From a virus: a stretch of DNA of 64,000 nucleotides. The DNA is taken from positions 1 through 64,000 of IMG/VR virus record IMGVR_UViG_3300023202_000336. One strand, given 5' to 3'. Positions 1 to 64,000 of this stretch are shown here, one piece after another; the stretch's first letter is position 1, and each line of letters begins with the position of its first letter. Under the pieces are notes generated by a model. It saw only the letters and a list, made by a program, of their open reading frames with translations. It was not told where the DNA came from and made no database searches. Position numbers and translations under genes: made by a program.

Positions 1-88
1 CCTGTGGGCCAGCCTGTGGCACGGCCTGCGGGCCAGCCTGTGGGACAACCTGTGGGACGACCTGAAGGAGTACCGCGATGAAACTTGA
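1..88 (+). CDS. Tetrapeptide-repeat micro-protein, 3' end only
   Basis: The window opens inside a copy of the tandem micro-gene family. The visible end reads LWASLWHGLRASLWDNLWDD followed by LKEYRDET and a stop at 86-88. Bases 1-77 are identical to bases 203-279, so the missing upstream part is probably another copy of the same 202-bp unit. Its last codons carry AAGGAG (65-70), which is the ribosome site of the next copy starting at 78. Function unknown; see the next entries for the repeat. Confidence 0.6.
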   Translation, partial: LWASLWHGLRASLWDNLWDDLKEYRDET

Positions 89-290
89 TCTGGGCGAGAA
101 GCGAAGCCTGCGGGACAGCCCGTTAGCCAGCCTGTGGCACGGCCTGCGGGCCAGCCTGTGGCACGGCCTGCAGAACGACCTGCGGAACAACCTGTGGGCC
201 AGCCTGTGGGCCAGCCTGTGGCACGGCCTGCGGGCCAGCCTGTGGGACAACCTGTGGGACGACCTGAAGGAGTACCGCGATGAAACTTGA
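78..290 (+). CDS. Tetrapeptide-repeat micro-protein, copy 1 (70 aa)
   Basis: A 70-residue protein starts MKLDLGEKRSLRDSPL and then runs almost entirely as a 4-residue repeat xxL[W/R/Q] (ASLW, HGLR, NDLR, NNLW, DNLW), ending in LKEYRDET. The repeat is 12 bp at DNA level (cctgtgggccag-like). A leucine every fourth residue with alternating W and R suggests a regular solenoid or amphipathic structure, but the period is four, not five, so it is not a classical pentapeptide repeat. The stop at 288-290 overlaps the start of the next copy at 280 by 11 bases, and the AAGGAG seven bases before each ATG lies inside the previous gene, so translation is probably coupled. I do not recognise a function. Confidence 0.6.
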   Translation: MKLDLGEKRSLRDSPLASLWHGLRASLWHGLQNDLRNNLWASLWASLWHGLRASLWDNLWDDLKEYRDET

Positions 291-492
291 TCTGGGCGAG
301 AAGCGAAGCCTGCGGGACAGCCCGTTAGCCAGCCTGTGGCACGGCCTGCGGGCCAGCCTGTGGCACGGCCTGCAGAACGACCTGCGGAACAACCTGTGGG
401 CCAGCCTGTGGGCCAGCCTGTGGCACGGCCTGCGGGCCAGCCTGTGGGACAACCTGTGGGACGACCTGAAGGAGTACCGCGATGAAACTTGA
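280..492 (+). CDS. Tetrapeptide-repeat micro-protein, copy 2 (70 aa)
   Basis: The protein is identical to copy 1. Bases 280-481 are a perfect repeat of 78-279 (202 bp), so the duplication is very recent or maintained by recombination. It has the same embedded AAGGAG ribosome site and the same 11-base overlap with the next copy at 482. The array is also open on the opposite strand over a long distance, but that frame is a by-product of the 12-bp repeat and codes only low-complexity PQAGPQAV-type sequence. Confidence 0.6.
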   Translation: MKLDLGEKRSLRDSPLASLWHGLRASLWHGLQNDLRNNLWASLWASLWHGLRASLWDNLWDDLKEYRDET

Positions 493-706
493 TTTGGGCG
501 AGAAGCGAAGCCTGCGGGCCGGCCCGTTGGCCAGCCCGTTGGCCAGCCTGTTGCCCAGCCTGCGGGTCAGCCTGTGGGACAACCTGCAGGACGACCTGCG
601 GGACAACCTGTGGACCAGCCTGTGGGACAACCTGTGGACCAGCCTGTGGGCCAGCCTGCGGGGCAACCTGCGGGACGACCTGAAGGAGTACCGCGATGAA
701 ACTTGA
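482..706 (+). CDS. Tetrapeptide-repeat micro-protein, copy 3 (74 aa)
   Basis: This is a diverged member of the array. The leader is MKLDLGEKRSLRAGPLASPL, the repeat block contains DNLQ, DDLR, TSLW and GNLR units, and the end is the conserved DDLKEYRDET. It is one repeat unit longer than copies 1 and 2, as expected from slippage or unequal exchange in whole 12-bp units. The leader and the tail are conserved while the middle varies in unit order. The stop overlaps the next start at 696. Confidence 0.6.
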   Translation: MKLDLGEKRSLRAGPLASPLASLLPSLRVSLWDNLQDDLRDNLWTSLWDNLWTSLWASLRGNLRDDLKEYRDET

Positions 707-944
707 TCTGGGCGAGAAGCGAAGCCTGCGGGACAGCCCGTTAGCCAGCCTGTTGCACGGCCTGCGGGCCAGCCTGTGGGACAACCTGCGGGCCAGCCTG
801 CGGGACAGCCTGCAGGACGACCTGCGGGACAGCCTGTGGACCAGCCTGCAGAACAACCTGTGGGCCAGCCTGCGGGCCAGCCTGCGGGCCAGCCTGTGGG
901 ACAACCTGCGGGACGACCTGAAGGAGTACCGCGATGAAACTTGA
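696..944 (+). CDS. Tetrapeptide-repeat micro-protein, copy 4 (82 aa)
   Basis: This is the longest array member seen, three 4-residue units longer than copy 1. It has the conserved MKLDLGEKRSLRDSPLASL leader and DDLKEYRDET tail around a variable run of xxL[W/R/Q] units. All length differences between copies are multiples of 12 bp, so the frame is always kept. The stop (942-944) overlaps the start of the last, rearranged copy at 934. Confidence 0.6.
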   Translation: MKLDLGEKRSLRDSPLASLLHGLRASLWDNLRASLRDSLQDDLRDSLWTSLQNNLWASLRASLRASLWDNLRDDLKEYRDET

Positions 945-1287
945 TCTGGGCGAGAAGCGAGGCCTGCGGGACAGCCCGGTGGACACGCGACGGGACCGCC
1001 CTGGTCCTGAGCCCTGGCCAGACGGCCGCCACCATACGCCCCACGGGGCACAGACGAGGAAGGAGAACACGTTGAAGATACAGAAGATCACGAGTCAGAA
1101 CCGGCGCGACTTCACGGTGGTCTATGAATGCGAGCACTGCGGGGCAACCAAAACCGGATACGGCTACGATGACGACAATTTCCATCGGCAAGTCATACCC
1201 GGCATGAAATGTGAACAGTGCGGTAAGACGGCGGGAGACGACTACCGCCCGATGGGAACAAGGTACGCCGAACATGAAGTTGTGTAA
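934..1287 (+). CDS. Small two-CxxC zinc-ribbon protein behind a captured array leader
   Basis: The open frame begins with the array leader (MKLDLGEKRGLRDSP), leaves the repeat, passes through a low-complexity stretch and continues in frame into a zinc-ribbon protein with CEHC and CEQC pairs about 25 residues apart (near 1132 and 1213). A second, more likely start for the functional protein is TTG at 1072, preceded by AAGGAG (1060-1065) at six bases, giving a 71-residue protein LKIQKITSQNRRDF... ending AEHEVV. The two CxxC pairs would bind one zinc ion, as in many small phage regulatory proteins. Whether the leader fusion is translated is unclear. Confidence 0.6.
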   Translation: MKLDLGEKRGLRDSPVDTRRDRPGPEPWPDGRHHTPHGAQTRKENTLKIQKITSQNRRDFTVVYECEHCGATKTGYGYDDDNFHRQVIPGMKCEQCGKTAGDDYRPMGTRYAEHEVV

Positions 1288-1398
1288 GGCTCGCGTCGAG
1301 CAAGGAGCTTCGTATCTGAGATATGAGAAAGAAGGTCCTCGAGGTACTATTACCTTGTTAGAAGGAGAGATGGTAACAGGGGTCAGGGAGGGCCTGTG

Positions 1399-1788
1399 AT
1401 GACGATGATATGGAGAGAACCATTTACTGGCTACGATCAACGGGCAGTCGATTTCGATTGGAAGGCATGGGTACCGGAGGTAGGAGAGATAGTGCGATTT
1501 TTGACGCGAGAAGAGTTTTTCGCACGTAATGCGAAGAAAGGAATCGGCCCGGGTCGTAACCCAGCCGTTCTCGCGACTTGGATTCAGCCCATGAATCATC
1601 TGTACGGTGCGTACGCGGTTATAAAAGTTCTGGGTAGCTGTCATCGCCTCTCTCTTACGGGAATTCAGGTGACTGGACGGACTAGGTTCAGCTATTCGAA
1701 GGATATGATTGTGCCGGTTCGAGCGTTGAGTTTTCGTGAGTTCGTGAAGCAAACGCGAGAGCAAGTAACTCGTGCGGGAGAGGAGTAA
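1399..1788 (+). CDS. Hypothetical protein with SFREFVK C-terminal motif, paralogue 1
   Basis: About 129 residues, preceded by GGGAGGG at a normal distance from ATG 1399 (a GTG three bases earlier is also possible). The body contains WVPEVGEIVRFLTREEFF and later the C-terminal ALSFREFVKQTREQV. The next gene ends with nearly the same tail (MSFREFVKHTQKQV) and has a comparable length, so the two are paralogues. No known domain recognised; probably a small soluble accessory protein. Confidence 0.6.
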   Translation: MTMIWREPFTGYDQRAVDFDWKAWVPEVGEIVRFLTREEFFARNAKKGIGPGRNPAVLATWIQPMNHLYGAYAVIKVLGSCHRLSLTGIQVTGRTRFSYSKDMIVPVRALSFREFVKQTREQVTRAGEE

Positions 1789-1793
1789 CCGCT

Positions 1794-2144
1794 ATGACGT
1801 TCTTAGACCAAGCGAGAGAGTGGGCGGAAAAGTACGGTTGGCTCGATTTTCAGGGACGTTACGTCGAGTTGAACAGTGGAAAAATTGGTCGGATCGCATA
1901 CCTAGAAGAGTATGACCAAATCACGTCTGGAGCTCCGATAAAGCTTGTAAATTCTTCCGGTGAGGAGGGTCAATGGGTTGACGGATCTGCGTCGCCGGGC
2001 ATGTTACCGCACGACTGGAGAAATGTCGCTATAGTCTTATCTGAGGGTTGGGATCCAGTAACCCATGCAATGAGTTTCCGCGAATTTGTGAAACATACAC
2101 AAAAGCAGGTAGTTGAAGTTGGAGCGCAGGGCAGGAAGTTATGA
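1794..2144 (+). CDS. Hypothetical protein with SFREFVK C-terminal motif, paralogue 2
   Basis: This 116-residue protein starts at ATG 1794 behind GAGGAG in the 3' end of the preceding gene, so the two form a transcription unit. It carries a central block EGQWVDGSASPGMLPHDWRN and ends MSFREFVKHTQKQVVEVGAQ. The shared tail with the upstream gene and with the remnant immediately downstream shows tandem duplication followed by divergence. Function unknown. Confidence 0.6.
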   Translation: MTFLDQAREWAEKYGWLDFQGRYVELNSGKIGRIAYLEEYDQITSGAPIKLVNSSGEEGQWVDGSASPGMLPHDWRNVAIVLSEGWDPVTHAMSFREFVKHTQKQVVEVGAQGRKL

Positions 2145-2148
2145 GACA

Positions 2149-2238
2149 CCGCTCAGGGCACTCGGTCCGAAGCCGAGTTTCCGCGATTTCGTGAAGCAAA
2201 CGAAAGAGGCGGCATTGTCTCAGTCGCGTCCGAGCTAA
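2149..2238 (+). pseudogene. Decayed third copy of the SFREFVK family (tail only)
   Basis: In one plus-strand frame the sequence reads LGPKPSFRDFVKQTKEAALS followed by QSRPS and a stop at 2236-2238. This matches the C-terminal tail of the two preceding paralogues, but there is no start codon or body upstream in that frame. It is best read as the surviving tail of a deleted third copy. Its stop overlaps the end of the convergent minus-strand gene at 2235. Confidence 0.5.
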
Positions 2239-2513
2239 CCTGCGTAGTAGCGCACGTAGTGCGGCTCCTTTTTCGGGCGTTTGAAGCCAGGGAGGTGCTG
2301 ATCGACTTTCCACGGTGCATCAGCTTCCTTCCTGGCTTGCGCTCGTTCTTTGAAGTAGTCGACGATTTCATCGACACAGTCTTTATCGAGCGAGACCAGC
2401 GCCGCGATCGGACGCCCATGATAGGTGACGATCGTTACCATATCTTTGTTTTCGTAGTGTGCCCAGGCTTGACGGAGCCGCATTTCAGTCGAGGTACGAT
2501 AGGTGACACGCAT
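2235..2513 (-). CDS. Phd/YefM-like antitoxin, without visible toxin
   Basis: This 92-residue protein is the only minus-strand gene I support. Residues around 10-45 read TEMRLRQAWAHYENKD then VTIVTYHGRPIAALVSLDKD, which matches the Phd/YefM pattern in which a short N-terminal DNA-binding part is followed by a (x)HGxPxAxLVSxxD strand. The C-terminus (DYFKERAQARKEADAPW...) would be the toxin-neutralising tail in such proteins. No toxin gene is adjacent on the minus strand, so it may be an orphan anti-toxin used against a host toxin, or simply a repressor. A direct repeat of GTGAACAC (2533-2548) lies 20 bases upstream of its start. Confidence 0.55.
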   Translation of the reverse strand: MRVTYRTSTEMRLRQAWAHYENKDMVTIVTYHGRPIAALVSLDKDCVDEIVDYFKERAQARKEADAPWKVDQHLPGFKRPKKEPHYVRYYAG

Positions 2514-2532
2514 GAGATGAGTCCGTTACATA

Positions 2533-2548
2533 GTGAACACGTGAACAC
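2533..2548. promoter_or_regulatory. Tandem GTGAACAC repeat upstream of the antitoxin-like gene
   Basis: Two abutting copies of GTGAACAC lie within the sequence catagtgaacacgtgaac, about 20 bases before the minus-strand start at 2513. Phd/YefM proteins commonly repress their own promoters through short repeated operators, so this is a plausible autoregulatory site. It also resembles the GTGTTCGCGAGAACAC family found elsewhere in the window. Confidence 0.4.
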
Positions 2549-2679
2549 AATTTCGCCACCGAGCGGAATCTTGCATTCAGCGTCTGAAAGGGATAATAAT
2601 GCTTTATGCGCTTCCGACAATTCATAACTAGTCTGAAAAACGGCGCGATAAGACTCTTCAGAGTAAACATTTGCGACAT

Positions 2680-2746
2680 CGCCGGAAACGAAACGGTGAA
2701 CGCGCGTTCACCGTTCGACTATGCGCGCTCAGGAGCTTCGTATCTG
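2680..2746. repeat. 67-bp direct repeat, copy 1, with 24-bp palindrome
   Basis: Bases 2680-2746 are identical to 2856-2922. The repeat includes a perfect 24-bp palindrome at 2692-2715 (arm AACGGTGAACGC) followed by the CTCAGGAGCTTCGTATCTG element. Such a palindrome could be a dimeric repressor site or form a cruciform. Confidence 0.85.
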
Positions 2747-2855
2747 GGACGCGACAAGCAGAATCCCCACCGATACTACGGTGACGCCGAGCACATCATC
2801 TACGACTCGAGCGCAGAGTTATACGTTCGCGACGCTCCACGTGGAACATCCTCGC

Positions 2856-2922
2856 CGCCGGAAACGAAACGGTGAACGCGCGTTCACCGTTCGACTATGC
2901 GCGCTCAGGAGCTTCGTATCTG
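2856..2922. repeat. 67-bp direct repeat, copy 2, with 24-bp palindrome
   Basis: This is the second perfect copy of the 67-bp element, 176 bp downstream of the first, with its palindrome at 2868-2891. It is followed by TGAGACACGTG, whereas copy 1 is followed by TGGGACGCGAC, so identity ends sharply at the edge of the CTCAGGAGCTTCGTATCTG element. Confidence 0.85.
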
Positions 2923-2975
2923 AGACACGTGCAACCGGTCTCGTAGGAGCTGAGACAGATCGATGAGACTATCAT

Positions 2976-3971
2976 ATGGGTGAGCCGTATCGGGTACCGC
3001 TTTATGCTCGTTCAGGGGCATCGAGTCCGAAGCATGGGAAGCAACAGGGCCTCCTCGGGTACTGGTATTTGCGGAAGTATGGGTCGGCGACGTACAAGAT
3101 CACGTTCCGTTATCCAGGTCAGAAGCACAAGCGGTACGAGGCCGATACGCCCGAGCAGGCTGTTTCCTACTTTTACGATGCCTATACGGATCATCTTCGA
3201 CGTCGCCTGACTCCGATACTTTCGCAACTTGCTCGTCTTCCGAAACGCGAGTACCATAGGCGCGGCTTTCGCAAAGGCTGGCTCCCTCGTCTCAGGAACG
3301 ATCTCGAGACGAAAAAGGCCGATCTGATACGTGAGAGCCGCGAAGAACTGGTGACGAAGTTGGCGGAGCTGAAGGAACGAGGATGGCCGATACCAAAGTT
3401 ACCGCCCGCACCCTGGGATCGGGTCGATGCCTCTAAAGCAGCCTCGGCGCTCTGGTTGCGATCAGCGAATTCTGGATCTCTATCTCAAAAAGGGGTGGTC
3501 GATCAACCGCATTCGTCGGGAGCTTCAGACCACGTACTGGAACGTAAAGAAGGTGCTCAGGAGCGCGGGAGTAGCGATTCATCCGCGCAAGAGTCTCGCC
3601 GGGTCGGCACATCCCTCGTCCAAGCTTTCCTACGAGGCGAGAGAAAAGCTGAAGAGCCAGCTTCAAGCTGGCCGTTCACACTCGGGGTTAGCCAAGGAAT
3701 ACGGGATTTCGCGAGAACGCGTACGGCAGATCGCGAAGGAGATCGGGGCGCCGACCGGGCGCGAGATCCAGAAGCAGCAGCGCCGGGAGCGGAGGAAAGA
3801 GGAAGAGGAGCAGCGGCTGAGTCGGATCAGCCAGCAGGAAGAGGACCGATACCGCCGTTACGCTCCGTGGAGAGAGATGTGGCGTCAGGGCCTCCGGATG
3901 AAGGAGATGGCGAAGAAGCTAGGCCTGAAGGAGAACTCGGTGGGAGTTCGGATCACGACGCTTCGACGTGA
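2976..3971 (+). CDS. Hypothetical basic protein; 3' half overlaps the HTH gene
   Basis: The first 150 residues look like a genuine protein (LGYWYLRKYGSATYKITFRY, AVSYFYDAYTDHLRRRL, a basic helical segment to about 3420). From about residue 152 onward the frame overlaps the HTH gene at 3427 and becomes low-complexity, typical of a shadow frame (EEARPEGELGGSSDHDAST). Either the original stop near 3430 was lost or a frameshift separates it from the downstream gene. The start ATG 2976 has only a weak ribosome site. Function unknown; treat the C-terminal half as doubtful. Confidence 0.4.
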   Translation: MGEPYRVPLYARSGASSPKHGKQQGLLGYWYLRKYGSATYKITFRYPGQKHKRYEADTPEQAVSYFYDAYTDHLRRRLTPILSQLARLPKREYHRRGFRKGWLPRLRNDLETKKADLIRESREELVTKLAELKERGWPIPKLPPAPWDRVDASKAASALWLRSANSGSLSQKGVVDQPHSSGASDHVLERKEGAQERGSSDSSAQESRRVGTSLVQAFLRGERKAEEPASSWPFTLGVSQGIRDFARTRTADREGDRGADRARDPEAAAPGAEERGRGAAAESDQPAGRGPIPPLRSVERDVASGPPDEGDGEEARPEGELGGSSDHDAST

Positions 3972-4059
3972 GTTTCCCGATTGGTTCCCGTTGCGGCGCA
4001 AGTCGCAGAAGTGGAGATTGACCGATGATGAACACGGACAAGAATCGGGGGCGGCGTGA
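3427..4059 (+). CDS. Triple helix-turn-helix DNA-binding regulator
   Basis: The 210-residue protein shows three helix-turn-helix-like units: LYLKKGWSINRIRRELQTT near the N-terminus, LAKEYGISRERVRQIAKEIG in the middle and GLRMKEMAKKLGLKENSVGV near the C-terminus. The middle unit has the SRERVRQI signature typical of sigma-70 region 4.2. A charged linker rich in R, E and Q separates units two and three. It is likely a transcription factor or an atypical sigma-like protein, and could direct the phage polymerase or a host polymerase. Its stop lies inside the terminator hairpin at 4048-4067. The ribosome site is weak, so translation may be coupled to the upstream frame. Confidence 0.65.
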   Translation: MPLKQPRRSGCDQRILDLYLKKGWSINRIRRELQTTYWNVKKVLRSAGVAIHPRKSLAGSAHPSSKLSYEAREKLKSQLQAGRSHSGLAKEYGISRERVRQIAKEIGAPTGREIQKQQRRERRKEEEEQRLSRISQQEEDRYRRYAPWREMWRQGLRMKEMAKKLGLKENSVGVRITTLRREFPDWFPLRRKSQKWRLTDDEHGQESGAA

Positions 4060-4081
4060 GCCGCCCCAGCTCTTTCTTTTT
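4048..4081 (+). terminator. Rho-independent terminator after the HTH gene
   Basis: An 8-bp perfect GC stem (GGGGCGGC / GCCGCCCC) with loop GTGA is followed by agctctttcttttt. It overlaps the stop codon of the regulator gene and separates the accessory region from the tail-fibre operon. Confidence 0.9.
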
Positions 4082-4171
4082 AGCTATGACAGCTATGACT
4101 CGCCGCTTATGCTCGCTCAGGGGCCTTACATATGGGACGCTATGACTAGCAGTCGCCGCTGGGAAAGGGGA

Positions 4172-4205
4172 GATGATATAGTGTCCGCGAGAACACAATA
4201 TCATC
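4172..4205. promoter_or_regulatory. 34-bp imperfect palindrome upstream of the tail-fibre operon
   Basis: Outer arms GATGATAT / ATATCATC and inner arms GTGT / ACAC are exactly symmetrical about 4188.5, around the core GTGTCCGCGAGAACAC. It lies 19 bases before the first gene of the module. It belongs to the GTGTTCGCGAGAACAC family. It may be an operator, or part of a phage-specific promoter, since a TATAGT is contained in it (4177-4182) without a good -35 box. Confidence 0.6.
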
Positions 4206-4223
4206 TGGGTGGGAGAGCGGCCG

Positions 4224-4472
4224 ATGGGTGACGTCACTGATCCTGCGGTTTTCTATCCAAGCGGGTTCATCGGCGTCGGCCCGATGTATAATCTCAATTT
4301 CGTGATCTACTGGACTGAGCCCGATCCGAATCCTGATAACATCCTGTTGGTACGACTTGATAAGCACGGCGCGAGTGACCCGGATACCATCGTCGAAGGG
4401 ACCGACCAGCCGATCATGTTCGATAAAGACGATTTCGAAGCCGCGTACCAGTTCTACATTGATAACTGCTAA
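4224..4472 (+). CDS. Small tail-module protein, YPSG family member 1
   Basis: An 82-residue acidic protein from ATG 4224, behind GGGAGAG. The N-terminal block VFYPSGFIGVGPMYNLNF followed by EPDPNPDNILLVRL matches two other small proteins of this module (4472 and 9089), in which the block is IWYPSG..G.G.AYDLR. It is probably a short structural or fibre-associated subunit. The stop overlaps the next start as TAATG, so translation is coupled. Confidence 0.65.
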   Translation: MGDVTDPAVFYPSGFIGVGPMYNLNFVIYWTEPDPNPDNILLVRLDKHGASDPDTIVEGTDQPIMFDKDDFEAAYQFYIDNC

Positions 4473-4768
4473 TGGCCGTTATCAGTCCTTGTATTTGGTA
4501 TCCGAGCGGCACGCCTGGCGACGGCGAGGCCTACGATCTCCGGTTTGTGCTCACGGCGGTCCGAAATCCTGACGGGGTCACCGGGGCGGTCTATTTCCGG
4601 AAACAGGCGCGAGCACCGATCGTGGTCGGCGACTTCGACGAGTTCTGCGACGCCTGGGATGCGTGCCTTGATTCGCTCAGGGACGAGAAGCTCGATACGA
4701 ATATGCAGACTGAGGACCTCTTCAATATGCAGACCGAAGATGATTCCTTCATGCTGACAGAAGGGTGA
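4472..4768 (+). CDS. Small tail-module protein, YPSG family member 2
   Basis: A 98-residue paralogue starting MAVISPCIWYPSGTPGDGEA YDLRFVL. It has a longer acidic C-terminus with the pentapeptide MQTED occurring twice (near 4704 and 4728), suggesting a short internal duplication. No enzymatic motif is seen. The third family member, at 9089, shares MAV.SP.IWYPSG exactly and sits just before the largest fibre gene. Confidence 0.65.
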   Translation: MAVISPCIWYPSGTPGDGEAYDLRFVLTAVRNPDGVTGAVYFRKQARAPIVVGDFDEFCDAWDACLDSLRDEKLDTNMQTEDLFNMQTEDDSFMLTEG

Positions 4769-4773
4769 CTCAG

Positions 4774-5448
4774 ATGATCGAACCTCTCAGCTATACTTAC
4801 AAGTTGCTCAGATATGAGGTGATCGATGGCGATACGATCCGCTGCTGGGTCGATCTGAGCTCGTTGCCGCTTGAGACGATCGAGGTAGACCTCGGATTCG
4901 ACATTTCGACGTATCTGCGCCCGGAGATTGCGATCACAAAACAGATCGATGTCCGGATCGACGGAGTGAACACGCCCGAGAAGCGTGGCGATGAGAAGAT
5001 TGCTGGGATCCCGGTGACCTACGTCGTCGAGCTGCTCCTCGAGAATCTTGCGCCGATGAGTTATTATCAGGTACGAAGTAACGAATGGGGCAAGTTTGCA
5101 GGACGGTGCATCGGGGACCTGATCGTAGAAACACCGACTGCAGCCGGCGAGATCATGGAGAGAACGCTGGGTAAGCTCCTCCTGACGCAGCGGCTCGGGA
5201 AGCCCTATCTGGACGAGAACGGTGATCGGACGACTTTTACAGAGGAAGAGTTGTACGAGATCCGCGAGGAATGTCACCGACTACTGCTTCCGTCGATTAC
5301 CGGTCGGTACGACCGCTTCCAGGAGGGGACGTATTTCTTCGTGGAGCACCCAACACATTACTCGACGAATTTCGGTCTGGAGTACGGATATCTGGATGAC
5401 GAGCTGAATCCCACCGATAAGTTGAAGTCCATGGTGACGGATACCTGA
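4774..5448 (+). CDS. Staphylococcal-nuclease-like (SNase fold) protein
   Basis: The sequence begins LLRYEVIDGDTIRCWVDL, continues with VRIDGVNTPEKRG and has a later KFAGRCIGDLIV block. These match the three SNase signatures: the VxDGDTI calcium-binding strand, RxxGxxTPE with catalytic Arg and Glu, and KxxGRxxG with the second Arg. The usual nuclease domain is about 130 residues, so the C-terminal 80 or so residues are extra. ATG 4774 behind AAGGGTGA is preferred over GTG 4765. A nuclease in a tail-fibre operon could act on extracellular DNA or host DNA, or serve only as a fold. Confidence 0.65.
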   Translation: MIEPLSYTYKLLRYEVIDGDTIRCWVDLSSLPLETIEVDLGFDISTYLRPEIAITKQIDVRIDGVNTPEKRGDEKIAGIPVTYVVELLLENLAPMSYYQVRSNEWGKFAGRCIGDLIVETPTAAGEIMERTLGKLLLTQRLGKPYLDENGDRTTFTEEELYEIREECHRLLLPSITGRYDRFQEGTYFFVEHPTHYSTNFGLEYGYLDDELNPTDKLKSMVTDT

Positions 5449-6455
5449 TGGCGACCGGCGATCGCCCATGGTCGGACTTTCCGACGTCGACGACACTCGA
5501 CGACAATAGCGATTTTCTCGCGTTCGTTGACGTCTCGCAGCCGCTTCCTGAGGATCGTAATCGAACGATTACGCTCGATAACTTCGCTTCCGAGCTCTAC
5601 ACGAATGGGAGGACGCTCGGGACGCTGGCGGTTCTCAATGCGGCGATCACGGATGCGACGCTCGACGACGCCTCTGATCCAAGGCCTCCGACTGCACACG
5701 CGTCCGATCATGAGTCGGGCGGGACGGATACGATCGATCATGATAATCTCGTCGGATTTGTCGCAAACGAACACATCGATCATAGCTCAGTAGTTCTCAC
5801 CGCTGGCGAAGGAATCGCTGGTGGCGGTGATATTACCGCTTCGAGAACGTTTGATCTCGACATCGACGGTCTCGTTGAAGAGGCGGGTATTGATACCACC
5901 GCCGACTTCGTGGCCTTCTACGACGTCGACGCAGGTGTTCACCGGAAGATCCATCCTGATGATCTTGGTGTTGGTGGAGGTGGAGTCGGGTCAACCGTAT
6001 TCGATTTCGACGCTGATACCGGAACTACGGAAACGACAGTTGACGACGTCGTCGCGTTTTCTTTTCCGAAAGTTGGACCGGTGAGGTCGATAATCGGGTC
6101 TGAGCAGCTTCCGACCGGAATCGATCTTTCGGCGATCGATCCCGATATCACTATTCATTTTGTGATCACATCGACCGGAGGTGGAAGCGCAGACGTTCGT
6201 TTCGAGCTGGAAGCGACTTATATCGCTGACGGAGAACTGACGACGAAAGCAATTGATGAGACACTGACGCAAGATGTAACCGTCACTGATACGTTGAAGA
6301 CTCAGCATAGCGTGACCTTTACGCTCGACCGTACACTTATGTCGCTCAACGATGTCGTTCGTCTCAAGCTGAGCCGATTGAACTCTGATCCGAATGACAC
6401 CTATACCGGCGATGTTGCGGCATATGAGCGCGCTCGGTTCGAGTTCGAAGGATAA
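5448..6455 (+). CDS. Tail fibre protein
   Basis: A 335-residue, strongly acidic, glycine-rich protein starting at a TGATG overlap with the nuclease gene. The region FVANEHIDHSSVVLTAGEGI followed by AGGGDITASRTFDLDIDGL is a widespread phage tail-fibre segment. It is followed by a GVGGGGVGS hinge and a beta-rich C-terminal domain, likely the trimer tip. It is probably attached to the baseplate with the neighbouring fibre proteins. Receptor unknown. Confidence 0.75.
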   Translation: MATGDRPWSDFPTSTTLDDNSDFLAFVDVSQPLPEDRNRTITLDNFASELYTNGRTLGTLAVLNAAITDATLDDASDPRPPTAHASDHESGGTDTIDHDNLVGFVANEHIDHSSVVLTAGEGIAGGGDITASRTFDLDIDGLVEEAGIDTTADFVAFYDVDAGVHRKIHPDDLGVGGGGVGSTVFDFDADTGTTETTVDDVVAFSFPKVGPVRSIIGSEQLPTGIDLSAIDPDITIHFVITSTGGGSADVRFELEATYIADGELTTKAIDETLTQDVTVTDTLKTQHSVTFTLDRTLMSLNDVVRLKLSRLNSDPNDTYTGDVAAYERARFEFEG

Positions 6456-6460
6456 CTACG

Positions 6461-8716
6461 ATGGTAAAACAGACAGAGATGGTCGAGTTCGAGGATCAGG
6501 GGAGCGGGATTGAAACCCGCACTCCGGTCATCGTAGGGCGACGCCCTCTCGAAATAGCTCATGAGCTTAAAAGAGTTATCTTCGTTGCGAAGACTGGCGA
6601 CGATGCAAATGACGGTCGGTGGTACGGGAATCCAAAGCTTACATTCGCGAGCGCAATGTCTGCAGCAGGGCCGCGTGCACACGGTGAGCTCAACGTTGAC
6701 GAGATACCGGCAAATAATCAGATTGTTCTCGATACTTCCGAGGGGGACGTCACCGCCGCTTTTGAAGCCGACGAAGAATTCAGAATTTCGAAGTCCGCAT
6801 CTGGAAACGATGGCGTCTATACCGTAGCTTCCTCGAACTGGGACGGTACGAATACAACGATTACCACTAATGAAACGACACTTACCACCGTCACGTCACC
6901 CGCCGCTGAGGCCCTCCCGACGCGGAAGATGGAGATCTTTTGCGAGGACGGAGGCGTCTACGTCGAGGACCTCGTGGGAGAACCCTACGTCGATATCGAA
7001 GCTCCGAGTGCGGCGTTGATCCCGGCTACGTCGGCGGCTTCTGGTGGTGCTCAGATCAAAGATAGTGAGACGTGGACGTTTGGGCAGATCACACGCATCC
7101 ACACCGGCGTGCGGATGATCACCAACGGCAAAGCGAAGGTCGTCGTCGACCAGGGCGGTACCGAGACCGGGGCAGTGAACGGACAGTTCTTGTTCTTGGT
7201 CGATTCGCGGCCGTCCGGTACCAGCCCGTTCGGCGTCGACACCGATGGTGGCACGCTCGACGTCGAGATGCGACGGTACGAGGGCGAGGCGAACATCGGC
7301 GGGGTCTACGCCAACCGCGAGGACGCGAACCTCTCGTTGGAGGTCGGGTCGATCCAAGTCGACGACGGAGGGACCGCGACGTGGTGGGATTTCTTCGCCG
7401 AGGGGGTCAGCACCACGAGCAAGAACGCGATCATGAACCTGGACGTCGGGTTCTATAATCGCGACATCGCGGGGCAGGGCTGCTTCCGCGCCTTCGGCTC
7501 ACAGCCCGGGTCGCTGGGTGAGGTTAACGTCGTCGGCGGGCGGATCGTCACCGCCGGGACCGCGTTCGAGACTAGCGGTGCTCAGGCTGACAAGCGGGTC
7601 CAGGCGTTGTGCAACGTCGTCGACGCGGTCACGTTGGTCATCGCGGACAACAACGGTGAGATCAACATCAGGGTGAATCGCATCACGGGGATCGCGTTTC
7701 GGCTGGGTACGCTCGCGACTGTCAGCATCATCACCAGGGACGAAATCGGTACCGAGACGATGAAGGTCACGCGGGATACCCCGTCCACGTCGGATACCAC
7801 CGGCGCGCTCACCGTGGAGGGCGGGATCGGGTGTCGCGGCAACGTGAACATGCAGGCCTCGGGTAAGGGAATTCACACGGCGAACCAGCTCATCGCGAAG
7901 AGTTCCAGTGCAGACGGTAGCGGGAAGGTGCGGTCTGAGCGGGAGAGTGGCGGCTTCGCGGGCTACATCGAGTCCAAGCACAGCAGCGGGCGTCACGGGT
8001 GGGACTTCGACGGGAAGGTGTCATGTGGTGAAGACGCCAACGGATTCGTGGTTGGCCTGAGCGATAACCTCTCGAATGCACGGTTCCGCATCGACAGCAG
8101 CGGCCGGTTGGTGTTTTGGGAGCCGGGCAGCGCACAGTTGCTCACCGTGAAGGCGATTGGTGACTTCGAGGTACTGCGCCGCAATGGGAGCGACGTCGAA
8201 GGCGTCAACCGCGAGGTCCTCCAGACACACCGTCTCCGCCCTTCAGACCTGGAGGACACCAACGACGCTGATTGGGGCGCGATGGTGACGACTCCGGCGG
8301 TCGGTGCGGATACCAACAACGCCTCGCTTCAAGTCATCTCCTTGGATGGCACGGTCGAGGAAGGGTTCGGGTTCCGCGCGTTCGTTCCGTCCGGTGCGAC
8401 GAAGCTCACGATACGGTTCAGGTCCCGCGCCGAGACCGCGCCCGGCGGTGCTGCCGCCGTCGTCCCGCGCCTCTATTTCCGTGGCATCCCCGACGACGCC
8501 ACGATCCCATCCTGGAGTAGCCCGACCCTGCTGACCGCCCTCGACTTCCCGACGAGCGAGCTGTGGCAGTACGACGAGCAGGAACTCGACCTCGCCACCC
8601 TTGGCATCACCGCGAACCAGGAGACGCAGTTCCAGGTTACCCGCGCCGTCGACGACGGCGGGGACACTTTGACCGGCGACTGGACGCTCCTGGTCACCGA
8701 GTTGCTATTTAAGTAA
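6461..8716 (+). CDS. Tailspike or fibre protein with parallel beta-helix start
   Basis: A 751-residue protein. Near residue 45 it has FVAKTGDDANDGRWYGNPKL TFASAMSAAG, the typical entry of a right-handed parallel beta-helix (GDDANDG...KLT...A). A long repetitive beta region follows, then a jelly-roll-like C-terminal domain (AFVPSGATKLTIRFRSRAE) ending LLVTELLFK. From about 6900 to the end the base composition is clearly more GC-rich than in the first 440 bases and the neighbouring genes, which suggests that the receptor-binding part came from another genome. I see no catalytic triad that would prove depolymerase activity. Confidence 0.7.
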   Translation: MVKQTEMVEFEDQGSGIETRTPVIVGRRPLEIAHELKRVIFVAKTGDDANDGRWYGNPKLTFASAMSAAGPRAHGELNVDEIPANNQIVLDTSEGDVTAAFEADEEFRISKSASGNDGVYTVASSNWDGTNTTITTNETTLTTVTSPAAEALPTRKMEIFCEDGGVYVEDLVGEPYVDIEAPSAALIPATSAASGGAQIKDSETWTFGQITRIHTGVRMITNGKAKVVVDQGGTETGAVNGQFLFLVDSRPSGTSPFGVDTDGGTLDVEMRRYEGEANIGGVYANREDANLSLEVGSIQVDDGGTATWWDFFAEGVSTTSKNAIMNLDVGFYNRDIAGQGCFRAFGSQPGSLGEVNVVGGRIVTAGTAFETSGAQADKRVQALCNVVDAVTLVIADNNGEINIRVNRITGIAFRLGTLATVSIITRDEIGTETMKVTRDTPSTSDTTGALTVEGGIGCRGNVNMQASGKGIHTANQLIAKSSSADGSGKVRSERESGGFAGYIESKHSSGRHGWDFDGKVSCGEDANGFVVGLSDNLSNARFRIDSSGRLVFWEPGSAQLLTVKAIGDFEVLRRNGSDVEGVNREVLQTHRLRPSDLEDTNDADWGAMVTTPAVGADTNNASLQVISLDGTVEEGFGFRAFVPSGATKLTIRFRSRAETAPGGAAAVVPRLYFRGIPDDATIPSWSSPTLLTALDFPTSELWQYDEQELDLATLGITANQETQFQVTRAVDDGGDTLTGDWTLLVTELLFK

Positions 8717-8728
8717 AAAGGATTCCAC

Positions 8729-9049
8729 ATGTCCCTCGAAACATCCGACACGATCAACGAAACCGGCAAGCGCCGTGATCGTAACTGGCGTCTTGAGATC
8801 GATACTCCGTTTGGTGGCGACTATTTTATACGGTCACATCGAGAAGAACTTTTCGTGGCGGATTCAGATAGTCGGACTATTTCTCGAGAAGAGCTTCCGT
8901 CGCTTATGCGAAGGTTTTCGGAGGTCAGTGAGGAAACGATAACCTTTGCGACCACACGTCACGGGACGGTGACGGCCACTATCGCTGAACTGGCGACCGC
9001 CATTATAGCGAAACTTGATGAGTGGCAGACGGCGGACAAGGCTGTCTGA
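8729..9049 (+). CDS. Hypothetical protein (106 aa) in tail module
   Basis: It starts at ATG 8729 behind AAAAGGA, 12 bases after the spike gene. It is a charged protein with NWRLEIDTPFGGDYFIRSHR and a C-terminal helix TATIAELATAIIAKLDEWQT. It could be a small chaperone or accessory subunit for the spike, judging only from position. No family recognised. Confidence 0.5.
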   Translation: MSLETSDTINETGKRRDRNWRLEIDTPFGGDYFIRSHREELFVADSDSRTISREELPSLMRRFSEVSEETITFATTRHGTVTATIAELATAIIAKLDEWQTADKAV

Positions 9050-9088
9050 ACCATTACCAACCGCGTTATAGCGTTGAAGGGATTATAA

Positions 9089-9304
9089 ATGGCAGTTACG
9101 AGCCCTCACATCTGGTATCCGAGCGGAGTCGCCGGGACCGGTGTCGCCTACGATCTTCGGAAGATCACGTCTTGGGTTCCGCTTGATCCGAATCCGAACG
9201 ACCGAGTCCTTCTTCGCTTCATCGGCGACACGGTCACGACTATCGAGGTCGACCTCTCTGATTTTGAAACAGCGAAGCAGGCGAGTGTCGATGCCGGCGG
9301 ATAG
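9089..9304 (+). CDS. Small tail-module protein, YPSG family member 3
   Basis: A 71-residue protein, MAVTSPHIWYPSGVAGTGVA YDLRKIT... then DPNPNDRVLLRFIGD, clearly paralogous to the proteins at 4224 and 4472. The repeated placement of this family just before large fibre genes suggests a structural connector or capping role. Ribosome site GAAGGGA. Confidence 0.65.
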   Translation: MAVTSPHIWYPSGVAGTGVAYDLRKITSWVPLDPNPNDRVLLRFIGDTVTTIEVDLSDFETAKQASVDAGG

Positions 9305-9313
9305 AACACGAAG

Positions 9314-9331
9314 AGTGTTGTCGCGAACACT
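9314..9331. promoter_or_regulatory. Palindrome AGTGTT-N6-AACACT before the 1141-aa fibre gene
   Basis: The inverted repeat AGTGTTGTCGCGAACACT lies 13 bases before the GTG start at 9345. Read on the minus strand it is GTGTTCGCGACAACAC, one change from the family core. An alternative pairing with AACAC at 9305-9309 exists, so two mutually exclusive hairpins are possible in RNA. Confidence 0.5.
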
Positions 9332-9344
9332 ATTAAGGTGACAC

Positions 9345-12300
9345 GTGGCTAAAACCGATGGCTATATCACCGACGATCCAGACGGCGATTGGCGCTTCTC
9401 AAATACCGGGGGCGAAGGTCGCGGTGACGTCACCAACGCGTTTGGTGACGCGTACGCTCGAGTAGAGCGTGAAGAAGACGGTGCGATCGCCGGTACGATG
9501 GTTGACGGTAACGGTGCCGTCAAAGCTGGCGCGAAAGTACTTTTCAATCAGGTAAACGGGCTGCTCTCGGCAAATCCGCCCGAGAACGTGGCGCTTGTTA
9601 ACGACCTCGACGAAGCGCGGAAGAAGCTCTTCATCAAGTGGGCGGGCGTTAGCCCGATGTCGCTTCGCGAAGTCCTGATTGTCTGGTCGACGGATATCGC
9701 GCTTCTCAACAAGAATAAGATCAAGCTCGTCGGTGGTCCGAAAGACATTGAGTCGATCAGTACGACCGGTCGCCTGATGGTGATCGCGATGAACGAGCCG
9801 ATCGCGATCGACGGCGAAGAGAAGTGGACCTTCAGTATCGATGCAGGAGCGGTGGCTTACTATTCGATACTCCAGGATGCTGGCCCTGCAGAAGAAGGCG
9901 ACGGTGGCGCTGAGGACGAAGCCGTCGGTGGTGAGCTCGAGGATCTCGCTGACCCGGAAGAACCGTGCCCTTGCACTGAAGTTCAGGTCGGTGATGCGAC
10001 GCAGGACCCCGAGCAGGGTCAGAATACGCGTGTCAAAGATCCGCTCGTCTTTTGTAAGCTCTGCGACGACGATGATATCGAAGTTGAATCGGGAGCAGTC
10101 GCGGTCGTCAATAGGACGTTTCCGCTCATACCGGTTCGCTGCACGCATCCGTTCATGCTGGTACAACTCAAGATCTGCGGATGCGAACCTGATTGCTGCG
10201 ATGGTGGCGATGATACGTTCGTTCCAGCCGAAGAGCTGACGAACGCTCCTGTCTGGCTTGCTTCGTATCAGCTTTACGGAGCGACGCTTCCGCTCGAGGT
10301 ATTCACGCTTGATCAGCTTCGTGAGATTGATCCGTGCGATATTCGTACGACAGTTCGCGGCGTCCTCAACGATGACGTCGCTTGTCCGACCGAAGGTGGA
10401 TGTCCACTCGTAACGGTCGATGTCATTACGAACGCGGGGCCGTCTGTTACAGTAACTGGCGTCTGGCGGGTCAGGCTCTCCGGATACGCGGGGCAAGCCG
10501 CTTCGGTCAACTATCTTTGTAAAAACGTCTGTCCACCTGACGAGCCAGACTGCGTCAATCCGTGTGACTCGTCGCTGAAGATCGAAGTCAATTCGGACGA
10601 TCATCAGTGCTGGGTCGAAGAAGAGATCCTCAAGCCGCAAGAGCGGACGATTCCGGTCACACATTTCGACTCGATGATCATGGTTTGCACCAATATCACG
10701 GTGCCGCAGATCACGACCGAGATGTTTACGGTCGTCACCGACTGCAAATCGAAAACGGTCGAACTCCTCGATAACATCAAATCGGCGTCGATCGATCTCC
10801 CGACCTCGATTGAAGTAACGACCATTACGATCCCGGTCGGGGTCGGGACGCAGACACTCGATCTGGTGACGAACGTCGATACGCAGGTCTTCACGGCAGT
10901 CACCGATATCGTCCAGGAAGTGGTGACGCTCGTAACCGACGTGGAGACGTCGGTTATCACCGGACCGATCGTAAACGCGGTCACGTCGATCGCGACGATT
11001 CCGATCGTGGCGACGGAAGTCGTCGACGTTTTCACCACGTCGCTCGCGCTCCCGACCGACTTTTCCGTCTCGCCTGAGACGATATTCACCGGAATCGGAA
11101 GTATCACGTCGATCGTTACCGGGGTCGATAAGAAAATACTCAGTCTCGAATCAGAATTCGAGAGTTTCAAAGCCTTCCCGGATCTCTTTTCCATCCCGGA
11201 TACGGTTGCTCTGCCGACTAACTTTGAAGAGCTTATCGTGACGCTTCCGACCGAAGTGAACGTCGGAACGATCACTATTCCGACCGGGACTGGGAATCTC
11301 GTCAACGACGTCTTCACAACCGATCTCGCTGTAGTCGAGGGTGTTCTGTTCGAGACAATTACTGTTCCGACGGGGACTGGGAGTCTTGTCGAATCGGTTG
11401 CGAGTACGAATCTCGACGGAGTCGGCAACGTTCTTTCGACCTCTATCGAGGTCGCGCTGGGTGGAGGCGAGTTCCCGCCACAGGTTGTTGACAGTTTCGG
11501 AACCGTGGCGATTACGTACTGCGATAACAACGGTGACGAGCAGGTCGTTACGGTTGTTACTGATCTGGTGCTCGCAGACATCTCGAGCCAACTGTTGAAT
11601 ATCGTAACACAGGTTTCGACGACACCCTCACCAGTAGTAACCGATGTTTCGGTTGTTCCGGCAGGATCGACTACGGTTCAGCTGGTGACAGGCATACAAA
11701 CGATACCGACGCAGATTGTTACAGACGTTGACATCGTTGCCGCTGGTTCCACCGAGCTTGAGCTCGTGACCAATATTGAGACTGGGGTCGTGACGATTGA
11801 ACATGGTCTCTTCGATGATCTTTTTTCTTTTGCAACTATTACATCTTTTAACGTAGTCGAAGACGTATTTCTTGAGACAGATGGTTCGCCTGCTCTCGAC
11901 GTGGATGTTGTCGTTGACGCTGGAAGCGCCGGTGTTGGCGTAAAATCAGTCGACATTCCGCAATCGTTCGAAACCGAGCTCATCGATCTTGTAACCGATT
12001 TGCAGAGAGCCGCAGCTCCGACGACTGAAATCAACGTGATCGAGAGTTTCGTGACGACGCCAACGATGACCGTACCGAAAGCGGTCTCTTCCGGTGTGGT
12101 GACGATTCCGAATGGTGCATTGACGACGACGTTCGATCTTCCGCAGGTGGTCGATGTCGGTGTTGTCACCGTGCCGACTTCGATTCAGGAGTCGGTGTTC
12201 GAAGTTCCGAAGGATCCGAAGTTCGAGACGGTCAATCTCATCACCGATTTCAATATTCAGACGTGTACATTCGTGACCGAATGTGTGAAGGGTACGATCG

Positions 12301-12770
12301 ATCTCGTGAAGGAAGATGGCGAGATCGAGATCGAGATTCTCAGGAAGACAACGTCAGGTGAAGATCCGGATAGCCCGATCACGATGATCACTGAGGCGCC
12401 GTGCAATGAAGACTCGCCCTATAAGTTTCTGGTCCGCCCGGATGACGTTCTCGAGTGCAACATCGCGCAACGGACGCTTGCGGACTGCTGTGATGATACC
12501 ACTAACTGTACACCCACTTCCGCGCCTTACGAGGTAGGCGATTGCACCAATCTTGTTCTTCTTTCACCGATCCCTGTTTCGATGCCGATAGATCTTAACT
12601 CTTCGGTGAGTTCCTGTCCGTGCTTTACCTGCGAACCGGAACGGCCTTGCGACGATCCGGCTGGAAACGAGCTTGGGACACTCAATGTATCTCAATGCCG
12701 CGGATGTACGGTGAAGTTCAAGAGGCTCCAGCGCGACCACTGTAAGACCTGTAGTACTGATCCGGATTAA
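9345..12770 (+). CDS. Giant repetitive fibre/adhesin-like protein (1141 aa)
   Basis: GTG start behind AAGGTGA. Residues 1-200 or so form a mixed domain (FIKWAGVSPMSLREVLIVWS). Next comes a Cys-rich block (CPCTEV, CKLCDDDD, CGCEPDCCDGGDD) up to about residue 440, then some 500 residues of degenerate beta repeats around LVTDV, TITIPTGTG and DVFTTDL, and finally a second Cys-rich end with CRGCTVKFKRLQRDHCKTC. The central repeat looks like a beta-solenoid shaft, and the Cys blocks could bind metal or form disulfides once outside the cell. The next gene is also Cys-rich, so the two probably form one fibre. I do not recognise a named family. Confidence 0.6.
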   Translation: MAKTDGYITDDPDGDWRFSNTGGEGRGDVTNAFGDAYARVEREEDGAIAGTMVDGNGAVKAGAKVLFNQVNGLLSANPPENVALVNDLDEARKKLFIKWAGVSPMSLREVLIVWSTDIALLNKNKIKLVGGPKDIESISTTGRLMVIAMNEPIAIDGEEKWTFSIDAGAVAYYSILQDAGPAEEGDGGAEDEAVGGELEDLADPEEPCPCTEVQVGDATQDPEQGQNTRVKDPLVFCKLCDDDDIEVESGAVAVVNRTFPLIPVRCTHPFMLVQLKICGCEPDCCDGGDDTFVPAEELTNAPVWLASYQLYGATLPLEVFTLDQLREIDPCDIRTTVRGVLNDDVACPTEGGCPLVTVDVITNAGPSVTVTGVWRVRLSGYAGQAASVNYLCKNVCPPDEPDCVNPCDSSLKIEVNSDDHQCWVEEEILKPQERTIPVTHFDSMIMVCTNITVPQITTEMFTVVTDCKSKTVELLDNIKSASIDLPTSIEVTTITIPVGVGTQTLDLVTNVDTQVFTAVTDIVQEVVTLVTDVETSVITGPIVNAVTSIATIPIVATEVVDVFTTSLALPTDFSVSPETIFTGIGSITSIVTGVDKKILSLESEFESFKAFPDLFSIPDTVALPTNFEELIVTLPTEVNVGTITIPTGTGNLVNDVFTTDLAVVEGVLFETITVPTGTGSLVESVASTNLDGVGNVLSTSIEVALGGGEFPPQVVDSFGTVAITYCDNNGDEQVVTVVTDLVLADISSQLLNIVTQVSTTPSPVVTDVSVVPAGSTTVQLVTGIQTIPTQIVTDVDIVAAGSTELELVTNIETGVVTIEHGLFDDLFSFATITSFNVVEDVFLETDGSPALDVDVVVDAGSAGVGVKSVDIPQSFETELIDLVTDLQRAAAPTTEINVIESFVTTPTMTVPKAVSSGVVTIPNGALTTTFDLPQVVDVGVVTVPTSIQESVFEVPKDPKFETVNLITDFNIQTCTFVTECVKGTIDLVKEDGEIEIEILRKTTSGEDPDSPITMITEAPCNEDSPYKFLVRPDDVLECNIAQRTLADCCDDTTNCTPTSAPYEVGDCTNLVLLSPIPVSMPIDLNSSVSSCPCFTCEPERPCDDPAGNELGTLNVSQCRGCTVKFKRLQRDHCKTCSTDPD

Positions 12771-12772
12771 TA

Positions 12773-14824
12773 ATGCCTATTCTCCGTAGCTGCTGCCCGC
12801 CCTGTAATACTCAGGATCCGCAGACTGGCGGATGCATGTTCAATATCGAGTTCTTTGACGCGTGTGAATGTCCCTGTGATCCGAACAGCCCAAACTGGAT
12901 CGATTTCGTTACGGACTGGCTCGCAGCGAGAACCGGTTCGACGATCTTTTCAAGTGAAGACACCTCCGGACCGGGATCGACATGTTCGACGCTTTTTACT
13001 CACGATTTCAGTCCCGGACAACACTACGTTGTTCGTGTCGAATTCATCTCGTCCGCTGCCCCAGAACCTGATTTCTTCGACCCGAGTACACGTTGCGATT
13101 CCCCTATTACTGCCGACTTCGTCGAGATCAGTTTCGATATTTTCGGCGGCGAAGACGCGTCCGGGGATGTGAGTTGCGACGATTGCTTCTCGACTATTTC
13201 GGCTACCGACACCATTATCGCGTACTGCCGACAGACGTGTCCCGATTACGATGGAAGTGACCCGCAGTTCGTCGAAGGTGATTCAGGAGATTACGATTTC
13301 CAGGGATTCTATTGCGCCCCTGGATCTCCGGGCGATGTCGGCGATTTCATTGTCGAAGCCCCCGATCTTTGTGGTTCGTTCTACGATAATTGCCCGGCGG
13401 AATGGTACGTCGCTATTACGGTGGTCACTGATGAGACGCTCGACCCGGATTGTGATATTGACTGCTGCGCTGAGTACTGCAACGGGATCAACTACTCGAC
13501 TTTCGTAGGCGCCGATGATTGTACCATAGGCATCTCGTTTGAGCAGGATTCTTCGCTCGATGACGAGTGCTGCGATGCGGACGTAAGTATCAGTGGAAGC
13601 ACGTCACTCGCTCCCGGTGAAGACCCTGATGCGCCAGATTGCGACCTTGCCACGACCGGAGGCCTTTTTGACGGATTCGGTGATGCGCTCGTTGAAGTTG
13701 AAGGAACATACGATTGTTGGGAATACGTGTTCGATGGTGACATCGATTCTTTCACCGTCGACGACTCGGAGTGTGCCGATGACGGACGCACGTCGGACTG
13801 CTCGAATTACGGTGCCTGTACTGATACGTCCGTAAGCGAGTCGTTCCTTGGAGCGATCCCGAGTTGTTTCAGTACGTTGACGGTGATCGAGCCGGACGGT
13901 ATGGGCGGAACCACTTCGACGAACGTGACCGTTAACGAGTCTGCAACCTGTATCGACTTCGTTGATTCGAACGGATGCTGTTTTGATGGGACCGCGGTTG
14001 GTACACACGTCGAAGATCTCGGGACGCTCGATATCTTTTGCGAGTCAGGGCAGGACTTCATCGAATTCAACTGGAACGACTTGGCATTCGACTGCCCTGG
14101 TAGTACCTCCGTTTATACGTTCACCGAACTCGATGCAAAAAATGGCGAGTTCTTCGATTTCTCCGGTCCAGACGTGAACGGCGATTACGTGCTCAAATGG
14201 CGAGGCCCTGCATGTGGTGAAGTCTCGTTCCTGCTGGAGCATACCAACACTTGCGACGAACCGATCTGTTTGACCGAGATACGATTTACACCGTCCGGCC
14301 CGACGTGCTATCGCTACGACATGACTGCCGACGCCGAAGTGAATATCTCTAGCTCTGACTTCACCGATATCTCGAATGAGATTTCGTCGCTGAACGCAGC
14401 GAATCCGGGAAGCGACCACAAGGCATTCATTCGGTTTCGTCCGGTTGAGTCTGGAACGATCGATTACTGCGAGACTTGCCTTTCCGAGGGGACTGAGATT
14501 ACGAGTTCGGGCATTACGAATGCGCAGCAGCTCACCGGAAAGGTGGCGCTCGATGGGTGCGATCCTGTAAGTGAGAGCGGAAGCGATGATGCCTCCGATG
14601 ACGTCTTGTCGGTTTCGTTGACGCTGGTGACTGGCGACGTTGTGATCATTGACGTGAACGCCGACACTGGCTGCGGGTCGGGAAGTACGATTTGCCTCGA
14701 TGACTGCTCGACGAGTGGCGTGAATCCGTTGCCGTCGCTCGCGGATGGGTCATCGACGATCGATGTTGATTACGCGCTGACGCCTGACGGGTGCCTCGAT
14801 TGCGCCGGGGCCGAGTGCGCTTAG
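12773..14824 (+). CDS. Acidic Cys-rich secreted-type virion protein (683 aa)
   Basis: This protein contains about 47 cysteines, very few lysines and a great excess of Asp, Glu, Ser and Thr. Cysteines are spread along the whole length in C-rich pairs (SCCPPC, CECPCD, CDIDCCAEYC, NGCC, DECC). It starts two bases after the stop of the preceding Cys-containing fibre gene. There is no signal peptide, so disulfides could form only after release; metal binding is an alternative. The repeated tryptophan-poor, beta-type segments suggest a chain of small beta domains. I do not recognise the family. Confidence 0.6.
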   Translation: MPILRSCCPPCNTQDPQTGGCMFNIEFFDACECPCDPNSPNWIDFVTDWLAARTGSTIFSSEDTSGPGSTCSTLFTHDFSPGQHYVVRVEFISSAAPEPDFFDPSTRCDSPITADFVEISFDIFGGEDASGDVSCDDCFSTISATDTIIAYCRQTCPDYDGSDPQFVEGDSGDYDFQGFYCAPGSPGDVGDFIVEAPDLCGSFYDNCPAEWYVAITVVTDETLDPDCDIDCCAEYCNGINYSTFVGADDCTIGISFEQDSSLDDECCDADVSISGSTSLAPGEDPDAPDCDLATTGGLFDGFGDALVEVEGTYDCWEYVFDGDIDSFTVDDSECADDGRTSDCSNYGACTDTSVSESFLGAIPSCFSTLTVIEPDGMGGTTSTNVTVNESATCIDFVDSNGCCFDGTAVGTHVEDLGTLDIFCESGQDFIEFNWNDLAFDCPGSTSVYTFTELDAKNGEFFDFSGPDVNGDYVLKWRGPACGEVSFLLEHTNTCDEPICLTEIRFTPSGPTCYRYDMTADAEVNISSSDFTDISNEISSLNAANPGSDHKAFIRFRPVESGTIDYCETCLSEGTEITSSGITNAQQLTGKVALDGCDPVSESGSDDASDDVLSVSLTLVTGDVVIIDVNADTGCGSGSTICLDDCSTSGVNPLPSLADGSSTIDVDYALTPDGCLDCAGAECA

Positions 14825-14831
14825 TAGGCTG

Positions 14832-14860
14832 TTGACAAACCGCTGAAACAGAGATATCAA
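14832..14860 (+). promoter_or_regulatory. Sigma-70-type promoter
   Basis: A perfect -35 box TTGACA (14832-14837), a 17-bp spacer and TATCAA as -10 (14855-14860) occupy one of the few gaps in the operon. The predicted start near 14867 leaves about 15 bases before ATG 14882. The host polymerase could therefore transcribe the second part of this module independently. Confidence 0.7.
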
Positions 14861-14881
14861 TTGTCACCGAGAGGGGAGTCC

Positions 14882-15412
14882 ATGGCTGAGAAGACCGAGA
14901 AGGGGCCGGATTCTCGGAGTCGTGCGCAGAGTGCGCTTGCGCTCGAGCAGATGAGTACGAGCAAGAAGTCACAGACTCGGCCGATTACCGTTGACGCGCG
15001 TCGTTTTGCGAACCGTCTCCGCTACGCCGATCCTGAAGACCCGCAGGAAGTTGAGACCAAGTTGATCGAAGGGTTCCTGAAGCAGTTCCCTGAGCAGGCA
15101 GAGAATCTTCGCCAGCTCCAAGAGAATCCTCGTTGCGGCTGCGTTTCAAAGATCTCTCGAGCGGTGGCTTCGAAGGATTCGGTCATTCAGGATCTTCTCG
15201 ATGAGGTATTCGGCGAGGGTGTTTTCGACTTTCGCGCGCCGAAAGTCGGTGGTTACATGGCTGGGAAGTCGAAACTGATCGACGCGACGCCTGAGGCCTA
15301 TGAAGCGATGATGCGAGAGATCGCTCACGATACCGGGGTACGCCCGTACCACGGTCTTACGATCATTCCGGAGGAAAACGATGGGCCCAAGTGGCGAGTC
15401 CTGTTCTGGTAA
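14882..15412 (+). CDS. Hypothetical protein, NPxCxC family member 1
   Basis: 176 residues from ATG 14882 behind GAGAGGGGA. The core LRYADPEDPQEVETKLIEGF... then ENPRCGCVSKISRA and TPEAYEAMMREI, ending WRVLFW, matches the protein at 15940 (LLRVADPKN..., KNPNCSCRHDL, TAEAYKKLMKDL, ending VRIYFY). The two paralogues flank an unrelated gene. They are helical and soluble, possibly tail assembly factors; function unknown. Confidence 0.6.
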   Translation: MAEKTEKGPDSRSRAQSALALEQMSTSKKSQTRPITVDARRFANRLRYADPEDPQEVETKLIEGFLKQFPEQAENLRQLQENPRCGCVSKISRAVASKDSVIQDLLDEVFGEGVFDFRAPKVGGYMAGKSKLIDATPEAYEAMMREIAHDTGVRPYHGLTIIPEENDGPKWRVLFW

Positions 15413-15956
15413 AGACCTTCAGATCGACGAGCTCGGCGGTGTCGTTATCGGCGAGCGAAAACTTGGCCCCGGTTCTTCCCCGGTCTTTATCGTGCTCAAT
15501 CGGGCCGCTCCGAGCGATGACCCAAGTAATGAGACGAAAACGTATTTCGCATTCGATAACGGTGAATACTTCTTCGTGCAGCAAGACGAAGGCGATCCCG
15601 ACCGCTATCTGCTTACGGGCGGTGGACTCGGTGAAGCGGTTTTCGCGGCGATCACCGTCTTCGGTTTCGTACCGCATCCGATCATTCTCTCCGAGGTTCT
15701 TCGCCAGAAAGGGGTTTATCCCCCTGTAAAACGGTGCCCTGACTGTGGAGGAGGTGAAGTCGCCCGCTTTTGGTACTTCCCTGAGTTCGATGCCGCACCG
15801 GCACCTGGGATGGATTATTGCGAGGTCACCCTCTTCCGCGGCACCTGTAACTGTGTTCCTGATATAAGCCTCTGCCGTACCCATTTGGGCGCGGTTCGGG
15901 GCTGGAACGCCCATGTTGAGATGATCGAGAGCACGTCTGATGGCACAGTCAGTTGA
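15381..15956 (+). CDS. Hypothetical protein with Cys pairs (191 aa)
   Basis: ATG 15381 behind GGAGGAAA, overlapping the end of the previous gene by 32 bases. The N-terminal half is beta-rich (YFAFDNGEYFFVQQDEGDPD). The C-terminal half has CPDCGGGEVARFWYF, then CNC and CRTH, consistent with a structural zinc site. It ends inside the start of the next paralogue (15940). No family recognised. Confidence 0.55.
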   Translation: MGPSGESCSGKDLQIDELGGVVIGERKLGPGSSPVFIVLNRAAPSDDPSNETKTYFAFDNGEYFFVQQDEGDPDRYLLTGGGLGEAVFAAITVFGFVPHPIILSEVLRQKGVYPPVKRCPDCGGGEVARFWYFPEFDAAPAPGMDYCEVTLFRGTCNCVPDISLCRTHLGAVRGWNAHVEMIESTSDGTVS

Positions 15957-16371
15957 TCTCAATTACGTTCTCAAGCTGCTTCGGGTCGCTGATCCGAAGA
16001 ATTTGACAGCTGATGAACACGCAAAGGCCAAGAAATTCCTCGAGATATGGCCTGAGACCGCGTCGCTACTCGATCGGTACCGTAAGAATCCTAATTGCAG
16101 TTGTAGACATGACTTGCTGGAAGAGATGGCGGGGAATCCGCAAGGCGTCCGCGAATTCCTGAAAGAAGCGCTTCCCGAGGAGGAAGTAACAGTAGATACG
16201 AAGCCGCCGGAAAATATGATCCGAAATCTCGTCGGTCACTTTTTCGATATCGAAGATACCGCTGAGGCGTACAAGAAGCTTATGAAAGATCTTCATCGCC
16301 GAAATAGCATCTATCGTGGTATGCACGTGCGTCCACTCGATGAGGAAACGGTTCGAATCTACTTCTATTGA
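15940..16371 (+). CDS. Hypothetical protein, NPxCxC family member 2
   Basis: A 143-residue paralogue of the protein at 14882, lacking that protein's basic N-terminal extension. The conserved NPNCSCRHDL, the AEAYKKLM helix and an aromatic C-terminal strand RIYFY are visible. It overlaps the preceding gene by 17 bases. Confidence 0.6.
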   Translation: MAQSVDLNYVLKLLRVADPKNLTADEHAKAKKFLEIWPETASLLDRYRKNPNCSCRHDLLEEMAGNPQGVREFLKEALPEEEVTVDTKPPENMIRNLVGHFFDIEDTAEAYKKLMKDLHRRNSIYRGMHVRPLDEETVRIYFY

Positions 16372-16374
16372 TTT

Positions 16375-16390
16375 GTGTTCGCGACTTCAC
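16375..16390. promoter_or_regulatory. GTGTTCGCGA palindrome-family site
   Basis: The sequence GTGTTCGCGACTTCAC matches the family core GTGTTCGCGAGAACAC in 13 of 16 positions, including the whole left arm and centre. It lies 17 bases before the preferred ATG at 16408. Confidence 0.45.
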
Positions 16391-16407
16391 AATGCCGGGG
16401 GCTTTTC

Positions 16408-16779
16408 ATGGAATTTGACGTTCAAGTCGACATCAGCGATGAGGAAGGTCACTTCCATGAGGCGAGCGGGGCACTCTCGTACTGCTTTCTTCGGTCACGC
16501 GATTTTTGGCCACGATCGGTAGCAATCGCGGAAACCGGACAAGTCTTCTTTCGAACGATTATCCCCGTATCAAAAGCTTCCCAGCTCACCATCTATCCCG
16601 ATTACGACAAAGTACTTGTGACGAAACTCTTCGAGCGCGAAGCGCCTTCACTCGTGGTGACCTACCGCGACGGAACACTCACTTTCACTGGACGAGGCGG
16701 GGCGTCACTTGAAGCGCGAAAACTCAGCCGCCTCCCGGTCTGGTCGCATCGCATTTCAGGAAGGTTCTCAGTTCAGTGA
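16408..16779 (+). CDS. Hypothetical beta-rich protein (123 aa)
   Basis: It begins MEFDVQVDISDEEGHFHEAS and contains LVVTYRDGTLTFTGRGGASL. The GTG at 16375 would extend it by 11 residues but falls inside the palindromic site, so ATG 16408 behind GGGGG is preferred. Its end overlaps the next start by four bases (GTGA). Probably a small tail component. Confidence 0.5.
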   Translation: MEFDVQVDISDEEGHFHEASGALSYCFLRSRDFWPRSVAIAETGQVFFRTIIPVSKASQLTIYPDYDKVLVTKLFEREAPSLVVTYRDGTLTFTGRGGASLEARKLSRLPVWSHRISGRFSVQ

Positions 16780-17666
16780 GGGACCCTTTTGAGCGTCTTT
16801 TTACCAACCGGGGCGGGGAGCTCGTGAACGCTGGTGGGTCCGTCGTCCCTGATCAGGGAGTCGAGCTTCGTATGACCGTTCGACGGTCACAACTTCAGCG
16901 TGAGAAGGCGATCGCCGCGTATCGACGCAATATCGCGCTCGAGGACGTCCACATAGCTGATCGTCGTGTGCAGAGTGAAGAGCCAGCGGTACTCGGTGAA
17001 GACGGTGAAACGATGACCTGGGAGCGGCGTTGTGAGCTGATGCGCGATAAGGAAACGATGGTCGACGAGCAGGGCCGTGTCCGTGGATATGACGAAGAAG
17101 CAGAACTCGTCGATTATACGGGTCTTTTCGATGGCGCGATCGAGTCTGAGACACTCGGAGAGAGTTCGGTCAAGAGCTGGAAAGGGATCCGAGTCGTTCA
17201 ACCGCGGGAACTTGATATCGAGGTTGAGATCGGCGAATATTTTGGGGAGGATCGAAGCAGATCGGAGCAGGATGCGATGGCAGCGTGTATTTTCACTACC
17301 GGACGGAACGCGATCGATGGCGAGGACCTCTTTCGTAAGTACTTCCACGAGGCGATCGCGAAAGTTCTCAAAGAGACGAAATACCCCGTAACCGAGATCT
17401 GGATATCGAGTGCTGGATACAATATTCTGGTGCGGTGGGGGGTTTTTCCGCAGGCCGAAGAATATGTCTATTACGGTGCGCACGTGAAAATCGATGATCG
17501 GATCGCGAATGAGATTCGTCTCGTTGTCGACGAGAAGCATCCGAGTCGGCCGCGTATCTACGCGTCGCTTTTCTTAGAAAACGAGGAATACGAGTGGGAG
17601 GAGTACCACGCTCGTTCCGAAGATGAAACCGATGAGATAAAGATTGAAGGAGATGAAAATGAGTGA
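16776..17666 (+). CDS. Hypothetical tail-module protein (296 aa)
   Basis: GTG start overlapping the previous stop. A charged helical N-terminal part (RRSQLQREKAIAAYRRNIAL) is followed by a mixed alpha/beta domain with ISSAGYNILVRWGVFPQAEE. The C-terminus is very acidic (EDETDEIKIEGDENE). There are no membrane segments or catalytic motifs. Position between fibre genes suggests a baseplate or fibre-attachment protein. Confidence 0.5.
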   Translation: MRDPFERLFTNRGGELVNAGGSVVPDQGVELRMTVRRSQLQREKAIAAYRRNIALEDVHIADRRVQSEEPAVLGEDGETMTWERRCELMRDKETMVDEQGRVRGYDEEAELVDYTGLFDGAIESETLGESSVKSWKGIRVVQPRELDIEVEIGEYFGEDRSRSEQDAMAACIFTTGRNAIDGEDLFRKYFHEAIAKVLKETKYPVTEIWISSAGYNILVRWGVFPQAEEYVYYGAHVKIDDRIANEIRLVVDEKHPSRPRIYASLFLENEEYEWEEYHARSEDETDEIKIEGDENE

Positions 17667-18330
17667 TTTAGCCTCTGGAGCAGTTGATAAGGACGAGATT
17701 CCCGAAGTAGCTCAGGACGGCCGCTGGCGCCAGGTTTTGGCGCGATGCCCTGATGCGATCGCGTATGCGGTCGACCGTTCGGGAATGGTCTGCTGTTTCA
17801 CCGGTCCCGCACAGTACCATGACGGTGTCGGTCGTTGGATGCCAGGGCAAGGCGTCGAACGGCACGATATGGGACTGGCCCCGACTGCGCCAAACTTCGA
17901 CCCGGCAGCATCGCTGACGATCAAGCCTGGGCAGAAGGACGCCTATTATAAGATGCAGTCCGAAGCGATCAGCCCGCCGAAGGATCTTCCGCGGGACGCA
18001 TCGCCTCAGCGTGTCGATAAGGTTGAGCAACCGGTTGATCCTTTCGAACGCGATGAGTCGAAGCCGCAGCACGGAGCGATCCCGTCGACCGATCCGCTTC
18101 CGCGAACGAACGTTGAGAAGGAGCGTGAGCGGAATACAGCGATCCGTCGTCAGATCGAGGCCGAGAAGGCCAAGGAGACGCCGGCGGAAGCTCCGTTGTC
18201 GCTCGTCGAGACGGCGAAGATTCTAGCCGGTGCGGTCGAAGACATCGCTGCCGTGATCCCGAAGACCAAGCAGCCGAAGGTAGCTCGTGCACGAGAGAAT
18301 ATCAAGGAGCTGCTCGAAAGACTGAGCTAG
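17659..18330 (+). CDS. Hypothetical tail-module protein (223 aa)
   Basis: ATG 17659 is preferred (GAAGGAG at a good distance); starts at 17644 and 17653 are possible. The N-terminal domain DGRWRQVLARCPDAIAYAVD ... GRWMPGQGVERHDMGLAPTA is followed by a disordered Pro/Asp/Lys region and a helical C-terminus (ETAKILAGAVEDIAAVIPKT). Function unknown. Confidence 0.5.
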   Translation: MSDLASGAVDKDEIPEVAQDGRWRQVLARCPDAIAYAVDRSGMVCCFTGPAQYHDGVGRWMPGQGVERHDMGLAPTAPNFDPAASLTIKPGQKDAYYKMQSEAISPPKDLPRDASPQRVDKVEQPVDPFERDESKPQHGAIPSTDPLPRTNVEKERERNTAIRRQIEAEKAKETPAEAPLSLVETAKILAGAVEDIAAVIPKTKQPKVARARENIKELLERLS

Positions 18331-18331
18331 G

Positions 18332-18359
18332 TTGCGCCTGAAACGCGCAAATCTATAAT
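18332..18359 (+). promoter_or_regulatory. Possible promoter combined with a hairpin
   Basis: A perfect -10 box TATAAT (18354-18359) lies 16 bases after TTGCGC (18332-18337). The same TTGCGC pairs with GCGCAA (18345-18350) around a 7-base loop. It could be a promoter whose -35 region is a repressor site, or a weak intrinsic hairpin. The next start is ATG 18386. Confidence 0.5.
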
Positions 18360-18385
18360 GACCATGCTCGTATTCGAGAGTCCCT

Positions 18386-19051
18386 ATGCCTGAAGATTCG
18401 GTTCGTGATATTCGTGGCCTTGGGATGCTTCGCCGGAAAGCGGCGACGTCCCAGGGCCCAGCGGATGCTTTCGACTCGGCGACCACCATCGATCCGACGG
18501 GCCTCGTTCGCGAGCACACCAACGACGGGACGGTGGTCGACCGTATCTACGGTGATGGACGGCACTTCACGCCGATCCAGCCTGCTACTCCTGGTGGACC
18601 GCTTGTTCCCGGCCAGTTCTGGCTCGAGCAGCAGGGATCGGACACGTTTCTCTTTTTCGTCGATCATGCGGGCGTTATCCAGAAGGTAGTCGGCGGCGGC
18701 GGACTCCCGACCCCTTCGATCATCAACCTTACGAGCGGTGTTCCAACAACGATCGCGACGGTCAATGTCGATTCGGTCGGTGTGATTGAGTGGGGTCTTG
18801 CCCTCTACAAGGAGGCGACGGGTCAGCGTCACCATTTTCGTCTCGTCGGCGCGCACGACGGGACGAATGTCGCCGATGCGACGACGACCCAGCTGAATCA
18901 ACAGGGAACGATCAGTTTCGGCGTACTGGATGTGACGCTTGCACTGAGCCTGTCCGGTACAGGGGCGGGCCAGGAGATGGATCTCGACGCAACTGCTTCT
19001 TCGACGAACTGGAAAGCAGCGATCGTTGCTGAACGACTGGTGGCGCCCTGA
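18386..19051 (+). CDS. Fibre-associated protein (221 aa)
   Basis: The N-terminus is basic (RDIRGLGMLRRKAATSQGPA). A GGGGLPTPS hinge then leads into a C-terminal beta domain with FRLVGAHDGTNVADATTTQL and a Thr/Ser-rich end. This arrangement suits a short tail fibre or tip protein. The stop overlaps the next start as TGATG. Confidence 0.6.
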   Translation: MPEDSVRDIRGLGMLRRKAATSQGPADAFDSATTIDPTGLVREHTNDGTVVDRIYGDGRHFTPIQPATPGGPLVPGQFWLEQQGSDTFLFFVDHAGVIQKVVGGGGLPTPSIINLTSGVPTTIATVNVDSVGVIEWGLALYKEATGQRHHFRLVGAHDGTNVADATTTQLNQQGTISFGVLDVTLALSLSGTGAGQEMDLDATASSTNWKAAIVAERLVAP

Positions 19052-20154
19052 TGGCTGACGCATCGACCTTTGAAGCGCTCGGTATTCGGATTGGAAAGCT
19101 CGGTTCGTCAGCTGACCTTGCTATCGCTGCGGCGCTGAGCGACGGAGATCCGTCGATCGACGCCCATACCGACGCGAACCGTATCGGCATCTATTACGAT
19201 CGTACCGGCGGCTCCGAGAAGATCGGCGTCGTTGTTATGGGGACCGACGCGATCGGGTTCTTCGATGATCGCGTCGAAGTGCTCGGAAACGAGACATGGC
19301 ACGCCGGGAACTTCAATCCAGCAGATTATCAGCTGCTCTCTGAGAAGGGAGCAGCGAACGGATACGCTGAGCTCGACGGGACCGGGAAAGTTCCCGCTTC
19401 GCAGCTCCCTCTCACAGGCCTGAATTTCAAAGGGAACTGGGACGCAAATGCGAACTCGCCGACGTTGAGCTCGGGGTCCGGGACCGACGGCGATTGGTAC
19501 AACGTCTCCGTTGCGGGTACGACCAATCTCGACGGGATCACCGACTGGGATGTTGGTGACAAAGCGATCTTCGTCGAATCGGTCTGGCAGAAGATCGACA
19601 ATAGCGACGAGAACAAGGTCCTCGCCTCAGCTGGTGATGCGACGCCTGGGTTCCTCGATGCGAAGGTGGATGGAACGACTATTCAGGTGACTGGCGATCA
19701 GCTTGCAGTGATCGAGGGTGGACTCACGGTCGGCGCGGATCAAGTTACGGCCGATACGGCTTCGTTCGGCGGAATCTTGAGCGGCGCCGATACCAATGTG
19801 CAACTTGCGCTCGATACGATCGATGATCATACGCACGCACTCGATGACCTGAGTGACGTCGTTAATACCGGTGACGTGACGGTGAATGACGCGTCGCTTA
19901 CTACTGTTGATTCCGTTTCGACTGGTACCGTGTGGCTCTGGTTACTCGATATCAACGATGGAAACGCTCACGCCGGTTATCAGATCCTCGCGTCAGCGTT
20001 CGGCGCGAATGATGTCAACTACACGATCCATCCAGCTACACGGATCGATGGAAGCACGATCGTTGTAAACCGATCGGGCGGTACGACGACCCTTGAAGTG
20101 CAGACTGCCGACCCTTCGGTCGATACTGCACGAGCACGAAGAATGACTCTCTAG
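19051..20154 (+). CDS. Tail fibre protein
   Basis: A 367-residue protein. The segment NETWHAGNFNPADYQLLSEK then GAANGYAELDGTGKVPASQL is the classic phage tail-fibre hinge (HAGNF..., NGYAxLDGxGKVPxxQLP). Beta-rich repeats and a DDHTHALDDLSDVVNTGDVT segment follow, also common in fibres. It is almost certainly a distal host-binding fibre. Confidence 0.8.
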   Translation: MADASTFEALGIRIGKLGSSADLAIAAALSDGDPSIDAHTDANRIGIYYDRTGGSEKIGVVVMGTDAIGFFDDRVEVLGNETWHAGNFNPADYQLLSEKGAANGYAELDGTGKVPASQLPLTGLNFKGNWDANANSPTLSSGSGTDGDWYNVSVAGTTNLDGITDWDVGDKAIFVESVWQKIDNSDENKVLASAGDATPGFLDAKVDGTTIQVTGDQLAVIEGGLTVGADQVTADTASFGGILSGADTNVQLALDTIDDHTHALDDLSDVVNTGDVTVNDASLTTVDSVSTGTVWLWLLDINDGNAHAGYQILASAFGANDVNYTIHPATRIDGSTIVVNRSGGTTTLEVQTADPSVDTARARRMTL

Positions 20155-20180
20155 CCTCTCTTTCCCCAGGAGATAACTTT

Positions 20181-20537
20181 ATGACAAAGAACAAGCCGAC
20201 TGAAATCAAACTCACGAGAGGAGCTATCAAGCTCCTTCAGACTATCGTTCCGCAGCCGAATTGGGCGAAGACGCTCGATAACGTGTATCGTGCTGGCCGC
20301 TTCATCGAGATCCTCGAAGAGAAGTTTCCCGAGGAAATGCCGAGGGAACCGGATAAGCAGCGCGACTGGCTGAACGAGTTCGTTCAGTTCAGTATCACGC
20401 CGAAGTATAGGAAGATGCTCGAGGCCTGTCTGGAGCATCACGTAAAGGCTGGTGCGATCGTTCCGACGAAGCATACCATCGTTCTCATGGATGCGCTCGG
20501 CCTCGAATTCGACGATGACGAGGACGACGAAGGGTAG
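20181..20537 (+). CDS. Small helical protein (118 aa), possible fibre chaperone or tail-assembly factor
   Basis: ATG 20181 behind AGGAGA. The pattern LTRGAIKLLQTIVPQPNWAK ... ILEEKFPEE with an acidic end DDDEDDEG is helical. It resembles small phage proteins that accompany tail genes, but I cannot assign a family with confidence. It sits between two fibre genes. Confidence 0.45.
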   Translation: MTKNKPTEIKLTRGAIKLLQTIVPQPNWAKTLDNVYRAGRFIEILEEKFPEEMPREPDKQRDWLNEFVQFSITPKYRKMLEACLEHHVKAGAIVPTKHTIVLMDALGLEFDDDEDDEG

Positions 20538-20542
20538 CAAAC

Positions 20543-22306
20543 GTGGCCGCTAATCCGCTGATCGCACACTTAGGCTTCCGCACCGAGGACGAAGGTACTT
20601 CTGGTGCGTTGGCGATTGCGGTCGGGACCGCTCTGGACGGGGGTAACCGCACGGGCCTGTACGCGTCCCTGTCCGGGACCGAGCACCTCGGAGCCCTCGC
20701 GGGCGGCTTCGAGGCTGCTCGTTTTTTCAATGACAGCGTCGATAAGACTTTCGAGACGTTCGGTCCTGCGGTATTCGGTGCTCATCTTCAGGTTACCGAC
20801 AAGGACGCGGGTCATACCGAGGTCGACGGTGATATCTGGTATGATACGGGTACGAACGAGTTCCAGTTCCGTGAGAACGGGACGACGAAGACACTCGCTA
20901 CTGGATCTGCTTCGCCTGGTGGCGCTGATACGAACGTCCAGTTCAATAACGCCGGAGCGTTCGGCGGCAGCTCCGAGTTCACTTGGGACGATACCGGTAA
21001 GGTTCTCACTGTTACCGGCAACGCGGTCGTCGCTCAGGGGACGATTACATCGTCTGAGATCGGTATTTCGCATACGGTTGAATGGAACGATGCAGTCACG
21101 CCGTTTACTGCGATCCAGTCGAACGTCACCGATACTGCCTCGGGCTCGGCGTCGCTGCTGCTTGATCTGCAAGTAACCGGGTCGACAGCGTTCTCAGTTC
21201 GCAAAGATGGGTTTATTTTCGGCTCGTTGCTCGATCTTTTCATCGGGGGCGACTTTACCGGAAGTGAAGATGCGCTCACAATACGTGGTACGTGGAACAC
21301 CGGGTCGGATGTCGATGCGATTCTGGTAGACCTCACGAATAGTGCTGCGGGATCTGGCTCGAACCTCATAGATCTCAGAGAAGATGGCTTTTCGCAGTTT
21401 AGGGTCAGAGCGAGCAGCGTCAGCTTCGATCCTGCCGTCCTATCCCGTATCCCGATCGAAGTCGATCTCGAGACGATTACCGACCCCGTTACCGGGTTCA
21501 CGCATCTTGCGATATGGAATGATGGTGCTGATACGTTTACGGCGATCGAAGTTGATATTACAGATACGGCTTCTGCAGTTGCGTCGCTCCTTCTCGATCT
21601 CCAAGTTGGAAGTACTACTCAGTTCTCGGTCCGTAAGGACGGCTTGGCGACGGCGAACCAGCTTCTTGCGGATCAGGGAACGATCGCCGATCCTGCCGTA
21701 GGGATCGAGAACCGTGTCACCTGGAACGATGGTGCCGACACGTTCAAAGCGGTCGAGATCGATATCACCGACACCGCTTCGGCCGCGGGTTCGCTAGCTA
21801 TCGATGTGCTGGTCGATGCTGCAAGCGTCTTTAGCGTCGATAAAGCCGGTAACGTCGATATGGATGGGAAGCTCACTGTTGGTGGGCTTATCGATCCGAC
21901 CGGTCTCGAGCTGACCCCACAGGGGGCGAACCCTGGCGGTGTTCCGGCGAATACGCTTTGGCTCAATAGTGGTGATAGTGATCGTCTCTATCACGGATCG
22001 ACTGCGCTGAAGCTTTCAACCGTGCTCGGTGAGGCGAGCTCGAACTCTACGTTGAGCCGCCATGAGCATCAGTACATCGGTCTCAATACGGTCACCGCGA
22101 GCGGAGCTTTTCAAATCGATCTGCCCGCCTCGCCTGTTGAAGGCGATGAAGTCGAGTGGAAGGACCAGGAGGGAGATGCAGAGGCGACGAATGTTACGAT
22201 AGACGGAAATGGTAATAACATCGACGGGTCTCTGACTTTTACTGTGAACGAGGATTTCCAGGGTGGCCGGCTTATCTTCGCCTTCAGCGAATGGAGAGTC
22301 ATGTAA
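20543..22306 (+). CDS. Tail fibre protein with three internal repeats
   Basis: GTG start. The 587-residue protein carries three copies of a 55-60 residue module (about 21041-21225, 21475-21677, 21680-21870) with the pattern VxWND..D.FTAI, TDTAS, SLLLDLQV, FSVRKDG. The C-terminal 70 residues (VEWKDQEGDAEATNVTIDGN, ending FSEWRVM) match the end of the next fibre protein (VTVKDEGGAAGTDAITFDGN, ending GGEWRIT). This is a common fibre-tip domain. The repeats form the shaft, the tip binds the receptor. Confidence 0.75.
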   Translation: MAANPLIAHLGFRTEDEGTSGALAIAVGTALDGGNRTGLYASLSGTEHLGALAGGFEAARFFNDSVDKTFETFGPAVFGAHLQVTDKDAGHTEVDGDIWYDTGTNEFQFRENGTTKTLATGSASPGGADTNVQFNNAGAFGGSSEFTWDDTGKVLTVTGNAVVAQGTITSSEIGISHTVEWNDAVTPFTAIQSNVTDTASGSASLLLDLQVTGSTAFSVRKDGFIFGSLLDLFIGGDFTGSEDALTIRGTWNTGSDVDAILVDLTNSAAGSGSNLIDLREDGFSQFRVRASSVSFDPAVLSRIPIEVDLETITDPVTGFTHLAIWNDGADTFTAIEVDITDTASAVASLLLDLQVGSTTQFSVRKDGLATANQLLADQGTIADPAVGIENRVTWNDGADTFKAVEIDITDTASAAGSLAIDVLVDAASVFSVDKAGNVDMDGKLTVGGLIDPTGLELTPQGANPGGVPANTLWLNSGDSDRLYHGSTALKLSTVLGEASSNSTLSRHEHQYIGLNTVTASGAFQIDLPASPVEGDEVEWKDQEGDAEATNVTIDGNGNNIDGSLTFTVNEDFQGGRLIFAFSEWRVM

Positions 22307-24129
22307 TGTATCTCGGTAAGCAGACCACGCAGAATGTCCTCAACAATGACGGTCTCGGCAGCGGGGCCGGTGGAGGTACCGGCGGAGTTCTTCCGAACTC
22401 AGCGAAAGGGTTCCATGCCCGTCTCTCCGGTAATTACGACCCGTCTGTTTCCGAAAGTAATATCCCTTTTGATATTGTTGATGTGAATGTTGGGGGTCTT
22501 TTCGATATTACCCAAAACGGGATGGTTGCCAAAGAAGCAGGGCTTCATTTTCTTTCGGTGAATCTTTCGTTCGAAGGCGGCGCCGGCGGTGATGATACGC
22601 TCGAGCTGATGTTTCGGGTGAACGGTGTGAACGACACTGGCACCCGTGTTTTCGATAACCCCGAGTTTCAGACCTCTACGGGACGTGAATACGTCTCTAA
22701 TTACACCGCTATTTTGGATCTGGAAATCGGGGACCTCGTTCAGGCGCGTCTCTTTAGTTTCAATACTGGCACGGACGTTGTCATACTTCGGCACTCGACG
22801 TTCGTTGGGTTCAAGGTAGCCGGTACTTTCGGGCATGCACCCGTTATCGACGGAGTTGATCTTCCTGCAAACCCGACCTGGAATGGGTCCGCGGTACCCT
22901 CGTTCTCTACTCAGGACGGGAAGTACAGCGCCGTCGGAAGTTACGTGAGCGGATACTTTACTGGCGTCCTCAATTCTGGATTGTCGGCCGATACGGTCCG
23001 TATGGATGCGACCGACTTCTTCGGTCTCGGTGCAATCGATGAGTCCAAGCTTCCGGATATAGGATCGGAAGATACAGAAGAGCGTGCAGCGATTGGTGTC
23101 GGCTACATTCGTGACAACACTAGCGCGAACGTAATTTACAACTTCATCGCTTATTATCGAGACGACGACGAGGCCGTTTACTTCTGGTTCACCGATAACG
23201 GCTCCATCGATCGTTGGACCGAGTCGAATCCGGTCGCCGTCGCGTCAGGCGATGTATTTCATTTTCACTTTTTCAACGTCCCCATCGAAGGCCTTCGTGC
23301 CGGTATCGAACCGGATAACTCGGCGTTGACGCTTGCGGAACGTATCGAGATCGGGCCTGCGACGGATACGATCACGTTCGATACGAGCCGTCTCGGGGAT
23401 CGCGCCTATCAGATCCACCTGTTCATTCTGAACGATGATCTCTCGGCGTCGACCTATGAACTGTTTGTGAACGGTGACACGACTTCGACGAACTATAATT
23501 CGACGAAGAGAACGAACGACGGATCGACACAGGCGGTTTCGGCGCCGAATACAGCCGAGATAGCTGAAGCAAATGTGGCCTCCAATTACGCTGAATTCAT
23601 TATAGATCTTCGTACCTTTGTTAATGGCGCTTTTTCGGTGCGATCGGTCGGGCAGAAGTCCGTTTCCACCGGGTCGAGCGCTGATGTGTCGATTGATTAT
23701 AGCATGCGAAAGACTTCGTTGCTTTCCGGGCCGGCTCCTACGATCGACCAGCTTCAACTGAAGGCGTCTCAGGCGGGCGGCTTCGGCACGAATACGGTTG
23801 CGCTGCTTTATACTCGTCACCAGACGACCGGTGCGCAGCTTGGGGCTGTTGCGACGATCGGTACGGCTTCGGATATTACTGCCGAGCGTGTTCCAGATCT
23901 CTTCGTTGGCGTTGATACTACCGGCGGCCCGGTAACGGTGACAGCGAGTCTCAGTCCTTCCGAAGGAGATCGCGTGACCGTGAAGGACGAAGGCGGCGCA
24001 GCAGGTACGGATGCGATCACGTTCGATGGGAATGGGAACAACGTTGACGGTGCTGCAAGCGATACCATCGTGACCGACAATGGATCGAAGACCTACATAT
24101 TCCGCGGTGGGGAGTGGAGAATTACCTGA
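22306..24129 (+). CDS. Tail fibre protein with shared tip domain
   Basis: 607 residues from ATG 22306, overlapping the previous stop as TAATG (an upstream ATG at 22291 is also in frame). After a Gly-rich anchor (GSGAGGGTGG), residues about 30-170 form a C1q/TNF-like beta-sandwich pattern (GLHFLSVNLSFEGGAGGDDT, LVQARLFSFNTGTDV). A second beta domain and the tip domain shared with the upstream fibre follow. It is probably a host-recognition fibre. Confidence 0.7.
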   Translation: MYLGKQTTQNVLNNDGLGSGAGGGTGGVLPNSAKGFHARLSGNYDPSVSESNIPFDIVDVNVGGLFDITQNGMVAKEAGLHFLSVNLSFEGGAGGDDTLELMFRVNGVNDTGTRVFDNPEFQTSTGREYVSNYTAILDLEIGDLVQARLFSFNTGTDVVILRHSTFVGFKVAGTFGHAPVIDGVDLPANPTWNGSAVPSFSTQDGKYSAVGSYVSGYFTGVLNSGLSADTVRMDATDFFGLGAIDESKLPDIGSEDTEERAAIGVGYIRDNTSANVIYNFIAYYRDDDEAVYFWFTDNGSIDRWTESNPVAVASGDVFHFHFFNVPIEGLRAGIEPDNSALTLAERIEIGPATDTITFDTSRLGDRAYQIHLFILNDDLSASTYELFVNGDTTSTNYNSTKRTNDGSTQAVSAPNTAEIAEANVASNYAEFIIDLRTFVNGAFSVRSVGQKSVSTGSSADVSIDYSMRKTSLLSGPAPTIDQLQLKASQAGGFGTNTVALLYTRHQTTGAQLGAVATIGTASDITAERVPDLFVGVDTTGGPVTVTASLSPSEGDRVTVKDEGGAAGTDAITFDGNGNNVDGAASDTIVTDNGSKTYIFRGGEWRIT

Positions 24130-24758
24130 TGGCCTACTCTCCCGCCGCACAGGTTCGGAACAATCTCGACGCAACAACCGATCCGACTATCAATGACGAC
24201 AGCACGCTCAATTACGATGAGAACAGCGTTTGGTTGAACGTCTCGACTGACAAGGTCTTTTATTGCGCTGATCCGACCGCTGGGGCCGCGGTATGGCTCT
24301 CTTTGAGCGAGACACCTTCGGGCCCGGTGAGTTCTGCTATGCTCACGAAGAGCACGAAGCAGACTGGAATTAACGGAAGCGCGACGCTCACCTGGGATGG
24401 AACCGGATTCGATGTAAACGGTATCGCTGATCTTCCTAACGACGCAATTAAGGCCGATGCGGATGGAATTTGGATAGTCACTTGTAACGTTCGTCTGGAA
24501 AATGTGGGAGGGAACGACTTTTCTCGGCTGATTCCTAGAGTAAACGGTGCGAATCCGACTGACGTTGGAGGCCTTGTATCTTGGAACTTGAGTATTAAGA
24601 ACTTCAGCACCGCTGGCGCTCTTGGGTCAGGTATTTTCCGGCTCGCGACTGATGATTTATTTACCGTAGAGGTTTCTAGCGATGATACGAATTACGATGT
24701 CTTTGATTCAGGTAACGGTTCACATTTAAGTGCTGCCTATTTGGGGGCGGACGCGTGA
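24129..24758 (+). CDS. Short fibre protein, MAYSP N-terminal family 1
   Basis: It starts at a TGATG overlap. The first 60 or so residues, MAYSPAAQVRNNLDATTDPT ... YDENSVWLNVSTDKVFYCAD, are nearly the same as in the protein at 25156. The C-terminal part is a C1q-like beta sandwich (GIWIVTCNVRLENVGGND). The shared N-terminus is probably the attachment module, with exchangeable binding domains behind it. Confidence 0.65.
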   Translation: MAYSPAAQVRNNLDATTDPTINDDSTLNYDENSVWLNVSTDKVFYCADPTAGAAVWLSLSETPSGPVSSAMLTKSTKQTGINGSATLTWDGTGFDVNGIADLPNDAIKADADGIWIVTCNVRLENVGGNDFSRLIPRVNGANPTDVGGLVSWNLSIKNFSTAGALGSGIFRLATDDLFTVEVSSDDTNYDVFDSGNGSHLSAAYLGADA

Positions 24759-25156
24759 GTATAGATTTTGCAAAGCCGGATAACGCGGTCGAAGTCGTGT
24801 TCGATAATCTTCACATCGGCACTACTTTTTGGGATAAGTCCGATAACGCCTGGACTAAAATATCTTCGGGTGAGGCTCGAACGGTAAAGGAGCCCTATCG
24901 CTCCAAACCGTTCGCGAAGAGAACGAATGTGTGCGTAACGCAGCAGGTCGCGAGCCGTCCGAAACGAATCGATCCACCTCCTCCCGATCCAGACGAGGAA
25001 GCATATAGGGAACTTTGTAAATTTCCCGACCGGGTTATTCTCGAATTGATACGTTCTCAGGCCACGGATCCCGAAGGGCGCAAGAAGGCACAGGAGAAGC
25101 TCAGGAAGATGCTTCCCCTTTTCGAGAAGTACGGGCAGTTCGAGGAAGAAAACTGA
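24755..25156 (+). CDS. Hypothetical protein (133 aa) between the MAYSP paralogues
   Basis: GTGA overlap at both ends. Charged protein with a proline stretch IDPPPPDPDEEAYRELC and a helical, lysine-rich C-terminus (RKKAQEKLRKMLPLFEKYGQ). Its position suggests it may help assemble or attach the neighbouring short fibres. No family recognised. Confidence 0.45.
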   Translation: MSIDFAKPDNAVEVVFDNLHIGTTFWDKSDNAWTKISSGEARTVKEPYRSKPFAKRTNVCVTQQVASRPKRIDPPPPDPDEEAYRELCKFPDRVILELIRSQATDPEGRKKAQEKLRKMLPLFEKYGQFEEEN

Positions 25157-25803
25157 TGGCCTACAGCCCTGATAATCTCGTGAGGAATAATCTTACGGCG
25201 ACAACCGATCCGACCGTTAATAACGACGACGCCGAAAACTATTCCGAAAACAGCGTCTGGCTCAACGTCAACACTAACAAAGCGTTCTTCTGCGCCGATC
25301 CGGCGACCGGTGCAGCTGTCTGGTTGGACCTCAATCCTGCGCTCTTTGATGATTCCGCGGGAAGCGACGTTGCGACGTTTACCACTGGTACTTTTGCTGC
25401 GCAGAAGGCAGTGAAGTTCTATGCCGTGATCGAGGCCGCACTCACGAAGCCTATACGTGGTCCATTCATAAACGGTGATACGACTGCAGCCAACTATCAC
25501 CGAAATCAGTATGGCGCTCAAGATGGCGGCAATCCAGCTGGATTCGAAGATTCTTCGATGTTCGGATACAGTATCAGCGCTGGCGATTTCGTGTTCTTCA
25601 GAGGCACGGTAGTCCACGCTGCGGGGCAAGTGTTCATAGGCATGAGGGCGACTCATCGGGTGAGCGGTACGTCGCTTGATACCGATGTCGTCGATGTTAT
25701 CTGGAACGGTAACGCCGATATCGATGAGCTCTCGTTCGTTGTCGATGATGCGACAAACGGGATCGATAGCCTTTCTGAAATGCAAGTCTGGAAGACATTC
25801 TAG
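25156..25803 (+). CDS. Short fibre protein, MAYSP N-terminal family 2
   Basis: 215 residues. The N-terminus MAYSPDNLVRNNLTATTDPT ... SENSVWLNVNTNKAFFCADP pairs it with the protein at 24129. The rest is a different beta domain (VFFRGTVVHAAGQVFIGMRA). It is the last gene of the fibre module. Confidence 0.65.
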   Translation: MAYSPDNLVRNNLTATTDPTVNNDDAENYSENSVWLNVNTNKAFFCADPATGAAVWLDLNPALFDDSAGSDVATFTTGTFAAQKAVKFYAVIEAALTKPIRGPFINGDTTAANYHRNQYGAQDGGNPAGFEDSSMFGYSISAGDFVFFRGTVVHAAGQVFIGMRATHRVSGTSLDTDVVDVIWNGNADIDELSFVVDDATNGIDSLSEMQVWKTF

Positions 25804-25937
25804 CGCTGTAGCAGAGTCATCTAAGTGAAGGTTTCGTCGACACTTAGGTATCTTGTAGATTCTCGTCTGTATCGTAACTTGTATACATTAGCGGGGATCG
25901 TTCCATAGATTCTTGCGTTACTGAGGGGTTATCGCTA
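25804..25937. other. 134-bp intergenic region with inverted repeat
   Basis: The gap contains CTAAGTG (25821-25827) and CACTTAG (25841-25847) around a 13-base loop, without a T-run. It could be a regulatory stem or a weak terminator between fibre and lysis genes. I see no convincing promoter boxes, though AT-rich TATACATTA occurs near 25885. Confidence 0.4.
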
Positions 25938-26972
25938 GTGTCGGATATAGAGCGTCTTATACTCCTTCTCAAGGACGCATCTCCATGGGTAGTTCTCTCG
26001 GGCGCGGTACTGCTCGGCTGGGTTTATTTTCTGCGGCACCGTCGCCTCATGAAGCAAACCGGAGTCGAGCAGCGTGTCGAAGGGAAGCTCGAGGAGAGTA
26101 ACGGTATGCTGAGCAAATTTGTCGCTCGGTACGATGAGGATCGGAAGCGTGATCAGAGGGTCGGCGAGCAGGAAGTCGGCCTCTTACAGAAGCTACACGA
26201 CGAGTTTGTTCATATTTCGGCGGTACTTTCAGGATCACTTTCACCCGAGAACGCGAAACACGCGATTCGTAATCAATGGACTTGGTGTCGTACCTCGACA
26301 GTTCGGATTATAAGACAGTCGATTATCAGCAACAATATCCACGATGACGAAGATCGGATTGCTTATCGCGTACATAAAGCGTGGAAGCACGCGGCCGATG
26401 AGAGTAAGGAATCGCTCGATAAATACAGTGGGCTCGACTATCCGTATGAGAACCTCTACGCACACCTGCCCTCTATCTGGATGGATGTCTGGGATTTGGC
26501 AGTACCACTCTATTACCGAAAACTTGGTGTCTTCCGAACGCTCAATGAGGCACTCGATGATCTCGGTCTTGGGGTCACGTCGCTTTTCGATTCGGCGCTC
26601 GAGACGCATTTCGATATCTGGGAGGACGTAAACAGCGGGCTTATCTACCGCGACGAAGAGGTGAAGAACCGTCTCAAGTTGCATCTTGAGATGCTGAAAG
26701 AACAGCGCGATCGTAATTCGTCAGAACTCGTAAAGGCGATGGCAAGGAGGCTGCGGGAGGAATCGTCGCGGCCGATTACGACAAGTCGTCTTTATCGGAA
26801 TCAGCAGTCGAAGAATATGAGTGACTCGATGCGGAAGAATATGTCCGATGCGATGCGGGCGCTTGAGATCAAGGAGACTGATAGCAGCGACTCGCTCCCT
26901 CCGCCGCATTCGATCTCAGACGACCCCCCGAGCGACCCCTATGTCCCCGATGACGCCCCCGACGAACACTAA
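25938..26972 (+). CDS. Membrane-anchored protein (344 aa)
   Basis: One transmembrane segment (WVVLSGAVLLGWVYFL, residues about 17-32) is followed by HRRLMK, then a long cytosolic-type helical domain and a disordered acidic tail (PPHSISDDPPSDPYVPDDAP). A near-duplicate motif KNMSDSMRKNMSDAMRALEI lies near residue 290. Located directly before the holin-like gene, it may belong to the lysis cassette or be a membrane effector. There is no enzymatic motif. Confidence 0.55.
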   Translation: MSDIERLILLLKDASPWVVLSGAVLLGWVYFLRHRRLMKQTGVEQRVEGKLEESNGMLSKFVARYDEDRKRDQRVGEQEVGLLQKLHDEFVHISAVLSGSLSPENAKHAIRNQWTWCRTSTVRIIRQSIISNNIHDDEDRIAYRVHKAWKHAADESKESLDKYSGLDYPYENLYAHLPSIWMDVWDLAVPLYYRKLGVFRTLNEALDDLGLGVTSLFDSALETHFDIWEDVNSGLIYRDEEVKNRLKLHLEMLKEQRDRNSSELVKAMARRLREESSRPITTSRLYRNQQSKNMSDSMRKNMSDAMRALEIKETDSSDSLPPPHSISDDPPSDPYVPDDAPDEH

Positions 26973-26979
26973 TACATCG

Positions 26980-26995
26980 CTTGCAATTTTGCAAG
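26980..26995. promoter_or_regulatory. Inverted repeat CTTGCAA-TT-TTGCAAG
   Basis: A 7-bp perfect inverted repeat lies in the gap before the holin-like gene, followed by a pair of related CTTAAG(G)ATCT blocks. The sequence CTTGCAAAATTG recurs at 34981. It may be an operator. Confidence 0.4.
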
Positions 26996-27043
26996 AGTCT
27001 CTTAAGATCTCGGAAACCCCCTTAAGGATCTAAAGGAACTACC

Positions 27044-27676
27044 ATGCGATACGTTACCACCCTCCTTACCACTCTTTTCATTCTGGCGATTACCGCGACT
27101 GGGCTGTTCGCTGGAGAAGCTGCTGCTGAGGCTGTCGAGTCAACTACTGCGGACGAAGGTAGCCTTTGGCTGAAGGTTCTCGGGACGGTTATCACCGCCG
27201 TATTCGCTATCCTGTCCGGCTTTCTCGCGAAGCGATTCAATGCTGACGTCGAGCAGCGAAAGATCGACGCGACCAAGTCGCTTATGGAGCAGAAGAATTT
27301 CATCATCGATAATCGGATCATTCCGTTCGCGATCAGTACGATCGAGCACTGGCAGATTACGCAGCTTCCGAAGATCGTTGCTGATCTCAGCGACGGAGGC
27401 GATTTCAAGTGGAAGGATCACTTCGAAAATCTGAAGTCGTACGTGAAGAAGCGTATCATCAAGAAGTTCGCGAAGGAGAACATCGATATTCTCGAGGAGC
27501 TCGGTGAGGAAGAGCTCGATAACCTGATAGATCGTCTCATAATGAAGCTGATCACGTATCTCCCGCCGAGCGTCAAGCAGTTCCTCCCGAAGCAGATCGT
27601 CGATAAGCTGACCGACTTCGGTACCGCCTTCGCGGTCGAGAAGGGGAAGGAGCTGCTCGGTGTCGACGGGCAATAA
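27044..27676 (+). CDS. Secreted/membrane protein, holin candidate
   Basis: The N-terminus MRYVTTLLTTLFILAITATG followed by LFAGEAAA looks like a signal peptide or signal anchor. A second hydrophobic segment follows at residues about 42-62 (WLKVLGTVITAVFAILSGFL), then AKRFNADVEQRKIDATK and a long amphipathic helical domain. Two membrane segments just ahead of spanin-like genes fit a holin of the larger type. No endolysin gene is adjacent, so its lytic role is inferred. Ribosome site AAAGGA. Confidence 0.5.
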   Translation: MRYVTTLLTTLFILAITATGLFAGEAAAEAVESTTADEGSLWLKVLGTVITAVFAILSGFLAKRFNADVEQRKIDATKSLMEQKNFIIDNRIIPFAISTIEHWQITQLPKIVADLSDGGDFKWKDHFENLKSYVKKRIIKKFAKENIDILEELGEEELDNLIDRLIMKLITYLPPSVKQFLPKQIVDKLTDFGTAFAVEKGKELLGVDGQ

Positions 27677-27890
27677 GCAGCCGCAGGTGGTGACACCGAA
27701 GTATCGCTGGACCATAGAGATTACACGAGAGGCCGACGGGGAATCCCGTGGAAGCGCAAACGCTCTCATCGGTCGCGATCTGATCAGGTCGCCGTTGATG
27801 CGGTCTCACGATGGCGAGGCGGTTTTCCAGTCCCTGAAGGACTGGATAGAATGCTACGAGGAGCAGCCTGATGTGGTCAAGCATAGTTAA
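27660..27890 (+). CDS. Hypothetical protein (76 aa) in lysis cassette
   Basis: GTG start overlapping the end of the holin candidate by 17 bases, with an AAGGGGAAGGAG ribosome site in the upstream gene. Small soluble protein with YRWTIEITREADGESRGSAN and AVFQSLKDWIECYEEQPDVV. Function unknown. Confidence 0.5.
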   Translation: MSTGNKQPQVVTPKYRWTIEITREADGESRGSANALIGRDLIRSPLMRSHDGEAVFQSLKDWIECYEEQPDVVKHS

Positions 27891-28101
27891 AGGCGTTGTC
27901 GAAGCCCTCGGCAGCCTCCTGCTCGGTTGGATCAAGGAAGAGCAGGCGAAGTCCCACGAGTGGGCCGCAAAGGCTCGGAAGCATCAAATCGAATCGATGA
28001 AGAAGGCTCGTGAACTGGCGAGGAAGACCTCTGATCGGATCCTCGAGGCGCGGAAGAAGAAGCTCTCGGTAAGCTCCTGGAACGAAGGGGCGACTCGATG
28101 A
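27871..28101 (+). CDS. Inner-membrane spanin-like protein (Rz-like)
   Basis: 76 residues. A hydrophobic or amphipathic N-terminus (SIVKGVVEALGSLLLGWI) is followed by a continuous charged helix (EWAAKARKHQIESMKKAREL). This anchor plus coiled-coil layout is that of an i-spanin. It overlaps the lipoprotein gene downstream by four bases (ATGA), as Rz/Rz1 pairs often do. Sequence similarity alone would not prove it. Confidence 0.5.
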   Translation: MWSSIVKGVVEALGSLLLGWIKEEQAKSHEWAAKARKHQIESMKKARELARKTSDRILEARKKKLSVSSWNEGATR

Positions 28102-28367
28102 ACGCAGTGAAGATCGCGTTGGTCTGCGCTTTTGCGTTTCAGCTTTCCGGGTGTTTTACGCGCTACGTTTCCGCGCCGGAGATGTGGCCAGTTCCCCCGA
28201 AAATCGAGCGTCCAGCCATCCCTGGAGGCGCTGAGGACCTCAGCGAGCGTGAGCAGATTCTCATGCGGTATGCGTTGGAGCTGGAGGCGGCCTATAACAG
28301 TGTTCGCGAGAACACAATCCAGCACAACGTCGATGCTGGACTAATGGAGCCAGAAGAGGTAGAATAG
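28098..28367 (+). CDS. Outer-membrane spanin-like lipoprotein (Rz1-like)
   Basis: The signal sequence MNAVKIALVCAFAFQLSGC ends in lipobox LSGC with Cys19 as lipidation site. The mature part is proline-rich (EMWPVPPKIERPAIPGG), then helical. Size, lipobox and the preceding i-spanin candidate fit an o-spanin that bridges to the outer membrane in Gram-negative hosts. A GTGTTCGCGAGAACAC site lies inside its 3' end. Confidence 0.6.
   Translation: MNAVKIALVCAFAFQLSGCFTRYVSAPEMWPVPPKIERPAIPGGAEDLSEREQILMRYALELEAAYNSVRENTIQHNVDAGLMEPEEVE
28300..28315. promoter_or_regulatory. GTGTTCGCGAGAACAC palindrome (family core), intragenic
   Basis: This is the most symmetric member of the site family (6-bp arms around GCGA). 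It lies inside the coding region of the spanin-like lipoprotein, about 190 bases before the next operon. Being in a gene, it may be coincidental or control the following transcript. Confidence 0.45.
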
Positions 28368-28417
28368 ATCCGCTAGCTTGGTAGCTGAAGCTGGCTCTCC
28401 AGGGGGAATGGAGAGGT
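28368..28417 (+). other. Possible structured leader to the terminator
   Basis: The 50 bases before the terminator can form two further small stems: AGCTT / AAGCT around 28375-28392 and CTCTCC / GGAGAG around 28395-28416. With the terminator they would make a compact three-hairpin RNA. It could be a small RNA or simply the transcript end. Confidence 0.3.
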
Positions 28418-28452
28418 AACTAGGCCCGGCCGACTGGTCGGGCCTAGTTTTT
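28418..28452 (+). terminator. Strong rho-independent terminator
   Basis: The stem AACTAGGCCCG / CGGGCCTAGTT is extended by GCC/GGT inside and has a GACT loop, followed by TTT. It ends the fibre-lysis transcription region. The next gene starts at 28492 behind AAAAAGGAG. Confidence 0.9.
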
Positions 28453-28491
28453 GAGCCTTTCGAATGTAATATCCCCTAAAAAGGAGCAGCC

Positions 28492-28956
28492 ATGCCGCTG
28501 AAGGGCGATTCCAAAAAGGTTATAGAATCAATGAAGGACACCTACGATTCTGAGCAGAAAGCTGAAGAAGTGTTCTACGCGACGGCGAATAAGGAGGATC
28601 GCGACCCTGAGACCTGGAAGAAAGAGGGCTCGACAGTGCTTAAGTCAGTTCTTCGCAAGAGAGCACAGCTCTCTCCTACTCAGTGGGGTATTTCTGGAGG
28701 CGTTGGTGGCGGTCTTGTAGGTGCTGGCATTGGTACTGCGATCGGAGCTCCTGCGAGTTTACTCTACTACATTATTCAGAAGGCCCGTGGCAGAGACCCC
28801 GAGTTTATTGATACGATTGCGAAGGGTACTGGGGTTGGAGCACTTACTGGTGGTGGTCTGGGCGCTGGTCTGGGTGCTTATAGGGGTGCTACGAGAGCGA
28901 ATGAGTTTAATCGACAGTATTCTCATGCATTGAGTAAGTCCCTTGGCCATGCGTAG
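28492..28956 (+). CDS. Virion protein with glycine-rich membrane segments (154 aa)
   Basis: The N-terminal half (SKKVIESMKDTYDSEQKAEE, YATANKEDRDPETWKKEGS) is soluble. From residue 68 there are two glycine-rich hydrophobic stretches (GGVGGGLVGAGIGTAIGAPA and GVGALTGGGLGAGLGAY). Several proteins of this cluster have similar Gly/Ala-rich segments, which suggests ejected virion proteins that interact with membrane. First gene after the terminator. Confidence 0.55.
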   Translation: MPLKGDSKKVIESMKDTYDSEQKAEEVFYATANKEDRDPETWKKEGSTVLKSVLRKRAQLSPTQWGISGGVGGGLVGAGIGTAIGAPASLLYYIIQKARGRDPEFIDTIAKGTGVGALTGGGLGAGLGAYRGATRANEFNRQYSHALSKSLGHA

Positions 28957-29731
28957 AAGCGCTCCGCCGCGTCCTAAAGCGCAGCTTAAAAATCTCCTCA
29001 TTAAGAACGCAGCCTTTGCGAGGGGCCTGAGAAGAGCGGCAGTTGATATCGGCTCTCCGCTTCTGGGCGCAGGGACTCTTGCTGGTGGTGGTTACGCTAC
29101 TGGCGTTGAGAGTCCTCTGGATCTCGGTGCGCTCGCACTTCTCGGTGCGGCAGGCGGGACGAGAGGTGCTCGGCACACGTATATGGGCGGCACTCCTGGA
29201 GAGGCGCTTCGGCAGGCTCGAAAAGGTAGCTTCGATACCCCGCTCTGGAGAAAAGGGTTCGAGTACACCGATCCGAGTTCCGGCGTAACACGTAGGCTTA
29301 GCCGCGAGACTCCTGTCGAGGATATCGAAGCTGCTCTGAAGCCGCTTGCCTCTCGTCAGAGTGCGCGGGCGGTAACGCTTGGTGCGGGTGGGAAAGCCGG
29401 TATCGGCGCACTTTTCCCTGCGGGACGCGCGATTACTCGGACCTCTGAATTTATCGAAGAAGCTGGGGACGATATCGAAGAGATAACTCGGAAGTACCAG
29501 GAGGAGGGGGTGCCTCTTCGCCTCACGACCGGTGAGGGAGGGGAAAGTCTGGCCGAGGGAATGAAAAAGAGCCTGGAAAAAGGGCTGGAGAAAGGCTTCA
29601 CGGTGAAGCACGAGCTTCCGGGCATTCCCGAAGGCGTGAAACGATATGCGCCGTGGGTACTCGGAGGGGCAGGTGTACTTGGAGCGGCTGGGCTGTTGTA
29701 CTGGTTGCTACGAGATAAAGATAAAGACTGA
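28949..29731 (+). CDS. Virion membrane-segment protein (260 aa)
   Basis: ATG 28949 (a TTG at 28943 is also in frame) overlaps the preceding gene. A basic N-terminus, a Gly/Ala-rich hydrophobic part (PLLGAGTLAGGGYATGVESP, GALALLGAAGGTRG) and a C-terminal transmembrane helix (VLGGAGVLGAAGLLYWLL) before RDKDKD are seen. The same C-terminal layout occurs in the proteins at 38733 and 60636. Probably a virion component. Confidence 0.55.
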   Translation: MRRSAPPRPKAQLKNLLIKNAAFARGLRRAAVDIGSPLLGAGTLAGGGYATGVESPLDLGALALLGAAGGTRGARHTYMGGTPGEALRQARKGSFDTPLWRKGFEYTDPSSGVTRRLSRETPVEDIEAALKPLASRQSARAVTLGAGGKAGIGALFPAGRAITRTSEFIEEAGDDIEEITRKYQEEGVPLRLTTGEGGESLAEGMKKSLEKGLEKGFTVKHELPGIPEGVKRYAPWVLGGAGVLGAAGLLYWLLRDKDKD

Positions 29732-29745
29732 TTACGGGGTGAGGC

Positions 29746-32700
29746 GTGGGCGAGTACGCTCCGGGTATACCTTCTCGTGGAGAATTCGGCGACCCCGCGC
29801 GCCTTCGACCCGGTCTTGCCGAGTGGGTCGTGCAGCAGCATCTCGCCGAGCGAGCCGGCCCGCACTACGATGTGCGGCTCGGAACGCCTGAGACGGGACT
29901 TTTATCGTGGGCGGCGAGGAAAGGACTTCCCGAGCCAGGGAAGCGTCACCTCGCTGTTCAGCAGCCGGTACATACGCTTCCGTATGCTGAGTTCGAAGGA
30001 CGTATTCCGAGCGGGTACGGGGCTGGCGAAGTCAAGAAGGCCGATCGTGGCGAGGTACTCATTCTCGACGCGAAGCCCGATAAGGTGAGCTTCGCAGTTG
30101 CTCATAAGAAGTTTCCGGAATATTTCACGCTGGTGAAACCGAAGGGGTTCGGTGGCGATCGTGACTGGCTTCTGATCAATACGACACCGACGAAGATCGT
30201 CGAGAACAAGAAGATCAGATACACGAAAGTGCCGGCTGAAGAAGTCGAGAAGATGTTCGATGAGCGCTATCTCGCTTCTGAGAAGATCGATGGCGCTTCT
30301 GCACTCGTCCGTTTCTTAGATGACGATATTGATATCATTTCCTACCGTGCATCGAAATCCGGTCGTCCGATCGTTCATACGCACCGCCTCTCTGGTACTC
30401 CGCTGAAGTCGGATGTCCCGAAAGAGTGGAAGAAACGGATACTGAAGGGAGAACTCTACGGTGTCCGGAAATCGACAGGTGAAGCGATCCCACCGCAGGA
30501 ATTGGGAGGGATACTGAATGCGTCGCTTGCTGAAGCGATTCGTAAGATGGGTGAGCAGGATGTGGACCTCAGAGTCGCCCTCTTCGACGTCCTCGGAGAA
30601 GAAGACAAGCCGTACCCCGTTCGGAAAGAACTCCTTGAGGAGGCGCTCAAGATACTTCCGGAGGACAAATTCCACCTCCCTCGAATGGCTGAAAGACCAG
30701 AGGAGATGCGTAAGCTCTGGGAGGAAATCGAAGCAGGCAAAAGCCCCTACACACGAGAGGGACTCGTCTTTCACCCGAGAGAAGGAGGAAAGCCGCTGAA
30801 GGTGAAGCGTACACCGGAGGCGAAGGTTGTCATTCGCGACATCTTTCCCGGGGCGGGACGTCTCGAAGGTACCGGTGCTGGCGGTTTCGAGTACTCGATC
30901 GAAGAGGATGGCCCGGCTGTCGGACGCGTTGGAACCGGTTTCACCGAAGAGATGCGCCGTAAGATGTGGAAGAACCCTGAAGAGTTTGTCGGGCGTGTCG
31001 CTCGGATACGAGCTCAGGATCAGTTCCCGCGTACCGGCGCGTTCCGAGCGCCGGCCTTTATAGCTCTGCATGAGGAGTACGAGAAATTGCCCGAAGAAGA
31101 GGGAGAGGAGAACAAGAAGCAGTTTCCGAAGGTAGCCGGTTTCTGGGCAGACGTCGCTATGGAGGCGCTCAAAGGCGGCCTCAGCGGCGCGTCACTCGGC
31201 GGGTATCTCGGGCACCAGGGGGCCTACGGTTGGCGTGGGTTCGAAGGGGACCCGAGCGCAACTGGTGGAGCTGTGCGGATGGGTCTCGCTGGCGGCGCGG
31301 CAGGCGCGGTTGCTGGTGGTATTTTCAATCGCATCCGCGAGTATTTGCGGGACACTGAGCTTGAGCGAAAGATGCGTGAGTGGGAAGAGCGGATGGAAGG
31401 GAAAAAGAAGAAGAACGAGAAAACTGCCGCGAAAGCTGACGTTGGTCTTTATCGAAACGACGTGAAGTATCCGACAGCGACCGGTGGACGGCCGGTACGT
31501 GCTTCGAATGCGGTGTTGATGGGGCAAATCGGGAAGCCTGAGCGTTATGCTGGTGGCCTTCCTGTTTATAACCAACAGGACGGCGAGCGTACGAAGATTG
31601 CCGAAATCATCGAGAAGGTAAAAGGAAAGATCGCTCAGAATCTTTACCCCGACGCCGGTGAAGACGCGCCTCCGGGCGTACAGCAGGAGATCGATCGTTT
31701 CAGGTCGATGCCCCCAGAGGATCGTGATCGCCCACTTCTTTACTATCTGCTCGGGGAGGGGACGCCTGATTACAAGATGTCGAAGGAGGACGCTGAGTAT
31801 CAGGAAGAGCCGAAAGGCGATCAGAAGTGTGGCAATTGTGAATTCGCGTACAAAAAGGTAGTCCGCAATCAGTTCATCTGTTCGAAGGTCGAGGGCGATA
31901 TTAAGCCGGAGGCATGGTGTAAATTCTGGGCTCCGAACGAGGAGAAGCAGAAGACCGCTGGCGAAGCGCAAAAAGCGCCTTCTGGTGGTAAACAGATTGA
32001 TTGGATCGTTTATGATTACGACGGTAACCTGCTTTGCATCGCATTAGATAATGAGGGCGAGGGTTGGAAGCTGACCGAGTGGGTTAATTTTGAGGGCCTC
32101 TCGCAGAATAAGTTACGAGAGATGCTTGACATGGGGTTTATGACCATGTTGGAGGCAGCGAAAGGGCGCGACAGTTACACCTACATCATAGGTAATCACG
32201 CCTTCGATTGGGCTGACGAGAACAGTTCCTACTTCAAGGAACTGTTAGGCGATAAGTTCGAAGGTAAGAACTCTGTTTCGATTGATATCGATTTGGACGA
32301 GTTCAGATCTCAAGTGGAGAAGCTGGTTGCGCCGAAGGATGTTACTTTCAAGAAGGAGGCCGGTGAGGAGCGCGAACCAGAAGTCGATAATCATTCGTCA
32401 GCGCCACAGCATAAGATGCGACCGAGAGCGGAACTTATCCTTTTCACGAAAGGCGGCGTCTATGCGATTGATAAGGGTGATTACCTCCTCTTTCCTGGTG
32501 GTGGTGTCGACGACGGTGAAGAGCCTCGCGATGCGGCTATTCGGGAGACGATCGAGGAATCGAATCGTCACCCGATCAATGTCGACCAGTCCGGTATCGT
32601 TGAAGCCGTCTGGCCTGAAGACAGTGGAAATGACTTTTGGGACGATTCGAAGTTCGATGGAGAACGGACGTACTTCTTTCTCGGCGTCGATTCCGGAGAA

Positions 32701-34221
32701 GCTGGAGTTACGCATGACGACCAGGAGAAGTTCGAAGTCAAGTCGTTCGATACGATCATCGATCGATTGGGTGAGCTTATCGAAGACGAGAGCCAGCAGT
32801 GGGCCCGGCGGAACAACGAGATTCGACGTGAACTCGTAACGCGAGCGAAAGAGAATGCGCAGCGAGACGAGGGGATGAAGCCGATGAAACGTGCGAGCAG
32901 TTTCGAGGACTTCGTGGTCAAACGGGCTCAGCAGTATCTCGATAAGGGGATGTTGCCGCCTCCGTGGCTCTACGATGAAGTGAAAGAGGGTCAGGAGTAC
33001 GATATCACGCAGCAGGAAGAAGTGGTCGGTGACGCACAGGCCCCGGCGCAGCCGGCGCCACCTCCGATGCAGCAGATTCAGCAAGCGACTCCCGAAGCGA
33101 GATATCAGATTTCAGGAGCGCCAAAAGATTTCGACGAAGCGTTTGCTGATCAACTGCGTCAGCAGGTCACGCCGCAAGCACAGCCGGGGGCGCAGGTCCA
33201 GCCACGAGCCCAGACAGCTCCTGGAGGCGGTGTCGGTGCGCCTTACAAGGCTGCACAGGCGATCACGCATTCAGGAGCGTTTCGTCAGAGTACCCCCGAG
33301 CTTGTTACTTCCGGTGGTTCCGGTGATACGCTTCAGGACGAGCGGGAAGAGTATGGTGTTCCGGAATCGATGATGACGGAGCCCGGAGACGTCGGTAAGT
33401 CGACGAACGCACCTGCGATCGGGACGAATATCGTTCCGCCGCTCCAGAATGATCTCGAGAAAGAAGCGTCATTGAAGGAACGGATACGCCGGAAAGTAGC
33501 TGAAGCTGTTCCGTCGCCCCTTCGCTCGCTTACTGTTTTGATGCAGATAAAGGCTGCCGCTATGGCGCTCGAGGAAGAGTTGCGCGTCGGAACGAAGGAG
33601 GAGCTGGAGCATACGTCCGATCTGGATGAGGCAGAAGAGATCGCGCGTGAGCATCTCGAGGAAGACAAGAACTACTACGATAAGCTCGAAGACGCTGGTC
33701 TTTTGGACGCGACTCGTAACAAGGAGAAGAAAACCGCTGACGTTGTCCAGCTGATGCCGAGGCGTGAACAGATCCTTTTCACCCCTGAGGGAAAGCTGGT
33801 AGCACGTCCGACTGGTCGACGTCGGTTCGAGCTTCCGCAGGAAGGGCCGGGCCGCCCTGTTCCTTACGAGGAGCGTATCCCGTTCATCCCTCCGACTGGT
33901 ATCGAAGAACCCGGCTTCCATGGATATGATGTCGGCCTCCATATTGGCGAGGTTCCAGAAGTTCCCGAAGGGTTCGAAACAGTCGACCCTGAAGAGGCGC
34001 TGAAGCAGTTCTACGGAAGCATGGGTATCGCTGAGAATCGGCCGTATCGGCAGCTCGATCGTGCACGTGCACGCGCGATCCTTCGCTACCTGAAGCGCAA
34101 GAAGAAGGAGCGCGAAGAGGAGCGGCAGGAGCCGGTCACGGACGAGCCGATGAATCGTCCAGAATTTTCTACAACCGAGGGGACATTTAGTGAGGCGCCA
34201 GGGGCTGTTCGGGACTATTGA
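29746..34221 (+). CDS. Giant fusion: LigD-type phosphoesterase, ATP-dependent DNA ligase, Cys cluster and Nudix
   Basis: 1491 residues from GTG 29746. Residues 25-145: LigD 3'-phosphoesterase domain (H32, H40-Y-D42-V-R44, R67, H76, EGRIPSGYGAGEV). Residues 165-360: ATP-ligase nucleotidyltransferase with motif I EKIDGAS (Lys180), III LKGELYG, IV EGLVF and V LKVKR. Residues 390-445: OB domain (GTGFTEEMRRKMW, FRAPAFIALHEE). About 480-540: Gly-rich hydrophobic stretch. A CGNC...C...C cluster lies near 31825-31925. A Nudix box with RETIEE lies near 32500-32560. A Pro/Gln-rich region and a charged C-terminus complete it. Such a fusion in a virion cluster suggests DNA-end repair after injection, or a precursor cut by the prohead protease. 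Confidence 0.75.
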   Translation: MGEYAPGIPSRGEFGDPARLRPGLAEWVVQQHLAERAGPHYDVRLGTPETGLLSWAARKGLPEPGKRHLAVQQPVHTLPYAEFEGRIPSGYGAGEVKKADRGEVLILDAKPDKVSFAVAHKKFPEYFTLVKPKGFGGDRDWLLINTTPTKIVENKKIRYTKVPAEEVEKMFDERYLASEKIDGASALVRFLDDDIDIISYRASKSGRPIVHTHRLSGTPLKSDVPKEWKKRILKGELYGVRKSTGEAIPPQELGGILNASLAEAIRKMGEQDVDLRVALFDVLGEEDKPYPVRKELLEEALKILPEDKFHLPRMAERPEEMRKLWEEIEAGKSPYTREGLVFHPREGGKPLKVKRTPEAKVVIRDIFPGAGRLEGTGAGGFEYSIEEDGPAVGRVGTGFTEEMRRKMWKNPEEFVGRVARIRAQDQFPRTGAFRAPAFIALHEEYEKLPEEEGEENKKQFPKVAGFWADVAMEALKGGLSGASLGGYLGHQGAYGWRGFEGDPSATGGAVRMGLAGGAAGAVAGGIFNRIREYLRDTELERKMREWEERMEGKKKKNEKTAAKADVGLYRNDVKYPTATGGRPVRASNAVLMGQIGKPERYAGGLPVYNQQDGERTKIAEIIEKVKGKIAQNLYPDAGEDAPPGVQQEIDRFRSMPPEDRDRPLLYYLLGEGTPDYKMSKEDAEYQEEPKGDQKCGNCEFAYKKVVRNQFICSKVEGDIKPEAWCKFWAPNEEKQKTAGEAQKAPSGGKQIDWIVYDYDGNLLCIALDNEGEGWKLTEWVNFEGLSQNKLREMLDMGFMTMLEAAKGRDSYTYIIGNHAFDWADENSSYFKELLGDKFEGKNSVSIDIDLDEFRSQVEKLVAPKDVTFKKEAGEEREPEVDNHSSAPQHKMRPRAELILFTKGGVYAIDKGDYLLFPGGGVDDGEEPRDAAIRETIEESNRHPINVDQSGIVEAVWPEDSGNDFWDDSKFDGERTYFFLGVDSGEAGVTHDDQEKFEVKSFDTIIDRLGELIEDESQQWARRNNEIRRELVTRAKENAQRDEGMKPMKRASSFEDFVVKRAQQYLDKGMLPPPWLYDEVKEGQEYDITQQEEVVGDAQAPAQPAPPPMQQIQQATPEARYQISGAPKDFDEAFADQLRQQVTPQAQPGAQVQPRAQTAPGGGVGAPYKAAQAITHSGAFRQSTPELVTSGGSGDTLQDEREEYGVPESMMTEPGDVGKSTNAPAIGTNIVPPLQNDLEKEASLKERIRRKVAEAVPSPLRSLTVLMQIKAAAMALEEELRVGTKEELEHTSDLDEAEEIAREHLEEDKNYYDKLEDAGLLDATRNKEKKTADVVQLMPRREQILFTPEGKLVARPTGRRRFELPQEGPGRPVPYEERIPFIPPTGIEEPGFHGYDVGLHIGEVPEVPEGFETVDPEEALKQFYGSMGIAENRPYRQLDRARARAILRYLKRKKKEREEERQEPVTDEPMNRPEFSTTEGTFSEAPGAVRDY

Positions 34222-34993
34222 GGTTCGTGATTCGGACGGATCACGTGAGTTGCTGATCAACGATCAGCGTCAAGGTGGGTCGTATCTTTTTCCGGATGCC
34301 TCTTCCGTCTCCGATCGCTCCGGTCCTGGCCCGGTTTCGAGTTCGCCGTATCACTATGGTTGGCTCATCGCAGGCGTTATGAATCCGACCGGAAGCGGAC
34401 TCATGACTGGCCTTGGAAGCGGCGCAGGTGCGGTTCAGTTGCTTGCGAACTTTTCAGGCGTTGATCTTACCGTCGTTGAGATCGATCCGAACGTGGTTCA
34501 ACTCGCGCTGAAGGCGTATCCGTTGATCGGCCATTACATTAATCTCGGCCAACTGAATATCGTGATCGACGACGCAGGTTCGTACCTTTCCCGTCGATAC
34601 GATAAATGGGATTTCGGCCTCGTTGATACCTACGATGGCGCTGATGCGCTCATTGATAAGTCGCTTCCGAAAGTCGCCGATCGCTGCGAACATCTCTACA
34701 TCAATGCGATCGATCGGTTCAACGGGCCTTCGATTTCGAAGATCACGGCGATAATGGCGGTACTCGAGAAGCCGATCGTCGAGGTTTTCAAGATCACGAC
34801 GCCAGAAGCAGTCGCTTTCTACGAGGATCGGTCGAACTGGATTCTCACGACAGAAGAGCCAGACTGGGTTAAACTCTCGAAATTCGAGCCGTTTCGGGAC
34901 ATTGATCACCAGAACGCCGATCGGGCCCGATTCATGTGGGACTACTTGCTCTCGAGCTCGATCTCGGAAGTTAACCCGCTCTTGCAAAATTGA
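34190..34993 (+). CDS. Spermidine-synthase-like Rossmann (class I methyltransferase fold) protein
   Basis: GTG 34190 behind GAGGGG, overlapping the giant ligase gene by 32 bases. MTGLGSGAGAVQLLANF and LTVVEIDPNVVQLALKAY are motifs I and II of the spermidine-synthase/SAM-methyltransferase fold, then NIVIDDAGSYLSRRYDKWDF and GLVDTYDGADA follow as in SpeE-like proteins. Length (267) is close to spermidine synthase. It may make polyamines for DNA packing or methylate a partner. Substrate residues cannot be judged from sequence alone. Confidence 0.6.
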   Translation: MRRQGLFGTIEVRDSDGSRELLINDQRQGGSYLFPDASSVSDRSGPGPVSSSPYHYGWLIAGVMNPTGSGLMTGLGSGAGAVQLLANFSGVDLTVVEIDPNVVQLALKAYPLIGHYINLGQLNIVIDDAGSYLSRRYDKWDFGLVDTYDGADALIDKSLPKVADRCEHLYINAIDRFNGPSISKITAIMAVLEKPIVEVFKITTPEAVAFYEDRSNWILTTEEPDWVKLSKFEPFRDIDHQNADRARFMWDYLLSSSISEVNPLLQN

Positions 34994-35005
34994 GGAAACA
35001 GCGAT

Positions 35006-35025
35006 AGTGTTCCACGAGGAACACT
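35006..35025. promoter_or_regulatory. Perfect hairpin AGTGTTCC-ACGA-GGAACACT over a ribosome site
   Basis: 8-bp perfect arms with a 4-base loop lie three bases before ATG 35029. The GAGGA ribosome site is inside the loop and right arm, so the hairpin could block translation. It resembles the GTGTTCGCGAGAACAC family with two extra bases. Confidence 0.6.
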
Positions 35026-35028
35026 TCC

Positions 35029-35805
35029 ATGGGTATCAGCTACTGTAAGGACCTCTCCCGTTTACCGGCGAAAGCGAGGGCTCAGAAAGTGGAAGGAAAC
35101 GAGGGGCTCCCGAAGAACGCGGCGGTCGCCGGAGCAACAAGCAGTGCGATCAAGGTCATACGAGGTGAGGATCCGGATTCCCCGGTAGAATATCTCGATG
35201 AGGTCGGAGGCGGGTCTGCACCTGCGCCGAATAACGATGATAAAGCCGTTTACGTCAGGCACCCTCCAGAGGAGCTTTTGAAGCGTGGCATCAAAGAGGA
35301 TCCAGCTGCGCTCAGCCGGGTTCCCGACCGCGTGAAGACGGCCGAGGACGTTCAGAAGGCGCAGGAGAGAAAGCAGGAGGAGCGGTCAGAGGAGCATATT
35401 CGGCCAGCTCCAGCGCCGGAGCCCGCGCCGGTCAAAGCGGCCCCGAGGGCAGCTTCGAAGCCCGAGGGCGGAGAGCGGAAAACGACGAATTTCGTCGGAC
35501 GTCATCCGGCCGCGAAGCCGCTTGAGAAGGTACGTCTTGCGATCTCGAGCCCGACGATGGGAAAGGTGCGAACGACTGCACTTTACGTCTCCGTGTCGCC
35601 CTCTATCGTAGCGATTATCTATTCCGGCGAAGATGAATCGAATATCTTCGAGCCCCCGGCACTCGGCAAAGAGAACCCGATTACGGTCGAATATGATGGG
35701 AATTCGTATGAATGCTGGTGTTTTGGATTCAGTTCAGAAGTCAATATCCCTGCGTTCGGGAATGCGCCGGCTTTGTTGGTTGTTCTGCCCCGCTGTCCTG
35801 AATAA
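35029..35805 (+). CDS. Hypothetical virion-cluster protein (258 aa)
   Basis: A disordered N-terminal half, rich in Pro, Ala, Glu and Lys (HIRPAPAPEPAPVKAAPRAA), is followed by a compact beta-rich C-terminal domain (RTTALYVSVSPSIVAIIYSG, YECWCFGFSSEVNI). It lies directly before the portal. It could be a neck, adaptor or scaffold-associated protein; no family recognised. Confidence 0.5.
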   Translation: MGISYCKDLSRLPAKARAQKVEGNEGLPKNAAVAGATSSAIKVIRGEDPDSPVEYLDEVGGGSAPAPNNDDKAVYVRHPPEELLKRGIKEDPAALSRVPDRVKTAEDVQKAQERKQEERSEEHIRPAPAPEPAPVKAAPRAASKPEGGERKTTNFVGRHPAAKPLEKVRLAISSPTMGKVRTTALYVSVSPSIVAIIYSGEDESNIFEPPALGKENPITVEYDGNSYECWCFGFSSEVNIPAFGNAPALLVVLPRCPE

Positions 35806-35832
35806 CCTTGCGTAATTATATAAGCGAGAATC

Positions 35833-38703
35833 ATGCCTTCCAATTTCGCTTTCAGCCCGACTCATAGCTCGCTCATCCCGACGATGAGTAACCAGCCCTT
35901 CGGTGCCGAGCAGCTGACGCCGAATTTCCGAAACTTCCCGACACCGTGGCTCGATTATTCGACGGTCGCGGTGCCCGATAACCACGAACTGGTGATGTGG
36001 TGGGCCCAGTACTTGTGGATCATGGATGGGAACTTCAGAACGGCGATGGAGCGCGTCGCGGCACATTTTGTCACGACCATCGACTTCCCTGACCTTGAGC
36101 CGGGGGAGGAGTCTGTTTGGAAGGACCTTTTCCTTCAGTTCCTCGATTACCGCGCTGAGCTTATGGCTGCGGCGATGGACTACCTGTGTTTCCGAGGCGA
36201 TACGCGGGTGGTGGCTCGCGACGGGATCTATGAGATCTGCGAGCTTGAGGGGAAGGAAGTAGACGTCTTGTCAGAAGGCGGTGTCTATAGGCCGGCCAAG
36301 TTCAAGCGGTTCGGGATCCAGGAGCTTATGGAGGTCGAGTTTAGTGACGGGCGCACCGTGCTCGCTACTCCCGAGCATCAGTGGATCGTTGAAAGTAACG
36401 GTGGATCTATTCGTGTCCCGACTACCCAGCTGGCCGGTCGGCGTATAGAGCGTACCGTAGCTGAGCGTCCCGAGCGCGGTAACGGTTATTCCGAAGGAGT
36501 CCGTCACGGGTTCGTTTTTGGAGATGGATCTACTTATAACAAGCATCGAGAGAATCAGTTCTCGGTAGCGAACTTCTACGGTGATAAGACGGAACTGCTC
36601 CCCTATTTCGAAGGGTTCGGAGGGGAGCCGCGTAAATACGAGTACAGTTACGGAGCTGCCGTTATTAAGATACACGGGCTTCCGGCTCATTATAAACAGC
36701 TCCCGGATCCCGAAGTGAGTGCTGAGTATTGGTACGGATTCGTAAGTGGATTTCTTGCGGCAGACGGGTCTGTCGATACGCATGGTTGTGTTATTCTCAC
36801 TCAGGAGGCGAAAGAGACGCTCGCATCGATAGTCGAACAGCTTCCGCGTATCGGAATGGTCGCAGGACCGATCCGTGGTTACACTCAGGAAAGGACTTTG
36901 CCTGAGTACGACGGAGAGCAGAGGTCTGGTGAGACCACGATGCATTACGTGACGCTTCTGAAGCGTTTCATGCAGCCGGAAGATTTGCTTCTTTCAGGGC
37001 ATCGAGCTAAGTTCGAGGACAAATGGAAAGCGACCAATTACGGTAAATATATTCACGTGAAGAGCGTGAAAGAGACCGGCATCGTCGAAGATGTATACTG
37101 CTGTGTCGAGCACGAGACACACTCTTTCGTTATCGAAAACGGGATACTTACCGGCAATTGCTATGGGAATCTGGTTACGACGCTTTACCTTCCGTTCCGC
37201 CGTTACATGCGGTGCAGGCGGTGCGCACTCGAGCAGCCTATCGAGCGACTCAGCTATAATCTCCAGTTTTCCGCATCACCGCCGCATCTGATCTGGCGCC
37301 GCCGTGCCGATTGTCCGCGTTGCGGCGATAGTGCTCCTTACGAAGTAGTCGATCGTCGTGATAGCGATCTCGGGAAGGTCCGCATTAATCGTTACGATCC
37401 TTCTGATATTGAGATCGCCTGGAACAGGCATAGTCATAAGAAGGATATTTACTGGAGGATTCCCGAGGAGGACCGTCGAGATATTCTCGGAAAAGCCCGT
37501 ATCCATATCGATACGACTCCGCTCGAGGTTCTCGAGGCGGTTGCTGTCAACGGGAGACTTCGTTTCGAAGATAACATGGTCTTCCATCAGGCCGAACCTA
37601 ATATCTCCGGGATCAAGACGAGAGGCTGGGGTATTCCCCGGTCTATCTCGAACTTCAGGACCGCATGGCTTCAGCAATTGATCAACAAGCTCGATCAGGC
37701 AGTTGCGATCGATTACACGCTCGGTATCCGGCTTATCAGCCCGGCTGAGACGTCCGGATCTACTGACCCGCTTCAGACGCAAGGGCTTGAAAACTTTGCC
37801 TCGAAGATGAGTTCGATCGTTCAGGAGCACCGGGCGAACCCGGCGTCGTACCATACGTCGCCGTACCCGGTAAACTATCAGTTCCTCGGTGGCGAAGGCA
37901 GCGACGTCATGCCGGCTGATAAGATCAAGTTCCGTCAGCAGGAGTACCTGAACCAGCTCGGCGTGCCGCTCGAGTATCATCAGATGAATCTGCAGTCGCA
38001 GGCAGCGCCGATGTCGCTTCGGATGTTTGAAGCGTTCTGGCAGGGTATTCCGAGCTTCTACAATCGCCTCCTCGAGTGGGTCACCACGACGCTCTCGCGC
38101 GTGTACAACCTCGAGGATACACGCGTTCAGATGCAGAAGACCACGATCGCTGATGATCTCGAGCGTAAGGCGGTACTGTTGCAGCTGATGTCCGCGAACC
38201 AGCTCAGCCCGGAGACGGCGCTGCGTCCGTACGGCATCGATGCGCACGAGGAAGTGAAGAAGGTCTTCTCGCACGAGGACTACGTGGCGAGATTGCAGCG
38301 TGAGGCGGAAGAGCGTCAGCTGAATCGTGAAGAGATGGGTGTCATGAAGGGCATGTCGGCGCACCCGACTCCGTCGCAGATGGCGATGCAGCAGCAGGGG
38401 GCTGCTGCCGGGGGGATGCAGCCGCCTCCTCCTGGCACCCCGATGGGCGGCGTTCCGGCCGGCGGCCTCCCGCAGATGGGCCCGACCCCGCAGAGTCTCG
38501 AGGCTATGGGCGAGCAGGCCGAAATGATCGCTCAGCAGCTGGTGGGTCTTGATGAGTATACTCGGAAGCAGGAGCTCAAGGCGCTGCGGGAGTCGAATAA
38601 GGATCTGCATGCGCTTGTGACGAAGAGCATGGAGGAGATTCGGAGTGCTGCCCGCTCGGAGGGTGGACACATGCTCCTTTCACAAGGGGCAGGGGGCGTG
38701 TAA
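35833..38703 (+). CDS. Portal protein interrupted by an intein
   Basis: 956 residues as translated, 632 after removal of the intein (residues 119-442). The extein shows an N-terminal part with WWAQYLWIMDGNFRTAMERV, a CxxC pair set (MRCRRC, DCPRCG) near 37210-37325, the portal core (IPRSISNFRTAWLQQLINKL, YLNQLGVPLEYHQMNLQSQA, EAFWQGIPSFYNRLLEWVTT) and a Gln/Gly/Pro-rich C-terminus. The pattern of helices, 'GVP' loop and stem matches large-phage portals, the dodecameric DNA gate at the capsid vertex. The protein must splice to fold properly because the intein splits the wing region at DYL/CYGN. Confidence 0.75.
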   Translation: MPSNFAFSPTHSSLIPTMSNQPFGAEQLTPNFRNFPTPWLDYSTVAVPDNHELVMWWAQYLWIMDGNFRTAMERVAAHFVTTIDFPDLEPGEESVWKDLFLQFLDYRAELMAAAMDYLCFRGDTRVVARDGIYEICELEGKEVDVLSEGGVYRPAKFKRFGIQELMEVEFSDGRTVLATPEHQWIVESNGGSIRVPTTQLAGRRIERTVAERPERGNGYSEGVRHGFVFGDGSTYNKHRENQFSVANFYGDKTELLPYFEGFGGEPRKYEYSYGAAVIKIHGLPAHYKQLPDPEVSAEYWYGFVSGFLAADGSVDTHGCVILTQEAKETLASIVEQLPRIGMVAGPIRGYTQERTLPEYDGEQRSGETTMHYVTLLKRFMQPEDLLLSGHRAKFEDKWKATNYGKYIHVKSVKETGIVEDVYCCVEHETHSFVIENGILTGNCYGNLVTTLYLPFRRYMRCRRCALEQPIERLSYNLQFSASPPHLIWRRRADCPRCGDSAPYEVVDRRDSDLGKVRINRYDPSDIEIAWNRHSHKKDIYWRIPEEDRRDILGKARIHIDTTPLEVLEAVAVNGRLRFEDNMVFHQAEPNISGIKTRGWGIPRSISNFRTAWLQQLINKLDQAVAIDYTLGIRLISPAETSGSTDPLQTQGLENFASKMSSIVQEHRANPASYHTSPYPVNYQFLGGEGSDVMPADKIKFRQQEYLNQLGVPLEYHQMNLQSQAAPMSLRMFEAFWQGIPSFYNRLLEWVTTTLSRVYNLEDTRVQMQKTTIADDLERKAVLLQLMSANQLSPETALRPYGIDAHEEVKKVFSHEDYVARLQREAEERQLNREEMGVMKGMSAHPTPSQMAMQQQGAAAGGMQPPPPGTPMGGVPAGGLPQMGPTPQSLEAMGEQAEMIAQQLVGLDEYTRKQELKALRESNKDLHALVTKSMEEIRSAARSEGGHMLLSQGAGGV
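36187..37158 (+). other. Portal intein (324 aa) with LAGLIDADG-type endonuclease
   Basis: It starts at Cys119 (CFRGDTRVVA, block A), has TPEHQWIV as block B, two LAGLIDADG-like segments (FVFGDGSTYN and FLAADGSVDT), block F (EDVYCCVEHETHSFVIENG) and ends ILTGN before Cys+1. The penultimate residue is Gly instead of the usual His. Removal yields the continuous extein DYL-CYGNLVTTLYLP. The two endonuclease motifs suggest it can still home. Confidence 0.9.
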
Positions 38704-38732
38704 GCTATCCTCCGTAGCGAGGAATACCTTCG

Positions 38733-39278
38733 ATGGCGTTATTTTCGAGACTGCGCAGGACACTCGGACGAGCGGGTGAGGGCGCAAGAGAACGTATAGA
38801 GCCGATTCTCAAGTACGACATCAAGGGAGCGCCCGGAGCGGCCTGGAGAGGTGCGCGTCGGGGGGTAAGAGGCGGAATAGAGCGCTACAAAAATCTTTCT
38901 CCTGAGGCGAGAAAGGCGTTGACGGTTGGCACAGGCGGTACCGGAGCAGCTCTGGGGACGTACCATTTCGCGGGGAAACCGCTCGCCGAGAAGTATCAGA
39001 ATTTGGCGTGGCCGGAGCAGGTAGAAGACCCGGACACTCCTGGAGAACTCATTCCTGGTAGGCAGCCGGGTGAGCTTGGCGCGACTGATATGAAGGTTCC
39101 GCTGTCGCAACGTATGGCCGCCGGCACCAGGGAGACCATCCCTGGAAGAACCGGTGAGTTACTCGGCGGTGCGATCGATTTTGCCGGACGACACCCTTTT
39201 ATTACTGCTGGCGCTGTCGGTGTACCCGCGCTCGCTCTTTATTATCTTTTGAGTAAAGACGACGATGAACGCCGATGA
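38733..39278 (+). CDS. Virion protein with C-terminal membrane helix (181 aa)
   Basis: Basic N-terminus (LFSRLRRTLGRAGEGARERI), a region with GTGGTGAALGTYHF, and a terminal hydrophobic helix (PFITAGAVGVPALALYYLL) before SKDDDERR. The end resembles those at 28949 and 60636. Start behind GCGAGGA; the stop overlaps the next start as ATGA. Confidence 0.55.
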   Translation: MALFSRLRRTLGRAGEGARERIEPILKYDIKGAPGAAWRGARRGVRGGIERYKNLSPEARKALTVGTGGTGAALGTYHFAGKPLAEKYQNLAWPEQVEDPDTPGELIPGRQPGELGATDMKVPLSQRMAAGTRETIPGRTGELLGGAIDFAGRHPFITAGAVGVPALALYYLLSKDDDERR

Positions 39279-42094
39279 CACTCGCGAAGAAGATCGAGAA
39301 GAGACGGCGCGCGACCATGAAGGGCTCGAAAGGTAATTTGAGCCAGCACCCCGTCCGTAACCTTCATGCTCCGCGTAAAGCGAAGCTGGACGGCGACGGC
39401 TGGGAGTACTTCTACAAGCAGGCGATGCAGAAGTTTGCAGCCGAAGAGAGGAGTCGGCTGCGCCATATCCTTTATGTAATGGGCCGATCTCTCCAGGCTA
39501 TAAGGCCCGAGGCGCTTCAGAAGTTCGACAATAATCCGATGAAGTTTACCAATTATCTTATGGAGAATTCTGAGCATATTATTCCGACCGTGAGCGCTTA
39601 TAGTGCGATTACCGGAGATCCAGAGTTCGCGAGAGCTGCACGGTATCTGACTAGTCAGACGACCGGTCTCGAAAATATCGATGAAGTTAACGATGCGCTG
39701 AAGATAGAAGGACTCGACCTGCTCGGAAGCTTAGCGGTGGTAGGAACTCCGATAAAGGGGCTTACGAGACAGGCTGCGGAGTGGGGACCGAACGCTTATG
39801 CGATACATTATACGCTCGATCAGGTTTCGGGAGGGAAGGCTCGCGAATACATTGCCGAGGCGATAGAGCCACATGTGGACAAGTTGGAAGCGCATATCAA
39901 TGTTCATGAGTCACAGGCGAAGCTCAATAACGCGTTGATGTCGGGGGCTGGCGAGGAGGAAATTGAAGGTCTTCGGAGTCAGCTTCGGAATAACCGTGAA
40001 CGACTTATCGTCGAGAAGTCGCAAGGTTTCGCCCCTGATTACGAGACGACCGCGAAAGAAGTATCGGCTATGCGAGAGCTTGGTCTCGACGGGACAAAGC
40101 TTCTCGCTGAATCTTTTGCGATCGGTCTTTCTCCTATACAATATCCATGGATTCGATTTGGGCTCGAGCACTCTGGCCTCGGGCCAACCGCTATTCAGCG
40201 TACCCGAACCGAGGCGGAAGCGCGTGCTAGAAACGTCTCTGACCCAGGGGTTGAAGGCCAAACTTTACTACGAGGTATCCCTGGGACACCCTATAGGCCT
40301 GGCGACACCGTTACTCCTGAGATAAGGAGCGAGCTTCAACAGAAGGGGGTCGAGACTATCGCGGTAGTTCCCCCTGAGAGTACTGCTGAGAGATCGGCAC
40401 GTTTGGGCGCCGAGATTTCGTCGACAATAGCTGAATCGGCGGTCGGTATGAATGCTCTCCGGAGGGCGAGAGCCGCGGCGAAAGCGGCTCCGCGTGGATC
40501 ATCAAGGCTGTTTACTGCGGCCGGAAAAGCTGGGAGAGGAGCCGCTGCGTTTGGGAAAGCTCTCGCGAAATACTCTCCTCTTATAAGAGGAGTGATAGGG
40601 GGTGCAGAAGGCTATCATGCGATGAAGCCGGGGGCTCGTGAGCAGGTCTCGCAGCGGATAGCGGATATATATCGAGAAGAGAGAGATCTTCCTTGGTACG
40701 AGAGGGCTGGACGTGCGGCGCGGGATATCGGTGAAGGAGTCACCGGTTTAGGAGACCCGCAGCAGGCTCGAGCGCGACTTGCCGCCATGTGGGGTGCCCC
40801 TGGGCCCGAGGGGAAGTCCCGCGAAGAGATTCTTCAGGAACTTGAGCGTACTGAGAACTTCCGGGAGATGACTGCGCAAGCCGCATCAGATGTAACGGAT
40901 ATCATGCCGGGGATCGATCCCATTCGTGCCGAATGGATGGGCGCGACGATTGCGCTCAATCGCCTCCGTATAGCGGAGGGCGAACGCGCCGGTCCCGGGT
41001 ACGTTGCTGACCCTGCGCTTCGTGCACGCATTGAAGGGATGTCTTCGGAAGAACTTCAGACGGAGCTTACTGAGGCGGAGCGTCAGGCTTATCACACTCA
41101 CGCCTTCGATGAAGCGCTGCCTCATATACTCGAAGGCCACCACCCGTACGACGTAACGACGATTGAAAATGCTCGTAGACTTCTGCATCAGATGGGGCCT
41201 GCCGCATTTTCTCGGATGTTTTTAGATGCGGTCGACGAGCAGATAGTACCTACGAGACATGCTCTTGGGAAGCAGCTCCTTCGGCCCAGTGGAAACATTC
41301 CGACAGGTACTATTGTTACTCCCGAGATACAGCAGAAACTCCGTAGCGAGGGGGTAGAAGGCGTCGTAGCGGCGACATATTATCCGAATAGAGAGTTGAT
41401 GACCTATCTTCAGGAAGGTTCGAAAACTCCCGAGGGCGAGAGTAATCTTCTTCCTTATAGAGTAGATCCCGAGAAAAGACCGTTGGTTGCACGATTCACT
41501 GATCGTACGGAGCAGCCGCTTCGTCATCGCATGGAGCAGCAGCGCGAGAGAGCGCATAAGATTCGGAGACGACGTTGGAGAGAGCTGGGGAGGGCGCATC
41601 AGAAGGAGCTCCGTGAGCGAGAGCGGGCACAGCGAAGCGCTGAAACAGAGCGACGGCTCAGCGAAATGGACCGGGAGTTTGAGGAGGAATATCAGAGGTG
41701 GGAGCAAGCCCGTCGTCGACAAGACCGTCAGCAGCAAGAGGCGATGGACCTCCGTCACGCTCAGCAGTCGAAGCTGACGCAACGGGTACTCGACTGGAGT
41801 CGAGGCCGCCGTTCTCCGACAAGAAGGCCTACGATACCGGCGGGGGTGGCTCGTGCTGAGATTGCGCAGCATCTTCAGCGCAAGGGACAGCTTACCCCCG
41901 GTACCAGGAGAGCGATCTCCGAGGCTCGGCATCTCCCTCCGGCGGGGCCGCAGCAGCAGAAGGCGCTTCCGCAGACGCGTTTGAGTGATTACAGAGGTCA
42001 GTTCGAGCCCCCGTCCGTTGACGTCCAGGGTTCTACAGCGCAGAATGTATTCGCGGACGCAGGTCCGCTCGATCTCGTGGAACACGGACCTTAG
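39275..42094 (+). CDS. Large virion-cluster protein (939 aa) with coiled coil
   Basis: N-terminal helical domains; a Gly/Ala-rich stretch (FGKALAKYSPLIRGVIGGAE) near 40560; a long charged coiled coil at about 41500-41760 (MEQQRERAHKIRRRRWRELG, ERERAQRSAETERRLSEMDR); and a Pro/Gln-rich end. Two segments, GDTVTPEIRSELQQKGVETI (near 40306) and GTIVTPEIQQKLRSEGVEGV (near 41305), are near-repeats and look like the RNA-polymerase beta-prime hairpin GTxVxxExxxxLxxxGV. It lies between portal and polymerase and may be an ejected inner-head protein. Confidence 0.5.
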   Translation: MTLAKKIEKRRRATMKGSKGNLSQHPVRNLHAPRKAKLDGDGWEYFYKQAMQKFAAEERSRLRHILYVMGRSLQAIRPEALQKFDNNPMKFTNYLMENSEHIIPTVSAYSAITGDPEFARAARYLTSQTTGLENIDEVNDALKIEGLDLLGSLAVVGTPIKGLTRQAAEWGPNAYAIHYTLDQVSGGKAREYIAEAIEPHVDKLEAHINVHESQAKLNNALMSGAGEEEIEGLRSQLRNNRERLIVEKSQGFAPDYETTAKEVSAMRELGLDGTKLLAESFAIGLSPIQYPWIRFGLEHSGLGPTAIQRTRTEAEARARNVSDPGVEGQTLLRGIPGTPYRPGDTVTPEIRSELQQKGVETIAVVPPESTAERSARLGAEISSTIAESAVGMNALRRARAAAKAAPRGSSRLFTAAGKAGRGAAAFGKALAKYSPLIRGVIGGAEGYHAMKPGAREQVSQRIADIYREERDLPWYERAGRAARDIGEGVTGLGDPQQARARLAAMWGAPGPEGKSREEILQELERTENFREMTAQAASDVTDIMPGIDPIRAEWMGATIALNRLRIAEGERAGPGYVADPALRARIEGMSSEELQTELTEAERQAYHTHAFDEALPHILEGHHPYDVTTIENARRLLHQMGPAAFSRMFLDAVDEQIVPTRHALGKQLLRPSGNIPTGTIVTPEIQQKLRSEGVEGVVAATYYPNRELMTYLQEGSKTPEGESNLLPYRVDPEKRPLVARFTDRTEQPLRHRMEQQRERAHKIRRRRWRELGRAHQKELRERERAQRSAETERRLSEMDREFEEEYQRWEQARRRQDRQQQEAMDLRHAQQSKLTQRVLDWSRGRRSPTRRPTIPAGVARAEIAQHLQRKGQLTPGTRRAISEARHLPPAGPQQQKALPQTRLSDYRGQFEPPSVDVQGSTAQNVFADAGPLDLVEHGP

Positions 42095-42095
42095 T

Positions 42096-43145
42096 ATGGC
42101 ACTTCTCCCCGGTTTTGGCTCGTTCGCTCGCGACGCTATTGCGCGTGGTATGAAGAATATCGGTGGTCCTGCCGAGGATACTGTATCTGGGTCCCCTGCT
42201 CAGGAAGGTGTTCAGGCGCCTACTCCTTCGATAGAAGCGAGAAGGGCTTCCGGAGGTCCCCAGGTAGGTGCGCCGGGCGCTGGTACAGCTACTACGAAAC
42301 CTCCTACGACCAAGGCTACGCCTCCTCCTACTGATTTTCTTGGGCGCCCGGTCGGGACCGGAGCTGCTCCTGGTATCGAAGTGCCCCTTCCTGCAGGTGG
42401 TCAGGAGCCGATTCCTTCACCTCCGAAGGGGGAGAACGGCCATAAGCCGAAAGTCCCCACTGACGAGACGCCTCCTGCTGGTGACCGTCCGGCTGAGGTG
42501 ACGGAAAAGCCGGAACCTCTTGGGTTGAAGGCGGAGAAGGCATTCCGGAGTCAGCTTTTGAAGCGGCATGAACAGAGCCTCAAGAAGGCGGAGAATAAGT
42601 CTTTTTGGGATACTACGAAGGAATGGCTTGGGTCCGACTGGAAGAATCTTTTGATTCCGGCCGGCCTTCTCATGATGTTTTTCAATAACAACGTGGCCCG
42701 CCTTCTCGGTGCGGTAGCGATCGGTGCGGGCGGTTATAACCTGTATCAGCGTGGAAAAGCGCTTCTGAGCGACGATCATCCGCACCATGATCTTGTAACG
42801 AATGCAATTGCTCAGAGTGCGTCCTATACCGACCCGCAGACGAAAGAAAACATACCTTTCGGGAACTCTCAACAGGTTGTTGAAAATATACGTCAGACCC
42901 ATGGACCGGAGGCTGCACAGACGGTGAAGCAAGGTCTCATCGATTATCAGATGGCTCACCGGATCGGCGGTACTGATTTCATTATGCGTCAGCTTGCGAA
43001 CAGGCAGGAGCAGGCGCTGCGAGAAAAGTATGGTCGCGACGTTAATCTCGGGTATCAGTCGACGGTTCAGGAGAACCTCGGAAGTGCGCTCGGGTCGGCG
43101 AATCAGTGGATCCAGTCGCAGTGGCAAGGTCTTTGGAATCGATAG
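42096..43145 (+). CDS. Virion protein with proline-rich arm and central membrane segment (349 aa)
   Basis: ATG 42096 is chosen because it follows the previous stop directly; the longer in-frame extension lies inside the preceding gene. Residues about 30-160 are Pro/Thr/Gly-rich, then KSFWDTTKEWLGSDWKNLLI and a hydrophobic part (PAGLLMMFFNNNVARLLGAV). The C-terminus is helical (IRQTHGPEAAQTVKQGLIDY). Probably a virion membrane-interacting protein. Confidence 0.5.
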   Translation: MALLPGFGSFARDAIARGMKNIGGPAEDTVSGSPAQEGVQAPTPSIEARRASGGPQVGAPGAGTATTKPPTTKATPPPTDFLGRPVGTGAAPGIEVPLPAGGQEPIPSPPKGENGHKPKVPTDETPPAGDRPAEVTEKPEPLGLKAEKAFRSQLLKRHEQSLKKAENKSFWDTTKEWLGSDWKNLLIPAGLLMMFFNNNVARLLGAVAIGAGGYNLYQRGKALLSDDHPHHDLVTNAIAQSASYTDPQTKENIPFGNSQQVVENIRQTHGPEAAQTVKQGLIDYQMAHRIGGTDFIMRQLANRQEQALREKYGRDVNLGYQSTVQENLGSALGSANQWIQSQWQGLWNR

Positions 43146-43808
43146 ATGCCGTATTCGAGTGCAGCTGATTTCGCTCAAGTACAGGATTACCGACGGCGTG
43201 TTGCTGGCGATCCCTCGCGGTCGCTCGTGAGCAAAGCGCGGGCGCTTGCAGACGTCCAGCGCGAAATCGATAAGCCGGAACCTCGTCGGGGAATGACGTT
43301 CGGAGACGTATTCCGCGGTGCGATTGGGGCAGCGGCTGGATATGGTATCGCGAGAGGCGCAGCGAATGCGATGAACGTCGATCCCGAGTACAAAGGAATA
43401 CTGAGCGCCGCAGGTGCCGGATTAGGAGCTCTTATGAATTCAGGTATGCTCAAGCGTGGAGCTTCAGAAGAGGAGCGGACGCATGCTTTCCGTTTCGGTT
43501 TCGTGAAGGCGGCGCGAGACGTCGGTTACTTCGCGAAGGAGTCTGCTTTCTGGCCGATCCCTACGGTACCGATCTCTCCCGGCTCGGTGATGGCGATCCC
43601 GCGAGGTCTCGCCGGAGCTGCGGCTCGCGGCGGTCAGATCGTAGGCTCTGCGATCGGGGCGGCCGATGCTCCTGACGAGGATGAGGTTGAGTTAGCTGAG
43701 ATTCAGGTCCAGAAGGCGTTGCTCGAGGAGCAGCTCGATAGGCTGAAGTCCGAGCGACGCAATCGGGCACTCAAACGCCTCCTTGCGGAAAGGCGGGAAC
43801 AGAGATAG
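43146..43808 (+). CDS. Virion protein with HAFRFGFVKAA motif (220 aa)
   Basis: It starts right after the previous stop. Glycine/alanine-rich hydrophobic part (GDVFRGAIGAAAGYGIARGA), then THAFRFGFVKAARDVGYFAK, a motif that recurs in small proteins of the cluster (58278: NAFEFGFYKIAQDLGL). The C-terminus is a charged coiled coil (LEEQLDRLKSERRNRALKRL). Confidence 0.5.
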   Translation: MPYSSAADFAQVQDYRRRVAGDPSRSLVSKARALADVQREIDKPEPRRGMTFGDVFRGAIGAAAGYGIARGAANAMNVDPEYKGILSAAGAGLGALMNSGMLKRGASEEERTHAFRFGFVKAARDVGYFAKESAFWPIPTVPISPGSVMAIPRGLAGAAARGGQIVGSAIGAADAPDEDEVELAEIQVQKALLEEQLDRLKSERRNRALKRLLAERREQR

Positions 43809-43817
43809 TATACGGCC

Positions 43818-44162
43818 ATGCGCGATGGAATGGCGAAAACGCTTCGGATTCCGCACGGAGTCCCGATAGCGAGGCATAAGCCGGCACCGAAGATCAACGT
43901 CCCGAACGGACGCGAGACGCCGCTCTTTCATCCCGACGACCCTGACGAGAAGAAGCTCCAACAGATCTGGATCGTGAAAGTGCGCATCTTCGATCTCTCG
44001 AAACCGGAAGACGCCAGGGATTATCAGGAAGCGTGGCAGAAGATTACAGACGGACACGCGGTGAAGTCCGAGGACCGGATAGACTTCAATTCTGAGCGGG
44101 GCACATATATCGCTTTCTTGCGTTGGGCGGAGTTCGATTATAGACTCCCTGAAAGCGCATAG
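43818..44162 (+). CDS. Hypothetical protein (114 aa)
   Basis: Small soluble protein beginning MRDGMAKTLRIPHGVPIARH, with a central IWIVKVRIFDLSKPEDARDY and a C-terminal TYIAFLRWAEFDYRLPESA. It lies between membrane-segment proteins and may be a structural or decoration protein. No family recognised. Confidence 0.5.
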   Translation: MRDGMAKTLRIPHGVPIARHKPAPKINVPNGRETPLFHPDDPDEKKLQQIWIVKVRIFDLSKPEDARDYQEAWQKITDGHAVKSEDRIDFNSERGTYIAFLRWAEFDYRLPESA

Positions 44163-44170
44163 GAAGTAGT

Positions 44171-45010
44171 ATGCAGAAAGCGGCTGCCCACGAGTGGGCA
44201 ACAGACCCGGGGTACATCCCTGTATTTGCTCTCGGCGGTGCGGCGCTCGGAGGCGGGGCTCGTTTACTGAAGAACCTCTTCGACCTTGGAAGACGTGGCC
44301 CGACGAAGTCTCCAGTGGAGATAGCGCGCCCTCTTGCGGCGCTCTCTGAGGTTCCGGTCGAGGTCTCTAAAGAGGAGGCCGAGGAGTTGCGTAAGCGCGG
44401 CGTCAAGGTTCGGAGGATGCTTTCGAAAGAAGGCGCTCATAAGAAGGAAGGTATTTCACGACTGCTGGGGTCCGCTGGACTTCTCGGTCTTGGAACCCTT
44501 TCGACCGTCGGCGGGTGGCATCTCGCCGATACGCTTATCGATGCTGCTCGGAAGCGGGCGGCGAAGAAAGATGTCGAAGACGTGAAGAAGCGGATACGCC
44601 GTATCCTCGAGGAATCGCCGTCTAATCGTGATGACGAGAAGCTCTTCGGTTACATGAAGGCGGCCGAAGACAAGTACTTCAAGAAAGAAGCGATCCTGAA
44701 GGACATTCCGGTGATTCTTGGCGGGAGCCTCGGTATTAGCGGCGTTCTTGCGGGCCTGGCCGCTTACAATCGTTTGCAGCGGTCTGCTGAGGCGTCTCCT
44801 AAGTTGACCGCATTGAAGTCTATGCTTGCTCGGAGACTTCCGCAGCGTCCGAGTATGACGATGGTGCCTGTTCTGCGAGAAGGCGACGAAGAAGAAAAGG
44901 AGGACGAGGAGCGTATCCAGCCGCGCTTCGTTCCTGTTGAGCGGGTGAGGACGCCCGGGAGCCCAGCAGTACAGGCGGCGAGAAACCGTAGCACCTCCAA
45001 TTGGATTTAG
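44171..45010 (+). CDS. Virion membrane-segment protein (279 aa)
   Basis: Three Gly/Ala/Leu-rich hydrophobic stretches (YIPVFALGGAALGGGARLL; GSAGLLGLGTLSTVGGWHLA; IPVILGGSLGISGVLAGLAA) are separated by charged helices containing YMKAAEDKYFKKEAILKDI. The C-terminus is basic. It is the last gene before the polymerase. It may be ejected with the polymerase. Confidence 0.5.
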   Translation: MQKAAAHEWATDPGYIPVFALGGAALGGGARLLKNLFDLGRRGPTKSPVEIARPLAALSEVPVEVSKEEAEELRKRGVKVRRMLSKEGAHKKEGISRLLGSAGLLGLGTLSTVGGWHLADTLIDAARKRAAKKDVEDVKKRIRRILEESPSNRDDEKLFGYMKAAEDKYFKKEAILKDIPVILGGSLGISGVLAGLAAYNRLQRSAEASPKLTALKSMLARRLPQRPSMTMVPVLREGDEEEKEDEERIQPRFVPVERVRTPGSPAVQAARNRSTSNWI

Positions 45011-45018
45011 AGGACGTT

Positions 45019-48000
45019 ATGCCGTTTACGGCTTGGTCCCCTGATCACGCTCGCCCAGGACTGGGGCCGGCTCCATTCGATCCGCCGACTCCGGCCGCGA
45101 AGCCCGTGCAGCTGCGTCGATTCGATGACATCGAACAACAGCGAAAGGCTATCTACGAGTCCGCGCGGAGTGCGTTCCAGAATCTTCGTCCGATTCAGAA
45201 CGCGTCGTACCGAATCGAAGTAGCTGACGTCGATTACGACACCCCTGATTTCGAGCCTTCGATCTCCGACGAAAAGAAGGCGCTTCTGCAGAGCGGGTCG
45301 CTTCATCGCCCCCTTAAGGGCACGGTTCGTCTGGTTGATCAGAATACCGGAGACGTAGTTGGTGAGGAGCGGACGACGCTCGCACACGTGCCACACCTCA
45401 ACAGTCGTGGTATGGTGATCCGAAAAGGAGTTGTCTGGGTTCCGCGGAACCAGGCCCGCTTGAGACCCGGCGTGTATACGCGTCACAAGAAGAGTGGCGG
45501 AATAGAGGCGCAGTTCAATGTGAAGGGTGGTCGCGCCTTCCGTATCGAGCTCGAGCCAGAGTCCGGTCTTTTCAAGATGAATATCGGCCAGTCGACCACC
45601 CGTCTCTATCCGATTCTTCGTGCGATGGGTATCACTGATGACGCGATGCGAGAGGCGTGGGGTGACGAGCTGTTCAAAAAGAACTATCGACGTGAATCCG
45701 GGAGCGACGACAAAGACCTGAGAAAGGTCGTGAAGAAGCTCGGACCTTCGGGGGTGACTGTCGAGGATGATCAGCTCGTTGACGTATTAAAGGAGTCGGT
45801 ACAGAAGTCGAAGGTCGATCCGGACGTCATGGAAATCACGATGGGGGAGCGAGCTGAGAACGTCGCCCCTGAGCATCTCTTTCAGGTGACGAACAAGATT
45901 TTGAACGTGAGTCGCGGGACTGCTGACGGCGATAACCGCGATTCGCAGGCGTTCCAGTCGATTCATTCTGCCGAGGATTTCATACGGGAACGGCTCGAGA
46001 AAGATCAGGTAGGAGCGCTGCGTAAACTCCTCTGGAGGGCGACACGAGAGAAGAAGCTTCCGAAGGTCCAGTCGGGGCTGATGAATAAGAACATCTCTTC
46101 GATTTTCGAAGGCTCCGGTCTCGCGGTCGCTGCAGAGGATATCAACCCGTTCGAGATTCACGACCTACGGCAGGGGATCATTCGACTCGGTGAGGGCGGG
46201 ATCAGCTCAGAGAGGGCTGTGAGCCGCGAGGCACGCGGTGTGCAAGCGAGTTACGCAGGTCTGATCGACTCGGGGAGAGGGCCGGAGTCGGGAAGACTCG
46301 GGTTGGATCTGCGTGTGACCGATGCAGCGCAGAAGGGCGACGACAACCAGCTCTATACCGAGGTGAGAAATCTCAAGACCGGTGAGACTGAAACTGTGTC
46401 TGCGAGAACACTTTCTTCGAAGATCGTCACCTTCCCTGGCGAACTCTCGTCCGATACCAAGAGAATCCCGGCGATTAAAGGCGATAAGATCGTTTACGTC
46501 CCGAAAGACGAGGTCGATTACGAGATTGCGAGTCCGAATGACATGATGTCACGGGCGACCGCGATGATCCCGTTTCCAGAGTCGATCAAGGGCCAGAGGC
46601 TGCTCATGGGCGCGCGTATGACCTCCCAGGCTCTTCCGCTGGAAGAGGCTGAAGCGCCTTATGTGCAGACAGCGTCGAAGGACGGGACTAGCCTTCATAA
46701 ACAGATGGGCCCGGTCGTTGGTGCCCGGGTTTCTCCGGTCGGAGGGGTTGTAACGAAGATTTCTCCCGATTTCATTGAGCTCGCGGCCGATGACGGCAAG
46801 AAGCGTCGTATCGACCTTTACAACAACTATCCGACTGCTCGTAAGACGATGATACATAACGAGCCCACGGTGAAGAAGGGTCAGCGGATCAAGGAGGGTG
46901 ATCTCGTTGCGAAGTCAAATTTTACGAGCGACGACGGGACTGCGGCCGTAGGGCGTAATCTTCGTACCGCATTTGCGATCGCAGAAGGCAATACGATCGA
47001 AGACGCGTTCGTCATTTCGGAGTCGGCAGCGAAGAAGCTCACGTCGCAGCATCTCTATAAGCATGACGTCGATTTGAAGGATCTCGAATCGACGGATAAG
47101 AAGCGGTACGTTTCGATATACGCTGATAAGTGGGGTCCCGAGCAGCTCGATCGATTGGATGATGACGGGGTCATTAGAGAAGGAGCAACGGTAAACGCCG
47201 GAGACCCGGTTGTTCTCGGTTTTGCGAAGAAAAAGAAGCGAGGTGTCGGGGCGCTGATGCGTTCGCCAAGAGATGCTTTCGCTGATAAAACGCAGACGTG
47301 GAATCATCATTCGCCGGGCGTAGTGACGGACGTGGTGAAGGGGCGTAAAGGGATAAAGGTTACGCTCAAATCAAAGGAGGCGATGAAGCCGGGCGACAAA
47401 CTGTGCTATAGCCCTGACCACGAAATACTTACACAGCGCGGCTGGATACCCGTCTCAAAGACACTACACTCTGATCTGATAGCCTCGCTAAACCCGGATA
47501 CGGATGAAATTGAGTACGTTCGTCCGGTGGAAATACATTCTTTCGATCACGATGACGTAATGTATGAGGTCGAGTCTACACAGGTGTCGATGTGCGTTAC
47601 TCCCGACCACAAAGTATATGCTTCTAAAAAGAAGGATAAGAAGGATCTCGATTATCATCTTTTTGAGGCGCGAGAGTTGTTCGGAAGGACATATCGTCTC
47701 AAAAACTCTGGGAGGTGGGCAGGAGAGTCTCCAAGTCACATCGTGTTCCCTGAGTGTCAGGTTAAACACGGTGGAATAGGTAACTCATATCGCACTATTC
47801 CTGAAAAGGCAATATCAATACAGGCTTATTTCGTTCTGTTAGGCCTCTTTCTGTCTGAGGGGAATGTATTTAAACACGTGAAGAGCGGGAGCTACGGTAT
47901 AGACATAACTCAGTGTAAAGAAAGTAATATAATCAAAATAAAGCACGTGTTGGATAGCCACGGTATTAAGTATTCTCGTAATAAGACTAAGTTCCGGCTT

Positions 48001-50544
48001 TACGGGCGTCAGTTGCTTAATTATTTTGAGCAATTTGGAAAGTGCCACGAGAAATATATACCCAACTGGGTTTTTTCGTGTAGCAGTGAGGACCTTAAAA
48101 TACTCTTCGAATGGATGATGCTTGGAGATGGGCACTATAGTGCTACATGCGCTTCTTATGTGACTACGTCTAAAAATCTCGCCGACGACTTTCAGAGGCT
48201 TTGTCTTCATATCGGATACGCCGGAAAGGTAAAAGCTACTAATAGAGAGCCGTGTATTCTCAAGTTTCCGGGTAGAGAAGACGTCACTATTCCTAAAACA
48301 CGGTACGACGTAAGCGTGTATAGGGGTAAGCTGAATCCTACCATTAATCACAGCCATACGAGGCACCAGCGCGGGCAGTCTGAGAGATGGGTTAATTACA
48401 CGGGAAAGGTGCATTGTGTAACTCTTGAGAGGAATCATATACTTTATACGCGTAGGAACGGGAAGGCTCATTGGAGCGGCAATACCTCGCGGTACGGGGC
48501 CAAGGGTGTAATTTCAGAGATTCGACCTGATGAGCAAATGCCGACTGACGACGACAGTCGACCGGTCGAGGTGATTGCGAATAGTCTCGGAGTGATCTCT
48601 CGGACCAATCCTTCCATGCTTGCTGAAGCTATTCTCGGAAAGATCTCAGAAAAAACGGGCAAGCCGTACGTGATCAAGGGGTTCGGAAATTCCGGTGACG
48701 TTGTGGAGTATGCGCTTCGCGAAGGAGTTAAGCATGGGGTCGTAAGTGTCGATGACGAAGGCAATATAACCGACGTTGGCGTACTCACCGATCCGAGGGA
48801 TAACCGGAAGATCAAAAATATGTTCACCGGAATCCCGTATCTGATGAAGCTACACCACGTTGCAGAAGCGAAGATCAGCAGCCGTGATACCGGCGGTTAC
48901 ACCGCTGAAGGAATACCTGCCCGAGGCGGGAAAGAAGGCAGCAAGCGGATTGGGCTTCTCGACGCGCATAGCTTGCTCTCAGCCGGAGCTACCGAGTTTC
49001 TCAAAGATGCGAAGCTCATTCGTGGGCAGCGTAACGACGAGTACTGGCGAGCATTAAAGGCGGGTGATACCCCGTTGCAGCCAACGGTTTCGTTTGCGAA
49101 TGAGATGTTCAAGTCGCAGCTTCGAGCAGCTGGGGTCAATCTTCGTGAAAAAGGGACACGTACCGGTCTCGCGCCGCTCCTTGATCAGGACGTTGATAAG
49201 ATCGCTCAGCATGAGATTGAGCGTCCCGGCACTTTTGATTTCGAAACGATGCGCCCGATCAAAGGTGGTCTTTTCGATTTGACGGCGACTGGTGGAGCGG
49301 AAGGGACTCGGTTCTCGAAGATCACGCTTCCGAGAAAGATTCCACATCCACTTTTCGTCGAGCCGATCCAGCGGGTGCTTGGTCTGACCGGTAAGCAGTT
49401 CGAAAATGTTCTCTCCGGGAAGGAGGAGCTTCACGGCGAAACTGGCCCGGACGCGGTCGAGAAGGCGCTCAAGAGTCTTGATGTAGACCGAGAGATCGGC
49501 CTTGCGAAAGAGGAGATTCGCACCGGAAAGAAAACGCGTCGTGACAAGGCGGTGAAGAAGCTGAATTATCTTACCGGTATCAAGCAGATGGAGATCAATC
49601 CAGAAGATCTGATGATCAGCAAGATCCCGGTGATCCCTCCCCGTTTCCGCCCGATTTCGAAGGCGAAAAATATCGACATCGTCCACGACTTGAACTACCT
49701 CTATCACGACCTGTTAGAGGCGAAGAAGAACTATAACGATGCTCAGGAGGTGTTCGGAGAGGCTGACGACGAATATATGACGATGATGAATGCGGTGAAA
49801 TCCGTCGCGGGGTTGCGTGAACCGGTGAATCCGAAGTCAGTCGATCAGGGCGTGAAGGGCATTCTTCGCTACGCGATTGGAATCGGCGATAGTCCGAAGT
49901 CGGCAACCTTTCAGCGTAAGGTGATAGGAAGTGCGGTCGATACAGTCGGGCGCGGTGTTATTACGGCCGACTCGAACCTCGATATGGACGAGGTCGGTGT
50001 TCCTGAGGATATGGCGTGGAATATCTTCAAACCGTTTACGATGCGTCGACTCCGTCGCTACGGGTATTCTGCTCGTGACTCGCTCAAGGCGGTTAAGGAT
50101 CGCACCCCGGTTGCCAGGAAGGCGCTTGAGGAAGAAATGGCGGAGCGACCGGTCGTTTACAACCGCGCCCCGTCGTTGCACCGCTACAGCTACGTAGGCG
50201 CTTGGGGCAAGATCAGGGACGATGACGCGATTGGTATGCCCTACCATACTTTGAAGGGGCTGGGAGGTGACTACGACGGGGATACGGTGAACATCCATGT
50301 TCCCGTTTCGTCTGACTCGGTCGATGAGGTCAAAGAGAAGCTCATGCCGAGTAAGAACCTCTATTTCACAGGTACCTTCGAGACGCACCTCGAGCCGAAT
50401 CAGGATTATTTGGCCGGACTCTTCCTTGCGAGCATGCCGGATCCGAAGGAAGAGGTAAAAACGTTCGCAAACGAAGAAGAGGCTCGAAAGGCCTATGCGC
50501 GAGGAGAGATCAGCGCACGAACGCCGATCCGTATTCTTGCGTGA
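45019..50544 (+). CDS. RNA polymerase: complete beta fused to N-terminal beta-prime, with intein
   Basis: 1841 residues from ATG 45019 behind AGAGGA; 1481 after splicing. Beta part: VRLVDQNTGDVVGEE, VPHLNSRGMVIRKGVVWVPR, EGNTIEDAFVISES, catalytic lysines in GDKL (Lys794) and GAKG (Lys1162), LGVISRTNPSMLAEAILG, and the beta end YLMKLHHVAEAKISSRDTGG. Beta-prime part: KGGLFD, ITLPRKIPHPLF, ADSNLDMDEVGVPEDMAW, VVYNRAPSLHRY, catalytic loop GGDYDGD (residues 1749-1755), EPNQDYLAGLFLAS. The Cys of the N-terminal zinc site are missing between GLFD and ITLP. It ends ARTPIRILA, the point where the gene at 53813 resumes. It is a phage RNA polymerase core, possibly packaged. Confidence 0.93.
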   Translation: MPFTAWSPDHARPGLGPAPFDPPTPAAKPVQLRRFDDIEQQRKAIYESARSAFQNLRPIQNASYRIEVADVDYDTPDFEPSISDEKKALLQSGSLHRPLKGTVRLVDQNTGDVVGEERTTLAHVPHLNSRGMVIRKGVVWVPRNQARLRPGVYTRHKKSGGIEAQFNVKGGRAFRIELEPESGLFKMNIGQSTTRLYPILRAMGITDDAMREAWGDELFKKNYRRESGSDDKDLRKVVKKLGPSGVTVEDDQLVDVLKESVQKSKVDPDVMEITMGERAENVAPEHLFQVTNKILNVSRGTADGDNRDSQAFQSIHSAEDFIRERLEKDQVGALRKLLWRATREKKLPKVQSGLMNKNISSIFEGSGLAVAAEDINPFEIHDLRQGIIRLGEGGISSERAVSREARGVQASYAGLIDSGRGPESGRLGLDLRVTDAAQKGDDNQLYTEVRNLKTGETETVSARTLSSKIVTFPGELSSDTKRIPAIKGDKIVYVPKDEVDYEIASPNDMMSRATAMIPFPESIKGQRLLMGARMTSQALPLEEAEAPYVQTASKDGTSLHKQMGPVVGARVSPVGGVVTKISPDFIELAADDGKKRRIDLYNNYPTARKTMIHNEPTVKKGQRIKEGDLVAKSNFTSDDGTAAVGRNLRTAFAIAEGNTIEDAFVISESAAKKLTSQHLYKHDVDLKDLESTDKKRYVSIYADKWGPEQLDRLDDDGVIREGATVNAGDPVVLGFAKKKKRGVGALMRSPRDAFADKTQTWNHHSPGVVTDVVKGRKGIKVTLKSKEAMKPGDKLCYSPDHEILTQRGWIPVSKTLHSDLIASLNPDTDEIEYVRPVEIHSFDHDDVMYEVESTQVSMCVTPDHKVYASKKKDKKDLDYHLFEARELFGRTYRLKNSGRWAGESPSHIVFPECQVKHGGIGNSYRTIPEKAISIQAYFVLLGLFLSEGNVFKHVKSGSYGIDITQCKESNIIKIKHVLDSHGIKYSRNKTKFRLYGRQLLNYFEQFGKCHEKYIPNWVFSCSSEDLKILFEWMMLGDGHYSATCASYVTTSKNLADDFQRLCLHIGYAGKVKATNREPCILKFPGREDVTIPKTRYDVSVYRGKLNPTINHSHTRHQRGQSERWVNYTGKVHCVTLERNHILYTRRNGKAHWSGNTSRYGAKGVISEIRPDEQMPTDDDSRPVEVIANSLGVISRTNPSMLAEAILGKISEKTGKPYVIKGFGNSGDVVEYALREGVKHGVVSVDDEGNITDVGVLTDPRDNRKIKNMFTGIPYLMKLHHVAEAKISSRDTGGYTAEGIPARGGKEGSKRIGLLDAHSLLSAGATEFLKDAKLIRGQRNDEYWRALKAGDTPLQPTVSFANEMFKSQLRAAGVNLREKGTRTGLAPLLDQDVDKIAQHEIERPGTFDFETMRPIKGGLFDLTATGGAEGTRFSKITLPRKIPHPLFVEPIQRVLGLTGKQFENVLSGKEELHGETGPDAVEKALKSLDVDREIGLAKEEIRTGKKTRRDKAVKKLNYLTGIKQMEINPEDLMISKIPVIPPRFRPISKAKNIDIVHDLNYLYHDLLEAKKNYNDAQEVFGEADDEYMTMMNAVKSVAGLREPVNPKSVDQGVKGILRYAIGIGDSPKSATFQRKVIGSAVDTVGRGVITADSNLDMDEVGVPEDMAWNIFKPFTMRRLRRYGYSARDSLKAVKDRTPVARKALEEEMAERPVVYNRAPSLHRYSYVGAWGKIRDDDAIGMPYHTLKGLGGDYDGDTVNIHVPVSSDSVDEVKEKLMPSKNLYFTGTFETHLEPNQDYLAGLFLASMPDPKEEVKTFANEEEARKAYARGEISARTPIRILA
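47404..48483 (+). other. RNA polymerase intein (360 aa) with LAGLIDADG-type endonuclease
   Basis: It begins CYSPDHEILTQRGW, has TPDHKVYAS as block B, endonuclease motifs LGLFLSEGN and WMMLGDGHYS, and ends KVHCVTLERNHILYTRRNG then KAHWSGN, followed by Thr+1. Splicing restores GDKL-TSRYGAKG, the loop with the two catalytic beta lysines. The insert is visibly richer in A and T (for example 47930-47960) than the flanking gene, which fits recent arrival. Confidence 0.93.
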
Positions 50545-50587
50545 TTGTCCATCTGGTACTGTCGCTACTCGAGAATAGGATACGTAC

Positions 50588-51613
50588 ATGACACCGTTAC
50601 AGCTGAAACTCTACAAGCGGTCCTTCGTTCCGATGGGGCCGTCCGCGGAGAAAACCGGCCAGCAGGCGTCCGGACCCGGCGGAATGCCGGTCGGTCCCGG
50701 CGCTGGCGCTCCTCCGCCTCCGGGAATGATGCCTCCTGGTGGAGGGATGCCTCTGCCTCCTGGCGGCGCCGGCGGGACGCCTCCGCCCCCGGGTATAGGA
50801 CCGATGGATCCGTCAGCTCCGATGGATCCCGCTGCGGGTGGTGCCCCTCCGGCCGACCCTATGGCTGCACTTCCTCCGATGCCGGGGGAGGAAGGGCTCG
50901 ATGTGCCACCGGAGACGCTTCCGGAGGACCTCGGAGCCGCCCCTGAGGGCGGGGGTGACGGTCTTTCTACGGCAGATGCAGAGGCGGCTGCGAAGATCCA
51001 GCAGCAGACGCTCGATATCGTCGAGCGGACGCTGGACATGGTCGGTAAGACCAAGAAGGATAAGCCGCAAGAGGGTGCCCAGGACCTGCAGCAGGACGGC
51101 CAGGAGCAGGCCGATCAACAGCAGGAAGAACCACCTCCTGAGGCTCAGCCGGGACCTATCACCGGTGAGCCCGGCTTTAGCCCGGGCATGATTAATGGTC
51201 CACTTAAGCTGGGCTCGGCATCGATTGTTACGAAGGCCCTCAAGACGGCGGCTGCTCGTCGTGCCGCTACTAAGACGGCTGCGGTGCTCACGCAGCTGTT
51301 GGTTAAGAACGCTCAGTCCTCAGCCGATATCTGGCGTAAGAAGCGTGGAATGAAGCCCGGCCAGCGCGTGACGGCTCCGAGTAAAGCGTATCGTACTGGG
51401 GTTGCTGGAGGGGCAACGGCGATGACTTCTACGCAGACTCCTACGACTACGCAGACTCCTACGACTACGCAGACTCCTACGACTACGCAGTCCTCCGCTG
51501 ATATTTGGCGTCAGAACCGTGGAATGAAGCCCGGCCAGCGCGTGACGGCCCCGACGGAGGGGGCAGGGGCGGTGACTTCTCGGCAGACTCCTACTGGTTA
51601 TTACTCTCTATGA
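50588..51613 (+). CDS. Pro/Gly-rich virion-cluster protein with internal duplication (341 aa)
   Basis: Residues 25-110 are proline/glycine-rich (GAGAPPPPGMMPPGGGMPLP). A helical middle follows (KIQQQTLDIVERTLDMVGK). Two copies of SSADIWR..RGMKPGQRVTAP (from about 51314 and 51488) flank three copies of an 18-bp repeat coding TQTPTT. KTAAARRAATKTAAVLTQLL lies before the first copy. Disordered linker-type protein; it interrupts the two halves of beta-prime. Function unknown. Confidence 0.55.
   Translation: MTPLQLKLYKRSFVPMGPSAEKTGQQASGPGGMPVGPGAGAPPPPGMMPPGGGMPLPPGGAGGTPPPPGIGPMDPSAPMDPAAGGAPPADPMAALPPMPGEEGLDVPPETLPEDLGAAPEGGGDGLSTADAEAAAKIQQQTLDIVERTLDMVGKTKKDKPQEGAQDLQQDGQEQADQQQEEPPPEAQPGPITGEPGFSPGMINGPLKLGSASIVTKALKTAAARRAATKTAAVLTQLLVKNAQSSADIWRKKRGMKPGQRVTAPSKAYRTGVAGGATAMTSTQTPTTTQTPTTTQTPTTTQSSADIWRQNRGMKPGQRVTAPTEGAGAVTSRQTPTGYYSL
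51431..51490 (+). repeat. 18-bp tandem repeat (3.3 copies) coding TQTPTT
   Basis: The unit acgcagactcctacgact occurs at 51431, 51449 and 51467, followed by a partial copy. It keeps the frame of the Pro-rich gene and joins its duplicated SSADIWR blocks. Confidence 0.9.
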
Positions 51614-53271
51614 GGCTTGGGAAGTTCGCCTTTGGTAAGTCCGCTCAGTACCAGGGCGCACCGGTAGGTGGCGCTGGGATGATGTGGAACCCGATGGGGA
51701 TGTTGCAGCAAGCTCATCAGCAGCGTTTGCAGCACGGGCAGCGCTCCTCGGATTTCGCATATGGACCTCCCGCAGCGCCTGGATTCGTGACAGGGCAGCA
51801 GGCGGCGGTAGGAGGCGCCCAGGCGGTAGCTGGTTCAATCGGCGCGCTGATTATGGGCGTCGCGATGCCTTACATTCAGTCTGTCGCAGGCGAGGCCGGC
51901 GTTGACCTTCATCAGCCGTATCAGATCGCTTACGGGGCGAATCCGGCCGATGCTCGAGAGATCGCACGAGTCACGGGTCAGGTCATGCAGCGTCAGTTCG
52001 AGACGACCGGTGCGAGTGTTCAGGGCCTCATTTCAACGTTGGACGAGCAGGTTGAGAAGAATTTTGGTATCGAGCTTCCTCTTGAGGAGATCCGCCATCT
52101 TCCCGCCGGAGCTGTTGGAAACTTCGTTCAGCAGCTTTCTATGTTCGTTCCCGAGATTCAGACGGTTCTTTCGACGATGGATCCTCGTTATATTTCTGAC
52201 CTCTCACCGATGGTGAAGGCGACTTACGTCGCAAATAATGGTGAGTTCGATCCAAACGTATTTAGAAACGTCGTTCAGGATTTTCAGCAGTCCTACAATA
52301 AAGGGCAGTTCAGAGGAGTCCCTGCCCAGATCGCGATGCATGCGGTACAGTATGCGAAAGAGCGAGGCGGTCCTGGCGCGGGAATGCGGGAAGCGGTAAA
52401 CGCTGCGCAGTCTGCGAACGCATTCGTTCAGGCGGGACTTGCGCCGAGCTTCGGAGAGGCGCTCACGCTTGTAAACGAGGTTGATCCAACTGGTGGCCTC
52501 ATAAATCCGACGAGAGCGATTCGTTACGCATCCCAGCTGAACGAGATGGCGAAACGCGGATTCGTCGATCGGAAGCATATCTTCGAAGCCGCCCGTGTCG
52601 CTCGGCAGCAGGGTCTCCCAATTAGGGCGGCGATGACGGCAGTCGCTGGCGGCGGCCGTGCACGAACGATGGTGCGTGGACCTCGTGGAAGTGAGCTCGC
52701 GGAGACCGCGGCGAGTACGATGGCCCGCATGGGCGAGTCTGACACGATGCGGCTACTCGCGGCAGCGCACCAGCAGAGCCCGAGGGCACGGGGCCTCATT
52801 GAGCGGGCGCTCGAGACGGGCGATAACCGCCTCCTGGACCGCGTTATACAGAAGGCCCAGCAAAGCCCTCGTCTGATGGCCTCGAAGACTCATGTCGACC
52901 CTTCATACCTGATCAACCGGATGGATCCGAATATGATGCGCGGTCAGGTCATGTCAGATGTGCGGCGATTCGCTGCGCAGACTGGCAGCCGCGACCTTCA
53001 GCGGCTCGTGAACCGCCCCGAGGAGCTTCAGAGACGTCTTCGCACGCACGATTTCACTGGTCTTGATCCGCAGGCGGTTCGGTACTTGAGTGAAGGCGGC
53101 CCGACTGGCGGCCGTCTCGGTGCAGCTGCGATGACGTTCGCAGACCCGTTCGGCACCGAGTCTGACCTCTCGAGGTACCATAAGCCTCCGAAGCGGCTTG
53201 GTCTCCCGTTCCCGGAGATGAAGCCGAGCGGCCCTCCCGTGACACAGCGTTTCGATCCGGTCGAACGGTGA
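51610..53271 (+). CDS. Virion-cluster protein (553 aa), all-helical
   Basis: ATG 51610 overlaps the previous stop as ATGA; longer in-frame extensions are shadows of the Pro-rich gene. It starts MRLGKFAFGKSAQYQGAPVG, then a Gln/Met-rich part, a short hydrophobic helix (AGSIGALIMGVAMPYIQSVA) and many short amphipathic helices (FVQAGLAPSFGEALTLVNEV, IFEAARVARQQGLPIRAAMT). Possibly an ejected inner-virion protein. No known family. Confidence 0.5.
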   Translation: MRLGKFAFGKSAQYQGAPVGGAGMMWNPMGMLQQAHQQRLQHGQRSSDFAYGPPAAPGFVTGQQAAVGGAQAVAGSIGALIMGVAMPYIQSVAGEAGVDLHQPYQIAYGANPADAREIARVTGQVMQRQFETTGASVQGLISTLDEQVEKNFGIELPLEEIRHLPAGAVGNFVQQLSMFVPEIQTVLSTMDPRYISDLSPMVKATYVANNGEFDPNVFRNVVQDFQQSYNKGQFRGVPAQIAMHAVQYAKERGGPGAGMREAVNAAQSANAFVQAGLAPSFGEALTLVNEVDPTGGLINPTRAIRYASQLNEMAKRGFVDRKHIFEAARVARQQGLPIRAAMTAVAGGGRARTMVRGPRGSELAETAASTMARMGESDTMRLLAAAHQQSPRARGLIERALETGDNRLLDRVIQKAQQSPRLMASKTHVDPSYLINRMDPNMMRGQVMSDVRRFAAQTGSRDLQRLVNRPEELQRRLRTHDFTGLDPQAVRYLSEGGPTGGRLGAAAMTFADPFGTESDLSRYHKPPKRLGLPFPEMKPSGPPVTQRFDPVER

Positions 53272-53283
53272 ATGCGCATTCAC
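53268..53283. promoter_or_regulatory. 16-bp perfect palindrome GTGAATGCGCATTCAC
   Basis: It spans the stop of the 553-aa gene and a potential ATG at 53272. It differs by one symmetric change from the centre of the 24-bp palindromes at 2692 and 2868 (GTGAACGCGCGTTCAC), so it may be bound by the same protein. Confidence 0.5.
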
Positions 53284-53298
53284 AATGAGGAACGGTTG

Positions 53299-53502
53299 AT
53301 GATCGTCCGTATCGTCCATGAGAACGGGAAAATCTATGATATGCCGGTCTCCCAGGTCTCGGTACATACTGAGAACGGCGACCCGTGTATGCTCGCTTAC
53401 GAGCACGCAAATCTGATAGTTTGTTCCCATGTGAACGAAAAGGACTTTGAACGGCAGTGTGCGCAGCTGAAAATCGACCGCATCGAGGTGCCCCATGCCT
53501 GA
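53299..53502 (+). CDS. Hypothetical protein (67 aa)
   Basis: ATG 53299 follows GAGGAA at six bases and is preferred over ATG 53272, which lies inside the palindrome. Beta-rich MIVRIVHENGKIYDMPVSQV and LIVCSHVNEKDFERQCAQ. Overlaps the next start by eight bases. Function unknown. Confidence 0.45.
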   Translation: MIVRIVHENGKIYDMPVSQVSVHTENGDPCMLAYEHANLIVCSHVNEKDFERQCAQLKIDRIEVPHA

Positions 53503-53809
53503 CTGTGCGGTAGAGCAAGAAGCAATCGAGCGTCTCAGGTCATTAACCTGTGATGCGATGATGCATTATTTCGAAACTTTCGATGAGTATCCGACGCATC
53601 TGTACGTGAATACTGGGTCTGATGCTGAGAGGATCGTGAGATCAGCGCTTGAGAGGGTCGGTACCACCGAATTTCTTTTTGCGTTGACGGTTGTTCTCCG
53701 GAAGTTCTCTTTCGGGAAATCTGATCTTTTCGTCGGTGAGGACCGGTACGCCTCGGATATGCGGCGCTGCGCGGTGTTGAGCTATCGAAATTACAGTTCA
53801 GGCTCGTGA
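53495..53809 (+). CDS. Hypothetical protein (104 aa)
   Basis: Helical small protein with two N-terminal Cys (MPDCAVEQEAIERLRSLTCD) and C-terminal FALTVVLRKFSFGKSDLFVG. It lies immediately before the second polymerase gene and could be co-regulated with it. No family recognised. Confidence 0.45.
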   Translation: MPDCAVEQEAIERLRSLTCDAMMHYFETFDEYPTHLYVNTGSDAERIVRSALERVGTTEFLFALTVVLRKFSFGKSDLFVGEDRYASDMRRCAVLSYRNYSSGS

Positions 53810-53812
53810 GAC

Positions 53813-55687
53813 ATGGCTGATATCACGACTGTTGGTACGATTCTTATTAATGACGCGCTGCCTGAGGATATGCGTAAGAAGGAGCATCGTCTCGATAAAA
53901 AAGGTGTTCACGAGCTGTTTATGGAGCTCGCGAAGAAACATCCGGAGAAATACAGCGCGGTTCTGCAAGAACTTTCGAATGTAGGAAAAACGGCTGCATG
54001 GACCGAGGGGCTGAGCGTGAGTCTCGCGGCGCTTCGTAAATCGAAAGCGAAAGAAGCGATATTGCAGCCGGTCAGAGAGAGAATCAGAGCGATCGTCGAT
54101 GACGATGATCTCAATGATGAAGAGCGAAACGAAGCTATTATTAACGAGCTTATGAAGGTTTCGAACGATCTGACGGAGGCCATTTACGAAGAGTCGAAAG
54201 CGGAGGGATCGCCTTTCGCAGTTCAGATCGAAAGCGGTGCGCGTGGAAAGAAGTCGAATCTCGCAAGTCTCCGAGGGGCCGATTTACTCGCGACTGACCA
54301 AAACGATAACTTCATTCCTGTTCCGATATGGAACTCATATGCCGAAGGGCTCACTCCGGCGCAATATTTTGCTGCGAGTTACGGGCAGCGGAAAGGTATG
54401 CTGAATACGAAGCTCGCGACGGCAGATGCTGGATTCCTCTCCAAACAGCTCGTGAACGCTGCACATCGGCAGGTTGTTACGAGGGACGAGCCTGAGGCGA
54501 CGCGCCTTCCAGTGGGCCTTCCGACGAGGACGGACGATAAAGATAACATTGGAGCCGTTCTCGCCCAGGACGTCGGTAAGTATACAGCTGGAACCGTTCT
54601 CGACGATGAGACGCTCGAAGACCTCCAGGACGAAGGTATCGAGGACATTCTCGTGCATTCGATCATGACCGAGCCGTCTGCGGACGGGGGCGTGAGTGCA
54701 CAAGCGGCAGGACATCGTACCCGTGAAGGACTTCATCAGCTGGGGGACAATATCGGTATCCCTGCCGCGCAAGCGGTTGGCGAACGATTGAGCCAGGGAT
54801 CTTTATCGGCGAAGCACTCCGCTGGAGTTTCAGATCGTGTCAGTAAATCTGGGTTCGAGTACATCAATCGCCTCATCCAGGCTCCCGAGAGCTTTCCCGA
54901 GGCAGGACCGCTCGCGGAAGAAGATGGCTTGGTCGAAGACGTCCGTGAAGCTCCGCAGGGTGGTAACTATATCCGCGTGAAGAAGCGCGAGTATTACATC
55001 CCTCCGGGCTTGAACGTGACGGTCAAGGTCGGCGACGAGGTAGAGCAGGGTGATGACCTCAGCGATGGGACGCCGCACCCAGGAGATCTGGTTCGCCTTC
55101 GCGGGATCGGCGAAGCGAGGCGGGTTTACATGCAGAACCTCAAGGAGGCGCTCGATGCCTCGGGAGTCGACGCACATCGACGCAACGTTGAGGCTGTTAC
55201 GGCCGGGCTGATAAATTGGGCACGTGTGACCGACCCTGACGGCATCGATCAGCACATTTACGATGACGTAGTTCCTTTCAACAACTTGGCTTACAGCTAT
55301 AAGCCTCGTGCTGACGCTGAAGAACTCGAACCGAAGAAGCTCGTAGGACGTTACCTGGAGGAGCCGGTCCTCCATTATACGCCAGGAACACGGGTGACCC
55401 GGAAGATCGCGAAGGATCTCGAGAAGTGGAAGATCAAGAAGGCGTTCGGTCACCAGGATCCGCCCGAATTCGAGCCCCACATGGTCCGCGGTCTTCACAG
55501 TATTTTCCACGATCCGGACTGGAGGACCCGTCTTTCAGGCTTTTATACTGCTTCGGCCTTCCAGAAATCACTTCACCGAGGGCGCGAATCTGATGTCCAG
55601 AGCACGAGTTACGTCCCGTCTCTGACGACACCGCAGGTGCTCGGCCGGCAGCTGAAGACGCTTGGCAAGTACGGTCAGCAGAGATAG
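53813..55687 (+). CDS. RNA polymerase beta-prime, C-terminal half
   Basis: 624 residues. It begins exactly at the beta-prime motif TTVGxxLxxxxLP (ITTVGTILINDALP). IESGARGKKSNLASLRG (139-155) and EGLTPAQYFAASYGQRKGML (178-197) are the active-site rim and bridge helix; LATADAGFLSKQLVNAA follows. GDNIGIPAAQAVGERLSQ (311-328) leads to the trigger loop GSLSAKHSAG with the conserved catalytic His335; Met and Arg of the bacterial loop are Leu and Ser. The Cys residues of the second zinc site are replaced (TEPSADGGVSAQAAG). The C-terminal 280 residues are diverged. It must assemble with the product of 45019 to be active. Confidence 0.92.
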   Translation: MADITTVGTILINDALPEDMRKKEHRLDKKGVHELFMELAKKHPEKYSAVLQELSNVGKTAAWTEGLSVSLAALRKSKAKEAILQPVRERIRAIVDDDDLNDEERNEAIINELMKVSNDLTEAIYEESKAEGSPFAVQIESGARGKKSNLASLRGADLLATDQNDNFIPVPIWNSYAEGLTPAQYFAASYGQRKGMLNTKLATADAGFLSKQLVNAAHRQVVTRDEPEATRLPVGLPTRTDDKDNIGAVLAQDVGKYTAGTVLDDETLEDLQDEGIEDILVHSIMTEPSADGGVSAQAAGHRTREGLHQLGDNIGIPAAQAVGERLSQGSLSAKHSAGVSDRVSKSGFEYINRLIQAPESFPEAGPLAEEDGLVEDVREAPQGGNYIRVKKREYYIPPGLNVTVKVGDEVEQGDDLSDGTPHPGDLVRLRGIGEARRVYMQNLKEALDASGVDAHRRNVEAVTAGLINWARVTDPDGIDQHIYDDVVPFNNLAYSYKPRADAEELEPKKLVGRYLEEPVLHYTPGTRVTRKIAKDLEKWKIKKAFGHQDPPEFEPHMVRGLHSIFHDPDWRTRLSGFYTASAFQKSLHRGRESDVQSTSYVPSLTTPQVLGRQLKTLGKYGQQR

Positions 55688-55711
55688 ACTTTCTGAAACG
55701 GTAGGATCACT

Positions 55712-58015
55712 ATGCCCAACACGAGTGAGACGGCTCTCGAGAAGACCTTTTCCGACCTGGCGTATTCACATCTCCGGGACCAGAGCCAATCGCTTCTGGA
55801 TTATCTGGTCGGATTCCAGCTTCTGAAGTCCGAGGACGACGGTGAGCGCGCGGTCGGGATTTTCGGTTTCGAGGTCGATAACGACTATTACTACGCCCCG
55901 ATCTTCTTCCTGAACGGAGAGATTCGTGGGCTCGATACGCTTTATTCGGTGAAATCGGATCTCTTTATGCCGATTACCGAGGGCTGGGTCAATCACGTGA
56001 TCAATCGTCGGCAGGCGAATCTCGGCGATTCTGACCGCCGTGACCGTCGTGCTCGTGGCATCAACTACCCGAACTACACCCGATTGAAGATCATTCCCGG
56101 CGGGTCTGGCTCGGTGAATCTGAAGTTGGCGTCTGAGCAGCGTGAGGCGATGATCACGGCGATGACTTCGGAGCGTGAGATCCCGAGACTCAACCTGATT
56201 CAGGGCCTCAAGGAGGCCGGTGCGACCGAGTTCTTCAAGGAGGCGATGGAGCGTCATCCGAGAATGCTGGAGGCGTTCAATCAGTTCTACAATGTTTTCG
56301 ATCTCGAGCCTCAGCGGAAGCAGGCGGCCGAGGAGAAAGATCTTCCCGAGCCGGTGACGATCATTACGTCGATGACGGACGAGGGGGTCGATCAGCTGAC
56401 CGACGAGCAGCGTGAGACGCTTCTTGAAGGCGGCGAGGTTGCGATCGATAACCGTCCGGAAGTCTCTCGTTCGATCCTGTACAAGAAGGAAATCAAGCAG
56501 GTACTCGAGAACCCGACTAAGGGCGGCCTCTACGATGTCCTGTGGTACGATGGTTCGGTCTATCCGGCGCTGATCGCCCCGACCGGATCGTCGAAGAATG
56601 AGGTCACGGTCTATTGCCCTGAATTCGATATGCATTGCGAGATCGACAGTCGCTGTGTGTTCATCGCCCGTCGTTACGGCGATGAAGAGTTGCGCCGCTG
56701 GCTCGAGGATAACGCGGTGCCTGCGAGCGAGGCCCGCCCTGGGCAGTCCGGTATTTTCGTGAGCACCGAAGGCGAAGGGACTGGCGCTTTCTGTATCGAG
56801 GGGGCGACCCAGGGCGTCGACGGTTTGACGATTTACATCGTGCATGACACCTATGAGATGAGGGCGCTCGACGGCCATAGCGGACTGAACGTGATAGGTG
56901 GAGCTTCGCGCGGCAATAACGGAAATCCGACGCCGAATATGTATAAGGAACTGTCTTTCGGCGGAAGCGGGATGCATCACATGATCCCCGGGTTTTCGAA
57001 TCGCCCGGCGGAGGACCCGAACTGCCGCGTCAGTTCGATTATCGTCGCTCCCGAAGGCGGGTCGAATCCTCGGTACTCGAAGGACAAGTGCATCGTCAAT
57101 GACAAACACTTCTACTTCTTGAAGCTGAACAACTTCACGCTTCGTAAGCCTGAGTACGATGACCTTAATACGGCTCGGAGAGAGGAAGAGAAGTACAACG
57201 CGCCGAAGTACGACGTTGTCTTGAGCAAGACCGATTTCGGAAACTACGATACGCTTGCTGAAGGCCTCGATAAGGTTGCGGGCGACCTCAAGTCGTGGAA
57301 CGACGGAGATCAGATCGTGATCGACAGTGAGATCGGTCGTTACTCGATGAACAAGACTGCCGCCTTCAGACACCTGATGGTCGATCAGGGGCTTGGAGAA
57401 GATGACGCGAAGTTGGTGCTCAAGGAAGCCTCGCGTCAGCCGAGTACCTACAAGATCAAGAAGGTCGCAGCGTCCGAGACCCAGCTTCTTCAGCTTCCTG
57501 ATGTCGATGATACCGATGTTGGAGGGCTGCTCTCGTCGTTCCATCGGACACAGGTCCCGTATGCCACGGCGAATCAGGCTCAGACGATCGATAACCGTGA
57601 GTTCTATCGCTACTACTCTCCGTACGGGAGTGGTGGAGCGCCGGATAATGAGACGGACACGTTCTCCGTTCTTGAAGAGGCCGGAAAGACGGGTCAGAAG
57701 GATGTCTTCGATGCAGCGGCGCTTGCGTCGTTGATCAAGAATCATAACCCGACCGATCTCGTCGATCGGTTCCTTCCGACGATCGTTTCCGGGATGGACC
57801 GTATCGGCCGGATGCTGTTCCTGATCTACTGGCACTACGAGGACTTTGAAGAGCGCTACGGGGAGAACGACCTCAGCGAGCTGATCGATAATCTCCGTTC
57901 CGTCTTCGAGCAGCTGGGAGATGTGATCATCTCGGCGAAGAAACGGACGCTTTCTGGCGATCCCGAACATTACGGAATGGAAGCAGCTCCGCTTCTTGAA
58001 GGCGGAATGTCGTGA
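55712..58015 (+). CDS. Large virion structural protein (767 aa), unknown function
   Basis: Starts MPNTSETALEKTFSDLAYSH. N-terminal beta-rich domain (YYYAPIFFLNGEIRGLDTLY), a long central region with GLYDVLWYDGSVYPALIAPT and YTIYIVHDTYEMRALDGH-like strands, and a C-terminal helical domain (MLFLIYWHYEDFEERYGEND then LIDNLRSVFEQLGDVIISAK). NKTAAFRHLMVDQGLGEDDA sits near residue 550. It is acidic and soluble, and probably a major virion component packaged beside the polymerase. Confidence 0.5.
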   Translation: MPNTSETALEKTFSDLAYSHLRDQSQSLLDYLVGFQLLKSEDDGERAVGIFGFEVDNDYYYAPIFFLNGEIRGLDTLYSVKSDLFMPITEGWVNHVINRRQANLGDSDRRDRRARGINYPNYTRLKIIPGGSGSVNLKLASEQREAMITAMTSEREIPRLNLIQGLKEAGATEFFKEAMERHPRMLEAFNQFYNVFDLEPQRKQAAEEKDLPEPVTIITSMTDEGVDQLTDEQRETLLEGGEVAIDNRPEVSRSILYKKEIKQVLENPTKGGLYDVLWYDGSVYPALIAPTGSSKNEVTVYCPEFDMHCEIDSRCVFIARRYGDEELRRWLEDNAVPASEARPGQSGIFVSTEGEGTGAFCIEGATQGVDGLTIYIVHDTYEMRALDGHSGLNVIGGASRGNNGNPTPNMYKELSFGGSGMHHMIPGFSNRPAEDPNCRVSSIIVAPEGGSNPRYSKDKCIVNDKHFYFLKLNNFTLRKPEYDDLNTARREEEKYNAPKYDVVLSKTDFGNYDTLAEGLDKVAGDLKSWNDGDQIVIDSEIGRYSMNKTAAFRHLMVDQGLGEDDAKLVLKEASRQPSTYKIKKVAASETQLLQLPDVDDTDVGGLLSSFHRTQVPYATANQAQTIDNREFYRYYSPYGSGGAPDNETDTFSVLEEAGKTGQKDVFDAAALASLIKNHNPTDLVDRFLPTIVSGMDRIGRMLFLIYWHYEDFEERYGENDLSELIDNLRSVFEQLGDVIISAKKRTLSGDPEHYGMEAAPLLEGGMS

Positions 58016-58026
58016 AATAGGAACCT

Positions 58027-58248
58027 ATGCGCAAGGAAAACGCAGCTCAGATACTCAGGCGGATCTTTGAGAAGAACGCTGAAGGGGAAGGAGGCCCTCC
58101 GTTGAGGACCGACTCCGGGTATGATTACGGGACCGTCTCTTCGGCTGTCCAGAAGGAATCACCGCAGCAGGGCGAGCGCGGGTTGATGAACAGCTCGAAA
58201 ACTGCTTCGATCCTTTCGAAGACTTTTCATAAGCTCGCAAATCGATAA
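58027..58248 (+). CDS. Small protein with KTA motif (73 aa)
   Basis: MRKENAAQILRRIFEKNAEG at the start and SSKTASILSKTFHKLANR at the end are two related amphipathic helices joined by a flexible Gly/Ser/Gln linker. This K-x-A helix recurs in many proteins of the cluster. Possibly a virion packaging or processing tag protein. Confidence 0.5.
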   Translation: MRKENAAQILRRIFEKNAEGEGGPPLRTDSGYDYGTVSSAVQKESPQQGERGLMNSSKTASILSKTFHKLANR

Positions 58249-58277
58249 CCTCATAAAACCTTACAGGGAGTAGATTC

Positions 58278-58469
58278 ATGGCTTTGACCAAGAAGGCGGC
58301 TGCTGAGAAGCTGGCGCAGGATGCTCAGAACGATCGCGAGAACGCGTTCGAGTTCGGGTTCTACAAGATCGCGCAGGATCTCGGCCTCAGCGAGGACGAG
58401 TACTCGAACTTCTATCAGGCAGGACTCGACAAGTTCGCGACCGCGTACGAGCAGGAAAACAGTAAGTAA
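58278..58469 (+). CDS. Small helical protein with FGFYKIAQDLGL motif (63 aa)
   Basis: Ribosome site AGGGAG. The protein is essentially two helices: AAAEKLAQDAQNDRENAFEF and GFYKIAQDLGLSEDEYSNFY followed by QAGLDKFATAYEQ. The motif resembles HAFRFGFVKAARDVGYF in the protein at 43146, so it may be a stand-alone version of a shared virion module. Confidence 0.55.
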   Translation: MALTKKAAAEKLAQDAQNDRENAFEFGFYKIAQDLGLSEDEYSNFYQAGLDKFATAYEQENSK

Positions 58470-58473
58470 TTCG

Positions 58474-59265
58474 ATGCTGATAGCGCCGAGCCGCCCTGAC
58501 TGGCGTTGGGCGCGAGTTGCCGAGCTTTCTCAGTATTCGGATACGCGAGCCCTCGCTCGTCTTTCGAAAGACGATCAGCAGACGCAACGTGCGTTTCGCT
58601 TCAAGCGTGCTTTCGACCGTGGTGCCGGTGACGAGTATCCAGAACTACTCGCAGCGCACGATGTTTTCGTCGAAGACCAGGACCGCCGCGGGATTCTCGA
58701 AGGGTTTCTGCTGACAGGGGCTTCGAACGAGGAGATTAGCGAGCATAACTGGGTCGACCCGAAAGTTGTTCAGGACTATCACGATATCTTCTTTGATGTC
58801 CGAGAAGGCCTGAAACACCCGGGATGGATCTGCTCAGCGGTCTTCAACGGGATGCCGCATAAAGGTGCGCACGCCGGTGATAAGATCGGGATGGCACATC
58901 GTTTCGCTTGGTTCGGCGGATTCGACCTCTTCAAGCGGATGGTGGTACAGGGGCTTGCCCCCGCTGAGACTCACGAGGTGCTTAGGAGCATCACTCGGGA
59001 CGTGCTCATGAAGAACTCGGTCGAATCGGCGCTGAGCTATGGGAGTCGCGGCGATATCGCTCACGAGTACATGCGGATGGCCTTTAACAAGGATAACTTC
59101 GAAGACGATGACGCGAAATCGATGGATACCGATTACGAGAAGGCAGTCGACGCGTTCTTTACAGGGATCGGTATCTCCGTTGCGGATGCAACTGATTCGC
59201 GTAATTTGGAAGCACCGAAACAAGAGCCCCGCGAGGCCGATTACGAGGTAGTCAAAGATGGCTGA
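58474..59265 (+). CDS. HTH-like protein (263 aa), phage assembly or regulatory
   Basis: ATG 58474 is chosen because the upstream in-frame sequence is a shadow of the previous gene. The core GILEGFLLTGASNEEISEHN then WVDPKVVQDYHDIFFDVREG combines a helix-turn-helix-like unit with the phage-typical FFDVRxxL segment. A helical domain follows (HRFAWFGGFDLFKRMVVQGL) and an acidic C-terminus. Could be a DNA-binding packaging or regulatory protein; small terminase is possible but not shown. Confidence 0.5.
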   Translation: MLIAPSRPDWRWARVAELSQYSDTRALARLSKDDQQTQRAFRFKRAFDRGAGDEYPELLAAHDVFVEDQDRRGILEGFLLTGASNEEISEHNWVDPKVVQDYHDIFFDVREGLKHPGWICSAVFNGMPHKGAHAGDKIGMAHRFAWFGGFDLFKRMVVQGLAPAETHEVLRSITRDVLMKNSVESALSYGSRGDIAHEYMRMAFNKDNFEDDDAKSMDTDYEKAVDAFFTGIGISVADATDSRNLEAPKQEPREADYEVVKDG

Positions 59266-60634
59266 TAATCTTATGAGCGACCAGCGGCATACTGAACTGA
59301 TGAAGGCAGCTGAAGCCTGCATCGGTCTGATGAACGTTGGTGTTCGCCCGAATCCGGCGCTTGCGAAGATCGCTGACGATCATCATATGAACGAGAAGGA
59401 AGTCTCGTTGGTCAGTCATGCGGTGAATAACTCGAAGCAGCTGGCGCACCTTCAGACGACTTCTCCCGAGAAGAGAGAAGAGGAGTTTCCGATTACCGAC
59501 GCCGAAGAGGTGAAGGTGATTCGGACGCAGCCTTTGACGAATGCTGAGGACGACCCAGGTGATCGGTACGGGCCTCAGGACGAGAAGGGTGAGACGACTA
59601 AACAGAAGTATCATGAGAATGATGCGCTCGATATCAAGGAGGAGCTGGATAAGGAAGCTGCCGCCTCTTATAGCGAGAACTCGGACTTCCGCCTTCAGCC
59701 GTCCCAGCCTGATGCCGTTTCGACGCTGAGATCAGCTTGGGGCCTCGAGAAGGGGGTTCCGAAGCTCGCTGAGTACGAGGATCCCAACCCGTTTGCGAAG
59801 CTCGACTACTATCGGATTGGTGTGGAAGAGGCGCGACTCAAGTACGCCGCTGCACGTGATCAGGCCATTTCAGCGATTAATTCGCTTTCGGAGAGCTTTC
59901 GTCGAGTCGATGCGCCGCGTTTCGCTGAGTTCGAGAAAGCGGCGGCTGCAACCGGCGTGTCCCGGCGGACGCTCGATTTCATCTACGAAGCCGGTCGTCT
60001 CGAGAAGTTCGGGGAAGAGCGTGCCGATTTGACCCAGAAGCTGGCGTCGCCGCTCTATATTACTTCGAAGACGAATGAGTATGTTCAGAAGAGTGTATGC
60101 GCGGACAATTTTCTCAAAGAAGCGATCGACGCGTCAGCGGCGCTAAGTGTAATCAAGAAGAGGGCTGAAGCTGCTTCTCCGAAGATCGCTGGAGATACTC
60201 CGACCGGAGTTCCTGGTGACATCTTCAAGATCGACCTCGACCCGCAGCCTGCGGAAGAGGCTCTCTCGAGAGCTCCGTCTGAGTTTCTCGGTCTCGGAGA
60301 GGACCCGGTTGAGGGGATCCGTGGTATCGCTGGGATAGGTGAAGCTGAAAAAGATAAGAAAGAGCCTCGTCTTTCGCAGGAAGCGACGCAGGAGATGGCA
60401 AACTTCGAGGCTCGTGCCGTGCTCGAAGAGTTGATGGAAGACCCAGTGGTCGGCGGGTATAGCATGCCGGAAGTGGTTGAAGCCTATAACGCCGCGATGT
60501 CGGTGAATCCGAACTTTGGAAAGGCGGCGTTGACGAGCTACATGCGTCAGCATCTGGCCACCGAAGGCGCGGTTCCGCTCGATCTCCAGCTGAGAGCTTC
60601 TCCGCGCACGCCTGCTGGGGTGGGAGGAGACTAA
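59258..60634 (+). CDS. Virion-cluster protein (458 aa)
   Basis: Overlaps the preceding gene by eight bases. Soluble, acidic, mostly helical, with repeated short blocks such as AEYEDPNPFAKLDYYRIGVE, FAEFEKAAAATGVSRRTLDF and LASPLYITSKTNEYVQKSVC. GVPKLAEYEDP and similar K-x-A sequences are potential processing or tag sites. The C-terminal helical domain (MPEVVEAYNAAMSVNPNFGK) ends in a flexible tail. Function unknown. Confidence 0.5.
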   Translation: MADNLMSDQRHTELMKAAEACIGLMNVGVRPNPALAKIADDHHMNEKEVSLVSHAVNNSKQLAHLQTTSPEKREEEFPITDAEEVKVIRTQPLTNAEDDPGDRYGPQDEKGETTKQKYHENDALDIKEELDKEAAASYSENSDFRLQPSQPDAVSTLRSAWGLEKGVPKLAEYEDPNPFAKLDYYRIGVEEARLKYAAARDQAISAINSLSESFRRVDAPRFAEFEKAAAATGVSRRTLDFIYEAGRLEKFGEERADLTQKLASPLYITSKTNEYVQKSVCADNFLKEAIDASAALSVIKKRAEAASPKIAGDTPTGVPGDIFKIDLDPQPAEEALSRAPSEFLGLGEDPVEGIRGIAGIGEAEKDKKEPRLSQEATQEMANFEARAVLEELMEDPVVGGYSMPEVVEAYNAAMSVNPNFGKAALTSYMRQHLATEGAVPLDLQLRASPRTPAGVGGD

Positions 60635-60635
60635 C

Positions 60636-61619
60636 ATGCCTTTCGCAGAGGTCGCTGCCGACGTTCTGACTGATCCTCAGAAGCAGATGAAAGTTGCCGC
60701 GGAGGTGGGTGACGAGGAGGCGCAGTCTGCTGAGGAGCGTGCGAAGAGTCGTCGTCTCAAGGCGATTCTTTATACGTTGGCGGGGATCGGTACCGTAGGG
60801 CTTGGTTCTTACTTTCTTCTCAAACACCCCGATAAGGTCGCTGAAGGGGTGAGAAAGGTTTTTGGTGGAGAGGAAGAGCCAGAGCAGACCGCTGCAGAAC
60901 GTTTGAAAGGAGCGGTTACCTCTCCGAGTATAGCGGGCGGTCTTGCTTACCTCGGTGCCGGAACTCGAACTGGCGCTTCGTATCTTCCGAGGACGCTTCA
61001 GAAGTTTCCGTTCTTTACGGGTGACCGTGCGCTTTCGCTCGAAAATCTTCGAAAGCATATTGCCGCGGTCTCAACACCTGAAGGTCAGACAGCAGCCGCG
61101 CAGGCGAAGACCCCTGATCAGAGGCTCGGGGCTCTTATGACGGATCTTCCAGAGCTGGAGCAGCGCAGAAAGTTGCATAAAGAGCTGGGAAGGGCTCGAG
61201 GCAGAGAGGGGTCGATATTGAATCTCATCGCTGCTGATCCGAAACTTAAGCGCATAGATGAGATCTTGCAACTTCCTCGTGCGCAACAGCAGGCGCTGAT
61301 AAAGAAATTGAAGGCCCCGGCAAGGACCATTCCCGGTCTTTCCGGCCTCCAAGACGTACGGTTCATGAAGAACCTTGAGCGCGGCTTAGGAGAACTCGCA
61401 GCACAGGAAGGAAGGAAAACTCCTGGAGCAGGAGAGCGCGCGAGAGCTGTTAGGCGCTTTCTTGGAGCGGATCCTGAGACGCTTCACGGTGCGCTGAGGT
61501 CGTACCGGAAGGCACGTGCTCCGAGAAGTTTCTGGGGAGGCGTCGGGCGAGCTGCTGTTGTTCCGACGGCAACTATGGTCCCCGGTGCGCTTGAGACTTA
61601 TGAGGCATGGACTGACTAA
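60636..61619 (+). CDS. Virion membrane-helix protein (327 aa)
   Basis: A transmembrane helix at residues about 42-62 (ILYTLAGIGTVGLGSYFLLK) after a charged N-terminus. The rest is basic and helical (LEQRRKLHKELGRARGREGS, DEILQLPRAQQQALIKKLKA). The stop overlaps the protease start as TAATG, so the two are probably translationally coupled. Confidence 0.5.
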   Translation: MPFAEVAADVLTDPQKQMKVAAEVGDEEAQSAEERAKSRRLKAILYTLAGIGTVGLGSYFLLKHPDKVAEGVRKVFGGEEEPEQTAAERLKGAVTSPSIAGGLAYLGAGTRTGASYLPRTLQKFPFFTGDRALSLENLRKHIAAVSTPEGQTAAAQAKTPDQRLGALMTDLPELEQRRKLHKELGRARGREGSILNLIAADPKLKRIDEILQLPRAQQQALIKKLKAPARTIPGLSGLQDVRFMKNLERGLGELAAQEGRKTPGAGERARAVRRFLGADPETLHGALRSYRKARAPRSFWGGVGRAAVVPTATMVPGALETYEAWTD

Positions 61620-63523
61620 TGATTACGAAACTGATCCTTCCGCAGTCGTTTAGTTTCGATGGTCCAGCCGCGTCGTTGGTGCCACTTCATCGCGTCGGAG
61701 GGGCTGATTCGCAATGGTTGCGGAAGCATGCGAGTCATGGAGTCTTTCATGACCTCCTTCGAGACCTGAAGCCGATTCCTGGTAAGTCCGTTATTCATGT
61801 ACTCGCGGTCGGTGACGAGGAGCTGTGGGGCCCGAACCGAAACGGCGACGGGTTCAGTCGTGAAGATAATGTGACCGCGCATCGGACGTTCAAAGACATC
61901 GGTCACGTCTTCAGGCACCACCAGAATGATGATCCGTTCAAGGCCGTCGGTGATATCATCGCTACGGCGCATAACGAGAATATGTCTCGGATCGAGTTAC
62001 TTCTCGGGCTCGATAATACGAAGTGTCGCCGTGAGATCGAAAAGGTCGATAACGACGAAGATCTCCCTGTGAGCATGGGTTGCTTTACGGCCGGTCACTT
62101 TCTGACGCTCGAAGACGGGTCGGTTATTAGGTTAGAGGACGCAGTCGAAGGTCAGCAGGTATTGACGCATTTAGGTAATCGGCTACCTATTACACACGTT
62201 TTTAATCAGGACCCGTATACCGGCACGTTGTATACTCTGAAGGCCCGAACGGTTGAGGACGTTGAGGCTACGGCCGAGCACCCGTTTTTTGTAGTGCGTC
62301 AGGAGCATATTGTTCACACGGGCCGTAAAACACGCCGCGTGGATCCGTCTAAACTTAATCAACTTGATGTTACGTTAGACGCTGACTGGGTTGCTGCGAA
62401 GGATCTTCGGGTAGGCGACTACTTGGTTACTCCCGTGAACCTTGAAGAAGAGCTTCCGGATTACATTCCCCGTACCGACACCCCTGTTCTCGCAAGGCAC
62501 ACGACCAAGGCCTGTCGAGACTTGGAGACTACTCACCGCGGCGGAAGTAGGTTGCGTGTAGATGATTTCATTCTTACACCTATCCGTGATATCTTGTCGC
62601 GAGACGTTGTAGACGAGCCCGTTTACAATATTGAGGTACAGAGTGATAACTCGTACGTGATTAATGGCATCGCGGTTCATAATTCTCTTCAGGATTTCGA
62701 TGTTTGTTCTCATTGTGGTCATAAGGCGCCAACGGCTTCGGATCATTGCGAACATATCAAGAAGATGCTCGGACAGGTCTTGGAGGACGGTACCAAGATC
62801 TACATGAAGAACCCGAAGCCGAAGTACTTCGATCTCAGCCTCGTTTTCAAGCCGGCTGATCGGATCGCGTACACGCTTCGGAAGGTTGCTGCCGCTGGTG
62901 GCGAAGTCATCGGGGGCCACGAACTGGCTGACATGGTTGGTCTCGTCGATTGGACGCATCCGAAGATGGCTGCGAAGCGGACGCTGGCGGCGATGTATAA
63001 AGAGATCCCGATGACGATCCGTCAGGTGACACGTCCGAAGGACGTCCATCCGAATGTCGCTGCGGAGCTCAAAAAGCAGGCGAATCTCCACGGAATCGAC
63101 CAGTTGCTCGGATTCCTGCATTCGAACGGGTGGCTCCTGAGCCCACGTGACTTCGCCGAGGTGATCGGGCACCCCGAGCCTGAGAAGTGCGAAATGGCGG
63201 TTGCGAAGCACGATGGTATGGACGATTTCCTCGACGATCACAGCGAAGTCAAATCGTTGGAAGTCCCTGTCATACAAGACCCTATGACTTTGAGCGGGCG
63301 AGCTCTCGAGGAGCTTGAGGGCGCCTGTTCGATGCATCCTGACAAGGTCCAGAAGCGGGTGATTTCGATTACCGTGACCGGACCTTCAGAGAAGACTGCT
63401 CAGATCGAGGATACGGCTGAAGCGAAGGGGTTGGCAGCGCTGTACAACCACTATAAAGTAGCATTCGCTATGCAGTTCCAGTCTCGGAACGATATCCTTC
63501 GCAACGTCGCAGCTACGTTCTGA
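61619..63523 (+). CDS. Probable prohead maturation protease, interrupted by an intein
   Basis: 634 residues, 433 after removal of the intein (residues 155-355). The extein has VIHVLAVGDEELWGPNRNGD GFS, then GHVFRHHQNDDPFKAVGDII (candidate catalytic His followed by the P-x-G loop) and LPVSMG (candidate catalytic Ser, as in the SxG motif of HK97-type proteases). It continues with a Cys/His cluster DVCSHCGHKAPTASDHCEH and PKYFDLSLVFKPADRIAYTL. This layout is that of large-phage capsid maturation proteases. Gene order protease then acidic scaffold-like protein supports it. The protease would cut scaffold and head proteins. Confidence 0.6.
   Translation: MITKLILPQSFSFDGPAASLVPLHRVGGADSQWLRKHASHGVFHDLLRDLKPIPGKSVIHVLAVGDEELWGPNRNGDGFSREDNVTAHRTFKDIGHVFRHHQNDDPFKAVGDIIATAHNENMSRIELLLGLDNTKCRREIEKVDNDEDLPVSMGCFTAGHFLTLEDGSVIRLEDAVEGQQVLTHLGNRLPITHVFNQDPYTGTLYTLKARTVEDVEATAEHPFFVVRQEHIVHTGRKTRRVDPSKLNQLDVTLDADWVAAKDLRVGDYLVTPVNLEEELPDYIPRTDTPVLARHTTKACRDLETTHRGGSRLRVDDFILTPIRDILSRDVVDEPVYNIEVQSDNSYVINGIAVHNSLQDFDVCSHCGHKAPTASDHCEHIKKMLGQVLEDGTKIYMKNPKPKYFDLSLVFKPADRIAYTLRKVAAAGGEVIGGHELADMVGLVDWTHPKMAAKRTLAAMYKEIPMTIRQVTRPKDVHPNVAAELKKQANLHGIDQLLGFLHSNGWLLSPRDFAEVIGHPEPEKCEMAVAKHDGMDDFLDDHSEVKSLEVPVIQDPMTLSGRALEELEGACSMHPDKVQKRVISITVTGPSEKTAQIEDTAEAKGLAALYNHYKVAFAMQFQSRNDILRNVAATF
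62081..62683 (+). other. Protease intein (201 aa), no homing-endonuclease motif
   Basis: It starts CFTAGHFLTLEDGSVI (block A), has TAEHPFFVV (block B), block F (VYNIEVQSDNSYVINGIAV) and the canonical HN end, followed by Ser+1. At 201 residues it is a mini-intein with a short linker where an endonuclease would sit. The extein joins VSMG to SLQDFDVC. It is likely fixed and unable to home on its own. Confidence 0.88.
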
Positions 63524-63560
63524 GGATTCATTAGAACGTTAACCGCGTAAGGGAACGATC

Positions 63561-64000
63561 ATGACTAAGAGTCGAAACCTGCTGGACGAGCTGGATGGCC
63601 TCATCAAGCGTGCAGGCGCGAAGAAGGCCGAGGAGCTCGAGAAGGCGGAACAGGAAGAGCAGGCTGGAAACGGCGAGGAAAAGACCGCCGGCGAGACCAG
63701 CCGTAAGATGGACAACGAGGACGACAACACCACCGCTGCGACGACCGGGGAACAGGCCGCCGCGAACAAGCGTGACAACCGCGATCACTACTCGGCTGGA
63801 AGTACCGATAAGGGTGCTGAGACGAATCCGAGTGGCGAAGCGGTTGACATGAGTTCGGACATGGCCGACGCCGTCGATTCTGACGGGCAAGAAGGCCCCG
63901 AGCCCGGTCACGTCGCCGAGGGTGGTGTCGGTTCCGAAGGGCCTCAGGGCCCCGGCGAGGAGACCGACGTCCCGAATAAGGCCGGTTGGGATAGCGGCGC
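63561..64000 (+). CDS. Acidic scaffold-like protein, 5' part
   Basis: ATG 63561 behind AAGGGA; the open frame runs through the end of the window (146 codons seen). MTKSRNLLDELDGLIKRAGA KKAEELEKAEQEEQ is helical, followed by a highly acidic, disordered Gly/Asn/Asp-rich part. EEKTAGETSR contains the recurrent K-T-A motif. Its position right after the protease suggests scaffold or capsid precursor. The end is cut off. Confidence 0.6.
   Translation, partial: MTKSRNLLDELDGLIKRAGAKKAEELEKAEQEEQAGNGEEKTAGETSRKMDNEDDNTTAATTGEQAAANKRDNRDHYSAGSTDKGAETNPSGEAVDMSSDMADAVDSDGQEGPEPGHVAEGGVGSEGPQGPGEETDVPNKAGWDSG

What the first reader, a model, noticed from the sequence alone, without database searches (positions are those of the whole stretch)
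45019..55687. RNA polymerase with beta fused to half of beta-prime, and beta-prime split between two motifs
Seen: one polypeptide carries the landmarks of all of beta and then of beta-prime up to just after the catalytic DYDGD loop, ending RTPIRILA. A second gene 3.3 kb downstream begins TTVGTILINDALP. In E. coli beta-prime as I know it, ARVKVRIT is followed within some 25 residues by TTVGR, so the cut falls between motifs that are nearly adjacent, with little or no loss. Known: phiKZ-like and AR9-like phages split beta and beta-prime into separate genes. A beta/beta-prime fusion followed by a mid-beta-prime split is a different arrangement that I do not recall.
Basis: partly seen in the sequence, partly recalled or inferred. 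Interest (0 to 1): 0.92.

Follow-up and report, generated by a model that had tools for sequence, protein, structure and literature searches.

The report
Phage RNA polymerase, fused then re-split
This phage carries a bacterial-type RNA polymerase whose two big subunits, beta and beta-prime, have been joined into one chain and then cut again in the middle of beta-prime; the same layout runs through a whole family of phages, and in one cultured member (Salmonella phage Arash) both pieces are found in the virus particle.

Summary
Gene 45019-50544 encodes all of RNA polymerase beta followed directly by the N-terminal half of beta-prime, through the catalytic loop (GGDYDGD). Gene 53813-55687, 3.27 kb downstream, encodes the rest of beta-prime. 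Against the rpoC model the first part ends at position 533 of 1147 and the second starts at 549, so almost nothing is lost. The arrangement is not an oddity of one contig: cultured Salmonella phage Arash (gp206 + gp216), Vibrio phage D69 and at least ten distinct IMG/VR contigs share it. A sister clade of more than 20 phage contigs carries one uninterrupted ~2,060-aa beta-beta' chain. The tree therefore reads: fusion first, then a cut after the beta-prime double-psi barrel, then further cuts in sub-lineages. The contig holds no second beta or beta', no alpha and no omega, but has a sigma-70 relative. Published Arash proteomics found both RNAP pieces and the homologous sigma in purified virions, so the best reading is a sigma-dependent, alpha-less virion RNA polymerase. 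It meets no described phage RNAP class as defined; I found no paper describing the fusion or its re-splitting.

The parts
45019..50544 (+). fused gene: RNAP beta + N-terminal half of beta-prime (1841 aa with intein, 1481 aa after splicing)
   Evidence: homologs in Arash, Vibrio D69 and IMG/VR contigs
45019..47403 (+). beta, N-terminal part up to GDKL (residues 1-795)
   Evidence: alignment A2, HMM map
47404..48483 (+). intein (360 aa; CYSPDHEIL...HWSGN|T; LAGLIDADG endonuclease core), inserted at GDKL|TSRYGAKG of beta
   Evidence: PF14528 LAGLIDADG_3; absent from Arash and D69; allelic intein in L098, 38% identity, E 5e-78
48484..49155 (+). beta, C-terminal part (residues 1156-1379, ends ...NLREKG)
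49156..50541 (+). beta-prime N-half joined with almost no linker; zinc finger 1 (zipper) missing
   Evidence: junction alignment; PF04997/PF00623; rpoC model positions to 533
50263..50283 (+). catalytic loop GGDYDGD (three Mg-binding Asp retained)
50545..53812 (+). 3268-nt spacer with other genes (50588-51613, 51505-53271, 53272-53502, 53495-53809); spacer length varies from 3 to 8539 nt among relatives
   Evidence: no Rfam intron
53813..55687 (+). C-terminal half of beta-prime (624 aa)
54356..54463 (+). bridge helix (residues 182-217 of the C-half, modelled as one long helix)
54782..54835 (+). trigger loop GERLSQGSLSAKHSAGVS with the conserved His; zinc finger 2 lost just before it
35833..38703 (+). 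portal protein (Arash gp204 homolog, carries its own intein); places the RNAP genes in the virion-structure module

Best explanation
This is a complete two-chain RNA polymerase core of bacterial type. Chain 1 (after intein removal) carries beta, the catalytic barrel and the front half of beta-prime in one polypeptide; chain 2 carries the bridge helix, trigger loop and the rest of beta-prime. The covalent beta-beta' link probably replaces the alpha dimer as the assembly platform, since no alpha or omega gene is found. Promoters are probably recognised through a phage sigma-70-like protein (G000 88124-88906). The enzyme is probably packed into the virion and injected to start early transcription, as its Arash homologs are virion proteins. 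Evolutionarily, beta and beta' fused once in an ancestor (single-chain form still present in a sister clade), then the chain was cut once after the beta' double-psi barrel, then again in sub-lineages. Shown: gene structure, homology, catalytic motifs, absence of other large subunits in the contig, conservation and tree. Shown for Arash only (by others): both parts and sigma in virions. Inferred: assembly into one enzyme, activity, replacement of alpha by the fusion, injection, intein splicing.
For: Profile matches to rpoB and rpoC with contiguous coverage and to solved bacterial beta (E 1e-106) and beta' (E 1e-62, 1e-74). Catalytic Asp triad and trigger-loop His kept in nearly all members read. 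No second beta/beta', no alpha or omega. Same two-gene layout in Arash, D69 and at least ten distinct IMG/VR contigs. More than 20 single-chain relatives. Tree: fused clade 95, post-barrel-split clade 100 UFBoot; 0.994 and 0.97 in FastTree. Arash virion proteome: gp206 3516 spectra, the most of any protein, gp216 1210, sigma gp10 467 (PMC10585845), which is 2.3, 2.0 and 2.0 per residue, compatible with equal amounts. Sigma relative in this contig. Fold comparison: fused piece best matches cyanobacterial gamma (E 8.5e-31), C-half best matches Thermus beta' (E 8.4e-27).
Against: I found no biochemistry for any member. The two chains could not be modelled together; single-fragment models have modest confidence (pLDDT 70 and 73, pTM 0.45 and 0.57) and global TM-scores below 0.5. 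The contig may be incomplete, so a missing gene is not proof of absence. Virion presence is by homology only, and the Arash authors note the enzymes could be carried over from abundant infection-stage protein. The intein has Gly, not His, before its last Asn. Sigma-70 region 2 was not detected by Pfam.
Confidence: 0.77

Rival explanations
1. It is a real RNA polymerase but acts after infection (middle/late genes), not as a virion enzyme; its presence in Arash particles is carry-over.
For: Arash authors raise carry-over; their particle proteome also lists nucleotide-metabolism enzymes; no early-gene promoter data.
Against: gp206 has the most spectra of all virion proteins and the sigma is there too; the genes sit beside portal and capsid genes.
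Confidence: 0.17
2. The halves form a hybrid enzyme with host subunits (host alpha/omega, or exchange with host beta or beta').
For: No phage alpha or omega; the beta C-terminal regions are recognisably bacterial.
Against: All catalytic parts are phage-encoded; zinc finger 1 and, in this phage, zinc finger 2 are lost; phiKZ/AR9-type phage RNAPs work without alpha (PMC7598289).
Confidence: 0.1
3. The two ORFs are one protein joined by a split intein, trans-splicing intron or sequencing error, so the split is not real.
For: Inteins and homing endonucleases do invade these genes.
Against: No intein half at either junction end; no Rfam intron in 40-60 kb; the same ends recur in many phages with spacers from 3 nt to 8.5 kb.
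Confidence: 0.02
4. A decaying gene, broken up by mobile elements, no longer functional.
For: Intein insertion; D181 gene interrupted by a homing endonuclease; Asn-Ala before the Asp triad replaced by Gly-Gly.
Against: Long intact frames, triad and trigger-loop His retained, conservation across dozens of phages, abundant protein in Arash.
Confidence: 0.03

Closest known systems
Salmonella phage Arash gp206 + gp216 (OQ632216; PMC10585845)
   Same: identical two-gene layout, 30% and 28% identity, sigma relative, portal next door
   Different: no intein; keeps zinc finger 2; published only as 'beta' and 'beta-prime' without noting the fusion
phiKZ/AR9-type jumbo phage vRNAP and nvRNAP
   Same: phage-encoded, alpha/omega-less, beta' split after the catalytic barrel (PMC7598289)
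   Different: there beta is split too and no beta-beta' link exists; no sigma-70 homolog is reported; sequence similarity to the profiles is marginal and no such phage was listed among the protein hits shown
mReC phages (Weinheimer & Aylward 2020, PMC7481178)
   Same: bacterial-like, recognisable by beta/beta' profiles, phage-borne
   Different: mReC were defined by a beta and a beta' match of at least 800 aa with NADxDGD; this phage has GGDYDGD and a 624-aa C-half. The single-chain sister group would fit most of these criteria, but the paper's main text does not mention fusion in mReC
Helicobacter/Wolbachia rpoB-rpoC fusion
   Same: beta followed by beta' in one chain; NF007172 and NF011417 match
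   Different: full-length beta' in one chain, cellular enzyme with alpha and zinc fingers (own knowledge); not re-split
cyanobacterial/plastid rpoC1 (gamma) / rpoC2 split
   Same: beta' cut in the same inter-domain stretch; gamma is the best fold match
   Different: the phage chain stops ~70 positions before the end of gamma and its C-half starts ~20 residues before rpoC2, so the cut is one motif further upstream; beta is separate there
crAss-like phi14:2 gp66 and P23-45 single-chain RNAPs
   Same: two barrels in one phage chain, virion enzymes (P23-45 also has a non-virion one)
   Different: extremely divergent; no COG0085/0086 similarity found for crAss-like RNAP (PMC7481178); here all bacterial landmarks remain

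Membership tests
bacterial-type multisubunit RNA polymerase (core homology) | beta and beta' domains with DxDGD catalytic triad, bridge helix, trigger loop | tested here: met
bacterial RNA polymerase (subunit set) | alpha dimer and omega | tested here: not met
   PF01000 and PF01192 absent from the contig; contig may be incomplete
mReC RNAP | COG0086-type beta' of at least 800 aa with NADxDGD in one gene | tested here: not met
   GGDYDGD; beta' divided over two genes; criteria
mReC RNAP | MCP PF07068 and TerL PF03237 | tested here: not met
   MCP homolog has no Pfam match; TerL gives only a weak PF05876 match
phiKZ/AR9-type jumbo phage RNAP | beta and beta' each split into separate genes, no link between them | tested here: not met
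   beta whole and fused to beta' N-half
phiKZ/AR9-type jumbo phage RNAP | beta' split after the catalytic double-psi barrel | tested here: met
   rpoC model 533 / 549; exact identity with the phiKZ cut not resolved
cyanobacterial rpoC1/rpoC2 architecture | gamma ends after the TTVGR motif, rpoC2 starts downstream of it | tested here: not met
   TTVG motif lies at residues 5-8 of the C-half; no cyanobacterium was in the tree
Helicobacter/Wolbachia-type fusion | complete beta and beta' in one chain | tested here: not met
   met only by the sister single-chain phages
virion RNA polymerase | protein present in mature particles and injected | not testable with these tools
   shown by others for Arash particles only; injection untested
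Arash-like fused-then-split phage RNAP clade (this work) | beta + beta' N-half fused, beta' C-half separate, clade membership | tested here: met

The most novel reading that the evidence does not exclude
A widespread phage lineage uses a bacterial-grade RNA polymerase core reduced to one chain (about 2,060 aa) or to a fused-and-recut pair, with no alpha or omega, carried in the virion with its own sigma; the living members show the order fusion, single split, further splits, and make RNAP assembly without an alpha platform directly testable in a cultured phage.
Probability: 0.6. Interest if true: 0.82.

Novelty: new variant of a known kind. Interest (0 to 1): 0.74.

Why it matters
Cellular multisubunit RNA polymerases use beta- and beta'-class subunits assembled on alpha. 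This lineage keeps nearly all bacterial landmarks, unlike the extremely divergent phiKZ, crAss-like or P23-45 enzymes, yet appears to dispense with alpha and omega through a covalent link, and it preserves intermediate states of fusion and splitting on one tree. A cultured phage (Arash on laboratory Salmonella ATCC 14028) makes structure, promoter mapping and a minimal two-protein (or single-protein) bacterial-type polymerase accessible to experiment.

Tried and rejected
Split intein or trans-splicing between the genes: no intein halves at the ends, no Rfam intron. Second beta/beta' elsewhere: none. Several 'phage' hits (L007, L008, L009, L010: wastewater, gut and Acinetobacter records) turned out to carry ordinary separate rpoB and rpoC genes that look bacterial, not relatives; most Mycobacterium and Prevotella hits of the fused protein align only to its intein. 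The single-protein IMG/VR scan with the C-half found only its own near copy; alignment queries were needed. phiKZ proteins were compared to locate its beta' cut exactly: too divergent for a residue-level answer. The genome-contig scan was filled by bacterial rpoB and served only as outgroups. Supplementary lists of the mReC paper could not be opened, so overlap of mReC with the single-chain group is unresolved. Literature searches for a prior description of the fusion found none, in open-licence papers only.
Full report
OBSERVATION. The window is the first 64 kb of a 180,134-bp IMG/VR phage contig. Pfam and NCBIfam recognise beta, then beta' N-half, in the first protein and beta' C-half in the second. 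On the contiguous rpoC model TIGR02386 the first protein ends at position 533 of 1147 and the second starts at 549, so the cut costs almost nothing: the fused chain ends ...ARTPIRILA, aligned with HARVKVRV of a canonical beta', and the C-half starts MADITTVGTILINDALP, aligned with TTPGRCLLWEVVP. Matches at E 1e-60 to 1e-106 against solved bacterial subunits exclude chance.

Residues 796-1155 are an intein: it begins CYSPDHEILTQRGW, ends HWSGN before Thr, holds a LAGLIDADG core (PF14528), interrupts the invariant GDK-(A/T)-G-R-H-G-N-K-G motif of beta, and is absent from Arash and Vibrio D69. L098 has an allelic intein at the same site (38% identity). The mature fused chain would be 1,481 aa.

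ANATOMY OF THE JUNCTION. Aligned with a canonical beta C-terminus and beta' N-terminus, the phage chains pass from ...RAAGVNLREKG to DVDKIAQHEIERPGTFDFETMRPIKGGLFD with about ten residues between. The beta' zinc finger 1 is missing in every fused phage chain examined; zinc finger 2 is kept in Arash, the Vibrio phages and the single-chain relatives but lost in the window phage. The Mg-binding Asp triad and the trigger-loop His are kept in nearly all members read. In the split clade the residue before that His is Lys (...KH), while the single-chain phages and most bacteria have Phe (...FH). Two rows (L014, L098) read oddly at the triad, probably through alignment next to inserted sequence.

SAME LAYOUT ELSEWHERE. 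Cultured Salmonella phage Arash: gp206 (1525 aa) and gp216 (606 aa), 4.8 kb apart, portal gene just upstream. Vibrio D69: same. Vibrio D181/D148: the fused gene is further interrupted at residue ~515 beside a homing endonuclease gene. IMG/VR: the two-gene layout in L014, L016, L017, L019, L020, L022, L023, L026, L027, L044, L089, L098, and with an extra cut in beta in L092; a three-gene layout (beta + first ~120 aa of the beta' segment | rest of beta' N-half | beta' C-half) in L018, L030, L032, L035, L036, L047, L049, with L029, L039 and L050 lacking the C-half on the fetched stretch; beta itself cut near residue 470 in L028, L046. Spacers between the beta' halves run from 3 to 8,539 nt, so the halves are independent genes; no intron family matches.

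SINGLE-CHAIN SISTERS. L024/L067 is one ORF of 2,082 codons with beta, beta' N-half and beta' C-half, and a scan with it found more than 20 further contigs with one ~2,020-2,150-aa ORF or one longer ORF with intein-like insertions. FastTree on 73 taxa and IQ-TREE on 33 taxa put all fused forms in one clade (0.994; 95), the post-barrel-split forms in one clade (0.97; 100), the single-chain forms in a sister clade (0.92; 95) and the three-gene forms in one clade (0.99; 94); bacteria fall outside. Because beta' is uncut at that point in bacteria and in the unfused phage outgroups that could be read (L102, L106), the simplest order is one fusion, then one split, then further splits. Caveats: no cyanobacteria, archaea or phiKZ-like sequences are in the tree; long branches are present (L011).

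SUBUNITS AND FACTORS. The contig has no second beta or beta', no alpha and no omega; its length is close to those of the Arash and D69 genomes (181 and 187 kb), but completeness is not established. It has a sigma-70 relative at G000 88124-88906, similar to Arash gp10 (27%, E 2e-17; PF04539; phrog_351), although region 2 did not score. Portal, capsid, terminase and several structural genes also match Arash.

FUNCTION. In the Arash virion proteome gp206 has the most spectra of any protein (3516), gp216 1210, sigma gp10 467 (PMC10585845). Divided by length (1525, 606, 234 aa) this is 2.3, 2.0 and 2.0 per residue, compatible with equal amounts, though several other virion proteins have similar values. 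I therefore infer a virion holoenzyme of fused beta-beta'N, beta'C and sigma, probably injected for early transcription. AlphaFold models of the fused piece (pLDDT 70) and of the C-half (pLDDT 73, bridge helix 182-217) match cyanobacterial gamma (E 8.5e-31) and Thermus beta' (E 8.4e-27); global TM-scores are below 0.5, as may be expected for isolated halves, so this supports local folds only.

RELATION TO KNOWN ENZYMES. A beta' cut after the barrel is shared by phiKZ-type phages and cyanobacteria (PMC7598289). Here the cut lies one motif upstream of the cyanobacterial one: the TTVG motif stays with the C-half, and the phage N-part stops about 70 positions before the end of gamma. Beta-beta' fusions are known in Helicobacter and Wolbachia (own knowledge; NF007172, NF011417 match) but not re-split. 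The mReC definition is not met by this phage; the single-chain sisters would fit its sequence criteria as far as I can test, so part of that group may have been seen before without its fusion being described. I found no paper describing beta fused to half of beta'.

VERDICT. Real, conserved and unusual: a new architectural variant of phage-encoded bacterial-type RNA polymerase.

Noticed in passing
window 35833-38703 and 61619-63523: Two more intein-bearing virion genes (portal, and an Arash gp222 homolog; PF14890): the phage carries at least three inteins, all in structural or RNAP genes.
   Followed up: partly
L098 7749-16502: Fused RNAP gene of 2,918 codons with four insertions, one of them close to the catalytic DxDGD motif and one at the same site as the window intein.
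   Followed up: partly
L079 and L086, position 10230: Single-chain RNAP ORF interrupted by one in-frame TGA inside beta in two contigs: recoding, a split, or an error.
   Followed up: no
L089 16369-20127, L092 15156-19025: beta' C-half protein of 1,250-1,290 aa, with about 600 extra C-terminal residues of unknown nature.
   Followed up: no
window 29746-34221: 1,491-aa protein combining LigD-type phosphoesterase, DNA/RNA ligase and NUDIX domains.
   Followed up: no
G000 137267-140353 (outside window): Family A DNA polymerase carrying a uracil-DNA glycosylase domain.
   Followed up: no
trigger loop, C-half residues 332-336 and relatives: The split clade has Lys before the catalytic trigger-loop His, where single-chain phages and most bacteria have Phe.
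   Followed up: partly
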